Assembly (NCBI GenBank): GCA_019059635.1
Contig: JAGVRJ010000001.1
Coordinates: forward strand, 2,108,001-2,172,000
From: Proales similis
Taxonomy: Eukaryota > Rotifera > Eurotatoria > Ploima > Proalidae
Length of the DNA stretch: 64,000 bases
Reading direction: 5' to 3'
Below the pieces are notes generated by a model, which was not told where the DNA came from, ran no database searches, and saw only the letters and a program-made list of their open reading frames with translations. The position numbers and the translations under genes are program-made. Positions 1-64,000 of the stretch are shown in pieces (positions within the stretch are counted from its first letter, which is position 1; every line of letters starts with the position of its first letter).

Positions 1-2525
1 TGTTCGGCGAGCTCAACTGGATATTCACCGCCATCACAGACACGATCGCGTGGAACACGCTCTCAAGCGAGCTGTTTCAAAAGCTCTATCGCCAGGACTT
101 GCTGGTCGCGAGTCTGTTTCGCAACTACTTGCTGGCCGAGCGTATTATGCACTCGTTCAACGTTCATCCAGAGACTCATCCCAGAATGCCGCCCACTCAC
201 GAGCATCCTCTGTGGCAGTCGTGGGATCTGGCGCTTGACATGTGCGTGAGCCAGCTGCCCGCTCTTGTCTCCCAGCCGAACGAGACCGAGTTCGTCTCGT
301 GCGGCTTCTTCACCGAGCAGATTCAAATATTCGACATGTGGCTGAAATTCAACTCGAGCGCCAGTGAGCCGCCCGATCAGCTGCCCATCGTTCTTCAGCT
401 GCTTCTCAGTCAACAGCATCGGCTCAAAGCGCTCGAGCTTCTCGCTCGCTTTGTTGACATGGGCGCGTGGGCTGTGTCGGCCGCTCTCTCGGTCGGAATA
501 TTTCCGTATGTTCTGCGCTTGCTGACCACTCGGCCGGGCGAGCTCACGCCACTGCTCACGTTCATTTGGGCGAAAATACTCGCCGTGGACAAGTCGTGCC
601 AAGTCGAACTGGTCAGAGATCCTGAGGGACCGATCTACTTCATTCAAGCCCTGACCGATCAGAGCGTACATCCGGTGCACAAGATCTACGCCATGTTTGT
701 GCTCGCTCGTCTCGTGGACCACTTTGCCACGGGCCAAGAAGTGACCAAAAGAAACCATCTGATCGCCACCTGCACATACATCTTCAGCGTTCGCCAGGGC
801 GACGAGTACAAGCTGCCTCTGCTGCGGCAATGGTGCTCGATCTGCCTTGGTCTCAGCTGGCAAGATTATCCGGACGCGAGATGGGAAGGCTCGCGAAGCA
901 GTGTTCACAAGGCGCTCATCGAACTTCTAAGCGATCCAGTGGCCGAAGTAAGAGCCAGCGCCATGTTCGCCCTCGGCACTTTTGTCGGCTGTGAAACGGG
1001 CAACGAGGGCACTGTCGAGCTGGCAAGTTCAATTGGCTGTGAAATAGTCAACGCCCTCATTCGAAATTATGACATTGTGCCGATCGTGAGAGCGGAGCTG
1101 GTCATTGCGCTCTACAATTACATGCGGCAAATAGGCAACTATCAAAGTGAGAACGCCGAGCGATCCAACAATCTATTCTATCGCGTGTGGGACCTGCTCT
1201 GCTCGATGCAGCAAGATCCCAGCGGTTCGGTGGCAAGTCTCGCTCAGCGCGTTCTTGCCTACTTCATGAATCGACTGAGCCAGTTCGACACAATCAAACA
1301 GAACTATGTGAAGGCGAACAAGCACAAGCTGCTGAGGGCCACGGTAAAAATGCAGGAGCTTCGCGATCTGAAAATCAGCTCCGAGTTTGTCGACAAGTGT
1401 TGCCGCCGTTTCCTGCAGCCGTTGCTGAGCAAGCGCAGCACCGAGCCGCTGAAAATCGAGGAGAGCTTTGAAGAGGACAGAGGCGACATGTTCAGCAACG
1501 AGCTACTCGAGCGTCAGTGCAAGCTGATTTACGATCACATGGTAAAGAGACAAGCGCCGCCCAAATGGACTCAATATGCCGAGATGGAGGAGGGCGCCCG
1601 CCGCAATCATCCCAGTGTTCCCAGACACTTGTGCATCAACCCGTACCAGGACGAGCTAGTTGTGGTCGACTCCGATTTTAAACTTAGCGTCTACGATCTA
1701 AATCCAGACAGACGCCTGAAGCGCACGTTCAAACTATTCGAGCCGAGTGCTCCGACCGAGATCACCTCGTTCAAGGTGCTCAACATGCAGTTTGCTCCCT
1801 TCTACGTGTTGGGCACCTCAGAGCTGGTCGTGCGTGTCTATGACTCTAAACGGCCTCGAATGATCACTGCGTTCCGCGCGTTCGATGAAGCCCAGCGACG
1901 AGACTCAAACAGAACAGTGGGCCTCATCTTAGACTGGGACGGCAGTCAGCAGCTTCTTTGCGCAGGTGACACGGCTCTGCTCAGACTCGTCGATCTGCAC
2001 ACCGAACTTTACCAAGACTTTCCGACCATGGTCGCCAGCTGCGTCAGCTCATTGTCCATGCAGCGCAGTGTGTCAGTGGCTGGTTTCGGCAATGGCCTGG
2101 TTAAACTGTTTGACCTTCGACAGCGCTCATCGGCCCTTAGTCGGCCAGTCTATCAGCACAACGCACTAGTGCTTAGCGTTAAACTGCATGAGGCAAGCGG
2201 GCGCCTGGTCACTTCCAGTCTAACAGGCGACGTCAAGGTGTTTGATATCCGCAACTTTCAGCAAATGGACGGAAACACGTTCAACAACGAGCCGGCCACC
2301 GTGGTTCAATGCCACCCGCTCAACGATTTAGTCGCATGTGCCAATCAAAACCAGACAATAAAAATCTACGACTTGAACGGCAAGCAGCTGTCGGTGATAA
2401 AGCACCACGAGGACTTTTGGGGCTCACGCATCGCTCCGGCTACATGCCTCGACTGGAACATGTTCAAAAACGAGCTTGTGTTCGGCTGCCAGGACAACAC
2501 TCTTAACTCGTTCGCATTGCGATAG
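1..2525 (+). CDS. RPTOR: Raptor, mTORC1 scaffold subunit, C-terminal part (5' end outside window)
   Basis: The frame is open from base 3 to the TAG at 2523-2525, giving 840 residues without a visible intron. The protein begins inside the conserved armadillo region (GELNWIFTA, then QDLLVASLFRN and LLAERIM), which matches animal Raptor closely. The ARM/HEAT solenoid covers about the first 400 visible residues, with diagnostic stretches PIVLQLLLSQ, SVGIFPYVLRLL and FIWAKILAVD. A charged linker follows, and the last 300 or so residues form the WD40 propeller. Raptor presents substrates to mTOR kinase and tethers mTORC1 to lysosomal Rag GTPases (family knowledge). The N-terminal caspase-like domain must lie to the left of the window. 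A long animal gene with no intron in 2.5 kb illustrates how compact this genome is. Confidence 0.96.
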   Translation, partial: FGELNWIFTAITDTIAWNTLSSELFQKLYRQDLLVASLFRNYLLAERIMHSFNVHPETHPRMPPTHEHPLWQSWDLALDMCVSQLPALVSQPNETEFVSCGFFTEQIQIFDMWLKFNSSASEPPDQLPIVLQLLLSQQHRLKALELLARFVDMGAWAVSAALSVGIFPYVLRLLTTRPGELTPLLTFIWAKILAVDKSCQVELVRDPEGPIYFIQALTDQSVHPVHKIYAMFVLARLVDHFATGQEVTKRNHLIATCTYIFSVRQGDEYKLPLLRQWCSICLGLSWQDYPDARWEGSRSSVHKALIELLSDPVAEVRASAMFALGTFVGCETGNEGTVELASSIGCEIVNALIRNYDIVPIVRAELVIALYNYMRQIGNYQSENAERSNNLFYRVWDLLCSMQQDPSGSVASLAQRVLAYFMNRLSQFDTIKQNYVKANKHKLLRATVKMQELRDLKISSEFVDKCCRRFLQPLLSKRSTEPLKIEESFEEDRGDMFSNELLERQCKLIYDHMVKRQAPPKWTQYAEMEEGARRNHPSVPRHLCINPYQDELVVVDSDFKLSVYDLNPDRRLKRTFKLFEPSAPTEITSFKVLNMQFAPFYVLGTSELVVRVYDSKRPRMITAFRAFDEAQRRDSNRTVGLILDWDGSQQLLCAGDTALLRLVDLHTELYQDFPTMVASCVSSLSMQRSVSVAGFGNGLVKLFDLRQRSSALSRPVYQHNALVLSVKLHEASGRLVTSSLTGDVKVFDIRNFQQMDGNTFNNEPATVVQCHPLNDLVACANQNQTIKIYDLNGKQLSVIKHHEDFWGSRIAPATCLDWNMFKNELVFGCQDNTLNSFALR

Positions 2526-2969
2526 GTCTGGTTTTGCACTCGCTCGATCGAAGCCCGATGTTGGCCAGGCCCCCGAGCCATGGGCGCCAGAACAAGCTAG
2601 CGTCGCCTTTAATCGTTCGGCAAAGTGTTTTTAACTCCCAATCGCTAACTTATTATTGCTTGGCTTTTACTCATCAATACGATGACTGTTTTCCTTATTT
2701 ATCTATTCTGAGTTCCTATCGCAAGTTCTTTTGCTCACGTCACCCTATTTGCCCCGACACTGGTCTGTTTATACGTTGTTGGTCGACTTTCTGCAAAAAG
2801 AAATAAATCTTGATTGCTCGACTATGAGTAAATTTAAACCATAAAATGCGCGCACAATGATAAAATGGCCCAAAAGCTTATCGAGTCCAGCCGTATGGTT
2901 GCTTTGCCTGGCTGGAATTTCATGTTTCATCGTGCGAATCATAAAATTATATCTAGTTTTTATAATTGC
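2526..2969 (+). other. Raptor 3' UTR and spacer
   Basis: There is no gene here. An AATAAA at 2802-2807, about 280 bp after the Raptor stop, is the likely poly(A) signal. The rest is AT-rich spacer leading to the 3' end of the broken methyltransferase on the opposite strand. Confidence 0.6.
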
Positions 2970-3762
2970 CTAAGCGAGAAAGTTACGGTTGACAAAGTAG
3001 AGCTCGCCCATGTAGAGCAGATATTCGACCAGCAGGTATTCGTTGTTGAACCGCTTCGTGTCGATTGTGACCGGCCGACCAGTTTGATACTCGCTGAGAT
3101 GGCCATGCTCGGGCACTTTGACGTCGGCCATGAAGAAGCGGGCGTCTCGTCTGAACAGCGAGAAGCACTTGTCCAACAGGCGGACGACCAGCCTGAGCTG
3201 GTCAAACACTTCCGGATGGTTCTCCAGATAGATCTGCTTCACAAAGCGACACAAGTACTCCGCACTGGCCTGCTCGAAAAAGTGCATCTCTGCGCCCTCA
3301 ATGTCGACTCAGCACAACACACTCGTCCTTCTTGGGCCGCACCGAAGCGTCGAAGCAAACAAACCAGGCGCCGTCTATTCTCCACTGACTGTGTGGCGCG
3401 TTGGCCACCTGGTGAGCCAGGCCTCCAATCCTGCGACGGTCTTTGCAATCGTAGTGCTCAAAGTCTCTGATCGAGTATTTGAAAGTGTCGTTGTAATCGT
3501 GAAGGCCGATGTGGAATTGGTATTTGCCGTTTGAACTTATTTTATTGGGTCTTTGTATTAAGTAGTTAGAAATGGCCATTTTTTGGTCGGCTTTTGATCT
3601 GTTTTGGTATTGGTATCCGCCGTCCAAGTTCCATCCAGTTGCATATTTTCCAATTATCTCAGAAGTGATCTTTTTATCGGCTATTCTGACTCTGTTCGTT
3701 ACCCATTGAAATCCAAATATCAACAATGCAATAATAATCAGTACGGAGTAATATTTGCGCAT
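2970..3762 (-). pseudogene. METTL24-like methyltransferase copy 1, broken by an internal deletion
   Basis: Reading leftward from ATG 3762, the protein has a short cytoplasmic tail, one hydrophobic anchor (SVLIIIALLIFGF) and the start of the lumenal domain up to DECVVL. It then runs out of frame. Aligned to copy 2, 287 bp are missing (bases equivalent to 8870-9156), with junction near 3307. This removes the SAM-binding core through the LKIDIEG motif and shifts the frame. The last part of the domain (MHFFEQ to VNRNFLA, 2970-3287) is still readable in another frame. The AATAAA that follows the stop in copies 2 and 3 is AATTAT here. Apart from the deletion the sequence is almost identical to copy 3, so the break is recent or the copy is refreshed by conversion. 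A short truncated protein could still be made. Confidence 0.85.
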
Positions 3763-3955
3763 TTTTATTTTAACTCTTTTAATGGGAAAAAAGGATTCAT
3801 TTTGACTTTTTCGAGATTGATTGCTCGGAGAACTTTCCCGCTCAAATGCTTCTTCTTAAAGGCAAAAAAGCGGCTACAAATGAAGCAAGCAATTTCACAA
3901 AAGACATAAATTAACTCAAACTTTAGACACATTGGAAAAATGAGTTCAAAACAAG
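3763..3955. promoter_or_regulatory. Shared promoter spacer of pair 1
   Basis: This spacer separates the start of methyltransferase copy 1 (-) from the first possible start of glycosyltransferase copy 1 (+). The divergent, closely spaced arrangement recurs in all three pairs, so a bidirectional promoter is inferred. Bases about 3787-3830 resemble the equivalent region of pair 2 (about 9546-9590), where the sequence codes for the methyltransferase N-terminus. Here that upper reading frame is interrupted by a stop, so the downstream ATG at 3762 would be used. No TATA or initiator element stands out. Confidence 0.45.
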
Positions 3956-5233
3956 ATGGCGAGCTCGATTGTTTTTACGCTCACTGGTGCGAATCGTGCA
4001 AAAGTTCAATTCGAAATTCAATCGAAGGCAACGCTCGTCGAGAAGAAATATTACCTTCTGCTATCTGCCCAAGAGATCATAATGAAATTGAAAAAATCTC
4101 TGCTTTTATTCTGGTCGCTCAATATACTTGCAGTAATTGCCATCTATTGTTTAAAACGCCCGGCCAAGCACAAGCCAGCAGTCGAGGTGCCGAGGCAAGA
4201 AAAATCGGACAAACCCGATCGATATGTTTTGGTCCAATGCCACGATTTCTCAAGATTGCTGGCCTGTAGCGGGTTTGCCGATCGACTCCGAGGAATAATG
4301 TCAGCCTACGCTTATTCGCTTATAACCGATCGTAAGCTGAAAATCAGCATTACAAAGCCCTGCGAGTTGAGCATATTTCTCAAGCCGGCCAGAATAAATT
4401 GGATCATCGAGCCAGACCTTCAGAATAAACTGGCCAATTCAACAGTCGAATTCGGACACGAGCTAGGTTTTAGGCCGTCCATAGGTCAATTCCAAAAATT
4501 CATCACCGAAACTGAGCTGCAGCAGTATGAAAGTGTTCGTCTGATTATCTTCAATTCGAATAGAAATCTATTGAGCTTTTTCTCTTCGGTGCCCAAATTC
4601 GCGGTCAAGCTTCGCCAGATCGGCTACGACCCAGCCACGTTTCAGTCGACCTTCCTATTTAGGAAGTGGTTCAACGACCTCTTCCGTCCGAGCGAGTCTA
4701 TCGAAGAAAAGCTGGCCTCGTTCAGGAACACAGTCAAACCTGCCGGAAAGAGTCCGTCTCTGATTTGCTGGCAGTTCAGAATTGGCGACAAAGTGTTCAA
4801 GAGTCAAGAGATGGCGTACACAATGAGCCAGCCTCGTGTGAAAGAATATTACGAGTTTTCGATGCGAAATCTAATCGAGCCCGAGGAAGACTATCGAATC
4901 TATGTGACGGGCGATGCGGGCGATGCGCTCGTCGACGTTGCAAGCGATTTTGTCGAGCCGAGCCGCATCGTGGCCTCGCCGGGCAAGAATGTTCATTTTG
5001 GCGATTCAAAATCAGAGCAGTGCGAAGAGTTTGTCAAGCCGGTGCTCGACTTTCTTCAGCTGCAATACTGCGACAAGGCCATTGTGAGCGCATCGAGCGG
5101 CTTCGGCATACTTGGCATTCTCAACAGAGACAGGCCGGCTCAAAGTCTTTTTCTTTATTTCACAAACGGAACCTTTGAACAAGTAACAGAGCAAGACATG
5201 CTTGACGAGGACAAATGGAAGCGCAAGATTTGA
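3956..5233 (+). CDS. NodZ/fucosyltransferase-like type II membrane glycosyltransferase, copy 1
   Basis: The ATG at 3956 gives 425 residues. The ATG at 4082 (MKLKKSLLLFW) gives 383 residues and places a signal anchor at the very N-terminus as in the other copies, so the second start is preferred. After the anchor and a short stem comes GFADRLRGIM, which resembles the conserved GD-R-G loop of NodZ/POFUT-type fucosyltransferases. CWQFRIGD, YVTGDAGDALVD and IVSASSGFGILGIL follow, as in the donor-binding half of that fold. Seven extra residues before the GFADR loop (SRLLACS) are absent from copies 2 and 3. It probably acts in the Golgi lumen; donor and acceptor cannot be read from sequence. AATAAA lies near 5275. 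This copy is clearly more diverged than copies 2 and 3, whose lumenal domains are almost identical. Confidence 0.8.
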   Translation: MASSIVFTLTGANRAKVQFEIQSKATLVEKKYYLLLSAQEIIMKLKKSLLLFWSLNILAVIAIYCLKRPAKHKPAVEVPRQEKSDKPDRYVLVQCHDFSRLLACSGFADRLRGIMSAYAYSLITDRKLKISITKPCELSIFLKPARINWIIEPDLQNKLANSTVEFGHELGFRPSIGQFQKFITETELQQYESVRLIIFNSNRNLLSFFSSVPKFAVKLRQIGYDPATFQSTFLFRKWFNDLFRPSESIEEKLASFRNTVKPAGKSPSLICWQFRIGDKVFKSQEMAYTMSQPRVKEYYEFSMRNLIEPEEDYRIYVTGDAGDALVDVASDFVEPSRIVASPGKNVHFGDSKSEQCEEFVKPVLDFLQLQYCDKAIVSASSGFGILGILNRDRPAQSLFLYFTNGTFEQVTEQDMLDEDKWKRKI

Positions 5234-5360
5234 GATACGACCAATCCTTGCTTCAATTAAAATCCATTCAATTAAAATAAACAAGAATCGGTCTTATTCT
5301 CTAATTTATCGTCTGAATATACTTTTGTTCTAAATATGCGCTGTGTGAAGAAACAAGTGC

Positions 5361-7634
5361 TCAGGCAGAATGTGCGCCTGGCGGTAGTGAAGTTATAAGG
5401 GCCTTGGCAAAAGCAGCTGCGCATAGCGACGCATATGGATGCCACTCTTTGCACGTGGTGCCGTCCTGGTAGTCGACAATGCTTCGAATGATCATGTAGC
5501 TGTCTTTACGATTTCCCTCAATCGACTCTATCACCTGATCCATGTCACAGTCGTAGCAGACGATTCCGTACTTGTCATTGAGGAACGAGCGGAGCTTCTC
5601 GTCGCGCGAGACGCGCTCACCTCCCGCCATAGGACCGAACTTGACAATGGGAAGACCCCTCTTGCGTCTGTCTTGCTTTCCTCCCCGAGGCTCTGGGTGG
5701 TCGACTTCCACTGTGTTCTTGTGCGCCACATTTAAATAGAGACGATCGTCAATCGGCCTGCGGCAGTCGAGCTCTTCTGTTTGAAGTTGTTCTATGCCAT
5801 CTTGCAGGTAGTGCTCCCAGGCGTAGAATTTCTCCGCATTCGGATCATAACTGCGCTTGATCGCTTCCGCCTGAGCGTACAATTCGTTCATAGTCGGAAA
5901 CCAAGTTTGCCTATGGATCTGGTTGCTGCTTTGATTGCGCTGCATTTCAAAACGGGCGTACACAAACTGGCCCTCGTCTGCGCCGGTCGAGTTGGGATAC
6001 GAGACGACTATGTCGCCTCGCCTCAAATGCCGCTCATAGTCGTTGTAATAGGGCATGGCTCCTCCGCAGCCGACCAGCAAGACGTGCTCAACAAACTGAA
6101 ACGCGCCTAGCAGTCTGGTGGTCATGTTGCCGCAGCTTATCTTGGCGCTTCGATCGAAGCCCGGCGTTGGCAGTTTGGTGCTCACAACTCGGTGCTTGCC
6201 TATTTGTCCGATTGTGTACAAATTCGACTCTCCCTCGGGCTTGTGTCGCACGAATGTCACTTTGTTGCTCATCATTGCGTCGACGGCCAGCTTCTCATAG
6301 TAGTTGACTGTGATGATCGCGATTGTCGGCTGCTCGTTGCTCTCCAGCTTGGGCTGATGTTGAATCATGTGAACCTCTTTGCAAGTAGATTCAGATTAGT
6401 CCAAGCACGTGCAATGAGCGTTCGGTTTCTCACCATGAGTGGCCTCTTCGGCAATATTCACAATGTTCCTTATCCAGACAAGACCGTCGTCATAGTAATT
6501 CACCAAGCCTCTTGTGAACAAGTCCCGCAGCAGATCGTAGACCACCTCAGGATCCGCCTCGGCCAATCTACAATACGGAACGAAATTAGAGCGAACCGTC
6601 GGGACAATGGCCATCGCAGCAGATGAGCTGGTTGATCTCGGTCACTTGGTCTCAGTCTGCTCACCTGGCCAACTCGTCAAGAGTGATTGCGTTCGGGAAG
6701 CCTTGTTCCAGAAACTCGAGCAGCTTGGCCGATATGATGGCCGCATACTTTTGCGGATCTTGGCTTTTTACTTTTAAACAAATGATGATTAGAACAAAAG
6801 ACGAATGAGACGAATGTGAATCTACTCGACAAACTGCAACAACAAGAAACAAGCTAAAATCGAATCTAATTTCTAGCCTCTTACAAAACAGGCTCGCTCG
6901 CCAATTTGCTCTACAAGACTACTCTAGGAGGCGAGCGACAACCTTAAACTCAATTCAATCAATCGTTTACTTTGCTCAATCTGCTCTTGCTTAAAATGCA
7001 TGACCGACGAGTTAATTTTGATCACTGTGCGGTAAATGCCGAAACAAATGATTAGGACGAGTGAAGCCAAGAAATGACCGCAAACGGCGCAACTGTGCAC
7101 TGCTCACCTAACGGCCGCTCTGGCTCGACCGCTTTCACAATCTCGATGCGAATGAGCTCGAGCGATTTGAGCGCTTTAAGTATTTGCATGCTGCGCAGCA
7201 GGAACATAAAATAGTCTTTGGGAAAGCCGTTCTTGAACATATTGTGAAAGAAACTTTCCGAGCAGGTCATTCGATCCAAATTGCTCGCCTCTGGCCGATA
7301 CCAAAATTGAACGATGCGATTTTCCTTTTGGATGGAAAATTTCAGAAAAATTCGCTTCAACGAGCTGACGAGCAATTACGTTTTGAGTCTGCTCGTTTTG
7401 AGTGTCTCTGACGACCACGTTTATCTTGAACGTGGCGTCGCTGTTGCGCTTTATTCTTGTGCCCAGCAAATGAGGCTGAATGCTATTCTTGACCAAAAAG
7501 CCCGAGAACGGCCCGGACGCCTCGTGAGCAATGCTCGCTCGCTCTCGCTCGTTCAGGTCCGATCGGCGCTCTATGATTGAAATGTTTAAATTTTTGTCGT
7601 TGCTCTCAATCGGCTGCAGCACAATGTACTCCAT
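5361..7634 (-). CDS. Winged-helix and nucleoside-phosphorylase (PNP/UDP) domain protein
   Basis: The gene is multi-exon. The last exon (6376-5361) is a PNP/UDP-phosphorylase-like domain: PTIAIITVNYYEKLAV at its start, a VGCGGAM turn, and DMDQVIESIEG followed by RSIVDYQDG, as in MTA/SAH nucleosidases. Preceding exons (about 6614-6434 and 6773-6661) hold a small helical, winged-helix-like region (DPEVVYDLLRDLFTRGLVNY). The upstream exon about 7375-7112 joins through a longer intron. Introns seen are 6433-6377 (57 bp) and about 6660-6615. The first ATG, MEYIVLQ at 7634, is the likely start, but the splice joining the first frame (to about 7390) to the next could not be fixed. The substrate is unknown. 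The gene ends convergently with glycosyltransferase copy 1. Confidence 0.75.
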
Positions 7635-8216
7635 GTCTAAGCGAAAATCCCGACAATTTGAAAATTTTTGCCTCGCAACAAGTCTGAACGCGGCCAATGC
7701 AATTCGAGCCCGTTTTTATGAAAGCCGCGATAAGATGTGACCGACCGACCGACCGACCGACCTGGTCAGTCACATCGTTAACGCCACAATCGCGTAACTA
7801 AAACGCGTCTGGCTAGGTTCCTGATAAGCTCTGTGGTGGGCCGGTTTATCGCATGAGAGCAAATTAAAACAAATCTAATTCTCTAATCATCTCGCCGAGC
7901 CGGCTATTTTGCGTTTTTTGAATTGAAAGAGTCGCGGACAAGAGAGCGCTTGATGAGTAATAAAGAGGCGGTAAAGAGTAAGAGCGCGCGGCAATACATA
8001 CAGACCACCAGCGTACAGGTAACATTTGTTCTCATAATAATATTTTCAAACTTTGAAATTAACCTTAAAATAACCTCGCGGCCTCCTGGCCTGTCATAAT
8101 GCAAATCATAATCTAAAGAGGAGGCTATGACCCGCGCGTCAATTTAACCTTGTCGTCCGGCTAGTCTCTCAAAAACCCTCAAATAGTCTGCCTCTGCTAT
8201 TTCTCATTTTAGGTAC
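7635..8216. other. Intergenic spacer with CCGA tetranucleotide repeat
   Basis: This is presumed promoter region for the leftward nucleosidase-like gene. It holds a perfect run of about six ACCG/CCGA units at 7741-7762. No coding frame with family similarity was seen on either strand. Confidence 0.5.
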
Positions 8217-8430
8217 AATTAGGAGAGATTGTCGCTCGAGCGTGGGCGATCGAGTATTAAATGAAGACGAGGGGAGCAAAGGAGAAGGAAAGAAAGAGAA
8301 GAAAAGAGAGAGAGAGAGAATAGCATAAAGATCTCGGCTAATTGTTCACCCAGTTCATGAGCGTGCCATGCGCGTTCACTCGCTCGGCTTCCTGTTCGTG
8401 TCTAATCACCAAAGAAGGGTTAATTTGTCA
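8217..8430 (-). pseudogene. Decayed duplicate of the STEEP1 3' end
   Basis: On the minus strand, 8341-8400 encodes a remnant like HEQEAERVNAHGTLMN, matching the final exon of intact STEEP1 at 13881-13819 (REQEAKRMNVRGTLMD). The match continues through the downstream GA-rich tract and a GAGCGTGG box (8238-8250 against 13711-13724). The 3' splice site and reading frame upstream are ruined, and none of the other STEEP1 exons are present. It lies directly before methyltransferase copy 2, whereas intact STEEP1 lies directly after glycosyltransferase copy 3. The remnant therefore marks the edge of the duplicated unit. Confidence 0.7.
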
Positions 8431-8524
8431 TTCGAGATGATTGAAGTTGAGCACGCGACCAGCATCAACCTGCTCTAACTGGTGTTGACAAAAAAAATAG
8501 AAACGCGATGGAAAATGAAATAAT

Positions 8525-8530
8525 TTATTT
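8525..8530 (-). terminator. Poly(A) signal two bases after the methyltransferase copy 2 stop
   Basis: The plus strand reads TTTATT (AATAAA on the coding strand) almost directly after the stop at 8534-8532. Copy 3 has the same arrangement at 11042-11037. The 3' UTR must be only some 20-30 nt. Confidence 0.6.
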
Positions 8531-8531
8531 C

Positions 8532-9560
8532 CTAAGCGAGAAAGTTACGGTTGACAAAGTAGAGCTCGCCCATGTAGAGCAGATATTCGACCAGCAGGTA
8601 TTCGTTGTTGAACCGCTTCGTGTCGATTGTGACCGGCCGACCAGTTTGATACTCGCTGAGATGGCCATGCTCGGGCACTTTGACGTCGGCCATGAAGAAG
8701 CGGGCGTCTCGTCTGAACAGCGAGAAGCACTTGTCCAACAGGCGGACGACCAGCCTGAGCTGGTCAAACACTTCCGGATGGTTCTCCAGATAGATCTGCT
8801 TCACAAAGCGACACAAGTACTCCGCACTGGCTTGCTGGTAAAAGTGCATCTCTGCGCCCTCAATGTCGATCTTGAGAACGTCCACCACTCGCTCCTTTGT
8901 CTGTGTGAGTTTTAAGATCTGCTCGAAGGAGACCAGACTGCCCCGAGTGGGCTCCCTTTCTTCCGCACCCAGTCCCAGCGCATGGAAATACCATCTGGGC
9001 GCGATCTGGAGACTGGGCGCCTCTCGGAGCTGGGGATCCAGGGATCGCACTCTCGAGAACATTTCGTGCTCGACGAACGGATCGAACGAATGCACCGTGC
9101 AGCCGTAGTCTCTGTTCATCGACTGGTCGAAGTATGGGTCCTGGTTTATTCCCAGACTCAGCACAACGCACTCGTCCTTCTTGGGCCGCACCGAAGCGTC
9201 GAAGCAAACAAACCAGGCGCCGTCTATTCTCCACTGACTGTGTGGCGCATTGGCCACCTGGTGAGCCAGGCCTCCCACCCTGCGACGGTCTTTGCAATCG
9301 TAGTGCTCAAAGTCTCTGATCGAGTATTTGAAAGTGTCGTTGTAATCGTGAAGGCCGATGTGGAATTGGTATCTGCTGTCTACGTTCGCTCGTGGCGTAT
9401 CTATTTGAAATACCTCTGATTTGGATATTTGAATAACATCTTCGGATTTGCTTATCAGTCGTGGGAATACAAAAATAATGAGCAAGGCCATCATAATCAG
9501 TAAAGTAAAGTATTTAAGCGAATTTTTTTTTACTCTTTGACCAAGTAAAAAAGGATTCAT
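8532..9560 (-). CDS. METTL24-like type II membrane methyltransferase, copy 2
   Basis: ATG 9560 gives 342 residues and starts with MNPFLLGQ; upstream in-frame codons are not ATG. A single hydrophobic segment (about residues 17-33, YFTLLIMMALLIIFVF) is a signal anchor. The lumenal domain carries GAWFVCFDA, VLSLGINQDPYFD, GCTVHSFDPF and DVLKIDIEGAEMHF. These are the features of the METTL24-like (Methyltransf_22, FkbM-related) SAM-dependent family, in which the GI-x-D and IDIEG-E motifs line the cofactor pocket. It is divergent from glycosyltransferase copy 2 across 258 bp. The stem before the domain (SEVFQIDTPRANVDSRYQ) differs from copies 1 and 3. Likely role: O-methylation of a glycan in the secretory pathway; the substrate is inferred only from the partner gene. 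Confidence 0.85.
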   Translation of the reverse strand: MNPFLLGQRVKKNSLKYFTLLIMMALLIIFVFPRLISKSEDVIQISKSEVFQIDTPRANVDSRYQFHIGLHDYNDTFKYSIRDFEHYDCKDRRRVGGLAHQVANAPHSQWRIDGAWFVCFDASVRPKKDECVVLSLGINQDPYFDQSMNRDYGCTVHSFDPFVEHEMFSRVRSLDPQLREAPSLQIAPRWYFHALGLGAEEREPTRGSLVSFEQILKLTQTKERVVDVLKIDIEGAEMHFYQQASAEYLCRFVKQIYLENHPEVFDQLRLVVRLLDKCFSLFRRDARFFMADVKVPEHGHLSEYQTGRPVTIDTKRFNNEYLLVEYLLYMGELYFVNRNFLA

Positions 9561-9818
9561 TTTGACTATTGCGAGATTGATTGCTCGAAGACAGTATAAT
9601 ATAAATTTGAGACTAAACAAGAATTTAAAAACAATACCAACTCGGGTCTCAATTTAGGTCAAATTAAGCCTCATTGGAAAAACTCTTTAAGAGATCTGAC
9701 CAACAAGATTGTCTTAGCTTACTCAAGCGTATCCGCCAAAGGGGTGCTGACTATAGGGCAAAGCTTGGAAAATATCGGTGTTGTCCAAGAAAAATAAAAA
9801 AACAGACTAAGAGAAGCG
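9561..9818. promoter_or_regulatory. Shared promoter spacer of pair 2
   Basis: A spacer of 258 bp separates divergent starts. A bidirectional promoter is inferred from the geometry. Apart from the stretch next to the methyltransferase start it does not resemble the spacer of pair 3. Confidence 0.45.
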
Positions 9819-10952
9819 ATGGTAAGATTTATAAAATCAAGGCTTATCCGTTTAATCGGTCTCTTAACAATAATCGAAGTTGCTATCTACATAAAAACGC
9901 AATTAATCGACTTAAATAAAGGCCGTTTCTATTCCACGGCTAAGCAAAAACTATTAAATAAGTCAAACAGTTTTGTAGTGTTCGAATGCCACGATCACAA
10001 CTGCGGCGGCTTTGCCGATCGTGTCAGAGGGATAATGTCCACGTACGCCTTCTCTCTTATAACAGAGCGTCAGTTGAAAATAAACATCACCAAGCCCTGC
10101 GAATGGAGCATCTTCCTCAAGCCGGCCAAAATAGACTGGATGCTTCAGCCTGATCTTATGCAAAAATGGCGCAATTCTACACTCGAATTCGAGTATTACA
10201 ACAAGCCTTCGCAGACCTTGCAACACTTTGAAGCATATTTAGAGCAGACGCAGCTCAGACGACTTGAAAATCACAACGTGGTTCGCATCAAGACCAACCA
10301 GAACTTCTTGGCGGCGTTCGCAAAAAATCAAATATTTGCGGCCAAGCTACGCCAGATCGGCTACGACCCAGCCACATTTCGATCGGTGTTTCTGCTGAGA
10401 AAGTGGTTCAACGACCTCTTCCGTCCGAGCGAGCCTATCGAAGAAAAGCTGGCCTCGTTCAGGAACACAGTCAAACCTGCAGGGAAAAACCGCACGCTGA
10501 TCTGCTGGCAGTTCAGAATTGGTGACCAAGTGTTCAAACAGCCAGACCAAGCGTTCGCAATGAGCGAGCCCCAAGTCAGAGATTATCACCAATTCACCAT
10601 TGAAAATCTAGTCGAGCCCGAGGAAGACTATCGAATCTATGTGACGGGCGATGCGGGTGGCGCGCTTGTTCAAGCAGTCCACAAGCTGATCGAGCCCAGT
10701 CGCGTCTTGGCTTCGCCTGGCGAAAACGTCCATTTCGGCCATCGTCAATCAGACAAGTGCGAAGAGTTCGTCAAGCCGGTCCTCGACTTTCTTCAGCTAC
10801 AATACTGCGACAAGGCCATTGTGAGCGCATCGAGCGGCTTCGGCATACTTGGCATTCTAAACAGAGAAAAACCGACCAAGCATCTCTTCTTTTACCAGCA
10901 TTCGCGCTTTCAAAAGATCTCCGAGCAAGAGTTGCTCAATAGACATGACTGA
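9819..10952 (+). CDS. NodZ/fucosyltransferase-like type II membrane glycosyltransferase, copy 2
   Basis: ATG 9819 gives 377 residues. The N-terminus (MVRFIKSRLIRLIGLLTIIE, then VAIYI) is a basic tail plus signal anchor. From VVFECHDHNCGGFADRVRG onward it is residue-for-residue the same as copy 3 except one K/R change. Conserved pieces are GGFADRVRGIM, CWQFRIGDQVF, YVTGDAGGALV and IVSASSGFGILGIL. Two Cys flank the loop (CHDHNC), and NITKPCEWS holds a further Cys and a sequon-like NIT. The family assignment rests on the GD-R-G-type loop and the C-terminal SSGFG segment, so the fold is fairly secure and donor specificity is not. The stop at 10950-10952 lies 92 bp from the stop of methyltransferase copy 3 on the other strand. 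Confidence 0.85.
   Translation: MVRFIKSRLIRLIGLLTIIEVAIYIKTQLIDLNKGRFYSTAKQKLLNKSNSFVVFECHDHNCGGFADRVRGIMSTYAFSLITERQLKINITKPCEWSIFLKPAKIDWMLQPDLMQKWRNSTLEFEYYNKPSQTLQHFEAYLEQTQLRRLENHNVVRIKTNQNFLAAFAKNQIFAAKLRQIGYDPATFRSVFLLRKWFNDLFRPSEPIEEKLASFRNTVKPAGKNRTLICWQFRIGDQVFKQPDQAFAMSEPQVRDYHQFTIENLVEPEEDYRIYVTGDAGGALVQAVHKLIEPSRVLASPGENVHFGHRQSDKCEEFVKPVLDFLQLQYCDKAIVSASSGFGILGILNREKPTKHLFFYQHSRFQKISEQELLNRHD
9974..10942 (+). repeat. 969-bp block nearly identical to 12520-13488
   Basis: This block covers the whole lumenal domain of glycosyltransferase copy 2 and matches copy 3 at equal length. By eye only two substitutions were found (9989 C against 12535 T; 10093 A against 12639 G). Similarity stops abruptly at both edges: the anchors upstream and the last codons and UTR downstream are unrelated. 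Confidence 0.85.
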
Positions 10953-11044
10953 GTTTGCTTTTGAAACTGATATTCTAGGTGACTTAGCAATTAAAACACC
11001 ATTTTCAAAGTAGTCCCGGTCTTGATTCTGGGTACTTTTATTGC

Positions 11045-12073
11045 CTAGGCGAGAAAGTTACGGTTGACAAAGTAGAGCTCGCCCATGTAGAGCAGATATT
11101 CGACCAGCAGGTATTCGTTGTTGAACCGCTTCGTGTCGATTGTGACCGGCCGACCAGTTTGATACTCGCTGAGATGGCCATGCTCGGGCACTTTGACGTC
11201 GGCCATGAAGAAGCGGGCGTCTCGTCTGAACAGCGAGAAGCACTTGTCCAACAGGCGGACGACCAGCCTGAGCTGGTCAAACACTTCCGGATGGTTCTCC
11301 AGATAGATCTGCTTCACAAAGCGACACAAGTACTCCGCACTGGCCTGCTCGAAAAAGTGCATCTCTGCGCCCTCAATGTCGATCTTGAGAACGTCCACCA
11401 CTCGCTCCTTTGTCTGTGTGAGTTTTAAGATCTGCTCGAAGGAGACCAGACTGCCCCGAGTTGGCTCCCTTTCTTCCGCACCCAGTCCCAGCGCATGGAA
11501 ATACCATCTGGGCGCGATCTGGAGACTGGGCGCCTCTCGGAGCTGGGGATCCAGGGATCGCACTCTCGAGAACATTTCGTGCTCGACGAACGGATCGAAC
11601 GAATGCACCGTGCAGCCGTAGTCTCTGTTCATCGACTGGTCGAAGTAAGGGTCCTGGTTTATTCCCAGACTCAGCACAACGCACTCGTCCTTCTTGGGCC
11701 GCACCGAAGCGTCGAAGCAAACAAACCAGGCGCCGTCTATTCTCCACTGACTGTGTGGCGCATTGGCCACCTGATGAGCCAGGCCTCCAATCCTGCGACG
11801 GTCTTTGCAATCGTAGTGCTCAAAGTCTCTGATCGAGTATTTGAAAGTGTCGTTGTAATCGTGAAGGCCGATGTGGAATTGGTATTTGCCGTTTGAACTT
11901 ATTTTATTGGGTCTTGGTATTAAGTAGTTGGAAATGGCAATTTTCTGGTCGGCTTGTGATGTGTTGGTGATTCGGATGAATCCTAAGATTATCAGCAGGG
12001 CCAATAAGGCTAGTAAGCCGTATTTTAGCATCATACGATTCGTTTTATGTTGAATTAAAAAAAGTTTTTTCAT
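11045..12073 (-). CDS. METTL24-like type II membrane methyltransferase, copy 3
   Basis: ATG 12073 gives 342 residues, the same length as copy 2. Anchor: MMLKYGLLALLALLIILGFI, after a cytoplasmic tail of about 13 residues. The stem (SQADQKIAISNYLI, PRPNKISSN) matches that of broken copy 1 rather than copy 2. The lumenal domain is almost identical to copy 2 and complete, with LSLGINQDPYFD, GCTVHSFDPF and LKIDIEGAEMHFF. The stop is followed two bases later by AATAAA. The gene is divergent from glycosyltransferase copy 3. Likely role: SAM-dependent methyltransferase of the secretory pathway working with the adjacent transferase (inference from pairing). Confidence 0.85.
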   Translation of the reverse strand: MKKLFLIQHKTNRMMLKYGLLALLALLIILGFIRITNTSQADQKIAISNYLIPRPNKISSNGKYQFHIGLHDYNDTFKYSIRDFEHYDCKDRRRIGGLAHQVANAPHSQWRIDGAWFVCFDASVRPKKDECVVLSLGINQDPYFDQSMNRDYGCTVHSFDPFVEHEMFSRVRSLDPQLREAPSLQIAPRWYFHALGLGAEEREPTRGSLVSFEQILKLTQTKERVVDVLKIDIEGAEMHFFEQASAEYLCRFVKQIYLENHPEVFDQLRLVVRLLDKCFSLFRRDARFFMADVKVPEHGHLSEYQTGRPVTIDTKRFNNEYLLVEYLLYMGELYFVNRNFLA

Positions 12074-12373
12074 TATTCTCTTCTTCTTAGGATGGTCAGT
12101 TATGTTGTTTAAGGTATTTGACTCGGCATGAATCTCAGAATAATCGTTTACATAGCAACCAGCAACTTGGAAACCTTTGAGCCTGTAACTGAGCGCTCAT
12201 AAAATCCATCGATTTTTTCGATACAAGTCGCTTTAAACGGAGAATCGAATGCCCAATTAAAGAAAAACAATAGTTATTTTAAGCTTTTTTGTAATTAGCA
12301 CATTTTATTCAGCTTTTTGCATTCTCGAGTTGGTAGACCTTTCATTGTATAAATACGAACACCAAGCCAAGAC
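12074..12373. promoter_or_regulatory. Shared promoter spacer of pair 3
   Basis: A 300-bp AT-rich spacer separates the divergent starts of methyltransferase copy 3 and glycosyltransferase copy 3. A TATAAATA-like element (GTATAAATAC, about 12347-12356) lies about 20 bp upstream of the plus-strand ATG and could be a TATA box. Confidence 0.45.
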
Positions 12374-13498
12374 ATGGGATCAAGAGAATTTTTACTGGCG
12401 GTTGTGGGGTCAGGGCTTTTAAGCGTGCTTCTTTATTGTATCTTGCTTAGGAAGAACCTTAGCAATGACACAATCATAACCCTTTTACATCAGGAGCCGA
12501 CTCTCGGGTCGAAAAGATATGTAGTGTTCGAATGTCACGATCACAACTGCGGCGGCTTTGCCGATCGTGTCAGAGGGATAATGTCCACGTACGCCTTCTC
12601 TCTTATAACAGAGCGTCAGTTGAAAATAAACATCACCAGGCCCTGCGAATGGAGCATCTTCCTCAAGCCGGCCAAAATAGACTGGATGCTTCAGCCTGAT
12701 CTTATGCAAAAATGGCGCAATTCTACACTCGAATTCGAGTATTACAACAAGCCTTCGCAGACCTTGCAACACTTTGAAGCATATTTAGAGCAGACGCAGC
12801 TCAGACGACTTGAAAATCACAACGTGGTTCGCATCAAGACCAACCAGAACTTCTTGGCGGCGTTCGCAAAAAATCAAATATTTGCGGCCAAGCTACGCCA
12901 GATCGGCTACGACCCAGCCACATTTCGATCGGTGTTTCTGCTGAGAAAGTGGTTCAACGACCTCTTCCGTCCGAGCGAGCCTATCGAAGAAAAGCTGGCC
13001 TCGTTCAGGAACACAGTCAAACCTGCAGGGAAAAACCGCACGCTGATCTGCTGGCAGTTCAGAATTGGTGACCAAGTGTTCAAACAGCCAGACCAAGCGT
13101 TCGCAATGAGCGAGCCCCAAGTCAGAGATTATCACCAATTCACCATTGAAAATCTAGTCGAGCCCGAGGAAGACTATCGAATCTATGTGACGGGCGATGC
13201 GGGTGGCGCGCTTGTTCAAGCAGTCCACAAGCTGATCGAGCCCAGTCGCGTCTTGGCTTCGCCTGGCGAAAACGTCCATTTCGGCCATCGTCAATCAGAC
13301 AAGTGCGAAGAGTTCGTCAAGCCGGTCCTCGACTTTCTTCAGCTACAATACTGCGACAAGGCCATTGTGAGCGCATCGAGCGGCTTCGGCATACTTGGCA
13401 TTCTAAACAGAGAAAAACCGACCAAGCATCTCTTCTTTTACCAGCATTCGCGCTTTCAAAAGATCTCCGAGCAAGAGTTGCTCAATAGTTGGCATTAG
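12374..13498 (+). CDS. NodZ/fucosyltransferase-like type II membrane glycosyltransferase, copy 3
   Basis: ATG 12374 gives 374 residues. Its anchor (FLLAVVGSGLLSVLLYCILL) is unrelated to that of copy 2, while the lumenal domain is the same apart from one residue (NITRPCEW against NITKPCEW). All motifs of copy 2 are intact. The last residues differ (NSWH here, NRHD in copy 2), because the shared block ends inside the final codons. Same catalytic domain with different anchors suggests either domain-limited gene conversion or functional diversification of Golgi placement. Confidence 0.85.
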   Translation: MGSREFLLAVVGSGLLSVLLYCILLRKNLSNDTIITLLHQEPTLGSKRYVVFECHDHNCGGFADRVRGIMSTYAFSLITERQLKINITRPCEWSIFLKPAKIDWMLQPDLMQKWRNSTLEFEYYNKPSQTLQHFEAYLEQTQLRRLENHNVVRIKTNQNFLAAFAKNQIFAAKLRQIGYDPATFRSVFLLRKWFNDLFRPSEPIEEKLASFRNTVKPAGKNRTLICWQFRIGDQVFKQPDQAFAMSEPQVRDYHQFTIENLVEPEEDYRIYVTGDAGGALVQAVHKLIEPSRVLASPGENVHFGHRQSDKCEEFVKPVLDFLQLQYCDKAIVSASSGFGILGILNREKPTKHLFFYQHSRFQKISEQELLNSWH

Positions 13499-13818
13499 TA
13501 TTGCTTCCGAAGCTAATTATCATGTCCAGTGTTACGTGCGTTATTATTCTTGATGCCAAGCACAATTCGAAGCCCATTTCTTTTAGTAGCATTTTTTTAT
13601 TTATAAAAATTGTTCACTTGAAATGATCTAGAATGATTTGAAAAGTATAGTTCGGTTTTGATTTTCTTCCTTTTTATTTACATAAACGTAAAATTGAGAG
13701 CGATTGTGAGTCGAGCGTGGACGAATTAGTTTTTAATGAAAACCAAGAGAGAAGAAGGGAAGGGATAGAAATTAGAGAGAGAGAGAGAGAGCTCTTCAGG
13801 AAGATCTTGGCCTCTTGT
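13499..13818. other. Spacer between glycosyltransferase copy 3 and STEEP1
   Basis: Both genes end here (convergent). It holds a TTTATT/AT-rich stretch (13590-13690) and a GA run at about 13770-13791 whose flanks match the remnant at 8217-8340. No gene seen. Confidence 0.5.
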
Positions 13819-14691
13819 TCACCGGTCCATGAGCGTGCCACGCACGTTCATTCGCTTGGCTTCCTGCTCGCGTCTTATTGCCTGAAGAGAGTTGATTGAG
13901 TGCGATTGGTCCAAGCGAAGCTGGCCATTAATTCATTATTTACCTCTTCAAGTTGCTTTCGCTTGTTCATTCCTTTGCGCTCTAGTTGCAGTTCGATTAT
14001 CCTCGCGTTCTCTGTGAACGATTCAGCCATTTCTTTCTGCGATTCCAATTTACGATTCTCTCTCTCTCTTATTTGCTGTACGCTGTGATTCGCTTACCGA
14101 CTCGGCCTCGTCGTCGTCCTCTTCAACGGTGCAAGTTGCCGTCTGATCGTCGCGTCCTCCTCGCGCTCTCGCACCTAAGCGATTGATCTTGGAAGGATGC
14201 AGTGTTATCTGATCGTAAATGTCTTTGCTTGTCGACTTTTTGCTGAACGCTCTATCGATGAGGAACTTCACCATGCACTTTTCGTCAGCTTGATGCTGAT
14301 AGTAAATGCTGAGGCCGCATTTGGGGCATTTTTTTCTAAACTGCTTTTCAATTCCTTCTGCTCGGCGGATGTACAATATTTCGTCGTCCTCGCCAAACAG
14401 CCGATGCGCGTGTTTCTTGCTGTCTATTACTCTTGCCTTGTCCTTGGATCTCAGCGGAAGCTTTTCAAGCGGCGTGTCTTTTCAATTCAAGCTCATTTCA
14501 AACATTCCTCTCAATTCTCTTCAAACGATTTTACCGATAAGCAACACAAGCTGGCCGCAAAGGCAGTAATACGTGCTCAGTGGTTTGTCTGCGCTCTCTT
14601 CCTCATCCCAATTTGTTTGCGTTTTTAGGTCTCGATTCTCATTGTCAGATGTGACCGCTGCGAATTGCGGCTCTGGCAAGGTGGAATTCAT
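13819..14691 (-). CDS. STEEP1: STEEP1 (CXorf56 homologue)
   Basis: Four exons: 14691-14535, 14477-14098, 14057-13944, 13881-13819, which sum to 714 nt and 237 residues (human about 222). Conserved pieces in order are YYCLCGQLVLL, LEKLPLRSKD, ARVIDSKKHAH, YIRRAEGIEKQFRKKCPKCG, CTVEEDDDEAES, IIELQLERKGMNKR and MNVRGTLMDR. Cys pairs CLC and CPKC suggest a small zinc-binding core. In vertebrates STEEP1 promotes STING exit from the ER; other work links it to the spliceosome, so its role here is open. Introns are 57, 40 and 62 bp. The 40-bp intron ends in a GA tract rather than a pyrimidine tract. A degraded copy of the last exon lies at about 8.2-8.4 kb. Confidence 0.93.
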
Positions 14692-15353
14692 TATATTGGC
14701 GTGAGCTGCGCGGCAAATGTTGGCAAATGGCTGCGAGTTATTCAAAATTAAGATTCTTTTCCAAACATGGACCACGCATGTGTCTTTGTGTCTCAATAAA
14801 GTTGTCGCTTGCGCGAGTCCAACAACCTCAGCTGCTGAGTTAGAACGCGCCAAGATCATAAACTCGATCCAACCGAAAGAGACTTGGGTAGAGGTGATAT
14901 CAAAATATTTTATTTGATGATACATTCAAACTGATGTTACTTGAGAGGTCGAGGAGACAGATTTACAAAGTCTTGTATAAACAGAATCAGAAGCAGATCA
15001 ACAAGCAAATAGAGAGAGAGAACAACAGAAAGAGAAGGGTTTGCATTCTGTCGATAAAAACAGGCGAATGTGAAGAAATGAGGAATAATTCAACTATGCA
15101 TCGAAATCAAGCAAACAAGAGAAAACAAGTAAAAAATCAAGAGACCAGACAAACGAAATATTTTAAACAAAATCGATTCGTGTGCTCAATATGGACATTT
15201 AAAAACTCCAAATCTACGGAGGAAGAGGAGGAGAGCGCATAACAAAGCTCGCAACTGCGATCAATGAATTAAATACAATTCCAAAACGAACGATCAGTTT
15301 GCCGCCCTAAGCTGGAGAGAGCGTGCGGCTTAACATTAATAAACGTAATCAAG
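14692..15353. other. 3' UTR of the AT-hook gene and STEEP1 5' region
   Basis: A TTTATT at about 14908 (AATAAA on the minus strand) is a candidate poly(A) signal for the gene ending at 15354. The rest is A-rich with short GA runs. No further gene is supported. Confidence 0.5.
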
Positions 15354-18300
15354 TCAAATGCCCGAGTGCCAGTTGAACATGTTCGGCACGTTTGAGGAGA
15401 AAAAGGAACTCATTGCCGCTTGGTGTTGATGCTGAGAGAGGGCAGCCACCGCGGCTGCAGCCGCCGCGTGCGGATTAGCGTGGGGAAAGTAGCTGGCCTG
15501 GTTGATCGGAGCACTGGATGGGTATGAGCCAGCAGCGGCTGATAGGCCATACGCCTGGCCACCGCTCGGTATGTAGTAGTCTGAGAGTGCACTAGTAGCC
15601 GGAGCTTTTGAACTCGATGACGAAGGCGCCGAATAGTTTTTGGTGTTTGATGACGCTGAATGAGAATACTTTCGATTGACGGCCACCTGACTCTCGTCGT
15701 AGGAAGAGGACACAGTCGAAGAGGAGGAAGAGGAAGCAGAGCCCATCGCTCCCTTTCCTGACTTGGCATATGCATCGTAAGAGCCTGCACGTGCGCTCAA
15801 TGCCTTGGCGTCATAGGAATAGACGCTGTTCGCCGGGCCTTGAGTAAAAGGGCCCGACCTCGCCATGGGAGGCATATAGCCGCCAGGATACTGTAACTCG
15901 GTGCCACCACGTCCAGACTGATAGGGATCAGGTTTGTGGAAAAATGAACTGAGCGAGGAGGCCAGCGCTTCTGTGCCAGTTTTGTGCAGATCGTAGAAGC
16001 TGTTTGAGCTGCTTGTGAGATTGGGGAAAGCTTCCGGATAGGCAGGATAGGAAGCGGCCTGCTTTTGGCTTGAGCTCTTTTTCGACTTGTTGCTACTTGC
16101 ACCTGCGGCAGCGCTACCGCTTCTCTTTTCTTTACTCAATCCTTTGTCAACTTTGCTTGGGCCTGTGTACTCGGCCGACTGGTAGTAGTTTCGATTCGAT
16201 CGTTCATGAGGCTGCTGCTGCTGGTTCAGTGCTTGTTGCTGAGATGGCGGTGGTTGCGGATAAAAGTGATTGAGCTGCGAGGGTGTCGTGTAGGCCGAGG
16301 GCAGTGTCATGTTGCGGCCATCTAGGTTCGCATAGGCACTGTTGGCTGCCGCCGACAAATAAGGGTTGAAGCTGGGCTCTGTCTTCTTTTGAAACATCGA
16401 GACCGCGGCGGCTGCTGCTGCTGCTGCCGCTGCCTGTTCGAACGGATAGGCTGACGTGTAGGAGCCGACAACTTCGTTAGGCGAGTTCTCGTCTGAACGA
16501 TGATCCCCGTAGCCGTTAATGACCTGTTGAGGAGTAGACGGTGTTGAGTTAAAGGACTGACGATTAGACGACTGCCTGTGAGGAGAATGTCCGAGGCCGT
16601 GTTGGATTGGCGGATGCGTGCCACTCTGTTGATGCTGCTGCTGAAGTTGCGGAGTGGTAGAGTGCGAGCGCTGTAGTGGCGATGCGCTCATTCGTTGGCT
16701 TGGCATCATATTCATGCCACTGAACGCATCGTAGGCAGCCAATTGAGGACTCGATGTCTTGGACGACGCACAATACTGATGACTAGGCGCTTGCTCGACC
16801 GAGTTCGGCTTGGCGTAATTCTGGCCCGGGTAAATGGCATTCGTCGAATAGTAAGCGTTCGGCTGACTCGACGAGTTGTAATAATTTGCCGAGGACGATT
16901 GCGGCTGCTGTGAATGTTGAGATTGCTGCGCTGGCTTATCTTGATTCATCGGCGGCGATATGATTTGATGAGATGAGCCGGCCGACGAGGGATTCACGCT
17001 CAGGCCGCTCTGATGCATTTGGTTTGAGTTGCTACCGGTGCCAGACGATACCGAAGAGACAGTCGACGGAGGTGGAGTCATCACTCCGGCACTCGGACTG
17101 CTCTTGTCCTCGCACTTGCCGCTGTTTGCACTCGAGTGAAGTTTCTTCAGGTCGCTGTTCAGTATCGGATCGTTTTCAAGGTCAATGTGACTCGGGTTAA
17201 CGTTGTCTAGTTGACTCCAGTAGTTGGATTGGGTCTCGGGCAGTTCGCTATTTTCTGCAATTTGCACATCTTCTCTGAACGAATGGTGCTCATCAGAGAT
17301 TGGCTGAACCTCTTGACTGGCTCTGTGGTCATTGCCATGAACTTGGCTGTCAAACTCGCCGCTCATGGAGGCTGCTTCAATTTGATTCGGTTCTGAATGA
17401 AGCTTGCTCTCCTCCGAGTGGTCTATTTGGGACTCGATCTCGTCTTCGTCATCTAGGTTAGACGGGGCTCGAGGAGCCGGAGGAGGCGGCCCTGGCGATA
17501 GGTCACGTTCATTCGCCTCGTCGTGAATGCTCGTGTCCAGCTCGTAGGGGATTTCGAATCTTGTCAGACCAGCGTATTCGATCGTGCCTATCTCTTCGCC
17601 TTTGGCCGGCTTCTCGTCGCTCTGACTCGCACCAGTGCCGCTTACTCGACTCGATTTCGGCGGGCGTCCACGCCTCTTTTTCTCGTTGGCCACCAGGGCG
17701 CCGATAGTTTTTGGCGTCGTGTCTCTCTCCTCCAGCTTGTCGTCTATGCTGCCACCTCGCTTTCGTTTGCCGTGCTTGGGCGTCTCGTCGCCGCGTTTCT
17801 TCTTTCCCTTTTTGGCGCCTGTCAGCGACGCGATAGTTATCTCCTCTTCGAGCGCTGCTGATCCGGCGCTGGTATCTTGAGCTGGCGCCTTTTCCATGCC
17901 CTCTGGCTCGTCCTCTTTGCCCGCAATGTCAAACACAAACTCGTTAAAGTCTACTATTTCTTCGTGCCGCTCGCCTTCAACCACGAGCTCTTGGAACGTG
18001 CTCAACACAATTGTGTCGCCGTTCTCTTCGTCGCTCGGCTTGCTCGCCTCTTTGCTCGTGTTTCGTTTAACCGGTTTCTCTCTGCTTCCTTTGGGCGGCC
18101 GGCCGCGCTTCTTGGGCGCTGTCGCATGATTGTCCGGCTTTAGCGGAGTCCGAGACCGATCTTTGCTCGTCGCAGTTTTCTTCTTGCTATCTTTGATCGC
18201 TGTCGAGGGTTCGATTAGATCAAACAGAAAATCGGCGTCGTCGCTTTTCTGGTCCGATTTTGTCGATTTGCACATGACACTGATCGACTCGACCTGGTCC

Positions 18301-19952
18301 AGCACTTTGTCAATGTCGTTCAGCTCGAATCTAATCGACTCGGGCAACAGCTTTTCGGCCGACTCTTTCTTTCTGTCTGTCTGAGGCTTGCTCGGCGTGG
18401 GCGACTTGGTACGACTGCGAGCGTTGACCGATTTGTCCGCTTTTGAATTGCTCGTCGCGTTTTTCTTCTCGCCGGCATCGTCGCCGATTGTGAAAAACTG
18501 CTCGAGCGAAGGCATGCTTACAGGCTCTGGAGAAGCAGCTGCGCGCTGCTGAAGTTGACTTTCAGAGTGACTCGGTGTGAGAAGAGTTTGTTTGTGGTTT
18601 GTGACCAGCTCGGAAGTGGTGCGCACCAGGGTGGGCGCTTTAACCGGCGTGTGGCCAGGCGAGCTTGTTTTGGGCGCAATTCGTTTGCCAGCTTTAGTCT
18701 TGGCGCCGCTTGAATCTGCGTTCGACTTGGCTCTGCTCGTGTTCTGACGCTGAATGGGCACCTTGCCGTTCTGAGGAGCCACTCGGCTCAGCGAGAATAT
18801 TTGTTCCGTTTGAGGACTGGTGAGTACAACTGGTCCATTAGCCCGAGGCGACAGAGTGTTGACCGGCAGTCCGAACTCGCTCGGACTAAACACCATGGAC
18901 GCGGCTTTGGAAAGGATGTCTTGAGCGTCCATTTCATGCTTCTTGACCTCTTCTGACGCGACTGGCGCCTGAAGGCTGAGCATGGCGGGCGCTTGCGGCG
19001 CAGGCAGTATTAGCTTCTGCGTGCTGCCGCTCAGCGGCTTGGGCCGAATCTCGCGCGGCCTCTTGCCGCTCGAGTTTGAAGCGTCATAGGCCGGCTGTGG
19101 TTGTTGAGCAGGCACCACGGGCGCTGGCAGCACAATCGGCTTCGATCGCTTACTGCTCGCTTTGGGTCGGATGCATTTGGGCTGTGCTGTTGTGCTGCTC
19201 GCTTTGCTCATAATGGGCACAGTGCTCGGCTTGGGCTGTATAGGTTTGGGTTTGTGCGGCTCCTTGTCGTTAGTCGAGCTTGAGTTGGAACCGTTCAGAA
19301 CAATGGTTTGTGGTGGCTTGGCGTCGCTTTTGCCCGCTGAGTCGCTCGCATCGTCCGCTCGCATTGGAGGCACAAACGCGATGCCGTTCGAAGTAATTAT
19401 GAAGCCTCCTTGGTTTATGTTGGGTATTTGCTGTAGAGATTGAATATTGCGATTTGGCGAAGTTGTTGTTGTTGTTGTTGATGGTGGTGGAGGTGCCGTC
19501 GTGGCTGCTGCGATCGTTGACTGGTGAACGGGCTCGGACGCAGCGTTGCTGAACGAGTCGTTTGCGTTTAGACTTTCGTTTGGCGAGGCGCTCGACGAAC
19601 AAGAGGACGTGTTGAGCTGACTGCCATTGTTCAACTTCTTTTCGAGTTCGGAGTTCAATTTTTCCAGCTTGCTGACTTTTTCCTTTAATGCTTGCAGCTC
19701 GTCGACCTTGTCAAGTTTGTCGCTCAGAATGGACTCTTGGAATTTGGTGAGGAACTGCTCGAGAACAGAATTGAGCGCAGACAGCTGACTGCCTGGCTTC
19801 TCAAGGCTGGGCATCATGCGCTCAATGAGTTCGTTGACATTGGCTGCCGGGTCGGCGCAGTCGGTCCCGCTCGCAGTGTTCTGCATCAGAGAGGTCAGAG
19901 TGCTGCTCAGATCGGGCTTGCTCTCGCCGCTTCTACTGTTGCTTGTAGACAT
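15354..19952 (-). CDS. Large single-exon AT-hook, low-complexity nuclear protein
   Basis: ATG 19952 opens 1532 residues without an intron. A coiled-coil-like segment sits near residues 60-110 (LEQFLTKFQESILSDKLDKV). Long Ser/Thr/Pro-rich stretches follow, then two AT-hooks (KKRGRPPKGS and KKRRGRPPKSS) around residues 610-760 separated by basic KR patches, an acidic region, Q-rich segments, a ten-residue poly-Ala tract and a Ser/Tyr/Gln-rich C-terminus ending NMFNWHSGI. AT-hooks bind the minor groove of AT-rich DNA, so a chromatin or transcription role is likely. I do not recognise the orthologue. Composition alone could resemble several vertebrate chromatin cofactors. Confidence 0.85.
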   Translation of the reverse strand: MSTSNSRSGESKPDLSSTLTSLMQNTASGTDCADPAANVNELIERMMPSLEKPGSQLSALNSVLEQFLTKFQESILSDKLDKVDELQALKEKVSKLEKLNSELEKKLNNGSQLNTSSCSSSASPNESLNANDSFSNAASEPVHQSTIAAATTAPPPPSTTTTTTSPNRNIQSLQQIPNINQGGFIITSNGIAFVPPMRADDASDSAGKSDAKPPQTIVLNGSNSSSTNDKEPHKPKPIQPKPSTVPIMSKASSTTAQPKCIRPKASSKRSKPIVLPAPVVPAQQPQPAYDASNSSGKRPREIRPKPLSGSTQKLILPAPQAPAMLSLQAPVASEEVKKHEMDAQDILSKAASMVFSPSEFGLPVNTLSPRANGPVVLTSPQTEQIFSLSRVAPQNGKVPIQRQNTSRAKSNADSSGAKTKAGKRIAPKTSSPGHTPVKAPTLVRTTSELVTNHKQTLLTPSHSESQLQQRAAASPEPVSMPSLEQFFTIGDDAGEKKNATSNSKADKSVNARSRTKSPTPSKPQTDRKKESAEKLLPESIRFELNDIDKVLDQVESISVMCKSTKSDQKSDDADFLFDLIEPSTAIKDSKKKTATSKDRSRTPLKPDNHATAPKKRGRPPKGSREKPVKRNTSKEASKPSDEENGDTIVLSTFQELVVEGERHEEIVDFNEFVFDIAGKEDEPEGMEKAPAQDTSAGSAALEEEITIASLTGAKKGKKKRGDETPKHGKRKRGGSIDDKLEERDTTPKTIGALVANEKKRRGRPPKSSRVSGTGASQSDEKPAKGEEIGTIEYAGLTRFEIPYELDTSIHDEANERDLSPGPPPPAPRAPSNLDDEDEIESQIDHSEESKLHSEPNQIEAASMSGEFDSQVHGNDHRASQEVQPISDEHHSFREDVQIAENSELPETQSNYWSQLDNVNPSHIDLENDPILNSDLKKLHSSANSGKCEDKSSPSAGVMTPPPSTVSSVSSGTGSNSNQMHQSGLSVNPSSAGSSHQIISPPMNQDKPAQQSQHSQQPQSSSANYYNSSSQPNAYYSTNAIYPGQNYAKPNSVEQAPSHQYCASSKTSSPQLAAYDAFSGMNMMPSQRMSASPLQRSHSTTPQLQQQHQQSGTHPPIQHGLGHSPHRQSSNRQSFNSTPSTPQQVINGYGDHRSDENSPNEVVGSYTSAYPFEQAAAAAAAAAAVSMFQKKTEPSFNPYLSAAANSAYANLDGRNMTLPSAYTTPSQLNHFYPQPPPSQQQALNQQQQPHERSNRNYYQSAEYTGPSKVDKGLSKEKRSGSAAAGASSNKSKKSSSQKQAASYPAYPEAFPNLTSSSNSFYDLHKTGTEALASSLSSFFHKPDPYQSGRGGTELQYPGGYMPPMARSGPFTQGPANSVYSYDAKALSARAGSYDAYAKSGKGAMGSASSSSSSTVSSSYDESQVAVNRKYSHSASSNTKNYSAPSSSSSKAPATSALSDYYIPSGGQAYGLSAAAGSYPSSAPINQASYFPHANPHAAAAAAVAALSQHQHQAAMSSFFSSNVPNMFNWHSGI

Positions 19953-20698
19953 TGCGTCATAATACCATTGTGGAAATTTGACGCGCCGCTCTAATCTTCA
20001 ATAGCGCGAATGTCAGCCATTCAACCTGTATACGAAATTCAAAGTTAACCTCCTCAATAGCAGCTTGTTTATTAATTAAATATTATTGTAATAATTAATT
20101 AGGACGAGAGGCATTTGTTATGTGCGCTGGCACTAGTCAGGCCGCACTTATTATCTGCATAATTCGCCCATGTCGAGTCAGAATGGTCGCGAACATTTTT
20201 TTTTTCAAGAAACGCACACACACACACACACTCGTACACTGCCAACAGAACTAACTTGAGCGGAGTTGAGCTCAATGCCAAAACGGCTTTTGTTTGCACT
20301 GCCTACTCGGAATTATCCGTCCTCACACACTCTATTCGCCTTGCTCCCATACTCGGGCTCGTAATGATGCTCATTCATAATTGGCTAAACCGGCGCATTA
20401 TGCACATGCCTCATTATGTCGACGAATTCTAAATGCCCAATTAAGTATTTGCATTTTTTTTTGTAGCCTCAACCCTCAGCCTGCGATTGCCCAGACAATG
20501 TCGACCAAATAGTCTTACGGGTATTGTCAATGCGCACTTTCCCCAAACAGTCGCGTTAATTCTCCACTCTGACATGATCTCAGTTCGGAAATGAAGAGTT
20601 CGCTTGTTTTATTAGCCATCAATTTTACTTATTTCGTGCTCAATTCAGATGCGTAGAAAGGGGGGGGGGGCAATGAGTAATTTACAGTCTCTGACCGC
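19953..20698. other. Spacer: AT-hook gene 5' region and Drosha 3' UTR
   Basis: It holds a CA/AC run (20215-20231), an eleven-G run (20660-20670) and a TTTATT (20606-20611) that could end Drosha transcripts on the minus strand. No gene seen. Confidence 0.5.
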
Positions 20699-23600
20699 CT
20701 AGTCAGATGAATCAGACGAAGAGTTTGGATCGGTCGGCTGTTGGCTGCTGGTGCGAGAAGCGTGCTCTTCGACTGGCGCCGGATAAGCGTCAGACTGGGT
20801 TGGAAATGTGCTCACATCTTGGATCTGCTCGTTCACGTACTTGCTGAGTATCGGAAACATTTGTGAGTTGGTCTTGAGCGCGTTCTTGGCCGCTTCGACC
20901 TCGGCATCATGAATCGACTTTCCAACGCCTTCTCCGATTCGTTTTCGATCAAAGTAGACGGCCACCTTGTAGGTTTTGTTGTTTGGCGGGCCCATCTCTT
21001 GCAAGAGCTTGTAGGCGGGCAGCATAGGCTTTGCATCGTCCACGTCGCGCAGCGACAAGCAGCACTGCTGCAGACGAGACTTGGGGTCATTCCAGAACTG
21101 GTACATGATTATGTCCTTGAGCTTGTTGAATATGCACACTTCACAAAAAGTTCGAACCGCCTGCAGACCCTGGTCAATGTACAAGGCGCCCACAAAGGCC
21201 TCGAATACGTCGGCTTTGCGCTTGAGGTTGCCGCCTGTCTCTTGTTTGCCGCCAGCACCGTGCACGTAGCGAGCCATGCCGAGTTCGTCGAACAGCAGAG
21301 CCTGTGTGCTGTTGCAGACCAACGAGCTGCGAAGCAATGACAAATGGCCTTCGTGATGGTTGGGAAAATGCCGATAGAGGTAATCGCTCACCACAAAGTT
21401 GAGGATCGTATCGCCCAGAAACTCGAGTCGTTGATTATCGCCCAGGGTGATCAAATTGTACGATGCCGACCGAGTGCAGAACGCTTGCGCCAATAGGCGA
21501 ATGTGTCTGAACGTGACGCCGATCTGCTGCTCGAATTCGTTCACTCGTTGCAGCATTTTAACGCTCGGAATGAGATGGCGGTCGCCGGCCGGCAACTGTG
21601 CCTGCAGCGGGTGCTTGAACAAGTTAGTCCAAATCTGAAGCAGGTCATTGTCGGGCAGCCACAAGGTTCTGGCCAGAGTTCGATTGACCGTATGCAGGTC
21701 GCTGTCGAGATAAATGGCGGCGAGCAGTGCTTCAAAGCTGTTGGCCAGTGCGTGGTTCAGCGCCGAATTCGAGCACAGGTCTACGCCATGGTAGAACAGG
21801 ATGAAATAGTGAAGGTCGAGCTTACGAGCCAGCACGGCCAGGTATTGATTTTGTACAATTGCGTTTCTGTATTCTGACAGTTGACCTTCGTCGTAGGTGG
21901 GAAACAGAGAAAACAAATGCTCGCTGATCATGAGCTCAAGAATTTTGTCGCCGAGGAACTCGAGCCGTTCGTAGTTGGCCACCTTGGACACTTGTTCCTG
22001 CTCGTTTGCCTTGCGCGACATAATCGAGAAGAGAATGTGAATTCCTTTCTTGCGCAGCATTGACTTGCGCTTTTGCGGAGTGAGCGAGCCGACGGTCGCA
22101 TTGCGAACGCGACAGTTGAACAGAACGTTGCGCACATGGTCCACGTTCGAGCCGAGATTCTGATGCAGGAGAAACGCGCCCGACGGATGAGTGAGCGCGT
22201 ACTGAAGCAGAAGCCGATCTTTGAAGCGATAGGCAATCTTCTCTTCGAGATGCTTGAGGCTTTGATGAAAGCGAACGTGCTCTATGAACGACGGCAACAG
22301 AACCGCATAGTGCACAAAGTCGGCGCGTATTCCGGTCCGAATGAAATGCTCACTGCTGAGCTCAATCATCACCTCTTTGCTCGACTCGCTTGTTTCCTTC
22401 ATCATTTTCTGCAGCTGCTCGCCCATCTCTCGCAGCTTTGTTTTGTCTTCTTCGCTCACTTTTGACTTGTTGTTGAGCAAATGCTTCAACTTGAAGTATT
22501 TGTGGTGAAGCTTTTTCAGCTGATTGTTGTTCTTCATCAGCGGCATCCAGGTGTTGCGGTACATGTTGAAATGGATGATGAGCGGATAGCGACCGTCGGC
22601 TCCCTGTGCCATGTGCTCGCGGTCAAGTTGGTCGAGCCGGATTGTGCTCGGCCGCTTGCCTGGACAAGTGACCAGAGATCCCTGAAGTCTATCGACCAGA
22701 CTCAGCCAGTCCCGATCGCCGAGGCTGCTGCAGCGAGACAATGTGTCCCTCTCAACTACTGGCCGGCTCTCGCTCAGCAGATAGTCGATTATTTCGGCCG
22801 GGCTGAGTAGCTCTTTGCCTTCATCTAAGTTGAATCGAGACAAAAAAAAAAAGAATGAACGAGAAAATGGGCGCAGGGAGAGAGTCGAGAGCCAACCTGG
22901 AAGAAAGCGGCTGAATCGGGGCATTATGTGAAATCGATCGCAATTTTCTTCTGCCACACCGAATCCCTTCCATTTGAGGTCGTAGAGTTCGAGAAGTTCA
23001 ATGAGCAAGAAACGCTTCAGCTTGTCTAGCTCGGCCACAGTGAAGTTGGGCTTTCGAAATCAAGAAATTCAATTGTGTGACTGTGGTCAAGGACGAGAAG
23101 AGCTGAAAGTTACTTGGCAAAGCTTTTCTTCTACAAGGTTGACGCGGTACTCTTGATTGTAGATCACAATGAGACAGTCCGGAACGGGTTCAAGCGGCTC
23201 GTGAGCAAACACCGAGAAGCCCTCGAACCGATATTCGCTTCCATTCTGGCCAATTACGGTGCTCTGTCGAAGAGGAAAGGCCACACTCGGCTCGATTTTC
23301 AGCCGATAGTGATGCAGCCGGCGCAGATTGTTGCTGTGCGGATCGCACGCTTCGATTGGCTTGGTTGAAACGAGAAGCTGAAAATTTCACTCGTTGACCA
23401 GGCAGGGAAGAGGAGAGGAAACCTTTTCGCCAAAGTAAATCTGATGCCTTGTGCCGAACGTTGTGTTCTTGAGTTTGCACTTGCAGAGCGGGCCGTCATT
23501 GCTCTGCTCGGGCTCGTTGAAGCTTAGATTTGAGTGAAGCCGTTCTGGGTGCTCTTGTTTACGCTTTATCTCCATTGAGCGTATGTCGTCAGCCTCGTCC

Positions 23601-24443
23601 TCGCTGCTCTGCGAGCTCGATTCACTTTGTGACGAGGAGCTGTCGCTGGACGCGCTGCTCTCTCTCGATCGTTTTCGTTCACTTTTGCCTGTCTTCGCCC
23701 GGTCGCATGTGCACTGCGAGAACGAGTGAAAGCGTTTGCTATGCAGCAGTTGCCGATAGTCCGGTATGCGCGTCTTTTCCTCGGGCAGATTGGCAGCTTT
23801 TCGCGCTCGCGCACTTCTCTCAATTAAGTTGAACTGAAAATTCTCGCCGAGAACTTTGAGCTTTTCGGTCGCATTCACCTCGCCGCAATCCTAGATCGAG
23901 TTTAAGGGCCAAAATGAGTAGAATATATCAACGCCGTCATTCGGCCAAAGTCACCTTGGCCAGGTAGTAAGAGTCCGATTTGCTCATTTGAACATAAGGG
24001 CAGTCCATTCGAATTGGCTCGACACGAGTCGATTTAGCCCTCTCGTCCGTATTCGCTCGTCGGCATTTCGTATCAACCGAACAAGAGCGGCTATCTTCGA
24101 ATCGTTGGGCCGAGCCAGCGCTTTTCAATCGCTTTTGCTGTCTATTGCTTGCCGACGAGTGGTCTGAATGTCGCTTGCCGCTGCACATGCCTTGCAGTCT
24201 TCTCGCTTGCTGCATGTGAGCAGCAGCTTCCGGGCCCATTGCTAACTGCGCCGTATTCATCGAATGAGGATAAAATGCTGCTTCGTGGCTGGCAATCGGA
24301 TAATAAAATGGCATTTGTTGCTGCTGCTGATGCGCGTAGAATGGCGGCATGGCAGCATAGTACCCAGAACCGACCGGATATGGATAGTTGCTGTTATGCT
24401 CCTCAGACGGCGGCTCATTTGCATTCGGCCAGTTGGAGGCCAT
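20699..24443 (-). CDS. DROSHA: Drosha, nuclear RNase III of the microRNA Microprocessor
   Basis: Five exons inferred: 24443-about 23950 (P/Q/Y-rich N-terminus), about 23878-23425, about 23360-23117, about 23049-22897 and 22824-20699. The central domain shows NDGPLCKC, PIEACDPHSNN, EGFSVFAHEPLEPVP and FHIMPRFSRFLP. RNase IIIa carries ERLEFLGDKILELM and EALLAAIYLD; RNase IIIb carries QRLEFLGDTILNFV, HHEGHLSLLRSSLV and EAFVGALYID, so the acidic catalytic residues are present in both. A dsRBD follows (YKLLQEMGPPNNKTYKVAV). Total is roughly 1000-1050 residues against 1374 in human, mainly from a shorter N-terminus. The intron 22896-22825 is 72 bp, has no stop and stays in frame. Drosha cleaves pri-miRNAs in the nucleus with DGCR8. 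Confidence 0.95.
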
Positions 24444-24739
24444 TTCGTTCAGTCGGGCTTGTTAAATCTTCTCCAGTTACCTTGAAAAGTTGTTCGAAAT
24501 CTTTAGACGAACCAGATGCAATAGGGATCGATTCGCGCTGGGAAAATTATCACATCTTCCTCGACTCGCATCATAAAGGCCAAAATTCAATCGGGCATTT
24601 AACGTTTAAATGAACAAATAGAAGAACAGCGGCTAAAAACGAATATTGGGCGGAATTAGCGACTAGAATGGAGCGTGTCCAAACAGGTTGTGTGAAAAAA
24701 TAGAAAAATTGCATGCTTTGCTTAAATTTGAACGGCAAA

Positions 24740-25817
24740 TCAGTTAAGAACAGCGTCAGAGTGGGATAACGAAAAGAGCTTTTGAGTTAGAGCTCTGTTT
24801 CTCTCTTGCAAGTAGCGAATCATTTCCGCCTGGTTTTCTAAAGTTGCATCCACTTGGTTCACGCTCTGGTAGCCGATTTCGTTGCCGTACGATCCGGTGA
24901 ATATTGGACTCTCCAGCTCTTCCTCGACGTCCGGCGCTTTCCTTTCTCGGTTGAATTTCAAACAGCGAGCTAAATCGAGACATGAACACTTCATGATTGT
25001 GTCTACAAGGCTTCTGCTTTCTCACCCAGGTAAAGCAAGAGCGCAATGGCCAGACCGGCATTTTGCACACTTAGCCATATTTGTACAAAATTCTGCTCGT
25101 CAAGCTTGGCCGGTGTGCATTGAATCGAGCAGATCTGAGGCAGGAGGCGAAGTAAAACGACAAGAATCACATTGCCTTTTAAAGTTGTTCAGATTTAAAT
25201 AGCTCAAATGGCGATTAGTTTGAAAGTAACGTACCGGCCGACGACAGAACAAATGGCAATGAGCGAATGAAGCGAGTGCGCCGGTAGAAGCTCAAATAGC
25301 CTCGGCGTCTTAGTTTCATTTGAACCGAGTGAAAGTAACTTGGTGAGCAGGTATGTAAACCAATCAAGCATTTCAATTTTAAGAGTGTGGAACTTACCGA
25401 TCGAAGGCCAAGCTAACGGGCCAAAACGCGGCGTTCAGAAAGCAAACAAGATCGAGCGCGTCCGGGCCAGTGTTGGCCGACTGCTTCCAGAAGTGTGGAA
25501 CAGCGAACAGGCCCGCTTCAAGAAGAACCTTGACCAAGTGTGCTGGTTAGAGGCCGAGTAGAATTCGATTATTCGATTGAATGACGCACGACTAAGAGCA
25601 GTTCGCACAGTATGAAAGGAAGGGCTGGCGTCTGGAGAAATTTGACATTCCCTTCGGCCGATAGGTTTTGATCGGTGGCAGCATTCGAGGCTAGCAAGTT
25701 CTCACGTGACGAGTAGCGAATATCAGCCGCACTTGTCTATAGATGAGTTAGAAAATCGAGCAAATGCTTGATTAAGTCAGTGTCGATTACGTTTCTAGAA
25801 TTTCTGTCCGATTCCAT
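24740..25817 (-). CDS. TMEM192: TMEM192, lysosomal membrane protein
   Basis: Six exons: 25817-25791, 25736-25586, 25542-25398, 25338-25235, 25175-25026, 24969-24740. They sum to 807 nt and 268 residues (human 271). The first exon codes only for MESDRNSRN. Hydrophobic segments are LPFILCELLLVV, LVKVLLEAGLFAV, LVCFLNAAFWPVSLAF, NVILVVLLRLLP and NAGLAIALLLYL. The best anchors to the family are RRRGYLSFYRRTR and the C-terminal ENQAEMIRYLQERN, then ALTQKLFSLSHSD, a coiled coil typical of TMEM192. The function in animals is poorly known; it is a four-helix late endosome/lysosome protein. The joint between exons 2 and 3 (donor GTCATT) is the weakest. Confidence 0.85.
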
Positions 25818-26069
25818 GGGCGATCATCGGAGAGTAGGCGCCTGGTAAAAACTGATTTGAACGATCTTATCTGAGTGAAAAGAATTTTTTTTAAATCCGA
25901 TCGGCTTCTTATCATGTTCAAACCGGTGAATTAATTAAGCGACATTCAAAACTAAACAAAAGCTCAGCTGCTCTTCGTTGGTCCTGGTTTGGCTTGAATA
26001 GACGCAAGAGCGCATAGAGCAAAGGCAACAAATTGAACGGAGATGGCAATGTTTATTGGAAAAGGCAAA

Positions 26070-28197
26070 TTAAACCGAACTTGAACGAGTGGCGAAAAAT
26101 CGTCTAAACGAGTAGTCGATTTGCTCGGGCGTTCTGCCTTTCGTCTCGGGCATGAGAGGATAAAGAATGGCGATTGCGATTAGTTGAACGAGAATAAATA
26201 TGGCAAACACGTAATGCCTCAAGACTTCTTGAACAAAATCGAATATGAGCGCGAGCACCAAGGCCGAGCTCCAGTTCATCAAGACGCAAATAGACATTCC
26301 TGTGCTGCGTGCATTCTGCTGGAAACATTCGGCGCTGTACACGAACGGCACTGGCCCTGATTTAAGAAGAAAAGGGTCAAGCGAAGGTGGGGCCAAGACT
26401 GGATATATGTTGTTGCTTACCCAAAAGAGTGGCATAGGCGATCACAAAAGCGACAATGCAAAGTATGCCCAAATAGGTGAGGAAATGCACTTGACTCTGA
26501 AGAGGCCGCCTGATAGCTGAGATCTGAACTGGACTGCGGGCGAGTACTTACCGAAAAGCTGAGCGACACAATCAGAATGAGATAGATGAATATGATGCAG
26601 AACATGCCGGACAGAGTCATGAGTCTGCGCCCGACGCGTTCGATTAGGAATAGACTAAACGATGCGGCCATCATGTTCACAACGCCTGTGCTCAGTATGG
26701 CGTATTGAATAATCCACACAGGGCAGCCAGCGTCTCTGAATATCTTGAACGAGTAGAAGAATATCTAGAAGAGTTGAACGGAGGCAAGTGTAAGATTGGC
26801 CGCATTGCCTTGGGATTTGAGTTTTAGGTTGATTACCGCGTTAATGCCCGAGAGTTGGTCGGCAATGTTCAGAGTAAGAGCGACGAACAAAGGCCGTCTA
26901 AATGACCAAGTTCTAAACAGTGCAAGCAGAGACGCGTCGCAAGTTTGAATTTCGCCTTCGTTTCTTATCTCGTCAATCTCGTCCTCTACGTCGCTCTTTT
27001 GTCTAAGTCTTTCCAGAGCTTTAAATTTCAAAATTATTGAGGTCGGAACGCGGAATAAACAAAAATAAAACAGCGGCGGTCACCGTGAAATGCCCGAATT
27101 TCGTCGTTGCGGGCTATTATCAGGTGTTTGGGCGTCTCAGGCAAATAGAGCAAGATGACAAGGCCGTTGAAAATGGCCAGTATGCCGGGCAGGCAGAGCA
27201 GAATGCCCCATCTCTCCTCGGTGCCTTGCACGAAATGCAAGCAGTCGGATTTCGAGACAAAATCGAGTCGATTCTCACCCAAAAACTGTCTGAGGCCTAA
27301 AATCTGAGCCAAAACAATGCCTGCAGTGATGGATATCTGCGGAGCTATGCCTATTTTGCCTCTGATTGAACGAGGCGAGACTTCGACCAAATAGGTGGGC
27401 ACCATGGTGCATGCAGTGCCTCCTTGAACTCCGTAGATGAATCGACCGACAAATAGACAAACAGGAGAAGAGGTGAGCTTGGCCGACAGAGTGATCATTG
27501 ACGCGATTGTGCAGATGCACGTGTTCAGAACGAGAGAGTTCTTGCGGCCGATTCCTTCAAGTATGGGCTTTGAGCTCAAGGCGCCGAGGATGCCGCCGAT
27601 CACAAATAAACAGTTCAAAATCGACCATAGGAATCGATTGTACACATCCAACGAGGCTGTTTGCGCGTCCAGCTGTTTGCCTTCACTCTCGAGCTGCGCT
27701 TGCTTTTCGGCCAAGAGCTTTGGCGCAAACGTGTACAAATACTCGTTGAGGCTGGTGACGGGCCAGTGCTTGCGCACTTGTTCAAACTGATTTTGTTCCT
27801 TTAGCTCGATGCGCTGAATGCAGTCCAAGTCACTGCGCATTGCGCAATGGATGAACTCCAGCTTCAACGAGTCGTACAGATTCACTGCCTCTTGGAGCGA
27901 AGAGAAATTGGCCCGCACCACTCGAAGTTGGTCATTGTAATGCTTCAGCTTTTGGTTGTAGTCGTCGAATGCAAAGTATTTGGCTTGAATGAAGTGTTTG
28001 ATAATCTGTTTAAAAGCCAAGCAGAATAAGATTGGTCGGCAGCCGAAATGTAAATTGCTTCTGCTTACTTCAGACGGCGAATTCAGCGCGCTAATGTTAA
28101 AGCCAAACTGCAGAGTGATCAAGCTAACCGTGAGCAAGCACCAAATTAAATAGAGATTCCACTTTTGTTGCGAGAGGAGGTTAGTGCGTTCGGGCAT
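26070..28197 (-). CDS. GLUT-family facilitative sugar transporter with a long first loop
   Basis: ATG near 28197 starts MPERTNLLSQQKWNLYLIW. Five or so exons carry the MFS sugar-transporter hallmarks: GRFIYGVQGG, SPRSIRGKIG, a cytosolic PETPKH motif after TM6, QLSGINA in TM7, ERVGRRLMTLSG between TM8 and TM9, GPVPFVYSAE in TM10 and PETKGRTPEQID at the end. It catalyses facilitated hexose uptake at a membrane. TM1 (LTVSLITLQFGFNIS) and TM2 (FLWSILNCLFVIGGIL) are separated by about 120 residues with helical, charged sequence, while class I GLUTs have about 30-40 there. A TTTATT at 26051-26056 is the likely poly(A) signal. The exact SLC2A subtype cannot be assigned. Confidence 0.9.
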
Positions 28198-30326
28198 CGA
28201 TCACAACAGGAGTGTTACTTGGGAGTCTGTTGGACTGGCTTTTGTAAACAATTGCTCTTCATTCGGCAACGGCCCTCTTTGCTTCGTCGTCATCGCTCTT
28301 TCTCGCGCGCTCTCTCTCTCTCTCTCTATTGGAAAGTTTGAAAGTAGCGCATCTTTTCCCTTATAATTATAATCTTATATTCGCCTGATCGACCACCGTC
28401 AAACAACACCCGAGTGAGGAAAAATTTTATGAAATGAATTGAGCAAAGAGAGATGTATTGGTGCACGTGTGTACGTCACTATCGGCCAGGTTGTTTGTGT
28501 GGGCGATACGTTTTTCTAGCCATAAATTTGGTAGATTTTACGCTTGAACAAACAAGCCAGAGTTGTTTTGGTCGGTCGAGACCAAAATTCAAATGTAATT
28601 TGACATCTCATGTAAATTGCTCGGCAATCAACATCCTAATGGAAACTGATTGAATTTAGCACAAGCGACCGATGACGAGCCAAGTCCATCAAAGACCGCC
28701 TGGCTCTACTCAGCCTGGCCAAGAGCGTTCGACACGACCTTACATGCAACCGACCGTTATTCTGACTCTGGTCTCCTTCCCTCTTCCCTGCTCTCTCTCT
28801 CTCTCTCTGCTCCTCTGTGTCTATTTTCCTCAGTAGGCCAATGTCCAACTCGCCATTATACAATCGAAACACATCGCGATGGGTTCGTGTCTTCAAACGG
28901 CCGGAGGCTTATTAACCAAGAGTTTAAAGTAGTCGGGTCTCAGATGAGCTTTTGACTGTTGAGGGACCAGAGAGAGAGAGAAAGTATCGAAAGAGAGCTG
29001 TCCACTCGACAAATTGTGGCTGAGTGGTCATTGTGGATTAGGGGGGGCACGCGCGGCCGACTAGTTGGTTCCACCTGAATGGGCGTCGGTTAGGCGGATT
29101 AGACAAGTAGTTTGCACAACGCAGTTGGGCCAAGCGTTTCGATCGTGTCGAGCACAGCACCTTAAATTGCAGATTCTTTGCGATATTGTGACGATGACAA
29201 GCGAAGCGTTAAGAGATGCTCTTGAGCGAAAGTTAAATCCTTGTGGGTGTGACTAGCCGGAAGATAGCCTCCTGCGGTCACTGCACCGCTGTGACGATTA
29301 GCAATCAATTAGAGAATGTCCGGATATACTCTCGGCCGGCCCGAGTGGAACGCCAATATCGGATTGCAGGCAATATGATTAGATTGCGTTAAATTACGGA
29401 CAGATTAGTGAGGAGGGATCAGTACTGGCCAGGTAGATGCGTTCGACAAGAGCGCACAGGGATCATTAAACATGCGAGTAAACAGCAGCAACGGTTCCAT
29501 TTGAATCGAGAGCGATTCTTATCATTCGCACATGATTGATTACCACTGTGATCCCGATGCACGATTACCGAGGCCTCTGAGCCGCTCCCATAACGTGATT
29601 TGTTTACTTGGTGCCACAAATGTGCGCCAAGTGCGACTGCTGCTCCTCTCGCTTATCATGAAATCCACACCCCGTCCAACAACAACAACAGCATAGACGC
29701 TCTCGATCTTATCTTGACCAGAGGCCGGGAATGAAGTCAGGAGAGTCCGGCGAGGCTCTAATTGGTTTCTAATTGCGGTGAGAAGCGCACATCAATTTGT
29801 TCGGTTGGAGACCAGTGGACTAGAAACGCAGATTAAAGCGTCCCTCTCTCTCTCTTGGTCTTAATTACAAGTCACGCTTCACGCGACCCTGAGTGTCCAC
29901 TTGGAGAGTTGTTTGGCACTCTGCAATTAATCTTTTTTTTTTCTGGCTGCTACTTCTATTTAGCTCGATCTAAGCGTACGAGTAGAGCCGCCCGCTTGCC
30001 TTTCGCCCTCTGCCTCTCTCTCTCTCTCTTGAGCGGCCTCTTGAAAGGCCTGAAAATTCCAACGTAGAAAAGTCACTCACCGCTGACCGCATTAGTGGCT
30101 GGGTTCTTGATCGTTAAAGGTAAACTTTAAATGAACGCCTGAACAAGCAAACATGCGACGCCGCGTCTTGTTTACTTAACTCGCTCAGACGCAGCTTATC
30201 AGTGGCATACCTTGTTCTAATGTGGACAGGCCGCGGTAAAATCAGTGTGCGCACTGGTTCGTAAATGTTTCTCTAGTCTAATCGTTTCATTCGGCCAGAG
30301 TCGTATTGCCGATATGTGAGCGCGAG
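28198..30326. other. Gene-free spacer between the GLUT gene and the zinc-finger gene
   Basis: Both flanking genes start here (divergent). It contains CT runs (28313-28327, 28792-28809, 29845-29856), a seven-G run at 29041-29047 and several GATA-like AGATAA/TTATCT sites. I see no coding exon I can defend. Confidence 0.5.
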
Positions 30327-30446
30327 CCAATCACCGTTGTCATGGGCCAGCGTGTCCAGGATTGGCTCGTAAACTTTCGCGCGCGTCCATTGGCTCCTCA
30401 AGTCCGCCCTTTTGGCTGTTTACTTAAAGATTACTGAAAAGCCAAT
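30327..30446. promoter_or_regulatory. Cluster of four CCAAT boxes upstream of the zinc-finger gene
   Basis: CCAAT at 30327-30331 and 30442-30446 and ATTGG at 30361-30365 and 30389-30393 all lie within 120 bp, ending about 70 bp before the ATG at 30519. Clustered CCAAT boxes of mixed orientation are typical NF-Y promoter input (established knowledge); use here is inferred. Confidence 0.55.
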
Positions 30447-30518
30447 AATTACATCATTTGTAGAAATCAGTCACTGGCCTTGCGCAATATTTTCCACCAG
30501 TTACGCAACACGACCGAA

Positions 30519-31517
30519 ATGAGTTCGAAATCGAACGCGTTCATGATCGAAAACTTGCTCTCGTCGAGCACTTGCGGCAGTTCGCTGACAGAGAGCAGCT
30601 CGACGCCGACCAGAGAGGGCCTGAATTTCAACCGCTACCTGAGCACTTTGTACGCGCTGAGCACAGCGTGTCAGCTGAAGCAAATGAGCAGCGAGCCGTT
30701 TCTAAACCAAAGCGTCAACTCGTCCGGATACAATTCTTTACTGTCAAGCGCCAGCAACTCGATATGCCGACTCTCGACCAACAGCTCGCCGGTGCCGGCC
30801 GACGCCAGTTTTCAGCAAGAGTCGGACGCCGAGCAGGAGAGCGTGGACGGCGACGAGGACAAAGAGAACGAGTTGAGTCGAGCGGAAAAGAGAAGCAAAC
30901 GGCAAAAGCGCTCGTGGGAGTGCGACGTGTGCGGCAAGTCATTTGACCGTCCTTCGCTTTTACAGCGGCACGTGCGAACGCACACTGGCGAGAAGCCGCA
31001 CGCGTGTGACGTGTGTGGCAAGGCGTTCTCCACTTCGTCGTCTCTCAATACCCACAGACGCATCCACAGCGGCGAGAAGCCCCACGAGTGCAATCTGTGC
31101 GGCAAGCGATTTACGGCCAGCTCTAACTTGTATTACCACAAGTTGACGCACACGAGCGAGAAGCCTCACAAATGCAATCTATGTCCCAAGTCGTTTTCCA
31201 CGCCCGGCGACCTCAAAGCGCACATGCACAGCCACTTGGGCACGTGGCCGTTCCGATGCGAACTATGCAACCGCGGCTTCACCAAACAGACCAATCTGAA
31301 AAATCACATGATGACCCACCTGGGCGTGAAGCCGTTCTCCTGCTCGCTCTGCGACAAGCAGTTTTCGCTTCAGTGCAATTTGAAATCTCATCTCAAGCTT
31401 CATCATCATCAGCAGCATAGCCGAGATAGCTCATCGCCTCAGTCCACGTGCAGTCTAAACTGCTCGGGCGCCAACAACATTATCAGCCAACAGCACACAA
31501 TCGAACAACAGCATTAG
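30519..31517 (+). CDS. C2H2 zinc-finger transcription factor with an N-terminal Eh1-like motif
   Basis: ATG 30519 (MSSKSNAFMIENLLSSSTCG) gives 332 residues in one exon. FMIENLL near the start resembles an Eh1 motif that recruits Groucho/TLE corepressors. A Ser-rich then acidic linker leads to a basic stretch (KRSKRQKRSW) and six tandem C2H2 fingers joined by TGEKP-type linkers: CDVCGKSFDR, CDVCGKAFST, CNLCGKRFTA, CNLCPKSFST, CELCNRGFTK and CSLCDKQFSL. It should be a nuclear sequence-specific repressor. The finger set does not match Gfi1, Fezf, Krueppel or Odd closely enough to name it. AATAAATAAA at about 32235 may end the transcript. Confidence 0.88.
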   Translation: MSSKSNAFMIENLLSSSTCGSSLTESSSTPTREGLNFNRYLSTLYALSTACQLKQMSSEPFLNQSVNSSGYNSLLSSASNSICRLSTNSSPVPADASFQQESDAEQESVDGDEDKENELSRAEKRSKRQKRSWECDVCGKSFDRPSLLQRHVRTHTGEKPHACDVCGKAFSTSSSLNTHRRIHSGEKPHECNLCGKRFTASSNLYYHKLTHTSEKPHKCNLCPKSFSTPGDLKAHMHSHLGTWPFRCELCNRGFTKQTNLKNHMMTHLGVKPFSCSLCDKQFSLQCNLKSHLKLHHHQQHSRDSSSPQSTCSLNCSGANNIISQQHTIEQQH

Positions 31518-34141
31518 TCTCTCGAATCCAAAACAAATCGACTGTGGGTGGTGATTGCGGCAATCTACTGAGATTCAATCATCTCGTGCGGCCTTTTTAC
31601 TTGTACTATTGTATTTCACTTTTATTTCGAGTGCATCGAAGATAATCGTTTTGCTTGTTTTACTGATGGTGAGAGAAACACAGAGAGAGAGAGAGAATGG
31701 ACCGACCAGATAAGGTGTAGGTGCGAATTTGCCACACACGCGCGCACAGTGGCGCTTCAGCACGTGCATTCGAGCGGCCGACACGAGACAAGAAAGAGGC
31801 GGCTGAGCTATTTGATTTCTGTTTACGACTTGTCGTTTATTGTTCTTGAGCTGATTAGATGGCGAGAAAGCGAGAGTAAAATAATCCGTCTTGACTACTC
31901 GGTCACACACTCACACACGTTCTCGCGTTTGTCTGGCACTTCTCACTCTCGCTCTATTTTACAGCCTTTTTCCTTCTCAGCCTAATCATTTAAGCCTCTG
32001 TTTGACTTTTATCTCTCCTCCTCCTCCTTCTCTGGTCGCCTGCCAACTAATCTCTCACAACTAATCGTTTCTCTCTTCTTCCCTTCGGTCTATATCTCTC
32101 TTTCTCTGTCTAATCGAGCGCTTCTTGCTCACTTTTGATCATTTTCTTCTTTTTAAAATTCTCTTTTTAATTAAACCGGTGCAGTCTAAGCTGTAAATTA
32201 ACACTAGAAATCGACGAGAGCAAAAAAAAAACTGAATAAATAAACAAGAATGTAAGAAGGAGGCATCATTTAATTTGGATTTAATCTAATTTGGACGATC
32301 TGGCAGTCTGGCCAAGGCTCTTGTTTAATCACTGTTCCGGTCGGTGTGGAGTAAAGGAAAGTGAGAAAGTTTAGGACACCGGCTGTGTGGGGTGCGAAGC
32401 GGCAAGCAGATAAGGCAGAGGCGTCTCTTTGAAAATCGTGTTGATGAGGCGATGCTCAAACAGTCGGATGCCCGTAGTCGTTTGGATTCGAAACGAAGGC
32501 AAAGAGTGAAGCGGGAGGGCGCCAGAAGAGGGCGGAAAGGAAGGAACACTCGCCGCCATCCTCAATCACTTCCAATAAGCTTCAGTCACACTTGGCTCCG
32601 ACCGACACCCGCCAAGGCGTTAGAGCGTGAGCCCGCGCGCCTTTCCCCTGGTCGACATAAAATCTCCAATCAGGCGTGTTCAAATCGAATTTCGTTTTCG
32701 CTCGCTGCATCGTTTTGTTTTGTTTTAGCAAGTTCAAAACTGGCCTATTCAACAAGCGACATTTGTTTACAATTAAACAACAATCGTCATCTCAATCAAA
32801 TGAAGTAGAAAAGAAAGAAACGGGAGAGGTGCACTGTGGCTGAAAACTGGTCGTCGTCTAATTAAGGAAAATGGAAACAGACCTGATTGAACAAACGTGA
32901 TTGAATAGCACGATGGGGGCGCTTTCAATCAATCAATTAATTCCGGTAAGAGTGTGTCTGTGTGTGTGTGCATTAGTCATCAGTCGGACTAGAATCGTCA
33001 AGACAATCACGCTTGTTTTTCCAAAGCGCATTTCTCACTCTATATGTTTGTTTCTGGATTTTGACGACTTCCACTGCCCATCCAGTGCACGTGTAATTCT
33101 CACCTGGCACTTTAGGCCCGCTGTGCTTTTGCCCACACACACACACACAATGAGATATAGAAGACGAGCAAAGACAATGGACGAGATTGGACAAATGAGC
33201 GGATGTGCACGGTCATGTATCCTTGCCGACACTCAGCGTTCTTTGTCGGAGGCTAACAATATCGCCTAATCGTCCTCTCAGTTCAAATGTTTGCAAATCT
33301 GATTCAAGTGATACTCGCCTGTGATTGCGTAAACAAGCCCGCTAATCCCCACGTCCTGAACCAAAACAGGTGCCGCTGCTCTCTAATGCGATTTACTCGC
33401 ATACAAGCTGGCTTGTGAGAGATGAGCGAACCGGATCACCGCCGCGCTAGTTAAATCCAAAGAGACAGCGACTCTCTAACTCAATTTGTTTATTAAATCC
33501 AAACATTATTGAAAGTGAGTAATTGTTTGTTCGTGTTTACGTAATGTAATCGAAAAATTGACACGGCCAACGAGGAGGAGAGCATAAGAAGAAGAGCAAA
33601 TCAACGACCAGTGCTCGGAGCGAGCCAGGAGACGAGTAAACGCAACGAATAGAAACGAGTGACATTTAGAGGAGAAGGAAGATGAGACTGGCTGACACTT
33701 TGCTTGTAAACGATCTTCTCCTGGTTATGGCATAAAGTCCAATTGAGATCTGCGCATTGCTCATCGACCAGTTGATGTACACTCAACTCAACGCAGGAAA
33801 AAAGGAAGCCAAGTACATAGAGAGAGAGAGAGAGAGGGAGAAAGCGAGGAACAGAGTGCGCCCAAGTTCAGAGTTGAGTTAAGTCAAAGCCTTTATTACG
33901 TTAGATTGTAAGATGAAGAGAGAATAAGATTAGAAGAGCAGCAAGAGCCTTAGAAGACAATATATAGGAGACACAGGAAGCGAAAAAATGCGTCAAAAGA
34001 GCAAATAGAATAGCAATCGAAATGAAAGTGACGAACGATGAAGCAGCAGAAATTGAACGACAAAGGAACGCTGTTGGAAAAATCAAGTTTTTTTTTCTTT
34101 TTTCTTCTGCTCAAGAAACAACTGAGAAGGAGTGAATTGAA
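31518..34141. other. Gene-free spacer between the zinc-finger gene and PPP2R5
   Basis: It holds the putative 3' UTR of the zinc-finger gene (AATAAATAAA at about 32235-32244) and, from the other side, the PPP2R5 3' UTR (TTTATT at 33892-33897). In between are GA/CT runs (31680-31695, 33820-33837), a GT run (32955-32970) and an AC run (33136-33149). No coding exon is supported. Confidence 0.5.
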
Positions 34142-36361
34142 TTAATTGATCGGATTGATTCCCTCTGTTTTGTTGGCTCCGTCTCGTTTTGCTCCGAGCT
34201 CGTGCGGCAGTTCCGATTTACGGCGAAATATTGAAGCTTTGCCTTTTCCGAGCGTTTTACTCGCCTTGAAAAGAAAATGTTCAGCGGTCGACAAGACTGA
34301 GAACGAAGAGCAAAAGACAAAGCGGCAAATGAGAACAAATGGGAACAAATGCTAGAGCAAGCGGGTGATTTCAAGCCACCAGGGGTGTGTGAGCTGCGCG
34401 AGGTGTGAGTGAGCTGCGTTTACCTGAAAGTCGAAACTGGCCAGTAGAGCCGCTTTTTTTAAACTTAACAAATGCAAACGCGACGTTAAGACAATGAGCG
34501 AACGAGAAGGAAAAATAGAGAGGAGAGGAGAAATAGAAAGTAAGAGAATAAAGAGAGTACAAACCTCTTTGGCCTCCTTCTCAATGTCGTTCTTTGACAT
34601 GTTGGACAAATCGTCCAGGTCTTCCAGCTCGTGTGCTTTCTGTTCGTGCACATTGGACGTGTTGAGGCTTTTCAGTTTCTCTTCAAGCTCTTTGAAGCGC
34701 GGATTCTCGCGCGCCACGTTCTCGATTTTCTTCCACTGCTCCTCGCGCTGCTTGATTTTCTCCTTTTCACGCTGCCTCTCGGCCTTGTACTTTTGCGAGC
34801 ATTCGTCAAACAGCTTCTGATTCATTTCCATGAAAAGCTTGAGCGCATTGTAAATGAGGCCGTGTATGGTCTTGTTCCAGTGCGCCTTGGTGTTCTTGTA
34901 CAGGGCGGGAAACATGATGGGAAGAATTGTGTTGGCATTGTCACTGATCAGGCTCATTATGTACTCATTGTTCCAGTAGTACAAGGCGCGCTCGGCCACC
35001 TGGAAGTGAGGACTCGACACGCACTTGGCCAGCTGCTTGAACAAGGGCACCATGACTTTTTGAAACTCGACCGGCTCTATGACGTCAAGAATCTCTTCCA
35101 GTTCGTTCAAGAACATGACCTCTTTGGGACTGTGCGTTTTGGGCCAGAACTTGAGCAGTGCCATTATGACTTGTTCGGTGAGACACGGGTCCTTTTCGAG
35201 GAACTGGACCACGCAATAGGCCAGCTGAGGATGGTACATGTTGAGGAGCTTTGATTTGTGCAGGGGCATGAGCACTTTGTTGAGAAACTGCTTGTGCTCT
35301 TCTTTGAGCGGCAGCGCAAAGCCGTTTATTATGCTGCCCAGGATCTCGAGCAGCTCGGCTATGCCGTTGTGCCGCTCTGTTTCGTATATGAACCGATGGA
35401 AAGTGTTGTTTATCTGTTTGCGAATGTAGGCGCGCAGGCCGAGGAATTTGCCATAAATGCGATGCAGAATAGTCTTGAGAAAGTCGCGCTCACGCGGGTC
35501 TTCGCTGTCGAACAAGTCCAACAGGCTGAGAACGAACCGTTGGTCGACAAACTTTTTGCCTGTGCTCGGATGAAAGTCGGGCGACTCGAGAAAGCGTAAG
35601 AACAGCTCGTAGATTATTTGCAGGTGCGGCCACGCAGCCTCCAGATTCGGCTCGTCTTCTTCTGGATCGAACTCGGTGCCCGATGGATTCGAACAGGGCG
35701 GCAGTGTGCGGAACACGTTCACCGCAAACATGTTTATCATTTGCTCGTGCACGGCTTCGGTTAGAACACCCCGATTGAGTGTGATGTATTCAACGAGCTC
35801 GTTCAGTGTCTGTCGCTTGATCTCTTTGTACTTGAGGTCGCTGAGCGGGTCTTGTGTGAAGTCGAACAGAGTGGCGCATTGTCGTATTTTGTCCACAAAG
35901 AGCTGCTCGCGTTCGTTGGCCGGCGCTTCTTTCAGCAATGGCAGTTTTACAAGCTCACGGCCGGCCTCGCCTCCTTTGCCTGCCTCGCCGCCCACCAGGG
36001 TGGGCACTGTCTCCTTCTTGCCATTTGTGGAGGCGACTTTCAGTTTGGCCATATTGCTGCTCGGTGCGCTGCTTGGCGAGGTTGACAATTGTTTTGACTT
36101 GTTCTACTCGTCAGATTCAACTCGTCAAGCGTCTCGCGCCAATCAGCAGATCGTGCATCTCATTTACATACCTCGTCGGTCTTTAGCTCAGACTGTTCGG
36201 ATGTTTTGCCTCCAACCTTCTTCTCGGTGCTAGTCTTGAACAAGCAAGATTGGAAGAGCAGCTCGCTGCCAAACGCTTCAATTGGCACTCACCTTTTTGG
36301 CCATCGCCAGCTTCGGGTCTACTTTGTTTGGTGCCGTTTCGCTTGTTGCTGACTTCGGCAT
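34142..36361 (-). CDS. PPP2R5: PP2A regulatory subunit B56 (PPP2R5)
   Basis: Exon 1 (36361-36293) codes [20 protein letters not shown] plus AKK. Exon 2 (about 36236-36174) codes [14 protein letters not shown] and a short acidic tail. The large exon (about 36103-34565) is the B56 HEAT-repeat domain: [43 protein letters not shown] and [17 protein letters not shown]. The last exon (34264-34142) codes [10 protein letters not shown], matching the RRKSELP motif in vertebrate B56 C-termini, and ends at TAA 34144-34142. B56 subunits direct PP2A to LxxIxE-containing substrates. The 300-bp last intron contains a 29-nt candidate microexon (34452-34424). The divergent N-terminal exons are normal for the family; the paralogue class is not assigned. 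Confidence 0.93.
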
Positions 36362-37060
36362 GATATGCTGCTAGACCGTCTTACTCGCGTTTCGCTCCGT
36401 CTCTTCCCTACTCTTGTTTGTTCTATCTATCGGTCAGGCGAATGAATACACGGTCAGGCCAAATGAGTTAAAGAAAGAGAGAGAGATTTCGCTAGTAGAG
36501 TACGAACCAACGAGCGAACGAGCAAGCGCACAGAGAGAGAAAGAGAGAGAGAGAGAGGGAGGGAGAGAAGTGAGTGCGCGGATAATCATACATGAGAGGC
36601 CGTCGAACAGCGGCTGTATACGAGCAAATCAAACCGAGCACAATTCCTAATATTTTGCGTCCTACATTCGCTCGTCGGGCCGCAACATAATCGGGCCCGA
36701 CCCATTGCCGAATCTAAACAAATTAGGATGACGGCCTTCATAATAGCCGGACGCGCCCCTTCCCATTTGGCCAACACCGTTCACCATATTTAGCCCTAAG
36801 GCGTTGCCAGACAAGTAGAGCGCCTATTGCTTTAGCAAGGTCGTCGTCAAGACGACTTATTCGTTTGGCCAATCCAGAAACTTCGCAAAGCTCGGCTCCA
36901 TTGCCAGCCTCGCTAAGCTGCTAAAAGCTCTACTTCTCTCTCCCCCCGTTGCCTCATTCCCCCCTCTCCCTGTCTCTCTCTTCTGTCGAATGCAAGCTCG
37001 CCTTGGCTTCCGATTTAATTTATTTTCTTTATTATATTCGGCTTCATGTAAAATGTGCAC
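36362..37060. other. Spacer: PPP2R5 5' region and 3' UTR of the unknown gene
   Basis: It includes a GA run (36533-36565), a CCCCCTCTCC-rich segment near 36943-36972 and TTTATT signals at about 37019-37032 for the minus-strand gene ending at 37061. No further gene seen. Confidence 0.5.
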
Positions 37061-37730
37061 TCAAGAAATCACGCAACTACTTCCATCTTTCTTCTTTTCT
37101 GCTTTGGGGTCATTTTGACCGGTCTTGTTCGCTCGGTTGTTGGACGGGTTCGTTTTGGAGCGAGATGGACCGCTACGCTGATTACTGCTGCTGCTGCTGC
37201 TGTTATTGTTCCTGCCGCTTGAGGCCGTCGAGTTTCCTCCTCGGCTCGTCTGAGTCCCTCTGCCTACTCTTTGCGTGTTGGTTGCGTTCGATCCGTAAGA
37301 CGACTGCTGTCCGAACTGGTCTGTTTCAGTCTCCTCGTCGATGATGTTGTTCACTTTTTTATAATTGGCCACAGTGCCGGCTCGCTCGGCGATCGTGTAC
37401 CGCTCGGGCGGGTTGAGATATGGCTCGTGGTTGAATATCGACTGTTTAACTGGCGTCTGATGCTCGCACTTGAGATCGAAACAAAAAAGCAATCTGGTGA
37501 AAGCACGTTTGCCTGGCCCGATGAGATTGTTACCTTGAAGCAGCGCTTCTGGGTGCATATGGCACATCGGCTGTTCTCTAGTCGATCGTCTTTCACTCCC
37601 ACTCCGTACTCTTCCGGCCACTTGCCTAAATCGACCAAGCACGCGATTAGACCGCTCGGTGCTCTCGTCTCTGAATGTATTTACCGTATCCGCTTGCGAT
37701 TGGCATTTCACCAAGACACACACACTCGCA
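37061..37730 (-). CDS. Unrecognised protein with a possible signal peptide, Cys pairs and a Ser/Asn-rich tail
   Basis: I do not recognise this gene. The last exon (37469-37061) codes CEHQTPVKQSIFNHEPYLN, PPERYTIAERAG and a low-complexity S/N/R tail ending DGSSCVIS. The previous exon, ending at 37535, codes DLGKWPEEYGVGVKDDRL and NSRCAICTQKRCFK; the 65-bp intron between them has good GT and AG ends and keeps phase, giving CAIC...CFKC. Further upstream a hydrophobic run (VLLIASVCVLVKCQS, about 37730-37690) looks like a signal peptide, but no ATG precedes it in frame, so a further 5' exon is likely and the joint could not be resolved. A secreted protein is possible. The poly-Ser/Asn tail comes from a TGC/AGC-type repeat. 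Confidence 0.5.
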
Positions 37731-37759
37731 ATCAAAAGGACTGGGTGAGGAATTGAGAT

Positions 37760-38661
37760 TTGTTGCTTGATTCGCTTTTCGCTCAGAGTCTAGCTTCGGT
37801 TGTCAGGTAAATTGTTTTGAATTTCAAGTTTGTTTTCATTTCGAGTGGCTCTGTCATATTCTGCTCATTCATAGCAACTGAGCTCTGGACCCCAACGATG
37901 CTCTGCACTCTCTACGCTCAAGTCTTCTCTCATCCGCTCTCTTGAATTTGGGCGGCGAAATTCGCTCCACTCTTCACTGCACAACTTCGCCTGCTTGCCT
38001 GCCTGCCTTCTTGCCTGCTTCATATCCAGAAATGAGACAGCAAATATTTGACTTTTGTTTCATCCAGTCGACAATGGCGGCTTATTAAAAAAGCGGCCGA
38101 CTCTTAAAGCCTCGCTTGTGTTTCTCATGAACCCTGAAGAGACTATTTTAAAAGTCTATTGACTCGACGAGTTATTTCAATTAATAAAGCGTTTTAGACA
38201 ACAAATTGTGCAAACGGGACTCGTTTGTTGATGTTGAGCCAGTGAAAGTAGCACGATGATGTTTGAGCAGTAGAAGGGACCAGGCTCTGGCAAGGAAGAT
38301 TTCCAACTGAGCAGATCGACACGGACTGAATTGGAGGGCGTCATGTCAGTCATGTGACTGGCAATAGAGCGCCCAATAGAGAGATAAGACAAAACTAAAG
38401 GCCCCATCGAACATTGCTCGTCGGAGTCGTCTGTGGGCGATTGCGACTGCCTCGGTGAAGGTCGAAGTAAATTACTAACGGACAAAATCGGACTTAATTC
38501 GCGCCGAGGCCGATCGCTGCTCTTGAGCAGGCAAGCACTTAGCTACTTAGTACAGGAGCCAGTGCTTTCGCCGCCTGTGCATGCATCTGCACGGAGCGGC
38601 CGTGTGAGTCGTCAATTTCAAATCTCGCAAGAGCAAATTAGTTTTCAAAAGCACGTCGATC
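37760..38661. promoter_or_regulatory. Divergent spacer upstream of the unknown gene and PSMD13
   Basis: This region separates two genes transcribed away from each other and must hold both promoters. It contains repeated GCCT units (about 37988-38020). No open frame with an ATG and family similarity was found. Confidence 0.4.
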
Positions 38662-40010
38662 ATGGAGTTTTTAAACGAGCGCAAAAGAGCCGGCACTCTG
38701 CTGCCAGAATGGACCGAGATTGAGGAGCTCTACACCAAAAAGTGAGCCAATGCAGCCCGACATTTAAGCTCAATCTAATCAAACGCCATCTCTATAAAGA
38801 CTGTGGCACCAGCTCACACTCAAAATGCTCGAGCTTGTTCAGCGAGACGAACTGAGAAACGAGCCCGGCCTTATGGTCAATGTAAGTAAAAGAGCGGAGC
38901 ACACGTCCCTTGTTTACTCAAGCCGGCGTCATAGATGTACACCGGGTTTATATGCGACTTTGAGCATCGAATCAATCCGCTGTCGCTGGTCGAAATGTGT
39001 CTTCCGATCGCTCGGCAACTGGCCAACGCCACCGAGGCGATTGAGTTTCTCACTCGAATTGACGAAAAAGTCAAACACGATTCGGAGTCGCGCGTGCTCT
39101 GTCAGACCGCCATCGGCGCCATTAATCTGCAGGAGAAGCAGCTGGACGCCTGCAAGACGCTGATCGAGCAACTCGAGCCGCAAGTAGACGAGCTGCCCGG
39201 TGTGACGCGGGTGCACGCTCGCTACTACGAGCTGACCAGCAGCTACTTCAGAAGCGTGGGCAATCACTTTGAGTATTACAGAAACGCGTTGCGCTATCTT
39301 GGCTGCGTCGAGTTCGATTCGCTGACCAGCAGCGACAAGTACGAGCACGCGTTTTACCTCTCGCTGGCCGCCTTGCTCGCCGACGGCATTTACAATTTCG
39401 GCGAACTGCTCATGCACCCGGTAGTGGGCGCACTGAACGGCACCAACGATGAGTGGCTCGTAAAGCTGCTCTACGCTTTCAATCGCGGCGATCTGAACGA
39501 GTTCGAGCAACTCCGATCGGCCTGGACCTCTCAGGCCGACCTCAAAGCGGCCGAGGTCAAGCTTCGCCAAAAGATTTGCCTTCTCTCTCTGATGGAGGTG
39601 ACCAGCTCGTCAGCTCTTCTCATTCGCCAATTTTTAAAACTCTTGTCCTTGCAAGATGTCCTTCTCTCGACCGGCCAACACCAAGTCGCTGAGCTTCGAC
39701 GAGATCGCTCAGCAAACCAAACTGCCCGAGGACGAGATCGAGCTGCTGGTTATGCGCGCTCTATCGCTTGGCCTCATTCGAGGCTCAATCGATCAGATCG
39801 AACGCAAAGTATTTGTGCGCTGGGTCCAGCCTCGAGTGCTTGATCACAGTCAAGTAAGAGCGAATTGAACTTGTTTTTATTTACTCTGTTCTATGCGCTC
39901 TGCTCGTCAATTAGATCAAAGTGATGAGAGGAAGACTTGACGCTTGGGCGCTCGAGGTCAACAAAATGATCGGCGAAATTCAATCGAACGCTCACGAGAT
40001 TCTCGCCTAA
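38662..40010 (+). CDS. PSMD13: 26S proteasome lid subunit Rpn9/PSMD13
   Basis: Five exons: 38662-38741, 38800-38881, 38935-39597, 39656-39853, 39915-40010. They sum to 1119 nt and 372 residues (human 376). All introns are 53-61 bp with GT and AG ends. Recognised pieces are LWHQLTLKMLELVQ, MYTGFICDFEHRINPLSLVE, ATEAIEFLTRIDEKVK, AFYLSLAALLADGIYNFGEL and the PCI-domain end LSFDEIAQQTKLPEDEIELL followed by VMRALSLGLIRGSID. Rpn9 is a structural PCI subunit that places the Rpn11 deubiquitinase lid. AATAAA follows near 40097. Confidence 0.95.
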
Positions 40011-40367
40011 CGGCTCCTCTTGCCGACTGCCTCGCTCTCAGACTAAATGCTGCCGGACTTGAATTTTCTATTTAATCTGACTCTCGTCTTGTCAAAAATA
40101 AACTCGCTCGTCACGTCACTACGATCAAAACACAGTTGAGCAATAGAACGACGCCGACGAGAAACGCGTCGGCCAACGGCATCACATCCGTCTGCTAGCC
40201 CAGCAAATGTTGCTTTAAATTTTTGCTTTTTCATCTCATTCGCCATTTTTGCACTGCGCTTCAGTGTTTAGTTCTACTTGAGTTCTTCTGCTTTAATCAG
40301 CATTCACTTGCTGTTTATTCGTTCGTTTGCTGTTTGTCGTCTAATTGCAACTTGTGCTCGATTTTAG
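40011..40367. other. PSMD13 3' UTR and spacer
   Basis: The AATAAA near 40097 serves PSMD13. Just before the next ATG the sequence reads GATTTTAG, a good 3' splice acceptor, implying a 5' UTR intron or a trans-splice site for the gene at 40368. Confidence 0.45.
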
Positions 40368-40679
40368 ATGAATTGCGACTCGAACGAAGAAGCTTTCGAT
40401 CGAATTTTGCACACGTTCGAGAGAGTAAACGAGAAATGCGGCGAGTACTCGCAACTCATGAAGACCTATCCGTCGATAGTGGCCGCCTATAAAAAGTACT
40501 ACGAGCGCCTGGGCCAGTACTACGAAGCGCAGCTGTCCAACGTGCAAAATGACTTTGGCCAGGTGGACAAGAGCGCCCAAGAGCTCTACCAGCCACAAAA
40601 GAGCACGCGCCTATTCAACGCAGTCAGACATCTGGTCAACACCTCGTCCGAGTTGGCAGTGCGTCGCCAAACCGCCTGA
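40368..40679 (+). CDS. Small helical protein of unknown function
   Basis: ATG 40368 gives 103 residues ending RRQTA. The sequence is charged and helical (FDRILHTFERVNEKCGEYS, YKKYYERLGQYYEAQL), predicted coiled coil, with no membrane segment. Support for a real gene: codon use like its neighbours, an acceptor-like TTTTAG placed directly before the ATG, and an AATAAA at 40870-40875. I could not match it to a family; small complex subunits of BLOC or kinetochore type look similar in style. Confidence 0.55.
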   Translation: MNCDSNEEAFDRILHTFERVNEKCGEYSQLMKTYPSIVAAYKKYYERLGQYYEAQLSNVQNDFGQVDKSAQELYQPQKSTRLFNAVRHLVNTSSELAVRRQTA

Positions 40680-41013
40680 ATTCGCGCCACCTTTCGCTCG
40701 TGGAAATCTCTTTCCTCTCTCTCTTTTTGAAAAGCTCGTGCTACTCGCAACGGATTCAGCTTTTACTTTTCCTATTCGAGTTGGCTCTTTTTCCTTTCTT
40801 CTTTCTTTCTCGGTATATTTAATTTACACGAATTGTGAATAACGAGCATAAATAACAAACAAGAAGCTTAATAAACCAGTGGCTTTTGAAACGCGCGCCT
40901 GCCTACTCGAACTTGTGAAATGAAGCTCACACAGCGATCTAACGAGTCATTGATCCTCTCCTCAACATTGCAGCCAGAAAGAAATCGGCCCACCAACTGA
41001 CTCGACTGTTGAG
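40680..41013. other. 3' UTR of the small helical gene and spacer
   Basis: It contains the AATAAA at 40870-40875 and a CT-rich stretch (40700-40735). Nothing else is supported. Confidence 0.5.
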
Positions 41014-42390
<1,377 letters not shown>

Positions 42391-42501
42391 GCAAATAAAC
42401 GAGATTGAATTGGCTTTATTCAGTTGATTGATTGTGCTGCTGCGTTTGGTGTCCTAAATGAGAATGCTGATGAATTGTGGTCGTTGCTGTTGTTGACTTG
42501 G

Positions 42502-43097
42502 TCAGAGTTGGCTCGGGTCGCTAGCTGGCTTCTGGACTGGACTGGCGCCACCTGTTTGAAGTTGCTGGTTCAGATTGGCCTCCAACTCGTTCAGATGGTC
42601 GTCAATATTGTCGAGTGATCAAACAAAAATCTCAAGTTAAGGAACGAAGGACGAATTTGTGTATTGAGTGTAACGCTAAAGACAGGACTGAGCGCTCGCG
42701 TGTGTGTCGACGACGACGACGAACGCGGCTAGTTGCGCGGCTCGTCGCTGCCGCCCGACTGATTAATCAAGTCGGCGATGTTGCGCTCCAAATCATCTAT
42801 GCGACGACCCATTTCGTCGAGTGAAAGCGCACAAACAAACAAGGAAAGCAGTTAAGGCAAATAGTGACGAGATTTGAGCAGCTTGGACAGAGCGGCATCG
42901 AATCGAGTGAGTAAATGAAAGCGAATTGAAGCAAAACAAAAAAGGATATTTCTATTGATTATCTGATCGGACATGTTCTGGAAGCGGTCCTGCATCTGCT
43001 GCAACGTCACCTGAACAAAGTTGGTCAGCTCCTGCACGTTCTTGGGGTCATTGGCCGGACCGAGGGCGCTCAATTCGCGGCTACAGTTCTCCGTCAT
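42502..43097 (-). CDS. HSBP1: HSBP1 (heat shock factor binding protein 1) with two candidate U12-type terminal exons
   Basis: Exon 1 (43097-42950) codes [20 protein letters not shown], then [20 protein letters not shown] and NMSDQIINR, matching HSBP1. The expected continuation [20 protein letters not shown] lies at 42820-42729. No GT donor exists at the joint. Instead the intron starts ATATCCTT and ends AC, with CCTTAAC upstream of the acceptor: a U12-type AT-AC intron of 129 bp. Joined this way the protein is 79 residues (human 76). A second downstream exon, 42614-42502, also starts after an AC acceptor with a perfect TTCCTTAAC branch site and codes [20 protein letters not shown], giving an 86-residue isoform. 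HSBP1 is a coiled-coil oligomer that binds HSF1 and aids WASH assembly. The AATAAA for this strand lies beyond the distal exon (42418-42413). Confidence 0.9.
42821..42949 (-). other. U12-type AT-AC intron of HSBP1
   Basis: 5' end ATATCCTTT matches the minor-spliceosome donor consensus exactly. The CCTTAAC at 42857-42851 matches the branch-site core (TTCCTTAAC). The intron ends CAC at 42821. Splicing here restores the conserved INR-IDEM reading frame, and no GT-AG pair does so. Branch-to-acceptor distance is about 31 nt, longer than usual for this class. Confidence 0.85.
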
Positions 43098-43862
43098 TCT
43101 GCTCCTCAATTCTCAGACTGTGCTGCAATCCGCTTGATCTATTAATAAGTGAACCGAGTGTAATCAAGAGTGCACATATTTATAAGGCAGGATAGCTCGC
43201 GCCCGCTCTCTCTCTACAAACGCTGGCCTTAGTTACCGGCACATAATCGACCAGGAGGACGACGACGACCACAACCACCACCAACACGGCAGCCACTGCG
43301 TCTGTTTGCGTCCGCCAAACCAAAGAGATTGATTCAGTTTTCGGTGATTATATGCTAGAAAGCGGTTCTATACGCATAAACAACAAACTTGTCAAACCTG
43401 CACTCGATTAACGCTCTCGACCAGACGCCAAACAAGCCACAAAGAAGCCTCATATTCAAACTGAGCGAAGCCGGTCCGCTAAGCTTGCTCCACTAAAAAG
43501 GGCACCCAAATGAAACAATCGGCTCGTCGATGATGATGATGATATAATAAAGCACTCTGGACCGGAGCTTGCATGATTAGCATTCGCTTGCTCATTCGAG
43601 CTTAATTAAAAAGAGAGAAATGCTGGCGATCGCCGCTTCTTTCAATTGGCAGTTGTCGGGCGAAGCGAAATCTGTCCGGTGCATTTGATGCCTCTCTGAC
43701 GATGAATTATCGCTGAATTATTGCTCAAGAGGACGTCAAGTTGGCACTGCCACGTCGAATGGAAAGATCTAGCAAAAACGTGAAGCAACGATCTTTTTTG
43801 ACTTAAAAAAGCAAATCACATCGGCATTTGAGTTTTGAATTGCCAAAAATAAAGCCGAAGCA
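43098..43862. promoter_or_regulatory. Divergent spacer between HSBP1 and HSPBP1
   Basis: Both genes start here and point away from each other, so this 765-bp spacer should hold both promoters. It contains GAC and CCA triplet runs (43255-43290) and a GAT repeat (43530-43542). No canonical heat-shock element (alternating nGAAn) was evident on a visual pass. Confidence 0.4.
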
Positions 43863-44945
43863 ATGGACCCGAGCAAGTACGCGCTGATGCAAAACGTGCT
43901 CAGTCTTTCCACGGCACACACCGATCCGACGAGCTCGAACGCGGGTCGCGAAATGAGTCCTGAGGTAAGTCTGGCTCAGTTGGATGCTTTTTTTTTTGGC
44001 GCGCTCTAACAAGCGGCGATTGATTTAGCGCAAGGCCTGGCTGTCCGACGCTCTAAACTCGATGGCGGTGAACCCAAACGAGCAGATGCAGAAATGCCTC
44101 GCCGTGCTAAACAACGCGCAAGAAAAGAGCGAGAGGAAGATCGAAGCGCTTGAGACTCTGCGCGACTGGTGCGAAGACATGAACTTTGCAATCGACCTGC
44201 ACAAGATGAACGGCTACGCGACGCTGCGGCAGCAATTAAAGTCAGACGAGAGCGAGTTGCGTCTGCTCGCCTGCGAACTAGTGGCCACGTTGGCACAGAA
44301 CAACACCTACTGCCAAGAGACGCTGATGAACGACGGCTTCCTCGAGCTCATGGTCGATCGACTCAGCCACGACGACGCCGAAGTGAGAGTAAAGGCAATG
44401 TATGCCATCTCGTGTCTGAGCCGCGACTACGAGCCGATTCAGAATCGCCTCGTCGACTGCGAGCGCACGCTGAACGCGTTGCTCGACGCGCTCGACTCGG
44501 ACGTTGCCAAGCTCAAGCTAAAATCCTGCTTCCTAATCTCTTCGATTGCCGTCAATCCGAGCATAAAAGGTTCGCATTCAGTCCTCGAACGATCAAGCTG
44601 AAGTCTCTCACGTCATTTCAGAGAAGCTAACCGAGAAGCGTTTCATCGAGCGGCTCGTCTCTCTCTACCAAGAGCAAGACTCGAACGCACACGAACACAT
44701 CCTGTCCGCCATTCGAGTGCTCATCGACGAGAACCCGAAAGCGGTGCAGCAAGCGAGGCAAATGGAAAATCTCAACTTCAAGGCGATTCTGCAGCGCCGC
44801 CTAGGCCAGATTGGCACCGATCCCGCCCACAATGTAAGTCAATTCGTCCCCGCACATTCTTTCTTTGCGCAACTCAGATCACGTTCGCCGGAAGGAGGAA
44901 CGCGAGATGATTGAGGCCATGTACCAGGCGTTGATGCAAAACTGA
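43863..44945 (+). CDS. HSPBP1: HSPBP1/Fes1, Hsp70 nucleotide exchange factor
   Basis: Four exons: 43863-43964, 44029-44569, 44622-44833, 44895-44945. They total 906 nt and 301 residues. Armadillo-repeat sequence RKIEALETLRDWCEDMNFAI, then DLHKMNGY, LLACELVATLAQNN and VKAMYAISCLSRDY matches HSPBP1 and yeast Fes1. The last exon codes EEREMIEAMYQALMQN; choosing the acceptor at 44894 keeps phase and gives a 61-bp intron, while an earlier AG (44877) would end the protein after ten residues. The protein clamps the Hsp70 nucleotide-binding domain and speeds ADP release. AATAAA near 45015 follows. Confidence 0.92.
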
Positions 44946-45762
44946 TTTGCGCTCGCTCTAGCCAATTTCGATCGATTAAATCTATTCGAACAGCCGCCTG
45001 TTTGCATTCGATGTAAATAAATTGTCCGAGTGATTTGATTTGTGCACACGAGTCGGGCGTCGGAAGGCGAAAATTGCGCGGAGTCGAATTTTTATTTTCG
45101 GGCGAACGAACATAGGAATTGAACGGCAAATAGAGAATTGTAAATAAGGAGAAAAAAAGAAGTAAAATTCGAGAACGAACAAATCAGAGAGAGAAAGACA
45201 AGTAGACGATCCTAGAGGCTAGAACTCATAGAGAAGTTGATTGCACGATGATCTAGATCTAACTGTGCCATTCAAGCGAAGAGCACAGACGACGCGGCTC
45301 CGTTCCACACTTGTGCTCGTCTAATTCATGTGAACTGAAAAACGAGAATGTCAATTAGTCTGCTTGAGGTGACGTGAACGCGAAATTTGAATCGTCTCGA
45401 GAGTGACAAAACACCAAAACAAGCAACCAGGACGACATCAACATGCGTGCTTCTTACAAACCCGGTCGGATTGCTGGCCAACACAGCACAAATATTGGAA
45501 ATATCGCGCTGCTTTATTTCGAAATAAACACGAGATAGAGAGAGAGATAGAGAGAGAGAGACAGAGAGTAGAGGGACAGAGACAAAGGCGAAGAGAGAGA
45601 GAGAGAGAGAGAGTAAAAGGCAGATTGAGTTGTTTTACGCGACAATGAGAGGCACAGTAGTTTAGGCACAAGTTATCTGTCAGTTGGGTTAAATGAAACG
45701 CAAAAAGGGGGGTTTTGTGTGTGTGCACGTTGACGAGTCCAATGATCGGGTGCATGACAAGT
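44946..45762. other. 3' UTRs of HSPBP1 and NAPRT around a GA microsatellite
   Basis: The convergent ends share this stretch: AATAAA at about 45015 for HSPBP1 and TTTATT at about 45511-45516 for NAPRT (-). No gene seen. Confidence 0.5.
45535..45615. repeat. GA-rich microsatellite tract
   Basis: About 80 bp of interrupted (GA)n with the longest perfect run at 45594-45614. It is one of many similar tracts in the window, nearly all in spacers or introns. Confidence 0.8.
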
Positions 45763-47804
45763 TCACTTCAACTCACCGATTGGAGTGTAGTCGAGCCACA
45801 GTTGATGCATGAAATCGTAAAGATTCTTTGAGACGGTCAACTTTGAACACGAATTTTGGTAAATCTAGCGACTTTCTAGGCTGGCTGACTTACTTTGTAG
45901 GGCGTCGGATTTAGCAGTCGCTTGTGGTCACTCCTCAAACAGGTCAGTTGGGTGATGACTCGAGCTCTGACGCTTTCGATCGGCTCCATGGTCTCGGTCA
46001 CCATGCGGCCATTCTCCCAGACTGGCACTAGCAGACACTCGACCCGGCTCGGCGTCAAATAGGCGCGCTTTGTCTCCTTGTCGAACGTCAAATGGCAACA
46101 CAGAGAGAGAGAGAGAGGCGCTCTGCACTCACAATGAACGGGTGTCGGCCGAGAAAGGCTTCGCCCACTTTCGGCATCGGCTCATCGGCCCTGGTCAGCA
46201 GGTCGACTATCGGATGGTTGTCTTTGTCATAGATTCTGTAGGCGTTTTTCTTGCCGGGAAATGTGACTTTTTGAAATTCCTCGCTGAGTTTGATGCACGG
46301 CTTGCCGTTCACTTCGACCAGCTTTCGAACGCAACGAGCCGATGAGAAGCGTTGCACGACCATTGAGGCTCAGTCAAATTGGCGACTCTTACTTTAAACA
46401 CGCAGCCCAGAGCCGGCTGCTTTTGACACGTCACCAAATGGGTGCCGATTCCGAAGCTGTCTATCGAGTGACCTTGACTGTTTAGTGAGTGCAAAATGTC
46501 TTCGTTTATGTCGTTGCTGGCCACAATTGTCAAATTTTTGAACCAGTCAATGTTGTATCTGAATTTTGTTGGAGAGAAAAGCAAGATGAATAGGGAACGC
46601 CGCAACTAGACGTGGTCCGCTCCTACTTGTTTGACACTTTGGTGAAGAAGACGCGCACTTCGAGCGACAAGTAGGCAAGATCGCCCGAGTCAAGGCGAAT
46701 GCCTTTGGCCTTGTAGCCGAGCTCGTTCAGGGCCAATGCGACCGCGCAAAAGTTGGGAATTCCGCTCCTTGTTCGTCGCCAATATTCAAGTGAACAGTTC
46801 AAGTGAGCGGCGCCAAGAGCAACTTACTTTAGAACGTTGTAGGTGTCGACGAGAGCGAGAAAATCGGACGGAAATGCGACCGCATAAGAGACGAACGCGG
46901 CCAGCTCTCCCTCATTGCATTCCTCTTCGATGAAGTCGAACTGAGCGTCGGACATTTCCTTGAGAAACCTCTGCGCCAGCTCGGCCAAGTCGACCATCTC
47001 GCCGCTCTTGCAGCTCTTACACATGCGGCATTTCATGTTTTTGATCGAATCAAAAGAGGAGACAAACGAGTGCGCGTGTGTGCCTCTAATCGGAATGCCG
47101 TAGAGTTTGCCGGCCAACACGTTGCTGGTGCCATCGAAGCCACCCATGTAGCAGTACTTGGAAGCGGATAGACCGCCGTCCGGACCCTGGGCTCGTCTCA
47201 GTCCGAACTCGAGCAGAGACTTGTTCTCGCCGGCAGCCAGGCGAAAGCGGGCCGCATTCGTCGCCACCAAACTTGAGCGATTGAGCTTAAATCACAGAAA
47301 GCGGCAGTGTTTTGGCCTGGCCTACCTGGCATAGTTGACCAGCACGAGCAGGGTGGTCTCGAGCAACTGCACGATCGGCAGCGGCCCTTCCAGTCGAATG
47401 ATGGGAATGCGCGGGAAGACCAGCGAGCCCTCTCTCATCGCGTAGATGGTCAACTGCGACAGATCAATGTTGAGTAAATAGTCGTAAAACTCCGGCTCGG
47501 TGTAGGCGGGCATCACCGAGCGCAGGTACTCGATGTCGGTCTGGTCAAAGTGAAAGTCCTGGATGAACTTGAGACACTCTTCGAGGCCGGCGAATATGGT
47601 GAACTCGCCGTGGAACGGGTTCTTCCGGAAGAACAGATCGAAAACGGCAATGTCGTTCTTTTGGCTCTTCCAGTAGGCGTACGCCATCGAGATCTGGTAC
47701 AAGTCGGTCAGAAGCGGCTGAACTGAATTGTTCAGCTCATTTTTGGATCTCAGTCGTGACTGGTTGCACTTGAATGTGTGAAGTTCATCTGAGCCGCCGG
47801 ACAT
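45763..47804 (-). CDS. NAPRT: Nicotinate phosphoribosyltransferase
   Basis: ATG 47804 ([20 protein letters not shown]). Exons run about 47804-47326, about 47276-46829, about 46737-46624 and then several shorter ones down to the final exon about 45841-45763. Family landmarks are [75 protein letters not shown] and [15 protein letters not shown], whose His is the phosphorylated residue of the family, then [12 protein letters not shown]. It converts nicotinate, PRPP and ATP to nicotinate mononucleotide, the first step of the Preiss-Handler NAD route. The C-terminal exon ends [14 protein letters not shown]; a donor-like GTGAGT overlaps that end, so an additional exon cannot be excluded. Confidence 0.94.
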
Positions 47805-48961
47805 GCTGCTGCTGGTCACTCGAATTTTTACTTGAGAACAACAGAACTGCTCTAAATTAAAGCGGTCAGTTTAGAGCAAGCCTAATCCAATTTTGATCGC
47901 TTTGATCATTATTATTATTATTAACGTTATTATTCGCCCGCAGACGCACACCCACTCGATTTAAACTTGACTTTGTTTTAGACTGCCAATTTATGTTCGC
48001 TGTTTGCAGGCGTAATGCGGGGGCTGCTGTTGCCGACCACTCAAGCGAACAATATTCTCAAACATGGCCCAGGGCGTTTTCACTTTTTGCCGAGTTAAGC
48101 TTTTGCCCGCCCATCAGGCAATTAAACACACACCCGTACACTCACACAGCGCACTCTCTAGCACTCACTCAGAGCGCAGAGAGAGAGAGAGAGAGACAGA
48201 GGCAACTCGCTGCATCGATTGCATCATAATAAATCTACTCCGACTTTGAAAAAAATCTGCGCTTGGCAGCTACAGGACTTTCAAGCCGAACGGCACTGCT
48301 GCGGCTGCTGCTAATCGTCAGCAACAACAGCAAATCTTGAAGCAGTCGATTGCTGCGCTCGTTCAATAATAAAAACTCGAGCGCGCAATGTACTAAGCAA
48401 TATAAAGCGAATAGTTGAGTAGGCCGCAGAGCCTAGCAGCAGCCGGGATGAATTATTTATGGTTTGCTGAGGTAGAGAAAATAGAGGAAAAGGAGACTGA
48501 AAGTTTAATCGGCATGTAACTCGTTCGTGTGCGCTGCGTATTTATTTGCTCGCTTCGCTCAGATGAGGAGGAAGCGGGAGCCCAGTTGGCAGGAAGTGGC
48601 GCCATTCAGTTTCATTTTTAAGCAACTCAAGGGGCACACTGTGTCCCATTGTCTAGCAAAAAGCGACTTAAATGTCAGGCGAACGCCAACTTCTACTTGC
48701 ATCCGCTAGCGTCGCTTATTTGAAGCGCTTTCGCTTCTCTTTGATGATTATTGAGAAAAGAGAGAGAGAATTAGTTTGAGAGAGAGAGAGAGAGTTTAGT
48801 AGGCAAACTCGACGAAAAAATTTACAATTGACATGACGCTCCAATGTGAGTGAGTGTGTGTGTGAATTAAAAAGAATTAGCAAAAAGAGTAGAAAGAGTA
48901 AAAAGAGCTTTTGACGAATAATAGAGCGTGAACGGCTGGAGAAGCCGTTGGTTCAAAACTT
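47805..48961. other. NAPRT promoter side and KNL1 3' UTR
   Basis: It holds an ATT repeat (47908-47924), GA runs (48178-48196, 48777-48794) and a TTTATT near 48540 as possible KNL1 poly(A) signal. No gene seen. Confidence 0.5.
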
Positions 48962-51651
48962 CTAAATTATGCTGAGTCTCTTCAAGTAGTCCCTGAGTGA
49001 GCCGTTTTCAAAAAAGCATCCTTCGAGTCGCTCTCGAATCCTTGCAACGCTAAAAATGCCCGAGTTGGCGAAGGTTCAAAGATAAGGAGACTGTGAAGAG
49101 TGGAGAGGACTCACTTGGGCTCAAAGTACTCGCCAAGTCCTTCTTGGTCGATGGTGAACTCGACCGCCTGCTGATAGTAGCCGCCAGGCTCAACCTTCAG
49201 TCGCAGCTTGTAATAGCACGAGTCCTCGAGCGACGGCAGGGTGATGACCACCACGTGACTTGAATTAAAAACTGAATTGAAAAGCTAAACAGTGAGAGAA
49301 GAGGCTCTTACTTTCTAAAGTCAAATTCGCAGTTGATTTTCGTCTTTTGCGTTCGCAGAGCAAAGTACTCAAAGTCTTCGGCGAGCACTGTGGCGTGTTT
49401 GCAGGCCAAGTTGAAGTGCGCAATGAGCTTGCAACAATTAGGAGCGAGCGAGCGAACGAGCGACCGAATTGCACACGCCTACCATTGGCAAATCGCGCAC
49501 GTAGCGATACTTTTTGTTGAGCAGCATGAGATCGCCCTCGCCCAGCTCGTGCAGAATCAGGTCCACACAAAAGCGGACGTAGATGGGCACTTTGCGGCTG
49601 CAGGCGAACGACTCCAGATTGGAGCGGCAGTAGATCTGCTGAATCGGATAGTTCATGCATTTGCTCATCTTGCTCAGGTCGTTGTGGTCGGCGCGCGAGT
49701 TCAAATCGCTGACCAGATTGGTCGCTTTCACTTCCAAGTGAATGTAGTCGGAGAAGAAGGAGAGAACTATTTTGTCGTTGTCCAAGTGAACCAGATTGAA
49801 GTAGACGTTCGAGTCGCTGAAAAGCTTCAAGTTAGAGAGAAGTCACCTCGACGACACTTGAATGCTCACTTGAACAGCATCGAGTAGAGATTCTTGAATT
49901 TCTCCTTCTCGTCCCGATCGGCCTGGATTGTCTTGAGACGTTCGAAGTTGAACTGAATCTTCTCCTTTAGCTCGGCGTATCTGCTCGACGTCTGCTCGTA
50001 CTCTTTTTCGATTTGCTCGTTTTTCTGCTCGATGCTCTTCATTTCGGCCGTGGCACGGCTCGGCCGGCTCTGGTCGATGTTGTACAAGTTGGCCGACGAC
50101 TTTTTGCTGATCGACTGCTGCTTGAGTTGAGCGATGCGCTCCTCAACAGAGCGCAGTTGGCATTTGCTCGCCTTGAGCTGCTGGATCGCGTTCTGGCGGC
50201 TGAGATCGGCCTCTTGCGCCTGACGCCTAACCGACTCGTTGATGGCCCTAATCTTCTGTTTGTATGCCCGTGTCTTTTCTATTTGAGCGCTCAGCTGGCC
50301 GACAAGCGACTGATACAAATCGGAGCCTTTCTCCATACTCAGGCCGTTCAGCTGTATTTGACGCGCCTTGCCGATCTCGGCCATCGACACGTTGGCCAGG
50401 TCGATTGTCTGATTGTGCAGCGAGCTCAGCTGAAGGTTGTTCTGGTAGATGCTCTGCGATATGTTGTTCAACGTGCTCGACAAGTTCATGTAATCTTTCA
50501 GATTTATCGGCCTGTGCGACGACTCTAGCTGCGATCGCTCTCTCGTCTCGCTCAGCACGTCGTAAGTCTGATTTCTGCCAGTTTGCAGCATGCTCGTCTC
50601 CTCGCCGCGCACCGGCTGGCTGATGTTGAACGTTTCACTTGCGACCAGCATCACTCGATCGTCGTCGCTGTCAAACTTGTCCTCGGCGCTTGCTGGTCGC
50701 TGATCGCGGCTCGGCTCATGGCTCGCCTCTCGACTCATGGCCTCCTCGGGTCGCTCAGACGGCACCGTCACTGGCTGCGTGTCTTGGACCAGGTCGAATG
50801 ATTGCTCGACCGGCCTCTCTTGATTGCTGCAGGTGACGTTCATCTGGTCGATTGAGCTCTCGCTCTGCGCCGAGTCGTTCGCCGGCAGCATCGAATAGTT
50901 GAAGGTCGCGTTGCAGCAGGTCTGCTGCAGCAACGTGTTGTCCGTCTCAATGTACGAGCTCATCTCGCAAATCTCCATTGTCTGGCTCTGGATGCATGTT
51001 TTGTCCAAGTTGATGGTGTCGTCTATTCGAGGCGAGTTGTTGCTCAAGTTGCCAAGGCTCATCGACGACGGCGACTGGTTCGAAATGTCCATCAGCTGAG
51101 TCAGAGCCCGGCTATTTCGCAGTGTGTTCTTGGTGGTCAATGAGTCGTTGGCGTCGTCTTTCACCACAGTTAGAAGCCAGAATGCAAAGTTTTTAATCCA
51201 AATCTGTTACATTGAGCTGAAGCGGTGGCAGCCGCCGCTGCTGCTGCTGCTGCTGCCGCGGCGTTCTGATTCATTTTTTCAAAATGCCTTCAAAATTGTG
51301 GAAAGAAACGCCTCTTGCAAAGTGCAATGATGTTGACCCACTTGATCTCGATGCGCGACGAGAAGCTGACTCGTTTAGAGCGCCTCGTCCGAGTTGTCTC
51401 CTCAAAGTCGTCGAAAGTCTTCGCAAAAGTAGAAAAATGAGACTCGAAATGCAAAAATAAATTGAATGTTGCTTGCCAATTTTCGCGTGTCCGAGTCGTC
51501 CACTTTGAGAATCTGGTCGCAGACGGTGAACAACAAAATGCGCTCGGCCGTGGGGCTGTGGTCTACTTACGCTGAGTCGCTTGCGACTTTCGGTCGGAAA
51601 GTCCAAGTTCTCCTTTTTGGTCTCGTCACAGTCCAACATTATCTGGTCCAT
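48962..51651 (-). CDS. KNL1: KNL1/Spc105, kinetochore scaffold
   Basis: ATG 51651 starts MDQIMLDCDETKKEN. Exon 1 ends ...RKRLS at 51571 and exon 2 begins ILKVDDSD at 51512, so splicing builds a SILK motif; exon 3 then carries SKRVSFSSRIEIK. SILK plus RVSF is the PP1-docking pair of KNL1. A MELT-like MDIS follows in TQLMDISNQSP. Next is an acidic, Ser/Thr-rich region of about 230 residues, a coiled coil (QLSAQIEKTRAYKQKIRAIN and following) and C-terminal exons (SDSNVYFNLVHLDNDKIVLS, then VEPGGYYQQAVEF) that fit the RWD domains binding Mis12. KNL1 joins Mis12/Ndc80 to the spindle checkpoint. At about 800 residues it is short, with few MELT repeats, like other invertebrate versions. Intron 2 appears to use a GC donor. 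Confidence 0.85.
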
Positions 51652-52010
51652 TCTTGCTGAGCTTATTCTCCCAAGCCGATCTAATCTAAATGCGCTCTCT
51701 CACTCTCACACACTCAAGAGGCCAGTGCGAGGCCAAGTTAATTACGCAACTCGACGCCATCGACTCACAAGCTGACCGCACCGACTGCAACCCTTGAATG
51801 CCCACGCTGGTCGACAATTAGACCACTTGGTCAATAATCTGCTCTGGCCGAGAAAAGTTTTTCATTTCGTTTTGGAGCGGAATAAGGATTTTATTCTCTG
51901 TGTGTCGCACCGAACTAAGCGGCTTCTAATCGGCGCTGGCTTAAATAAACGAACGCGCAAATAGATGATGGAGTATGAGCGAACTGTTTGTAATGTCTGA
52001 GCGCAGTGGC
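51652..52010. other. KNL1 5' region and PGD 3' UTR
   Basis: TTTATT at about 51889-51894 is a candidate poly(A) signal for PGD (-). The rest is the KNL1 promoter side; nothing else seen. Confidence 0.5.
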
Positions 52011-53888
52011 CTAAACTTGATAAGAAGTGGAGGAAACGTTTCCGCCTCGACCGGTCCAGTTGGTGTGATGGAACTTGCCGGGCTCGCCGATCAGCTCGTA
52101 GGTGTGAGCGCCAAAGTAGTCGCGCTGCGCCTGAATCAAATTGGCCGGCAGCTTGGCTGTGCGGTAGCCGTCAAAGAACGCAAGTGCCGACGAGAAGCAG
52201 GGCAGTGGAATGCCGAGTTGAACGCCGTTGGCGATCACGTTTCGCCACGAGTCCTATTTATTCGTTCGAGTTGGCTGAGTTAGTCAACAGTCAGACAGAG
52301 TGCTCTCACCTGGCACTTTTGAATCTCAGCCGCAAAGTAACTGTCCATCAGCAAGTTGTTTAGGTCCGGATTGGCGTCAAACGCCTGTTTGATGTTGCCC
52401 AAGAACGTGCTTGCCAAGAAGCGAGTTAATTTGACGCGAGTCGGCTACAAGCCTCGTTGGCTACTTACCTGCGAATGATGCAACCTCTGTCCGATTCGGT
52501 CGAGTGGTTAGAACAGGCCAGAATGAGTTGTGCGAGGACGCAAACTTACCCGCGCCACATTAGAGCGATGCCACCGTAGTTGAGTTTCCACGAGTATTTG
52601 CTGGCCGCCTCGCGCAGCAGCATGAACCCTTGCGCATACGAAATGATCTTGGAGGCGTACAAAGCCTTTCACAAGTGGCCACGTTATTCACACTCATTTT
52701 GGCGATTCAGATGAATGGCTTTTTACTTTGCGAATGTCCTCGACGAATTTGGCTCGATCGCCAGTGAACTTGGTGTTATGTGGACCGGCGAGCTTTTTGC
52801 TGGCTGCTTGGCGCTCGTCGAACAAGCTCGAGAGGCAACGGGCGAACACAGCCTCGCCGATCAGTGTGACCGGAATGCCGTAGTCGAGCGATTCAATCGC
52901 GGTCCACTTTCCAGTTCCTTTCTGTTTGAGCAGGCGAATGAAATGATTGCCGAAGGAATTTGTGGCAAATGCACGAACCTGGCCAGCGCTGTCCTTGATC
53001 TTTGGCAGCAAGTGCTCGTTGCTCTCTTTGTACTTGAGAATGTCGGCCGTGATCTCGATGAGAAATGAGTCGAGCTCGGTCTTGTTCCACTGGCTGAACA
53101 CGTCGGCGATTTCGTCGAGGCCCATGCCGACCGCGTTGTGCATCAAGTCGAACGCCTCGCAGATGAGCTGCATATCGCCGTACTCGATGCCGTTGTGCAC
53201 CATTTTGACAAAGTGGCCGGCGCCGCCCTCGCCAACCCAGTCGCAGCAGGCCTCGTTGTTCATTACCTTGGCCGCGATCGATTGGAATATGTCCTTTACA
53301 TGCGGCCAGCCTTCGGTTGAACCGCCGGGCATAATCGACGGACCGTAGCGGGCGCCTTCTTCGCCGCCAGACACGCCGCAGCCCATAAAGTGGATTCCGT
53401 TCACCTTCAGCTCATCGAATCGTCGCTGTGTGTCCAAGTAGAGCGAGTTGCCGCCGTCGATTATTATGTCGCCGCTCTCGAGATGCGGCACCTGAGGCAA
53501 ATTTTTCGGTCATTTTCAACGTTCACGGTCTATGGGACTTAAACGGGCCACTGACCAGCTGCTGAATGAAGGCGTCAACCGCCTTGCCGGCCTGCACCAT
53601 CAGCATCACTCGTCGCGGCTTCTTCAGCACTTGGATCATCTCTTCGATTGAGCGGGCGCCGATTATGTTGGTTCCCTTGGCCTCGTTGGCCAGGAATCGG
53701 TCCACTTTTTCCACGGTGCGGTTGAACGCGCAGACCACGAACCCGTGGTCGTTCATGTTCAAGATCAAGTTCTGTCCCATCACGGCCAGACCGACCACAG
53801 CTATATCGGCTCTCCTAAAATTGTTCGGTGAAATTAAACTAAATTAATAAAAGAAGCCGGTCGGTGCTGCTCACTGAGTGTTGGTCAT
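52011..53888 (-). CDS. PGD: 6-phosphogluconate dehydrogenase, decarboxylating
   Basis: A 14-nt first exon (53888-53875, ATG plus MTNT) joins at a GTGAGC donor to [18 protein letters not shown], the NADP-binding GxAxMG loop. Other landmarks are [51 protein letters not shown] and [20 protein letters not shown], which carries the catalytic Lys and the HNGIEY signature, then [11 protein letters not shown] and [10 protein letters not shown] at the end. Several introns of 50-60 bp interrupt the second half (for example about 52250-52310). It makes ribulose-5-phosphate and NADPH in the oxidative pentose phosphate pathway. The length fits the usual 480 or so residues. Confidence 0.96.
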
Positions 53889-54995
53889 TTCTTGCAGTCT
53901 CTGTTTGCTTCAAATTTGCTTCGATTGATTCGCCTAAATCGCGATTTGCTTGTCTGAAATTCGAAAAGAATGCCGATTAAATGGCGAGATGAGAAGGTAT
54001 CGGTTGAATGCCACATCATCATTGTGGCGGCCGCACAGACGTGAGTCGAGCGATTGAGCGGCGAGAGAGGAGGTCGACATAGTTGGCCACCGACTCCATT
54101 CTAGATGCTCGACAGCTTCTATTCAGCAACAAGCCGGACCAGCTTGAACTGCGGGCAGAACTTGATTCAACTCTGCTCTTGCTCGCTTTGCACTGTTCAT
54201 TCGCCGTTCTATTACGAACGTTCGATTTCGTTTGTTTCGTTCGCTGCTCCAGACTTGCCTAGAACAACGACGACGCACGCACGCACATTCTTCTCTTAAT
54301 TTGGCTAAATCAGCTTCAATTAGCGTCTTCTACTTGTTCGCTGCATTTTAGCTGTGTCATTATTCAAGTTTGCATAATCAAACAGACGACACTTGTCCTC
54401 TGTCGCAAACATGCTGAGTCGAAGCGAGACTGTTCGTAGCGTCTGCTCGACGGACCACAGACAGCAGACGGGTGAGCAAACGGGTGAGCAAAGGGATGAG
54501 CAAGATTGAAACTGTTTTGAATTTTTATTTGCACATTTGGATCGGCCTGTTTTGAAGGCATTTTACGAATACAGATCGAGCAGAAGAGCAAAAAGCCGCA
54601 AGCAGCTAAAGGATTGAGAATTTGATTGAAACAAAACAATGTAGCGCTCGTGTCAAATTTCGATGAAATAGTAACAAACAAAAAAAAGAGAAACGAATTG
54701 AAAAAGCAGATGAAAGCAGAAGATTGAAATTGATTCAAATAAGAGAAGAAGCCGACGCGCTGACGGCTGTGATTGCGCGACTGCGAGAGGAAACTGGTCG
54801 ACGCAGACGGAGCAACAAAATAGCATAAAACCTGAGTAGACAATTAGTGGCCAGTTTGGCGATAAATAAAACCAACTTGCTGTTAAATAGACGGGCAGAG
54901 GCGAGGAATGATGACTAGATGCAAGAGGGAGAGAGGGAGAGCGAGACAAAGAGAGAGAGAAGAGAGATGGGCGATGGGACGAGTCAAGCGGCCAG
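53889..54995. other. PGD promoter side and Eph receptor 3' UTR
   Basis: TTTATT at about 54526 could end the Eph transcript about 470 bp past its stop. GA runs lie at 54930-54966. Frames on either strand here look like UTR noise. Confidence 0.5.
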
Positions 54996-57900
54996 TCAAA
55001 CCAAGAAGCCAGAGCCGAGCGCTGCGTTCGATGAGCTCATCCAGTCGGGGTCGAACGCTTGGTTGGCGCCGCTCATTGTGGTCGTGGTCGTCGAGCTGCT
55101 CGGCACGTACTGGGTGTCGTAGGTGCTGCGCAGGGCCTCAATTATCTTGCGCTGCTCGAGTGGATGTGAGATGCCAAACGTCAATGTAAGATCTCGTTCG
55201 TTAAGTTGGAACAGATTGGACATGTTGCCAAAGCCGGCGCGTTCGAACGCCAGCGAATATTGCTCGAGGCCGATCGAGGCCAGAAAGTGACGCGTTTTGG
55301 TGAGCTGCACTCGGCTCGGCGCTCGACTGTTTATGGGCAGCAACTCGCGCGGCTTGCTCAGCTCGTTGAGCTCGCCGGGTCGCTTGATGATCGACTCGAG
55401 TGTGTTGACTATTTCGGAGAAGCGCGGCCTGAGCAAGCGGTCCTCTCGCCAGCAGACGAACATCAACTCGTACAGACAGGCGGGACAGTTGAGCGGCGGC
55501 GGCAGGCGATAGTGCTCCTGCACGGCCTTGATCACGTCCTTGTTCTCCCAGTTCCAGTAGGGCCGCTCGCCGTAGCTGAGCACCTCCCAGCACAAGACGC
55601 CAAACGACCAGACGTCCGAGGCGCACGTGTACTTGCGAAAGTTGCAGGCCTCGGGCGCGGTCCAGCGGATCGGTATCTTGCCGCCTTTGGTCGTGTACTC
55701 GAACGCGTCGTTGTTTATTTCGCGACTGAGGCCAAAGTCGGCCACTTTGCATTTGAGGTCGCGCGAGACGAGGATGTTGCGCGCGGCCAGATCGCGGTGA
55801 ATGTAATTCATGCCCGACAAATAGTTCATGCCGCTGGCCACGTCGCGCAGCATTCTGACCAGCTGCAGCACGCCCAGTTTGCTTTCGTTCAGACGAAGGA
55901 AAGAGTCGAGCGAGCCGTTCTCCATGTACTCGGTGACAATCATGAGCGGATGCGACTGGGTGACCACTCCTTCGAGTTTGATCACGTTGGCGTCCTTGAA
56001 CTGCGCCATGATGCTGGCCTCGGTGAGAAAGTCGCATCGGTTCTGTTCGGTGGCGGCGCCTTTCAGGGTCTTGATGGCGACCACTTGCTCGCTCCATGAG
56101 CTGAGACGCAGCACTCCTTTGCAGACGTCGCCGAACTCGCCGCCGCCAATCACCGACTCGATGATTATCTGCGACGGCTGCAGCTCGCGCGCAAACAAGC
56201 TCACCACTTTGGTCGGGTCTTCGTACGTGTGCGGGTCAATGTAGCTCTTGCTGAGCTGGGGCCAAGTGGGCGACGAGCCGCCGCTGCTCACCGTGCCCAG
56301 CTGGTTGTAGGCGAGCTGAACGCTCGTCTTCTTGCTCGTGTCAATCGAATCGCATTCGCTCACTGAGCGATCGCTACGTGCGCCCAGCGGGTATCCGCGC
56401 GAGCGCCACAACAGCACCAGAACAGTGAGCGTGGCCAATGCCACGCAAATCGACACCGAAACGATCACTGCCAAATAGATCTGAGCTCCCTGGCTCACGT
56501 TCGCCTGCCGCAACTGGCCCTGTCTGCCCGGCTCGTCTGTGCTCTGGGCCGCGTAGGTTTCGGACAGCGAGCTGGCGCGTACCGGCTCGCTGAACGCTCC
56601 CCATCCGTCCTTGGTCTGACAGCGCACCTGGAACATGTAGAGCGCGTCGCTGAGCAGGCCCGGATTCGGATTTTTTAGGGTGAAATTGCTGAGGGGCGCG
56701 CGCACGTTCACCAGCTCGGCAAGCGATTCGTGGCCCATTGGCCAGAATCGAATGTCGTACGAGTCGACCTCGAACGGTGCGTTGCTCCACATCACAAATA
56801 TCTGATTCAACTCCTTGAACTGATAGGCGGTCAAATTTTGCACATAAAGGCCGTAGACGGGCGAGCTGGTTTGAACTTTGACGTCGACTCGACGGGTCTC
56901 GTAGTCGGCGTCCGCGTGCTGCGAGTAGACTTCAATCAGATAGGTGGTGTCCGAGTCAAGTGCAGTGAGAACGGCCCTGCGGACGACGTTAGACGAGAGT
57001 TCAAAGCGATCGAGCAATGCGCCGCCTACCTGTTTGAGGAGAGCGCTCGCTGCCGCGGCAGGAATCTGACGTAGCTCTCGCACGGCCGCTTGTCTACACA
57101 GCCGGCCTGGTCTGTGCTCAGCGAGACGTTGCGGCCGCACTTGAAGCACTCAAGGTTGTACACAACCTGATGGCTGTCGGTTCGTTCGGCCTCGTTCCAT
57201 CTCAGCTTTATGCTCGCCTGGTCGACGTGGTAGACGGTGAGATTCTTTGGCTCGGGCGGCAGCGCTGCGAAATGCCAATGCCAATTAAAACCGACCCATT
57301 CGTCTCATTGATTGATCAACTTACGAATGCAGTCCGAGTAGAGGTCATCTGGTCGAACGCGGTAGTGACGGTCGAAGCATGTGCATTTGGTGCTGGCGCG
57401 ATTCACCGTCCAGCTGTTGACCGGACAAGGCTGGCACGCGGGCGTGTTGGCCACATTAGCCTTGAATTCACCCTGCGGGCACTCTGAAACGAATCGTTGA
57501 GTAAATATTTTGATGATTTAACAACAGGCTTGATGAAGAGAGAAAGAGAGCCGCCCAATTGGCCCGTGATTGATCGGAAGCTCACAGAGACTCAGAGAAA
57601 GAGAGAGAGTGATACAGAGAGAGAGAGAGAGAGAGATCAGAGTCGGCTTGTTTGTGATTTGTGTTTATGTGCGGCGAATGAAGCAAAAAATGAGTTTGAA
57701 CAAGTGTCTGAGAGAAGAGGGCCGCTCGCACCTAATTAGATCGCGCTATCTCATCTGATTAGGATTTCATTTGGAATGGCCAGCGGCAGCGAGATGCCAA
57801 ACGGCTGATAAAGACTAAGATCAAGATAAAAAGTCTCACCCGAGCATTCGTCGCGGGTCGAGCGGTAGTAGCCCGAGTCGCACTCGCACTTGCTGTCCTC

Positions 57901-58736
57901 GGTAATGAACCAGTTTCCTTTTGAGGACGTTTCGATCAAGAGGCTGACTGGCCGAGTTTGCGCAACTTACCGTTGGTCTGACAGAACGCGTAGGGCGTCT
58001 GATTGGACTGGGCGTTTGACACGCAGGTGCCATTGCGGCGAATCAGATCGGTGAGATTAGAGCCGGTCGGCGTTTGAGGCAACTCGATCAAGTTTTGCAC
58101 AGTCGACGAGCACAGTGTGAATAGTATTTGAACGGATAGAAGAGAGGCGCACGCGCCCTGGTCCCTGAACACCAAGTAGACGCCCTGTTTGTGCTGGCTT
58201 CCAAGCGGCAGATCGAGCTCGGTTGTGTAGATGCTCTGCGAGGGCGACGCGTAGACTGGCGCAATTGACGAGGCACTGTTGGGCGCGATTGTCTTCAAAT
58301 ATTGATAGTTGAGCTCGTCGAAGGCGGGCGCGGTCTCGTTCTGGTTCGCTTCGACGAAGAAGGCTTGAAACGTTTCCTTGCAGGTGCGCACCTCGCCCGG
58401 GTACTTGTTGCATTCGCGAATTGTGTACTTGAGTCGAACGACGAGACGATTGGCGGCCCCTCGCGACACCCACGGCAGCCGAAGCCAGTTGTTCGGGTTG
58501 CTGGACGAAATGTCGCAGACAAAGTGCACTCGCCAGACGTCACCGTTGCGTTGACTGAAACTCTGCTCTTTCCAGCCGGGCACTTCTAGCGACTGGCCGA
58601 ACGCTTGCTTGTGCCAGTTGAGCTCGCCCTGAAATGCGGTCGAGTCAAACACGATCTGCTCGAGCTTGTGCGAGCAGGCCGCCGACACTAGAGCGGCCAG
58701 TGCGATTAATTCGATAAAACTGCTCAAACTGTTCAT
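54996..58736 (-). CDS. EPH: Eph receptor tyrosine kinase
   Basis: Exon 1 (58736-57971) has a signal peptide (FIELIALAALVSAAC) and the ephrin-binding domain (GELNWHKQAFGQSLEVPGW, VWRVHFVCDI). Two exons carry the Cys-rich EGF-like part (SKCECDSGYYRS; CQPCPVNSWTVN). Two FNIII domains follow, the first in an exon coding EPKNLTVYHVDQASIKLRWN. The transmembrane helix is IYLAVIVSVSICVALATLTV. The kinase holds GGGEFGDVCKG, VVAIKTLKG, YIHRDLAARNILV, DFGLSR and PIRWTAPEA, so it should be active. A SAM domain (FLASIGLEQYSLAFERAGFG) precedes a tail ending GSGFLV, a possible PDZ ligand. Juxtamembrane TYEDPTKVV carries the regulatory Tyr. It appears to be an invertebrate-type Eph; only one is seen here. 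The intron 57840-57490 is filled with GA repeat. Confidence 0.95.
57538..57640. repeat. GA-rich microsatellite within an Eph intron
   Basis: An interrupted (GA)n tract occupies about 100 bp of the 350-bp intron, which is several-fold longer than typical introns of the window. Confidence 0.75.
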
Positions 58737-61700
58737 CTCTGCCTGTTTATGTCATATCGCTCAGAGCTCGCTGCCGTTTTGCTCCGTGTGTTTGTGAAAC
58801 TGCGCGTATGTGTCTTTATGCTTCAAATTGAATCTAATTTAAACGAAAAGCAAACCGACCGGTCGGTTAGAATGCAGAATAAACGCCGCCAATCGGCGAG
58901 AAAATCGCGCAGACGCAAACATCGAAACAGACGTCATTCAACACGTCCATCAGGCGGCTGGCTGGCTACCCGATATATCGATCGACCTCCATTTCAATTA
59001 AATTAAAGAATAGAAATTTGAGCTTGACGCTGACCTCGCCAATCAGAAGAAGAAGAAGAAAGCGCTGATCTAGACCGTCAATGAACGGAAACGTTCGACA
59101 CATTTGCAAACACAAGATCGCATTTAACGACGACGACGTGCACCTGATAAGCCGTCGCATTTGGCTTCGATCATGCACCGAGGCCAGTGTTAAGACCTTG
59201 ATGCCACCATCACTGCTCGGCCCCTTTCTGCGCTTCTGTTTGTGCGATCGTGATTTTCATTGAGCGTTTGTGTGTGTGTGTGTGTGGCCGCGCGTGTGTG
59301 GCGAGTTCAAGGCAAATTACATTGAGCAGCGAAAATAAACAAATTGTAACTTAATTCTCTACGGTCTGACTGACCCGCGAGAGCGCTTATCTCTTGGTGG
59401 CCATCACACTCTGGCCTTGTTGCTATTCGGCGCAGATAAGGCACGCACATATCGCCAGAGCGCTAAGATTCGCTAAGCGGTGCGCAAACTAGCGCTTCGT
59501 AGGCCCCTCTCTCTCTATCTCTCACTCTCGCTCTCTCTATCTCGTCTAGTGCGTGCGAGTGTGTGCGTAGATGACCGATCTATTCAGCACAAGGCCGAGA
59601 AGCTATCTGACGGACTGCGACAGATCGCAGCTGGGTTCGATCACCTTTCCCTCTTGTTGACTAGAGAGAGAGAGAGAAAAGGAAAGAGAGAGAGAGAGCG
59701 CGTTGTTTACTCATGTGAAAATATTAATCGAATATCTGTTTAGCTTCGTCGTGTCCGTCTAATTCGATGTGAAAAGTTAATTGAATTGGTCAGAGCATTG
59801 AGCAGGCGGCATTGAACATGCAAGTTCAATTGAACGCGAGATAGAGCGCCCCTCGGCGACCGCCCTCATCAACCCGCAGCGCTTAAACAGCCCGCGGAGT
59901 GAATTGAGAGTTCAGATCGGTCATCTCGTTATATTCACTTGGGCGACACTGTCACTCTCTCGTTGGCATTGTCGTTAATGTCCTTGCAGACCGACACTCG
60001 CACTTTGCGCACTGCAGCCCTTAGATCTCAATGAGCTCAATTCCATTTTTTATGTGTGTCTTTCTAATCGGCCTCTCTTTACCCGTATCGAATCGCACAA
60101 GGTCGCTTTAGAAAGTAAACGCGATCCGAAAAAACCAATATTTCAAACAACTGCGAGCGCAAATAAAACAAAACGGAGCGAGCTAGTGAGTGCGATCAAG
60201 AGAGAGAGGCCAGGAATGAAAATAAATGAGAACGAGTAGAGGCGAGGCAAAATCTCTGTGCGGTCTAGAAACGGCGAGAATGTGGCGCTCGAATAGCTAG
60301 GACCACCCGACACCCGTCCGAATGAAATTAATGATTTTGGGAATAGAATGGCGCTGTCAGCTGACACACGATAGATGCGCACCCCCTACACACACATACA
60401 CACACACACACTAGGCAGCAAATTACAAAACAATGAGCTCGCCAGTCATCGTATGTCCGATTCTCGTCTAAATATTTACGATGCGCGGGGCAGAATGAAA
60501 ACAAGAGAGACGACGACGACGACGAAGAAGGGCCAAAATTAGAATCAAGAAGAAGAAGAAGAAGAAGGAGGAGGCGAAGAGATGACGACAAAGAGAACGG
60601 CAGTCCATGTGTGCGTGTATCGGGATATGAGAGCTGCTGGTGTTTGCCAGCGAGCGCATCAAAAAGCGATTTAGGTGTCGATGAGCAGACTCGGCTCCGT
60701 GATAGATGAAGACGTGGACTAGCGAGTCAAATATTTGAGTTTGCGAACGAGTGCGGCCAAACGAGTGCGACCGAACGAATGCGGGACAACGTCAGTTAAT
60801 CGAATGGCACGGCTGGTGGTCGGCCCATTTTGGTTAGCAACCACTTGTTTTAAGCTCATGCGGCCGCATCCCAAGAGCTCTTAGGCAGGCCGCGCGCGCC
60901 CAGATAAATTTGTGCCAGTGTAATTGCTCTTAAATTAGCACTCTAGATTGTTGGCAATCATTTACTCTCACTTGCGCGCTCTGAGCCGCAAGTGCTACTC
61001 GCTCTCCCTCTTTTCCCCTCTCTCTCTCTCTCTCGCTCTGTGTGTGTGTGTGTATTTGGTCCTGCGCCTCCTCCTCCTCCTCTTCTTCTTCTTCTCTTAC
61101 CCTTCGCTGAGCAAAGTAGGGGTCCGACATGGCGCAATTGCTTCTTTGAGGCGTCGATTGCGCGTCGCCTCTTATTTCGCTCTGGACGACGCTTCATCTC
61201 AAATAATAAACGAAGAAACGTTTGCGTTCACTTCAAATGTTTCGGCCGCTTGTTTGACGTGGCCGAGAAACCCTAGAACGACGATGGATGAAGAGCAAGA
61301 ATGAAGAAAAAATAATAGACGAAAATAAAGGCGGTCATAAGCAAAATCCAGAGGAGTGTAGAAGCGAAGCCATTCTGGCCAGAAGAGGCGATTTCGAAGT
61401 AGAAACCGGTCGAAAGTCGATTTTGGCCCGGCCTAATGGACATGCAAGCTGCACGGGCCAAGCAAACGATTGACTAACTGACTGACTGGCTGGCTGGCGG
61501 GCCGGGTGGCTGGCTGGCTGAGGGCTTGGCAGATTATTTGGCTGAGAAAACCAATCTGGACGAACGCTTGTTCAATCGCAATGAAAGCAAGCCAAGACCG
61601 ATCAAGGCGATTAGAAAGCTGGATTAGGGCCGGATTTGTAGGCTTATTAAGAGGCCAGCATTGGCCTATGCGGAATCAAAAAGTGATCGCACGGAGATTA

Positions 61701-63630
61701 GAATTTGGCAAGAATGCGCGCTCTCTAATCCAAGTCACTTGGCAGTGTGAGCTAATGGAGACACAGAACGGCAACCAAAGATAGAGAGCACACGCGTTCA
61801 TGCAGCGAGAGGAGGCAAATTGGCCGCTTCCATTCGGTTAAGCAGCTGAGCTCGATTAGCTCACGCCCGAATGGCTTGACTTTGAATAATCGACTCAAAC
61901 AAGTCTAATTTGCATATGAAAGCGACTGAGAAAAAGCAATAAAGAAGAAGGCGCGGCCTTGCACCGGCCGCTTCCGCTGCCTCGTTCGCTAGATTGAAAT
62001 TAGCAGTTTTGTTCGGTTGGCTCGACCGACTGACTTGTTCCTGCTCAATGTTATTCTTCTTGTTATTGTTTTTGCATAGACAAGGAATTTGTGCCCATAG
62101 AGCAATAAACGAGTGCGAGCGGCAAGGCACACACTCGAATGCGGCCAGCATATAAATGAAATCGCACGCAGGGAGAGCGCAAGCCGAAAATGAAAAGTAA
62201 ACAGATGTGGCGGTGCTTACTGTGGCCACAGAAACAAAGAGGCACAGAGAGAGAGAGAGAGAGAGAGAGCGAGAAACGGAGAAATAGAAAGAATCGACGA
62301 GTAAACACAACAGCCAAAGTTGACTCGTCAAGGTGTCCATTCACTCGCTGTGTGTGTGCGGGCCGACCTCTGCTCGTCCGGCTCGTCGGCCAAACTCATT
62401 AATTTTAAACGCTCTCTCTCTCTCTCGTCCGCCTACCGCGCCAGATGGCTCGAGCATTTCGGCCACAAGCAGCCGAATTGCAATTCGTACCTCATCAACC
62501 CACTTAGCTCAATTGAATGTCGATCAATAAAATTTCGGGCGTCAGTTTCTTCCCATCGAGCGTGTAAATCGAGTCGGGCAAGCGCCACATGATTCTCGCT
62601 GGCCATCTCGTCGACTAATAATCAGTTGACTGACTTACTAGCTGATCGCCTGGCTGCCTATCGGCCGGTCTGGCCAGTCTAACTAGCTCGCCAACAACTG
62701 ACTGACGGGCAAACTGTTTGTGATTGAAGCTGTTTGCTGATACTGCTGTTACTTTGTGAACGGTGTCGCCTCGAATTCGTTCGTCTGATCACGCTTGTCT
62801 GAGTCGTGTCCGACAACTCGGCTTGGGTCATGCTGAGTCAACAATCCGGTTGGATAAGCTTGCTATTTTATTTTTATGAGCTGTGTTGGTGTTTTTCTAA
62901 ATAGAGAATCTGGCCGCTTTATTACTGAACGTTCAAGACACAAACACACACACACAGCACTCACAGACAGGCGAGCACACTGGTTATTAAAAAAAAAGAG
63001 GTCTGACGACGACTCGCGAGCAGAGAGCATTTGCATTTTGATTGATACACTCCGCACGCCTGATTTGCTCGATTATTAAACGCCTCAAGTAGACGCGCGA
63101 ATAGAGCGAGAAATATGATGAAGCAAAGGCAGAAGCCAATGTCTGTAATCTCTCTCTCTGCCTCTCTGCCTCTCAAAAGCTCGTCTTCTCACTTGGGCTG
63201 CACAGGCCGGACGACGTGTGTTTGTTCACGCTCGGATGATTTCGAATCCAGTTAATACCTTCTTCTACTCAATCGGCTGCCTGTCTCACTCCTCGTCCTG
63301 TTTGGCGCTCTCCGTTTATTAACTTGTTTATTCACGAGCTTATTGATCATCCCATTGAGGCTGTAGCCGCTTCCTGTTCGAATCTCATTAAATTTTAATT
63401 ATAGCCTCGCCAGCTGCCATTATTGTGCTTGCGCTCACGCTTGCCGGAAAGAGAAAAAAAAAGAAGCTGACACATTCATGGCCTGGCGGAGAGAGCAGGC
63501 CAAAAAGTAGGCGGACGTGAGCACCGCATGCTCACTGCCCAATTGACTCTGTCAGCAGAAGCTATTTTTACGCAAATTAGCTCGCGAAGCACTTGAACTT
63601 GGATTGTGCTCGTTTTAATAAAAAAAAATA
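58737..63630. other. Gene-poor region upstream of the Eph receptor
   Basis: Almost 5 kb contain no exon I can defend. Present are GT/CA runs (59268-59284, 60392-60410, 61042-61053), CT/GA runs (59505-59545, 59660-59698, 61018-61034, 62247-62270), GAA/GAC triplets (60510-60570, 61070-61095) and a degenerate GGCT repeat (61484-61522). It is the likely cis-regulatory territory of the Eph gene. Confidence 0.5.
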
Positions 63631-63819
63631 TGGAAACAGATGAAGAAGAAGAAAAGATGGAGAAGAAACGGCCAGTGCGGACAGGTCGACAGCAATTAAT
63701 CGAAGCCTTTCAAACAAGCAGACTCGTCCCAGTCGAGAACTCGTACAATCCAATCTCCCAAGAGAGACGGAATTTCCTATCAAATGACCTAGCCGGTCTC
63801 GTGAAGCCGCAGTTTTAGT
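63631..63819 (+). CDS. Short open frame, hypothetical small basic/acidic protein
   Basis: ATG 63631 gives 62 residues: an acidic start (METDEEEEKMEKK), then RTGRQQLIEAFQTSRLVPVE and RRNFLSNDLAGLVKPQF. Upstream is a T-rich then A-rich stretch. I recognise no family and see no splice sites to extend it; the even composition and lack of simple repeat in the second half make it slightly more credible than neighbouring frames. It could be a conserved micropeptide or chance. Confidence 0.3.
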
Positions 63820-64000
63820 TTTATTTTTCTCTCTTGTTTTCGAATACATTTCGTCCGCACCGAAGCCACGACTGACTCAGTAAGCTCATCAGAGTACACA
63901 GGCACACGGCCGTCAAATCGCTATTCTTAAATCGGAGGACTTCGTGGTCATAAAGTCGGTTCTAATTCGAATACTCACACACGCGTCACGCTAATGAGGG
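63820..64000. other. Right edge of window
   Basis: Nothing recognisable. Confidence 0.4.

Follow-up and report, generated by a model that had tools for sequence, protein, structure and literature searches.

Does the HSBP1 gene of Proales similis, a tiny marine rotifer, have one last exon or two between which splicing may choose? HSBP1 is a heat-shock regulator and a coiled-coil protein. We analysed the window, which is the whole 64,000-nucleotide stretch of DNA containing the gene, and our genome-wide searches covered 15 contigs (32,716,893 bases). An initial annotation had described a second terminal exon downstream of the conserved one and had interpreted it as a tandem-duplicated, mutually exclusive U12-type alternative. 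The features of the locus, in the order of transcription, are as follows.

42950..43097, minus strand: coding part of HSBP1 exon 1, from the ATG at 43097, ending in phase 1
42941..42949, minus strand: U12-type AT-AC 5' splice site ATATCCTTT, one donor for both acceptors
42851..42859, minus strand: proximal U12-type branch site TGCCTTAAC, one mismatch, branch A 31 nt from the exon
42821..42822, minus strand: proximal AC acceptor
42729..42820, minus strand: proximal (conserved) terminal exon, 30 residues, stop TAG
42660..42665, minus strand: AATACA, a putative poly(A) signal of variant form lying between the acceptors
42636..42644, minus strand: distal U12-type branch site, exact TTCCTTAAC, branch A 22 nt from the exon
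42615..42616, minus strand: distal AC acceptor
42502..42614, minus strand: candidate distal terminal exon, 37 residues, stop TGA
42415..42420, minus strand: poly(A) signal AATAAA, past both terminal exons

The distal U12 branch site at 42644-42636, the AC end at 42615 and the in-frame segment running to the TGA at 42502 were all found where the initial annotation had placed them. The claim of a shared phase also held, as both last exons are in phase 1; they are neighbouring and similar in length. The donor at 42949-42941 fits the U12-type 5' splice site ATATCCTT. Since each last exon has its own stop, the two would be mutually exclusive. As for the residues said to match between the exons, the ID start and the LE-N positions align without gaps, whereas the GG pair is shifted by one residue. 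The sole AATAAA within 43200-42400 was at 42420, past the distal exon as had been claimed, and the variant AATACA was at 42665. From these signals and from the evidence below, it is likely that the gene has two mutually exclusive U12-type last exons that share one donor, arose by duplication and are both coding. The distal segment itself is probably a functional second terminal exon of HSBP1.

Exon 1 by itself scored 44.7 bits against the Pfam HSBP1 model (PF06825; gathering cut-off 28.6). The predicted spliced products are of 79 aa via the proximal exon and 86 aa via the distal exon. The 79-aa product scored 93.1 bits and matched human HSBP1 (PDB 3ci9) at E 1.9e-16, and the 86-aa product scored 64.5 bits and matched the same structure at E 2.4e-12. 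The Pfam pass of the 86-aa product is no proof of the distal exon because exon 1 alone already reaches 44.7 bits; addition of the distal exon lifts that score by 19.8 bits. A genome search with the proximal-form HSBP1 protein (E up to 1) gave one locus, found via exon 1 and the proximal exon, and did not recover the distal exon. A paralogue elsewhere was considered and rejected, as outside exon 1 and the proximal exon there were just weak matches (E 0.2 and 0.3).

Among 26 homologues in the protein collection, 19 (P0003, P0004, P0006-P0021 and P0023) carry NRNIL directly after exon 1, which is the reading of the donor ATATCCTT in the exon 1 frame. Because these proteins read on as the donor would, a U12-type donor at this position of HSBP1 is probably common to other animals. 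The remaining seven homologues (P0001, P0002, P0005, P0022, which is from Nicrophorus, and P0024-P0026) have a second half of the proximal type. A second half of the distal type was found in 0 of these 7 informative homologues; the 19 that end at the donor are uninformative on this point.

Head to head with HSBP1 on the plus strand lies a gene at 43863-44945 (limits read by eye), with the two coding starts 765 bases apart. Its second exon scored 25 bits against Fes1, the Hsp70 nucleotide exchange factor (cut-off 22.3) and also matched HEAT repeats. No perfect three-unit heat-shock element was found in 43098-43860. Elsewhere in the window, 2838-13498 holds repeated opposed frames, nearly identical by eye, that are methyltransferase-like and fucosyltransferase-like; one copy of each was scanned and matched Methyltransf_22 and XG_FTase, both below cut-off. 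On the minus strand, 15354-19997 contains a low-complexity frame of 1547 residues in a stretch with an AT skew of -0.29. The window also encodes Drosha; in the 120 matches listed for it out of 1397 (7992 candidates scored), the best one with a named organism was from the rotifer Brachionus calyciflorus (75% identity), while the mite Tetranychus urticae reached 51%.

Rfam models searched against the whole genome gave one match over cut-off for each of four minor spliceosomal snRNA genes: U12 (56.1 bits, C11:298375), U6atac (81.3 bits, C2:808194), U11 (86.7 bits, C5:1464735) and U4atac (74.0 bits, C7:1022947). The same four models gave 0 matches on 14 control genomes. The U11 copy begins AAAAAGGG. 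The U12 copy carries GTAAGGA, which, read by eye, pairs 8 bases with the distal branch site and 6 with the proximal one. The AT-AC intron pattern ATATCCTT-(30-60)-CCTTAAC gave nine candidates in the genome (L058-L066) compared to 0 in the reversed control, and the GT-type version with GTATCCTT had 0 genome matches compared to 1 in the control; pattern matches of this kind do not amount to a census of minor introns. The surviving minor introns may thus be biased to AT-AC. The first AC after the branch A was 8-15 nt away in seven of the nine candidates and 26 and 49 nt away in the other two, and the HSBP1 spacings of 31 (proximal) and 22 nt (distal) exceed the range of the seven. None of the 9 candidates had another branch word, one mismatch being allowed, in the 800 bases downstream. 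HSBP1 has two branch words, and its own donor-branch spacing falls outside the 30-60 pattern. We also located 48 sites at which TTT comes no more than 6 bases after ATATCCTTT, and eight of these sites had a branch word and an AC or AG in the 1.5 kb downstream. Apart from HSBP1, two of the eight (L011 and L042, putative introns only) have two branch words each, all of them mismatched and farther from the donor.

The claim of a tandem duplication found support in one part of the DNA and not in the other. Between branch site and junction, both acceptor regions contain the words CCTTAACT, TTTGTTTG and TCACTCGAC, each time in this sequence, including 9 bases that span the acceptor junction. This likeness was matched by 1 of 8000 random window segments, those overlapping the gene having been left out. 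For acceptor and exon together, no random segment (0/8000; best random 47 versus 49) and no shuffle (0/1000) did as well. For the exon bodies alone there was no signal, the likeness at the DNA level being equalled by 1519 of 8000 random segments. In the window, only the two HSBP1 acceptors have CCTTAAC with CACTCGAC 5-40 bases after it. Genome-wide, CCTTAAC N{10,40} ACTCGACA had three matches including HSBP1 and the reversed-pattern control had one, so this pattern alone is not unique. These results suggest that the acceptor region was duplicated and leave the exon bodies, by this measure, as unlike each other as chance would make them.

One could suppose that acceptor and exon were copied together and that the distal copy, unused, is eroding as part of the proximal form's 3' UTR. 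The dissimilar exon bodies fit this reading, as does the position of AATAAA past the distal exon, since a segment ahead of that signal may be no more than 3' UTR. At the protein level, some results count against the preferred reading of two coding last exons: by itself it gave no match in the Pfam scan, it was not among the listed window matches to a profile of nine proximal-type C-terminal halves, and a protein search found no homologue of the distal exon. Joined to seven exon 1 residues, the distal exon matched 3ci9 weakly (E 0.59). Against decay stands what has been kept at a DNA identity of 29/60, namely the exact branch site, the AC, the phase, 37 open codons, the codon use and five core positions of the coiled coil. 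Against a codon table built from five frames of the window (2,108 codons), the score of the distal exon was +0.326 bits per codon in frame, compared to -0.257 and -0.512 in the other frames; exon 1 reached +0.361 and the proximal exon +0.476. A score as good was found in 9.7% of 40,795 open 36-codon windows, genes included. The core positions are I, M, I, L and I in the proximal exon and I, I, L, L and L in the distal one, and at a sixth the hydrophobic residue is lost (proximal Leu, distal Gln). The same heptad style that had been claimed was seen at five core hydrophobic positions.

Neutral decay was simulated in 20,000 runs in which the proximal DNA was mutated to the observed identity, assuming that the proximal sequence is the ancestor and with the tail started from the distal sequence. 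The 37 open codons survived in 27.9% of runs. The open frame survived together with the likeness score in just 0.305% and together with the five core positions (picked for counting after the sequence was known) in 0.68%; only 0.035% of runs kept all three. Collectively, codon use and retained heptads support a coding distal exon, and we consider a decaying copy unlikely.

A coding distal exon might also have arisen without duplication, through capture of a coding segment by a new U12-type acceptor and convergence of that segment on a coiled coil. Over 20 residues, the distal and proximal exons align ungapped with a score of 27 and 5 identities. When the distal residues were shuffled, their likeness to the proximal exon gave P 0.0008, and 0.007 once the initial two residues were dropped; in a shuffle that preserved the hydrophobic positions, the likeness was not significant (P 0.30). 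As judged from the two translations, the exons resemble each other as two coiled coils in register would, and the case for duplication consequently rests mainly on the acceptor. Both this result and the dissimilar DNA of the exon bodies are what an independent origin predicts. The ordered words shared across the acceptor, with the 9 bases over the junction, speak against it, as do the first residues and the phase, which are identical in both exons. An independent origin is quite improbable. The initial interpretation is supported by the U12-type, same-phase anatomy and, as to coding, by codon use and heptads; the duplication that it proposed is supported by the acceptor region and not by the exon bodies.

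The likeness score also bears on how easily such a segment could be met with by accident. A score of at least 27 against the proximal exon was reached at 3 of 127,640 window positions, 66,230 of which were open for 20 codons, and these three were the proximal exon, the distal exon and one other. Among the 3,496 open positions that follow an AC, only the proximal and distal exons reached it. The exact TTCCTTAAC occurs once in the ~128,000 window positions of both strands, as the distal branch site, and 11 times if at most one mismatch is allowed. RNA folding, considered and set aside as a selector between the acceptors, predicted the distal branch site to be more open (0.46-0.48) than the proximal one (0.14-0.30), which is weak evidence, and both AC sites to be mostly paired (<0.06). 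That the branch-like word and the open frame met by chance in a 3' UTR and are never spliced is very improbable: the 11 near-matches, the two branch words likewise found downstream of the donor-like L011 and L042, the long branch-to-exon spacing and the paired AC sites would agree with it, but at equal base frequencies the 309 bases past the proximal stop should contain only ~0.001 exact branch words, and the rarity of the matching frame (3/127,640, both exons included) multiplies with this.

Two coding last exons behind one donor thus remain the preferred reading, and we propose the following arrangement. The single AT-AC donor would be joined to either of the two U12-type acceptors, each followed by a last exon that ends in a separate stop. 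Use of the proximal exon would give the ordinary C-terminal half of HSBP1. Use of the distal exon would give a variant of this half: the coiled coil would run on in register, and its surface residues and tail would differ. The distal copy probably arose by duplication of acceptor and exon and would then have diverged strongly while selection kept its frame open and its heptad pattern in place. We infer that the choice is a competition. The proximal acceptor would have the advantage of being transcribed first and the handicap of a weaker branch site, with its mismatch and its spacing of 31 nt; the distal acceptor would offer a perfect branch site, 8 pairs with U12 and a spacing of 22 nt. The AATACA at 42665, 21 bases upstream of the distal branch site, could terminate the proximal mRNA ahead of the distal acceptor. 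If it is unused, the proximal mRNA would include the distal exon in its 3' UTR.

In other cells, p38 stabilises U6atac and raises the expression of genes with minor introns, according to the available part of PMC3728624. By analogy, the minor spliceosome might act as an HSBP1 isoform switch, in which the two U12 acceptors compete for the AT-AC donor through branch strength and spacing, and a change in minor-spliceosome activity, such as stress-raised U6atac, shifts the balance between coiled-coil forms that differ in assembly. We regard such a switch as doubtful, and stress control of the choice is a guess from this analogy.

Compared to ordinary HSBP1 (PF06825, 3ci9), which corresponds to P. 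similis exon 1 and the proximal exon, the distal exon would swap the second coiled-coil half for a diverged segment with a different tail. Minor introns with mutually exclusive exons are described for Mapk9 (JNK2) and Tmem87b in the part of PMC6717393 available to us, and are also mentioned in that of PMC6865273. As in HSBP1, a minor intron takes part in the exclusive choice; as far as those excerpts go, Mapk9 and Tmem87b involve internal exons and major-type sites as well, whereas HSBP1 has terminal exons with U12-type acceptors and one U12-type donor. Among human clusters of mutually exclusive exons, five cases of incompatibility between U2 and U12 acceptors are given in the available text of PMC5740500. 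There, as is likely in HSBP1, splicing class helps exclusivity; in that text the classes differ and terminal exons are surveyed separately, whereas the HSBP1 acceptors are of the same class and exclusivity comes from the stops. The alternative 3' splice sites at mouse minor introns (CAT7, PMC6717393) resemble HSBP1 in having one minor donor and more than one acceptor. The accessible portion of that article describes them as cryptic, whereas the second branch site and AC of HSBP1 lead to a candidate coding exon that resembles the first. A pan-eukaryote survey (PMC10639083) names bdelloid rotifers as poor in minor introns, and the available part of its main text makes no mention of monogononts, Brachionus or Proales. 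A duplicated U12-type last exon of HSBP1 was not described among the literature matches listed for HSBP1 and for rotifer minor splicing.

If the distal exon is used, this locus would present a duplicated exon with its own U12-type acceptor, at which the minor spliceosome alone picks between two coding ends. With its compact animal genome, P. similis would offer a small test system for competition between U12-type acceptors and for the response of that choice to heat stress.
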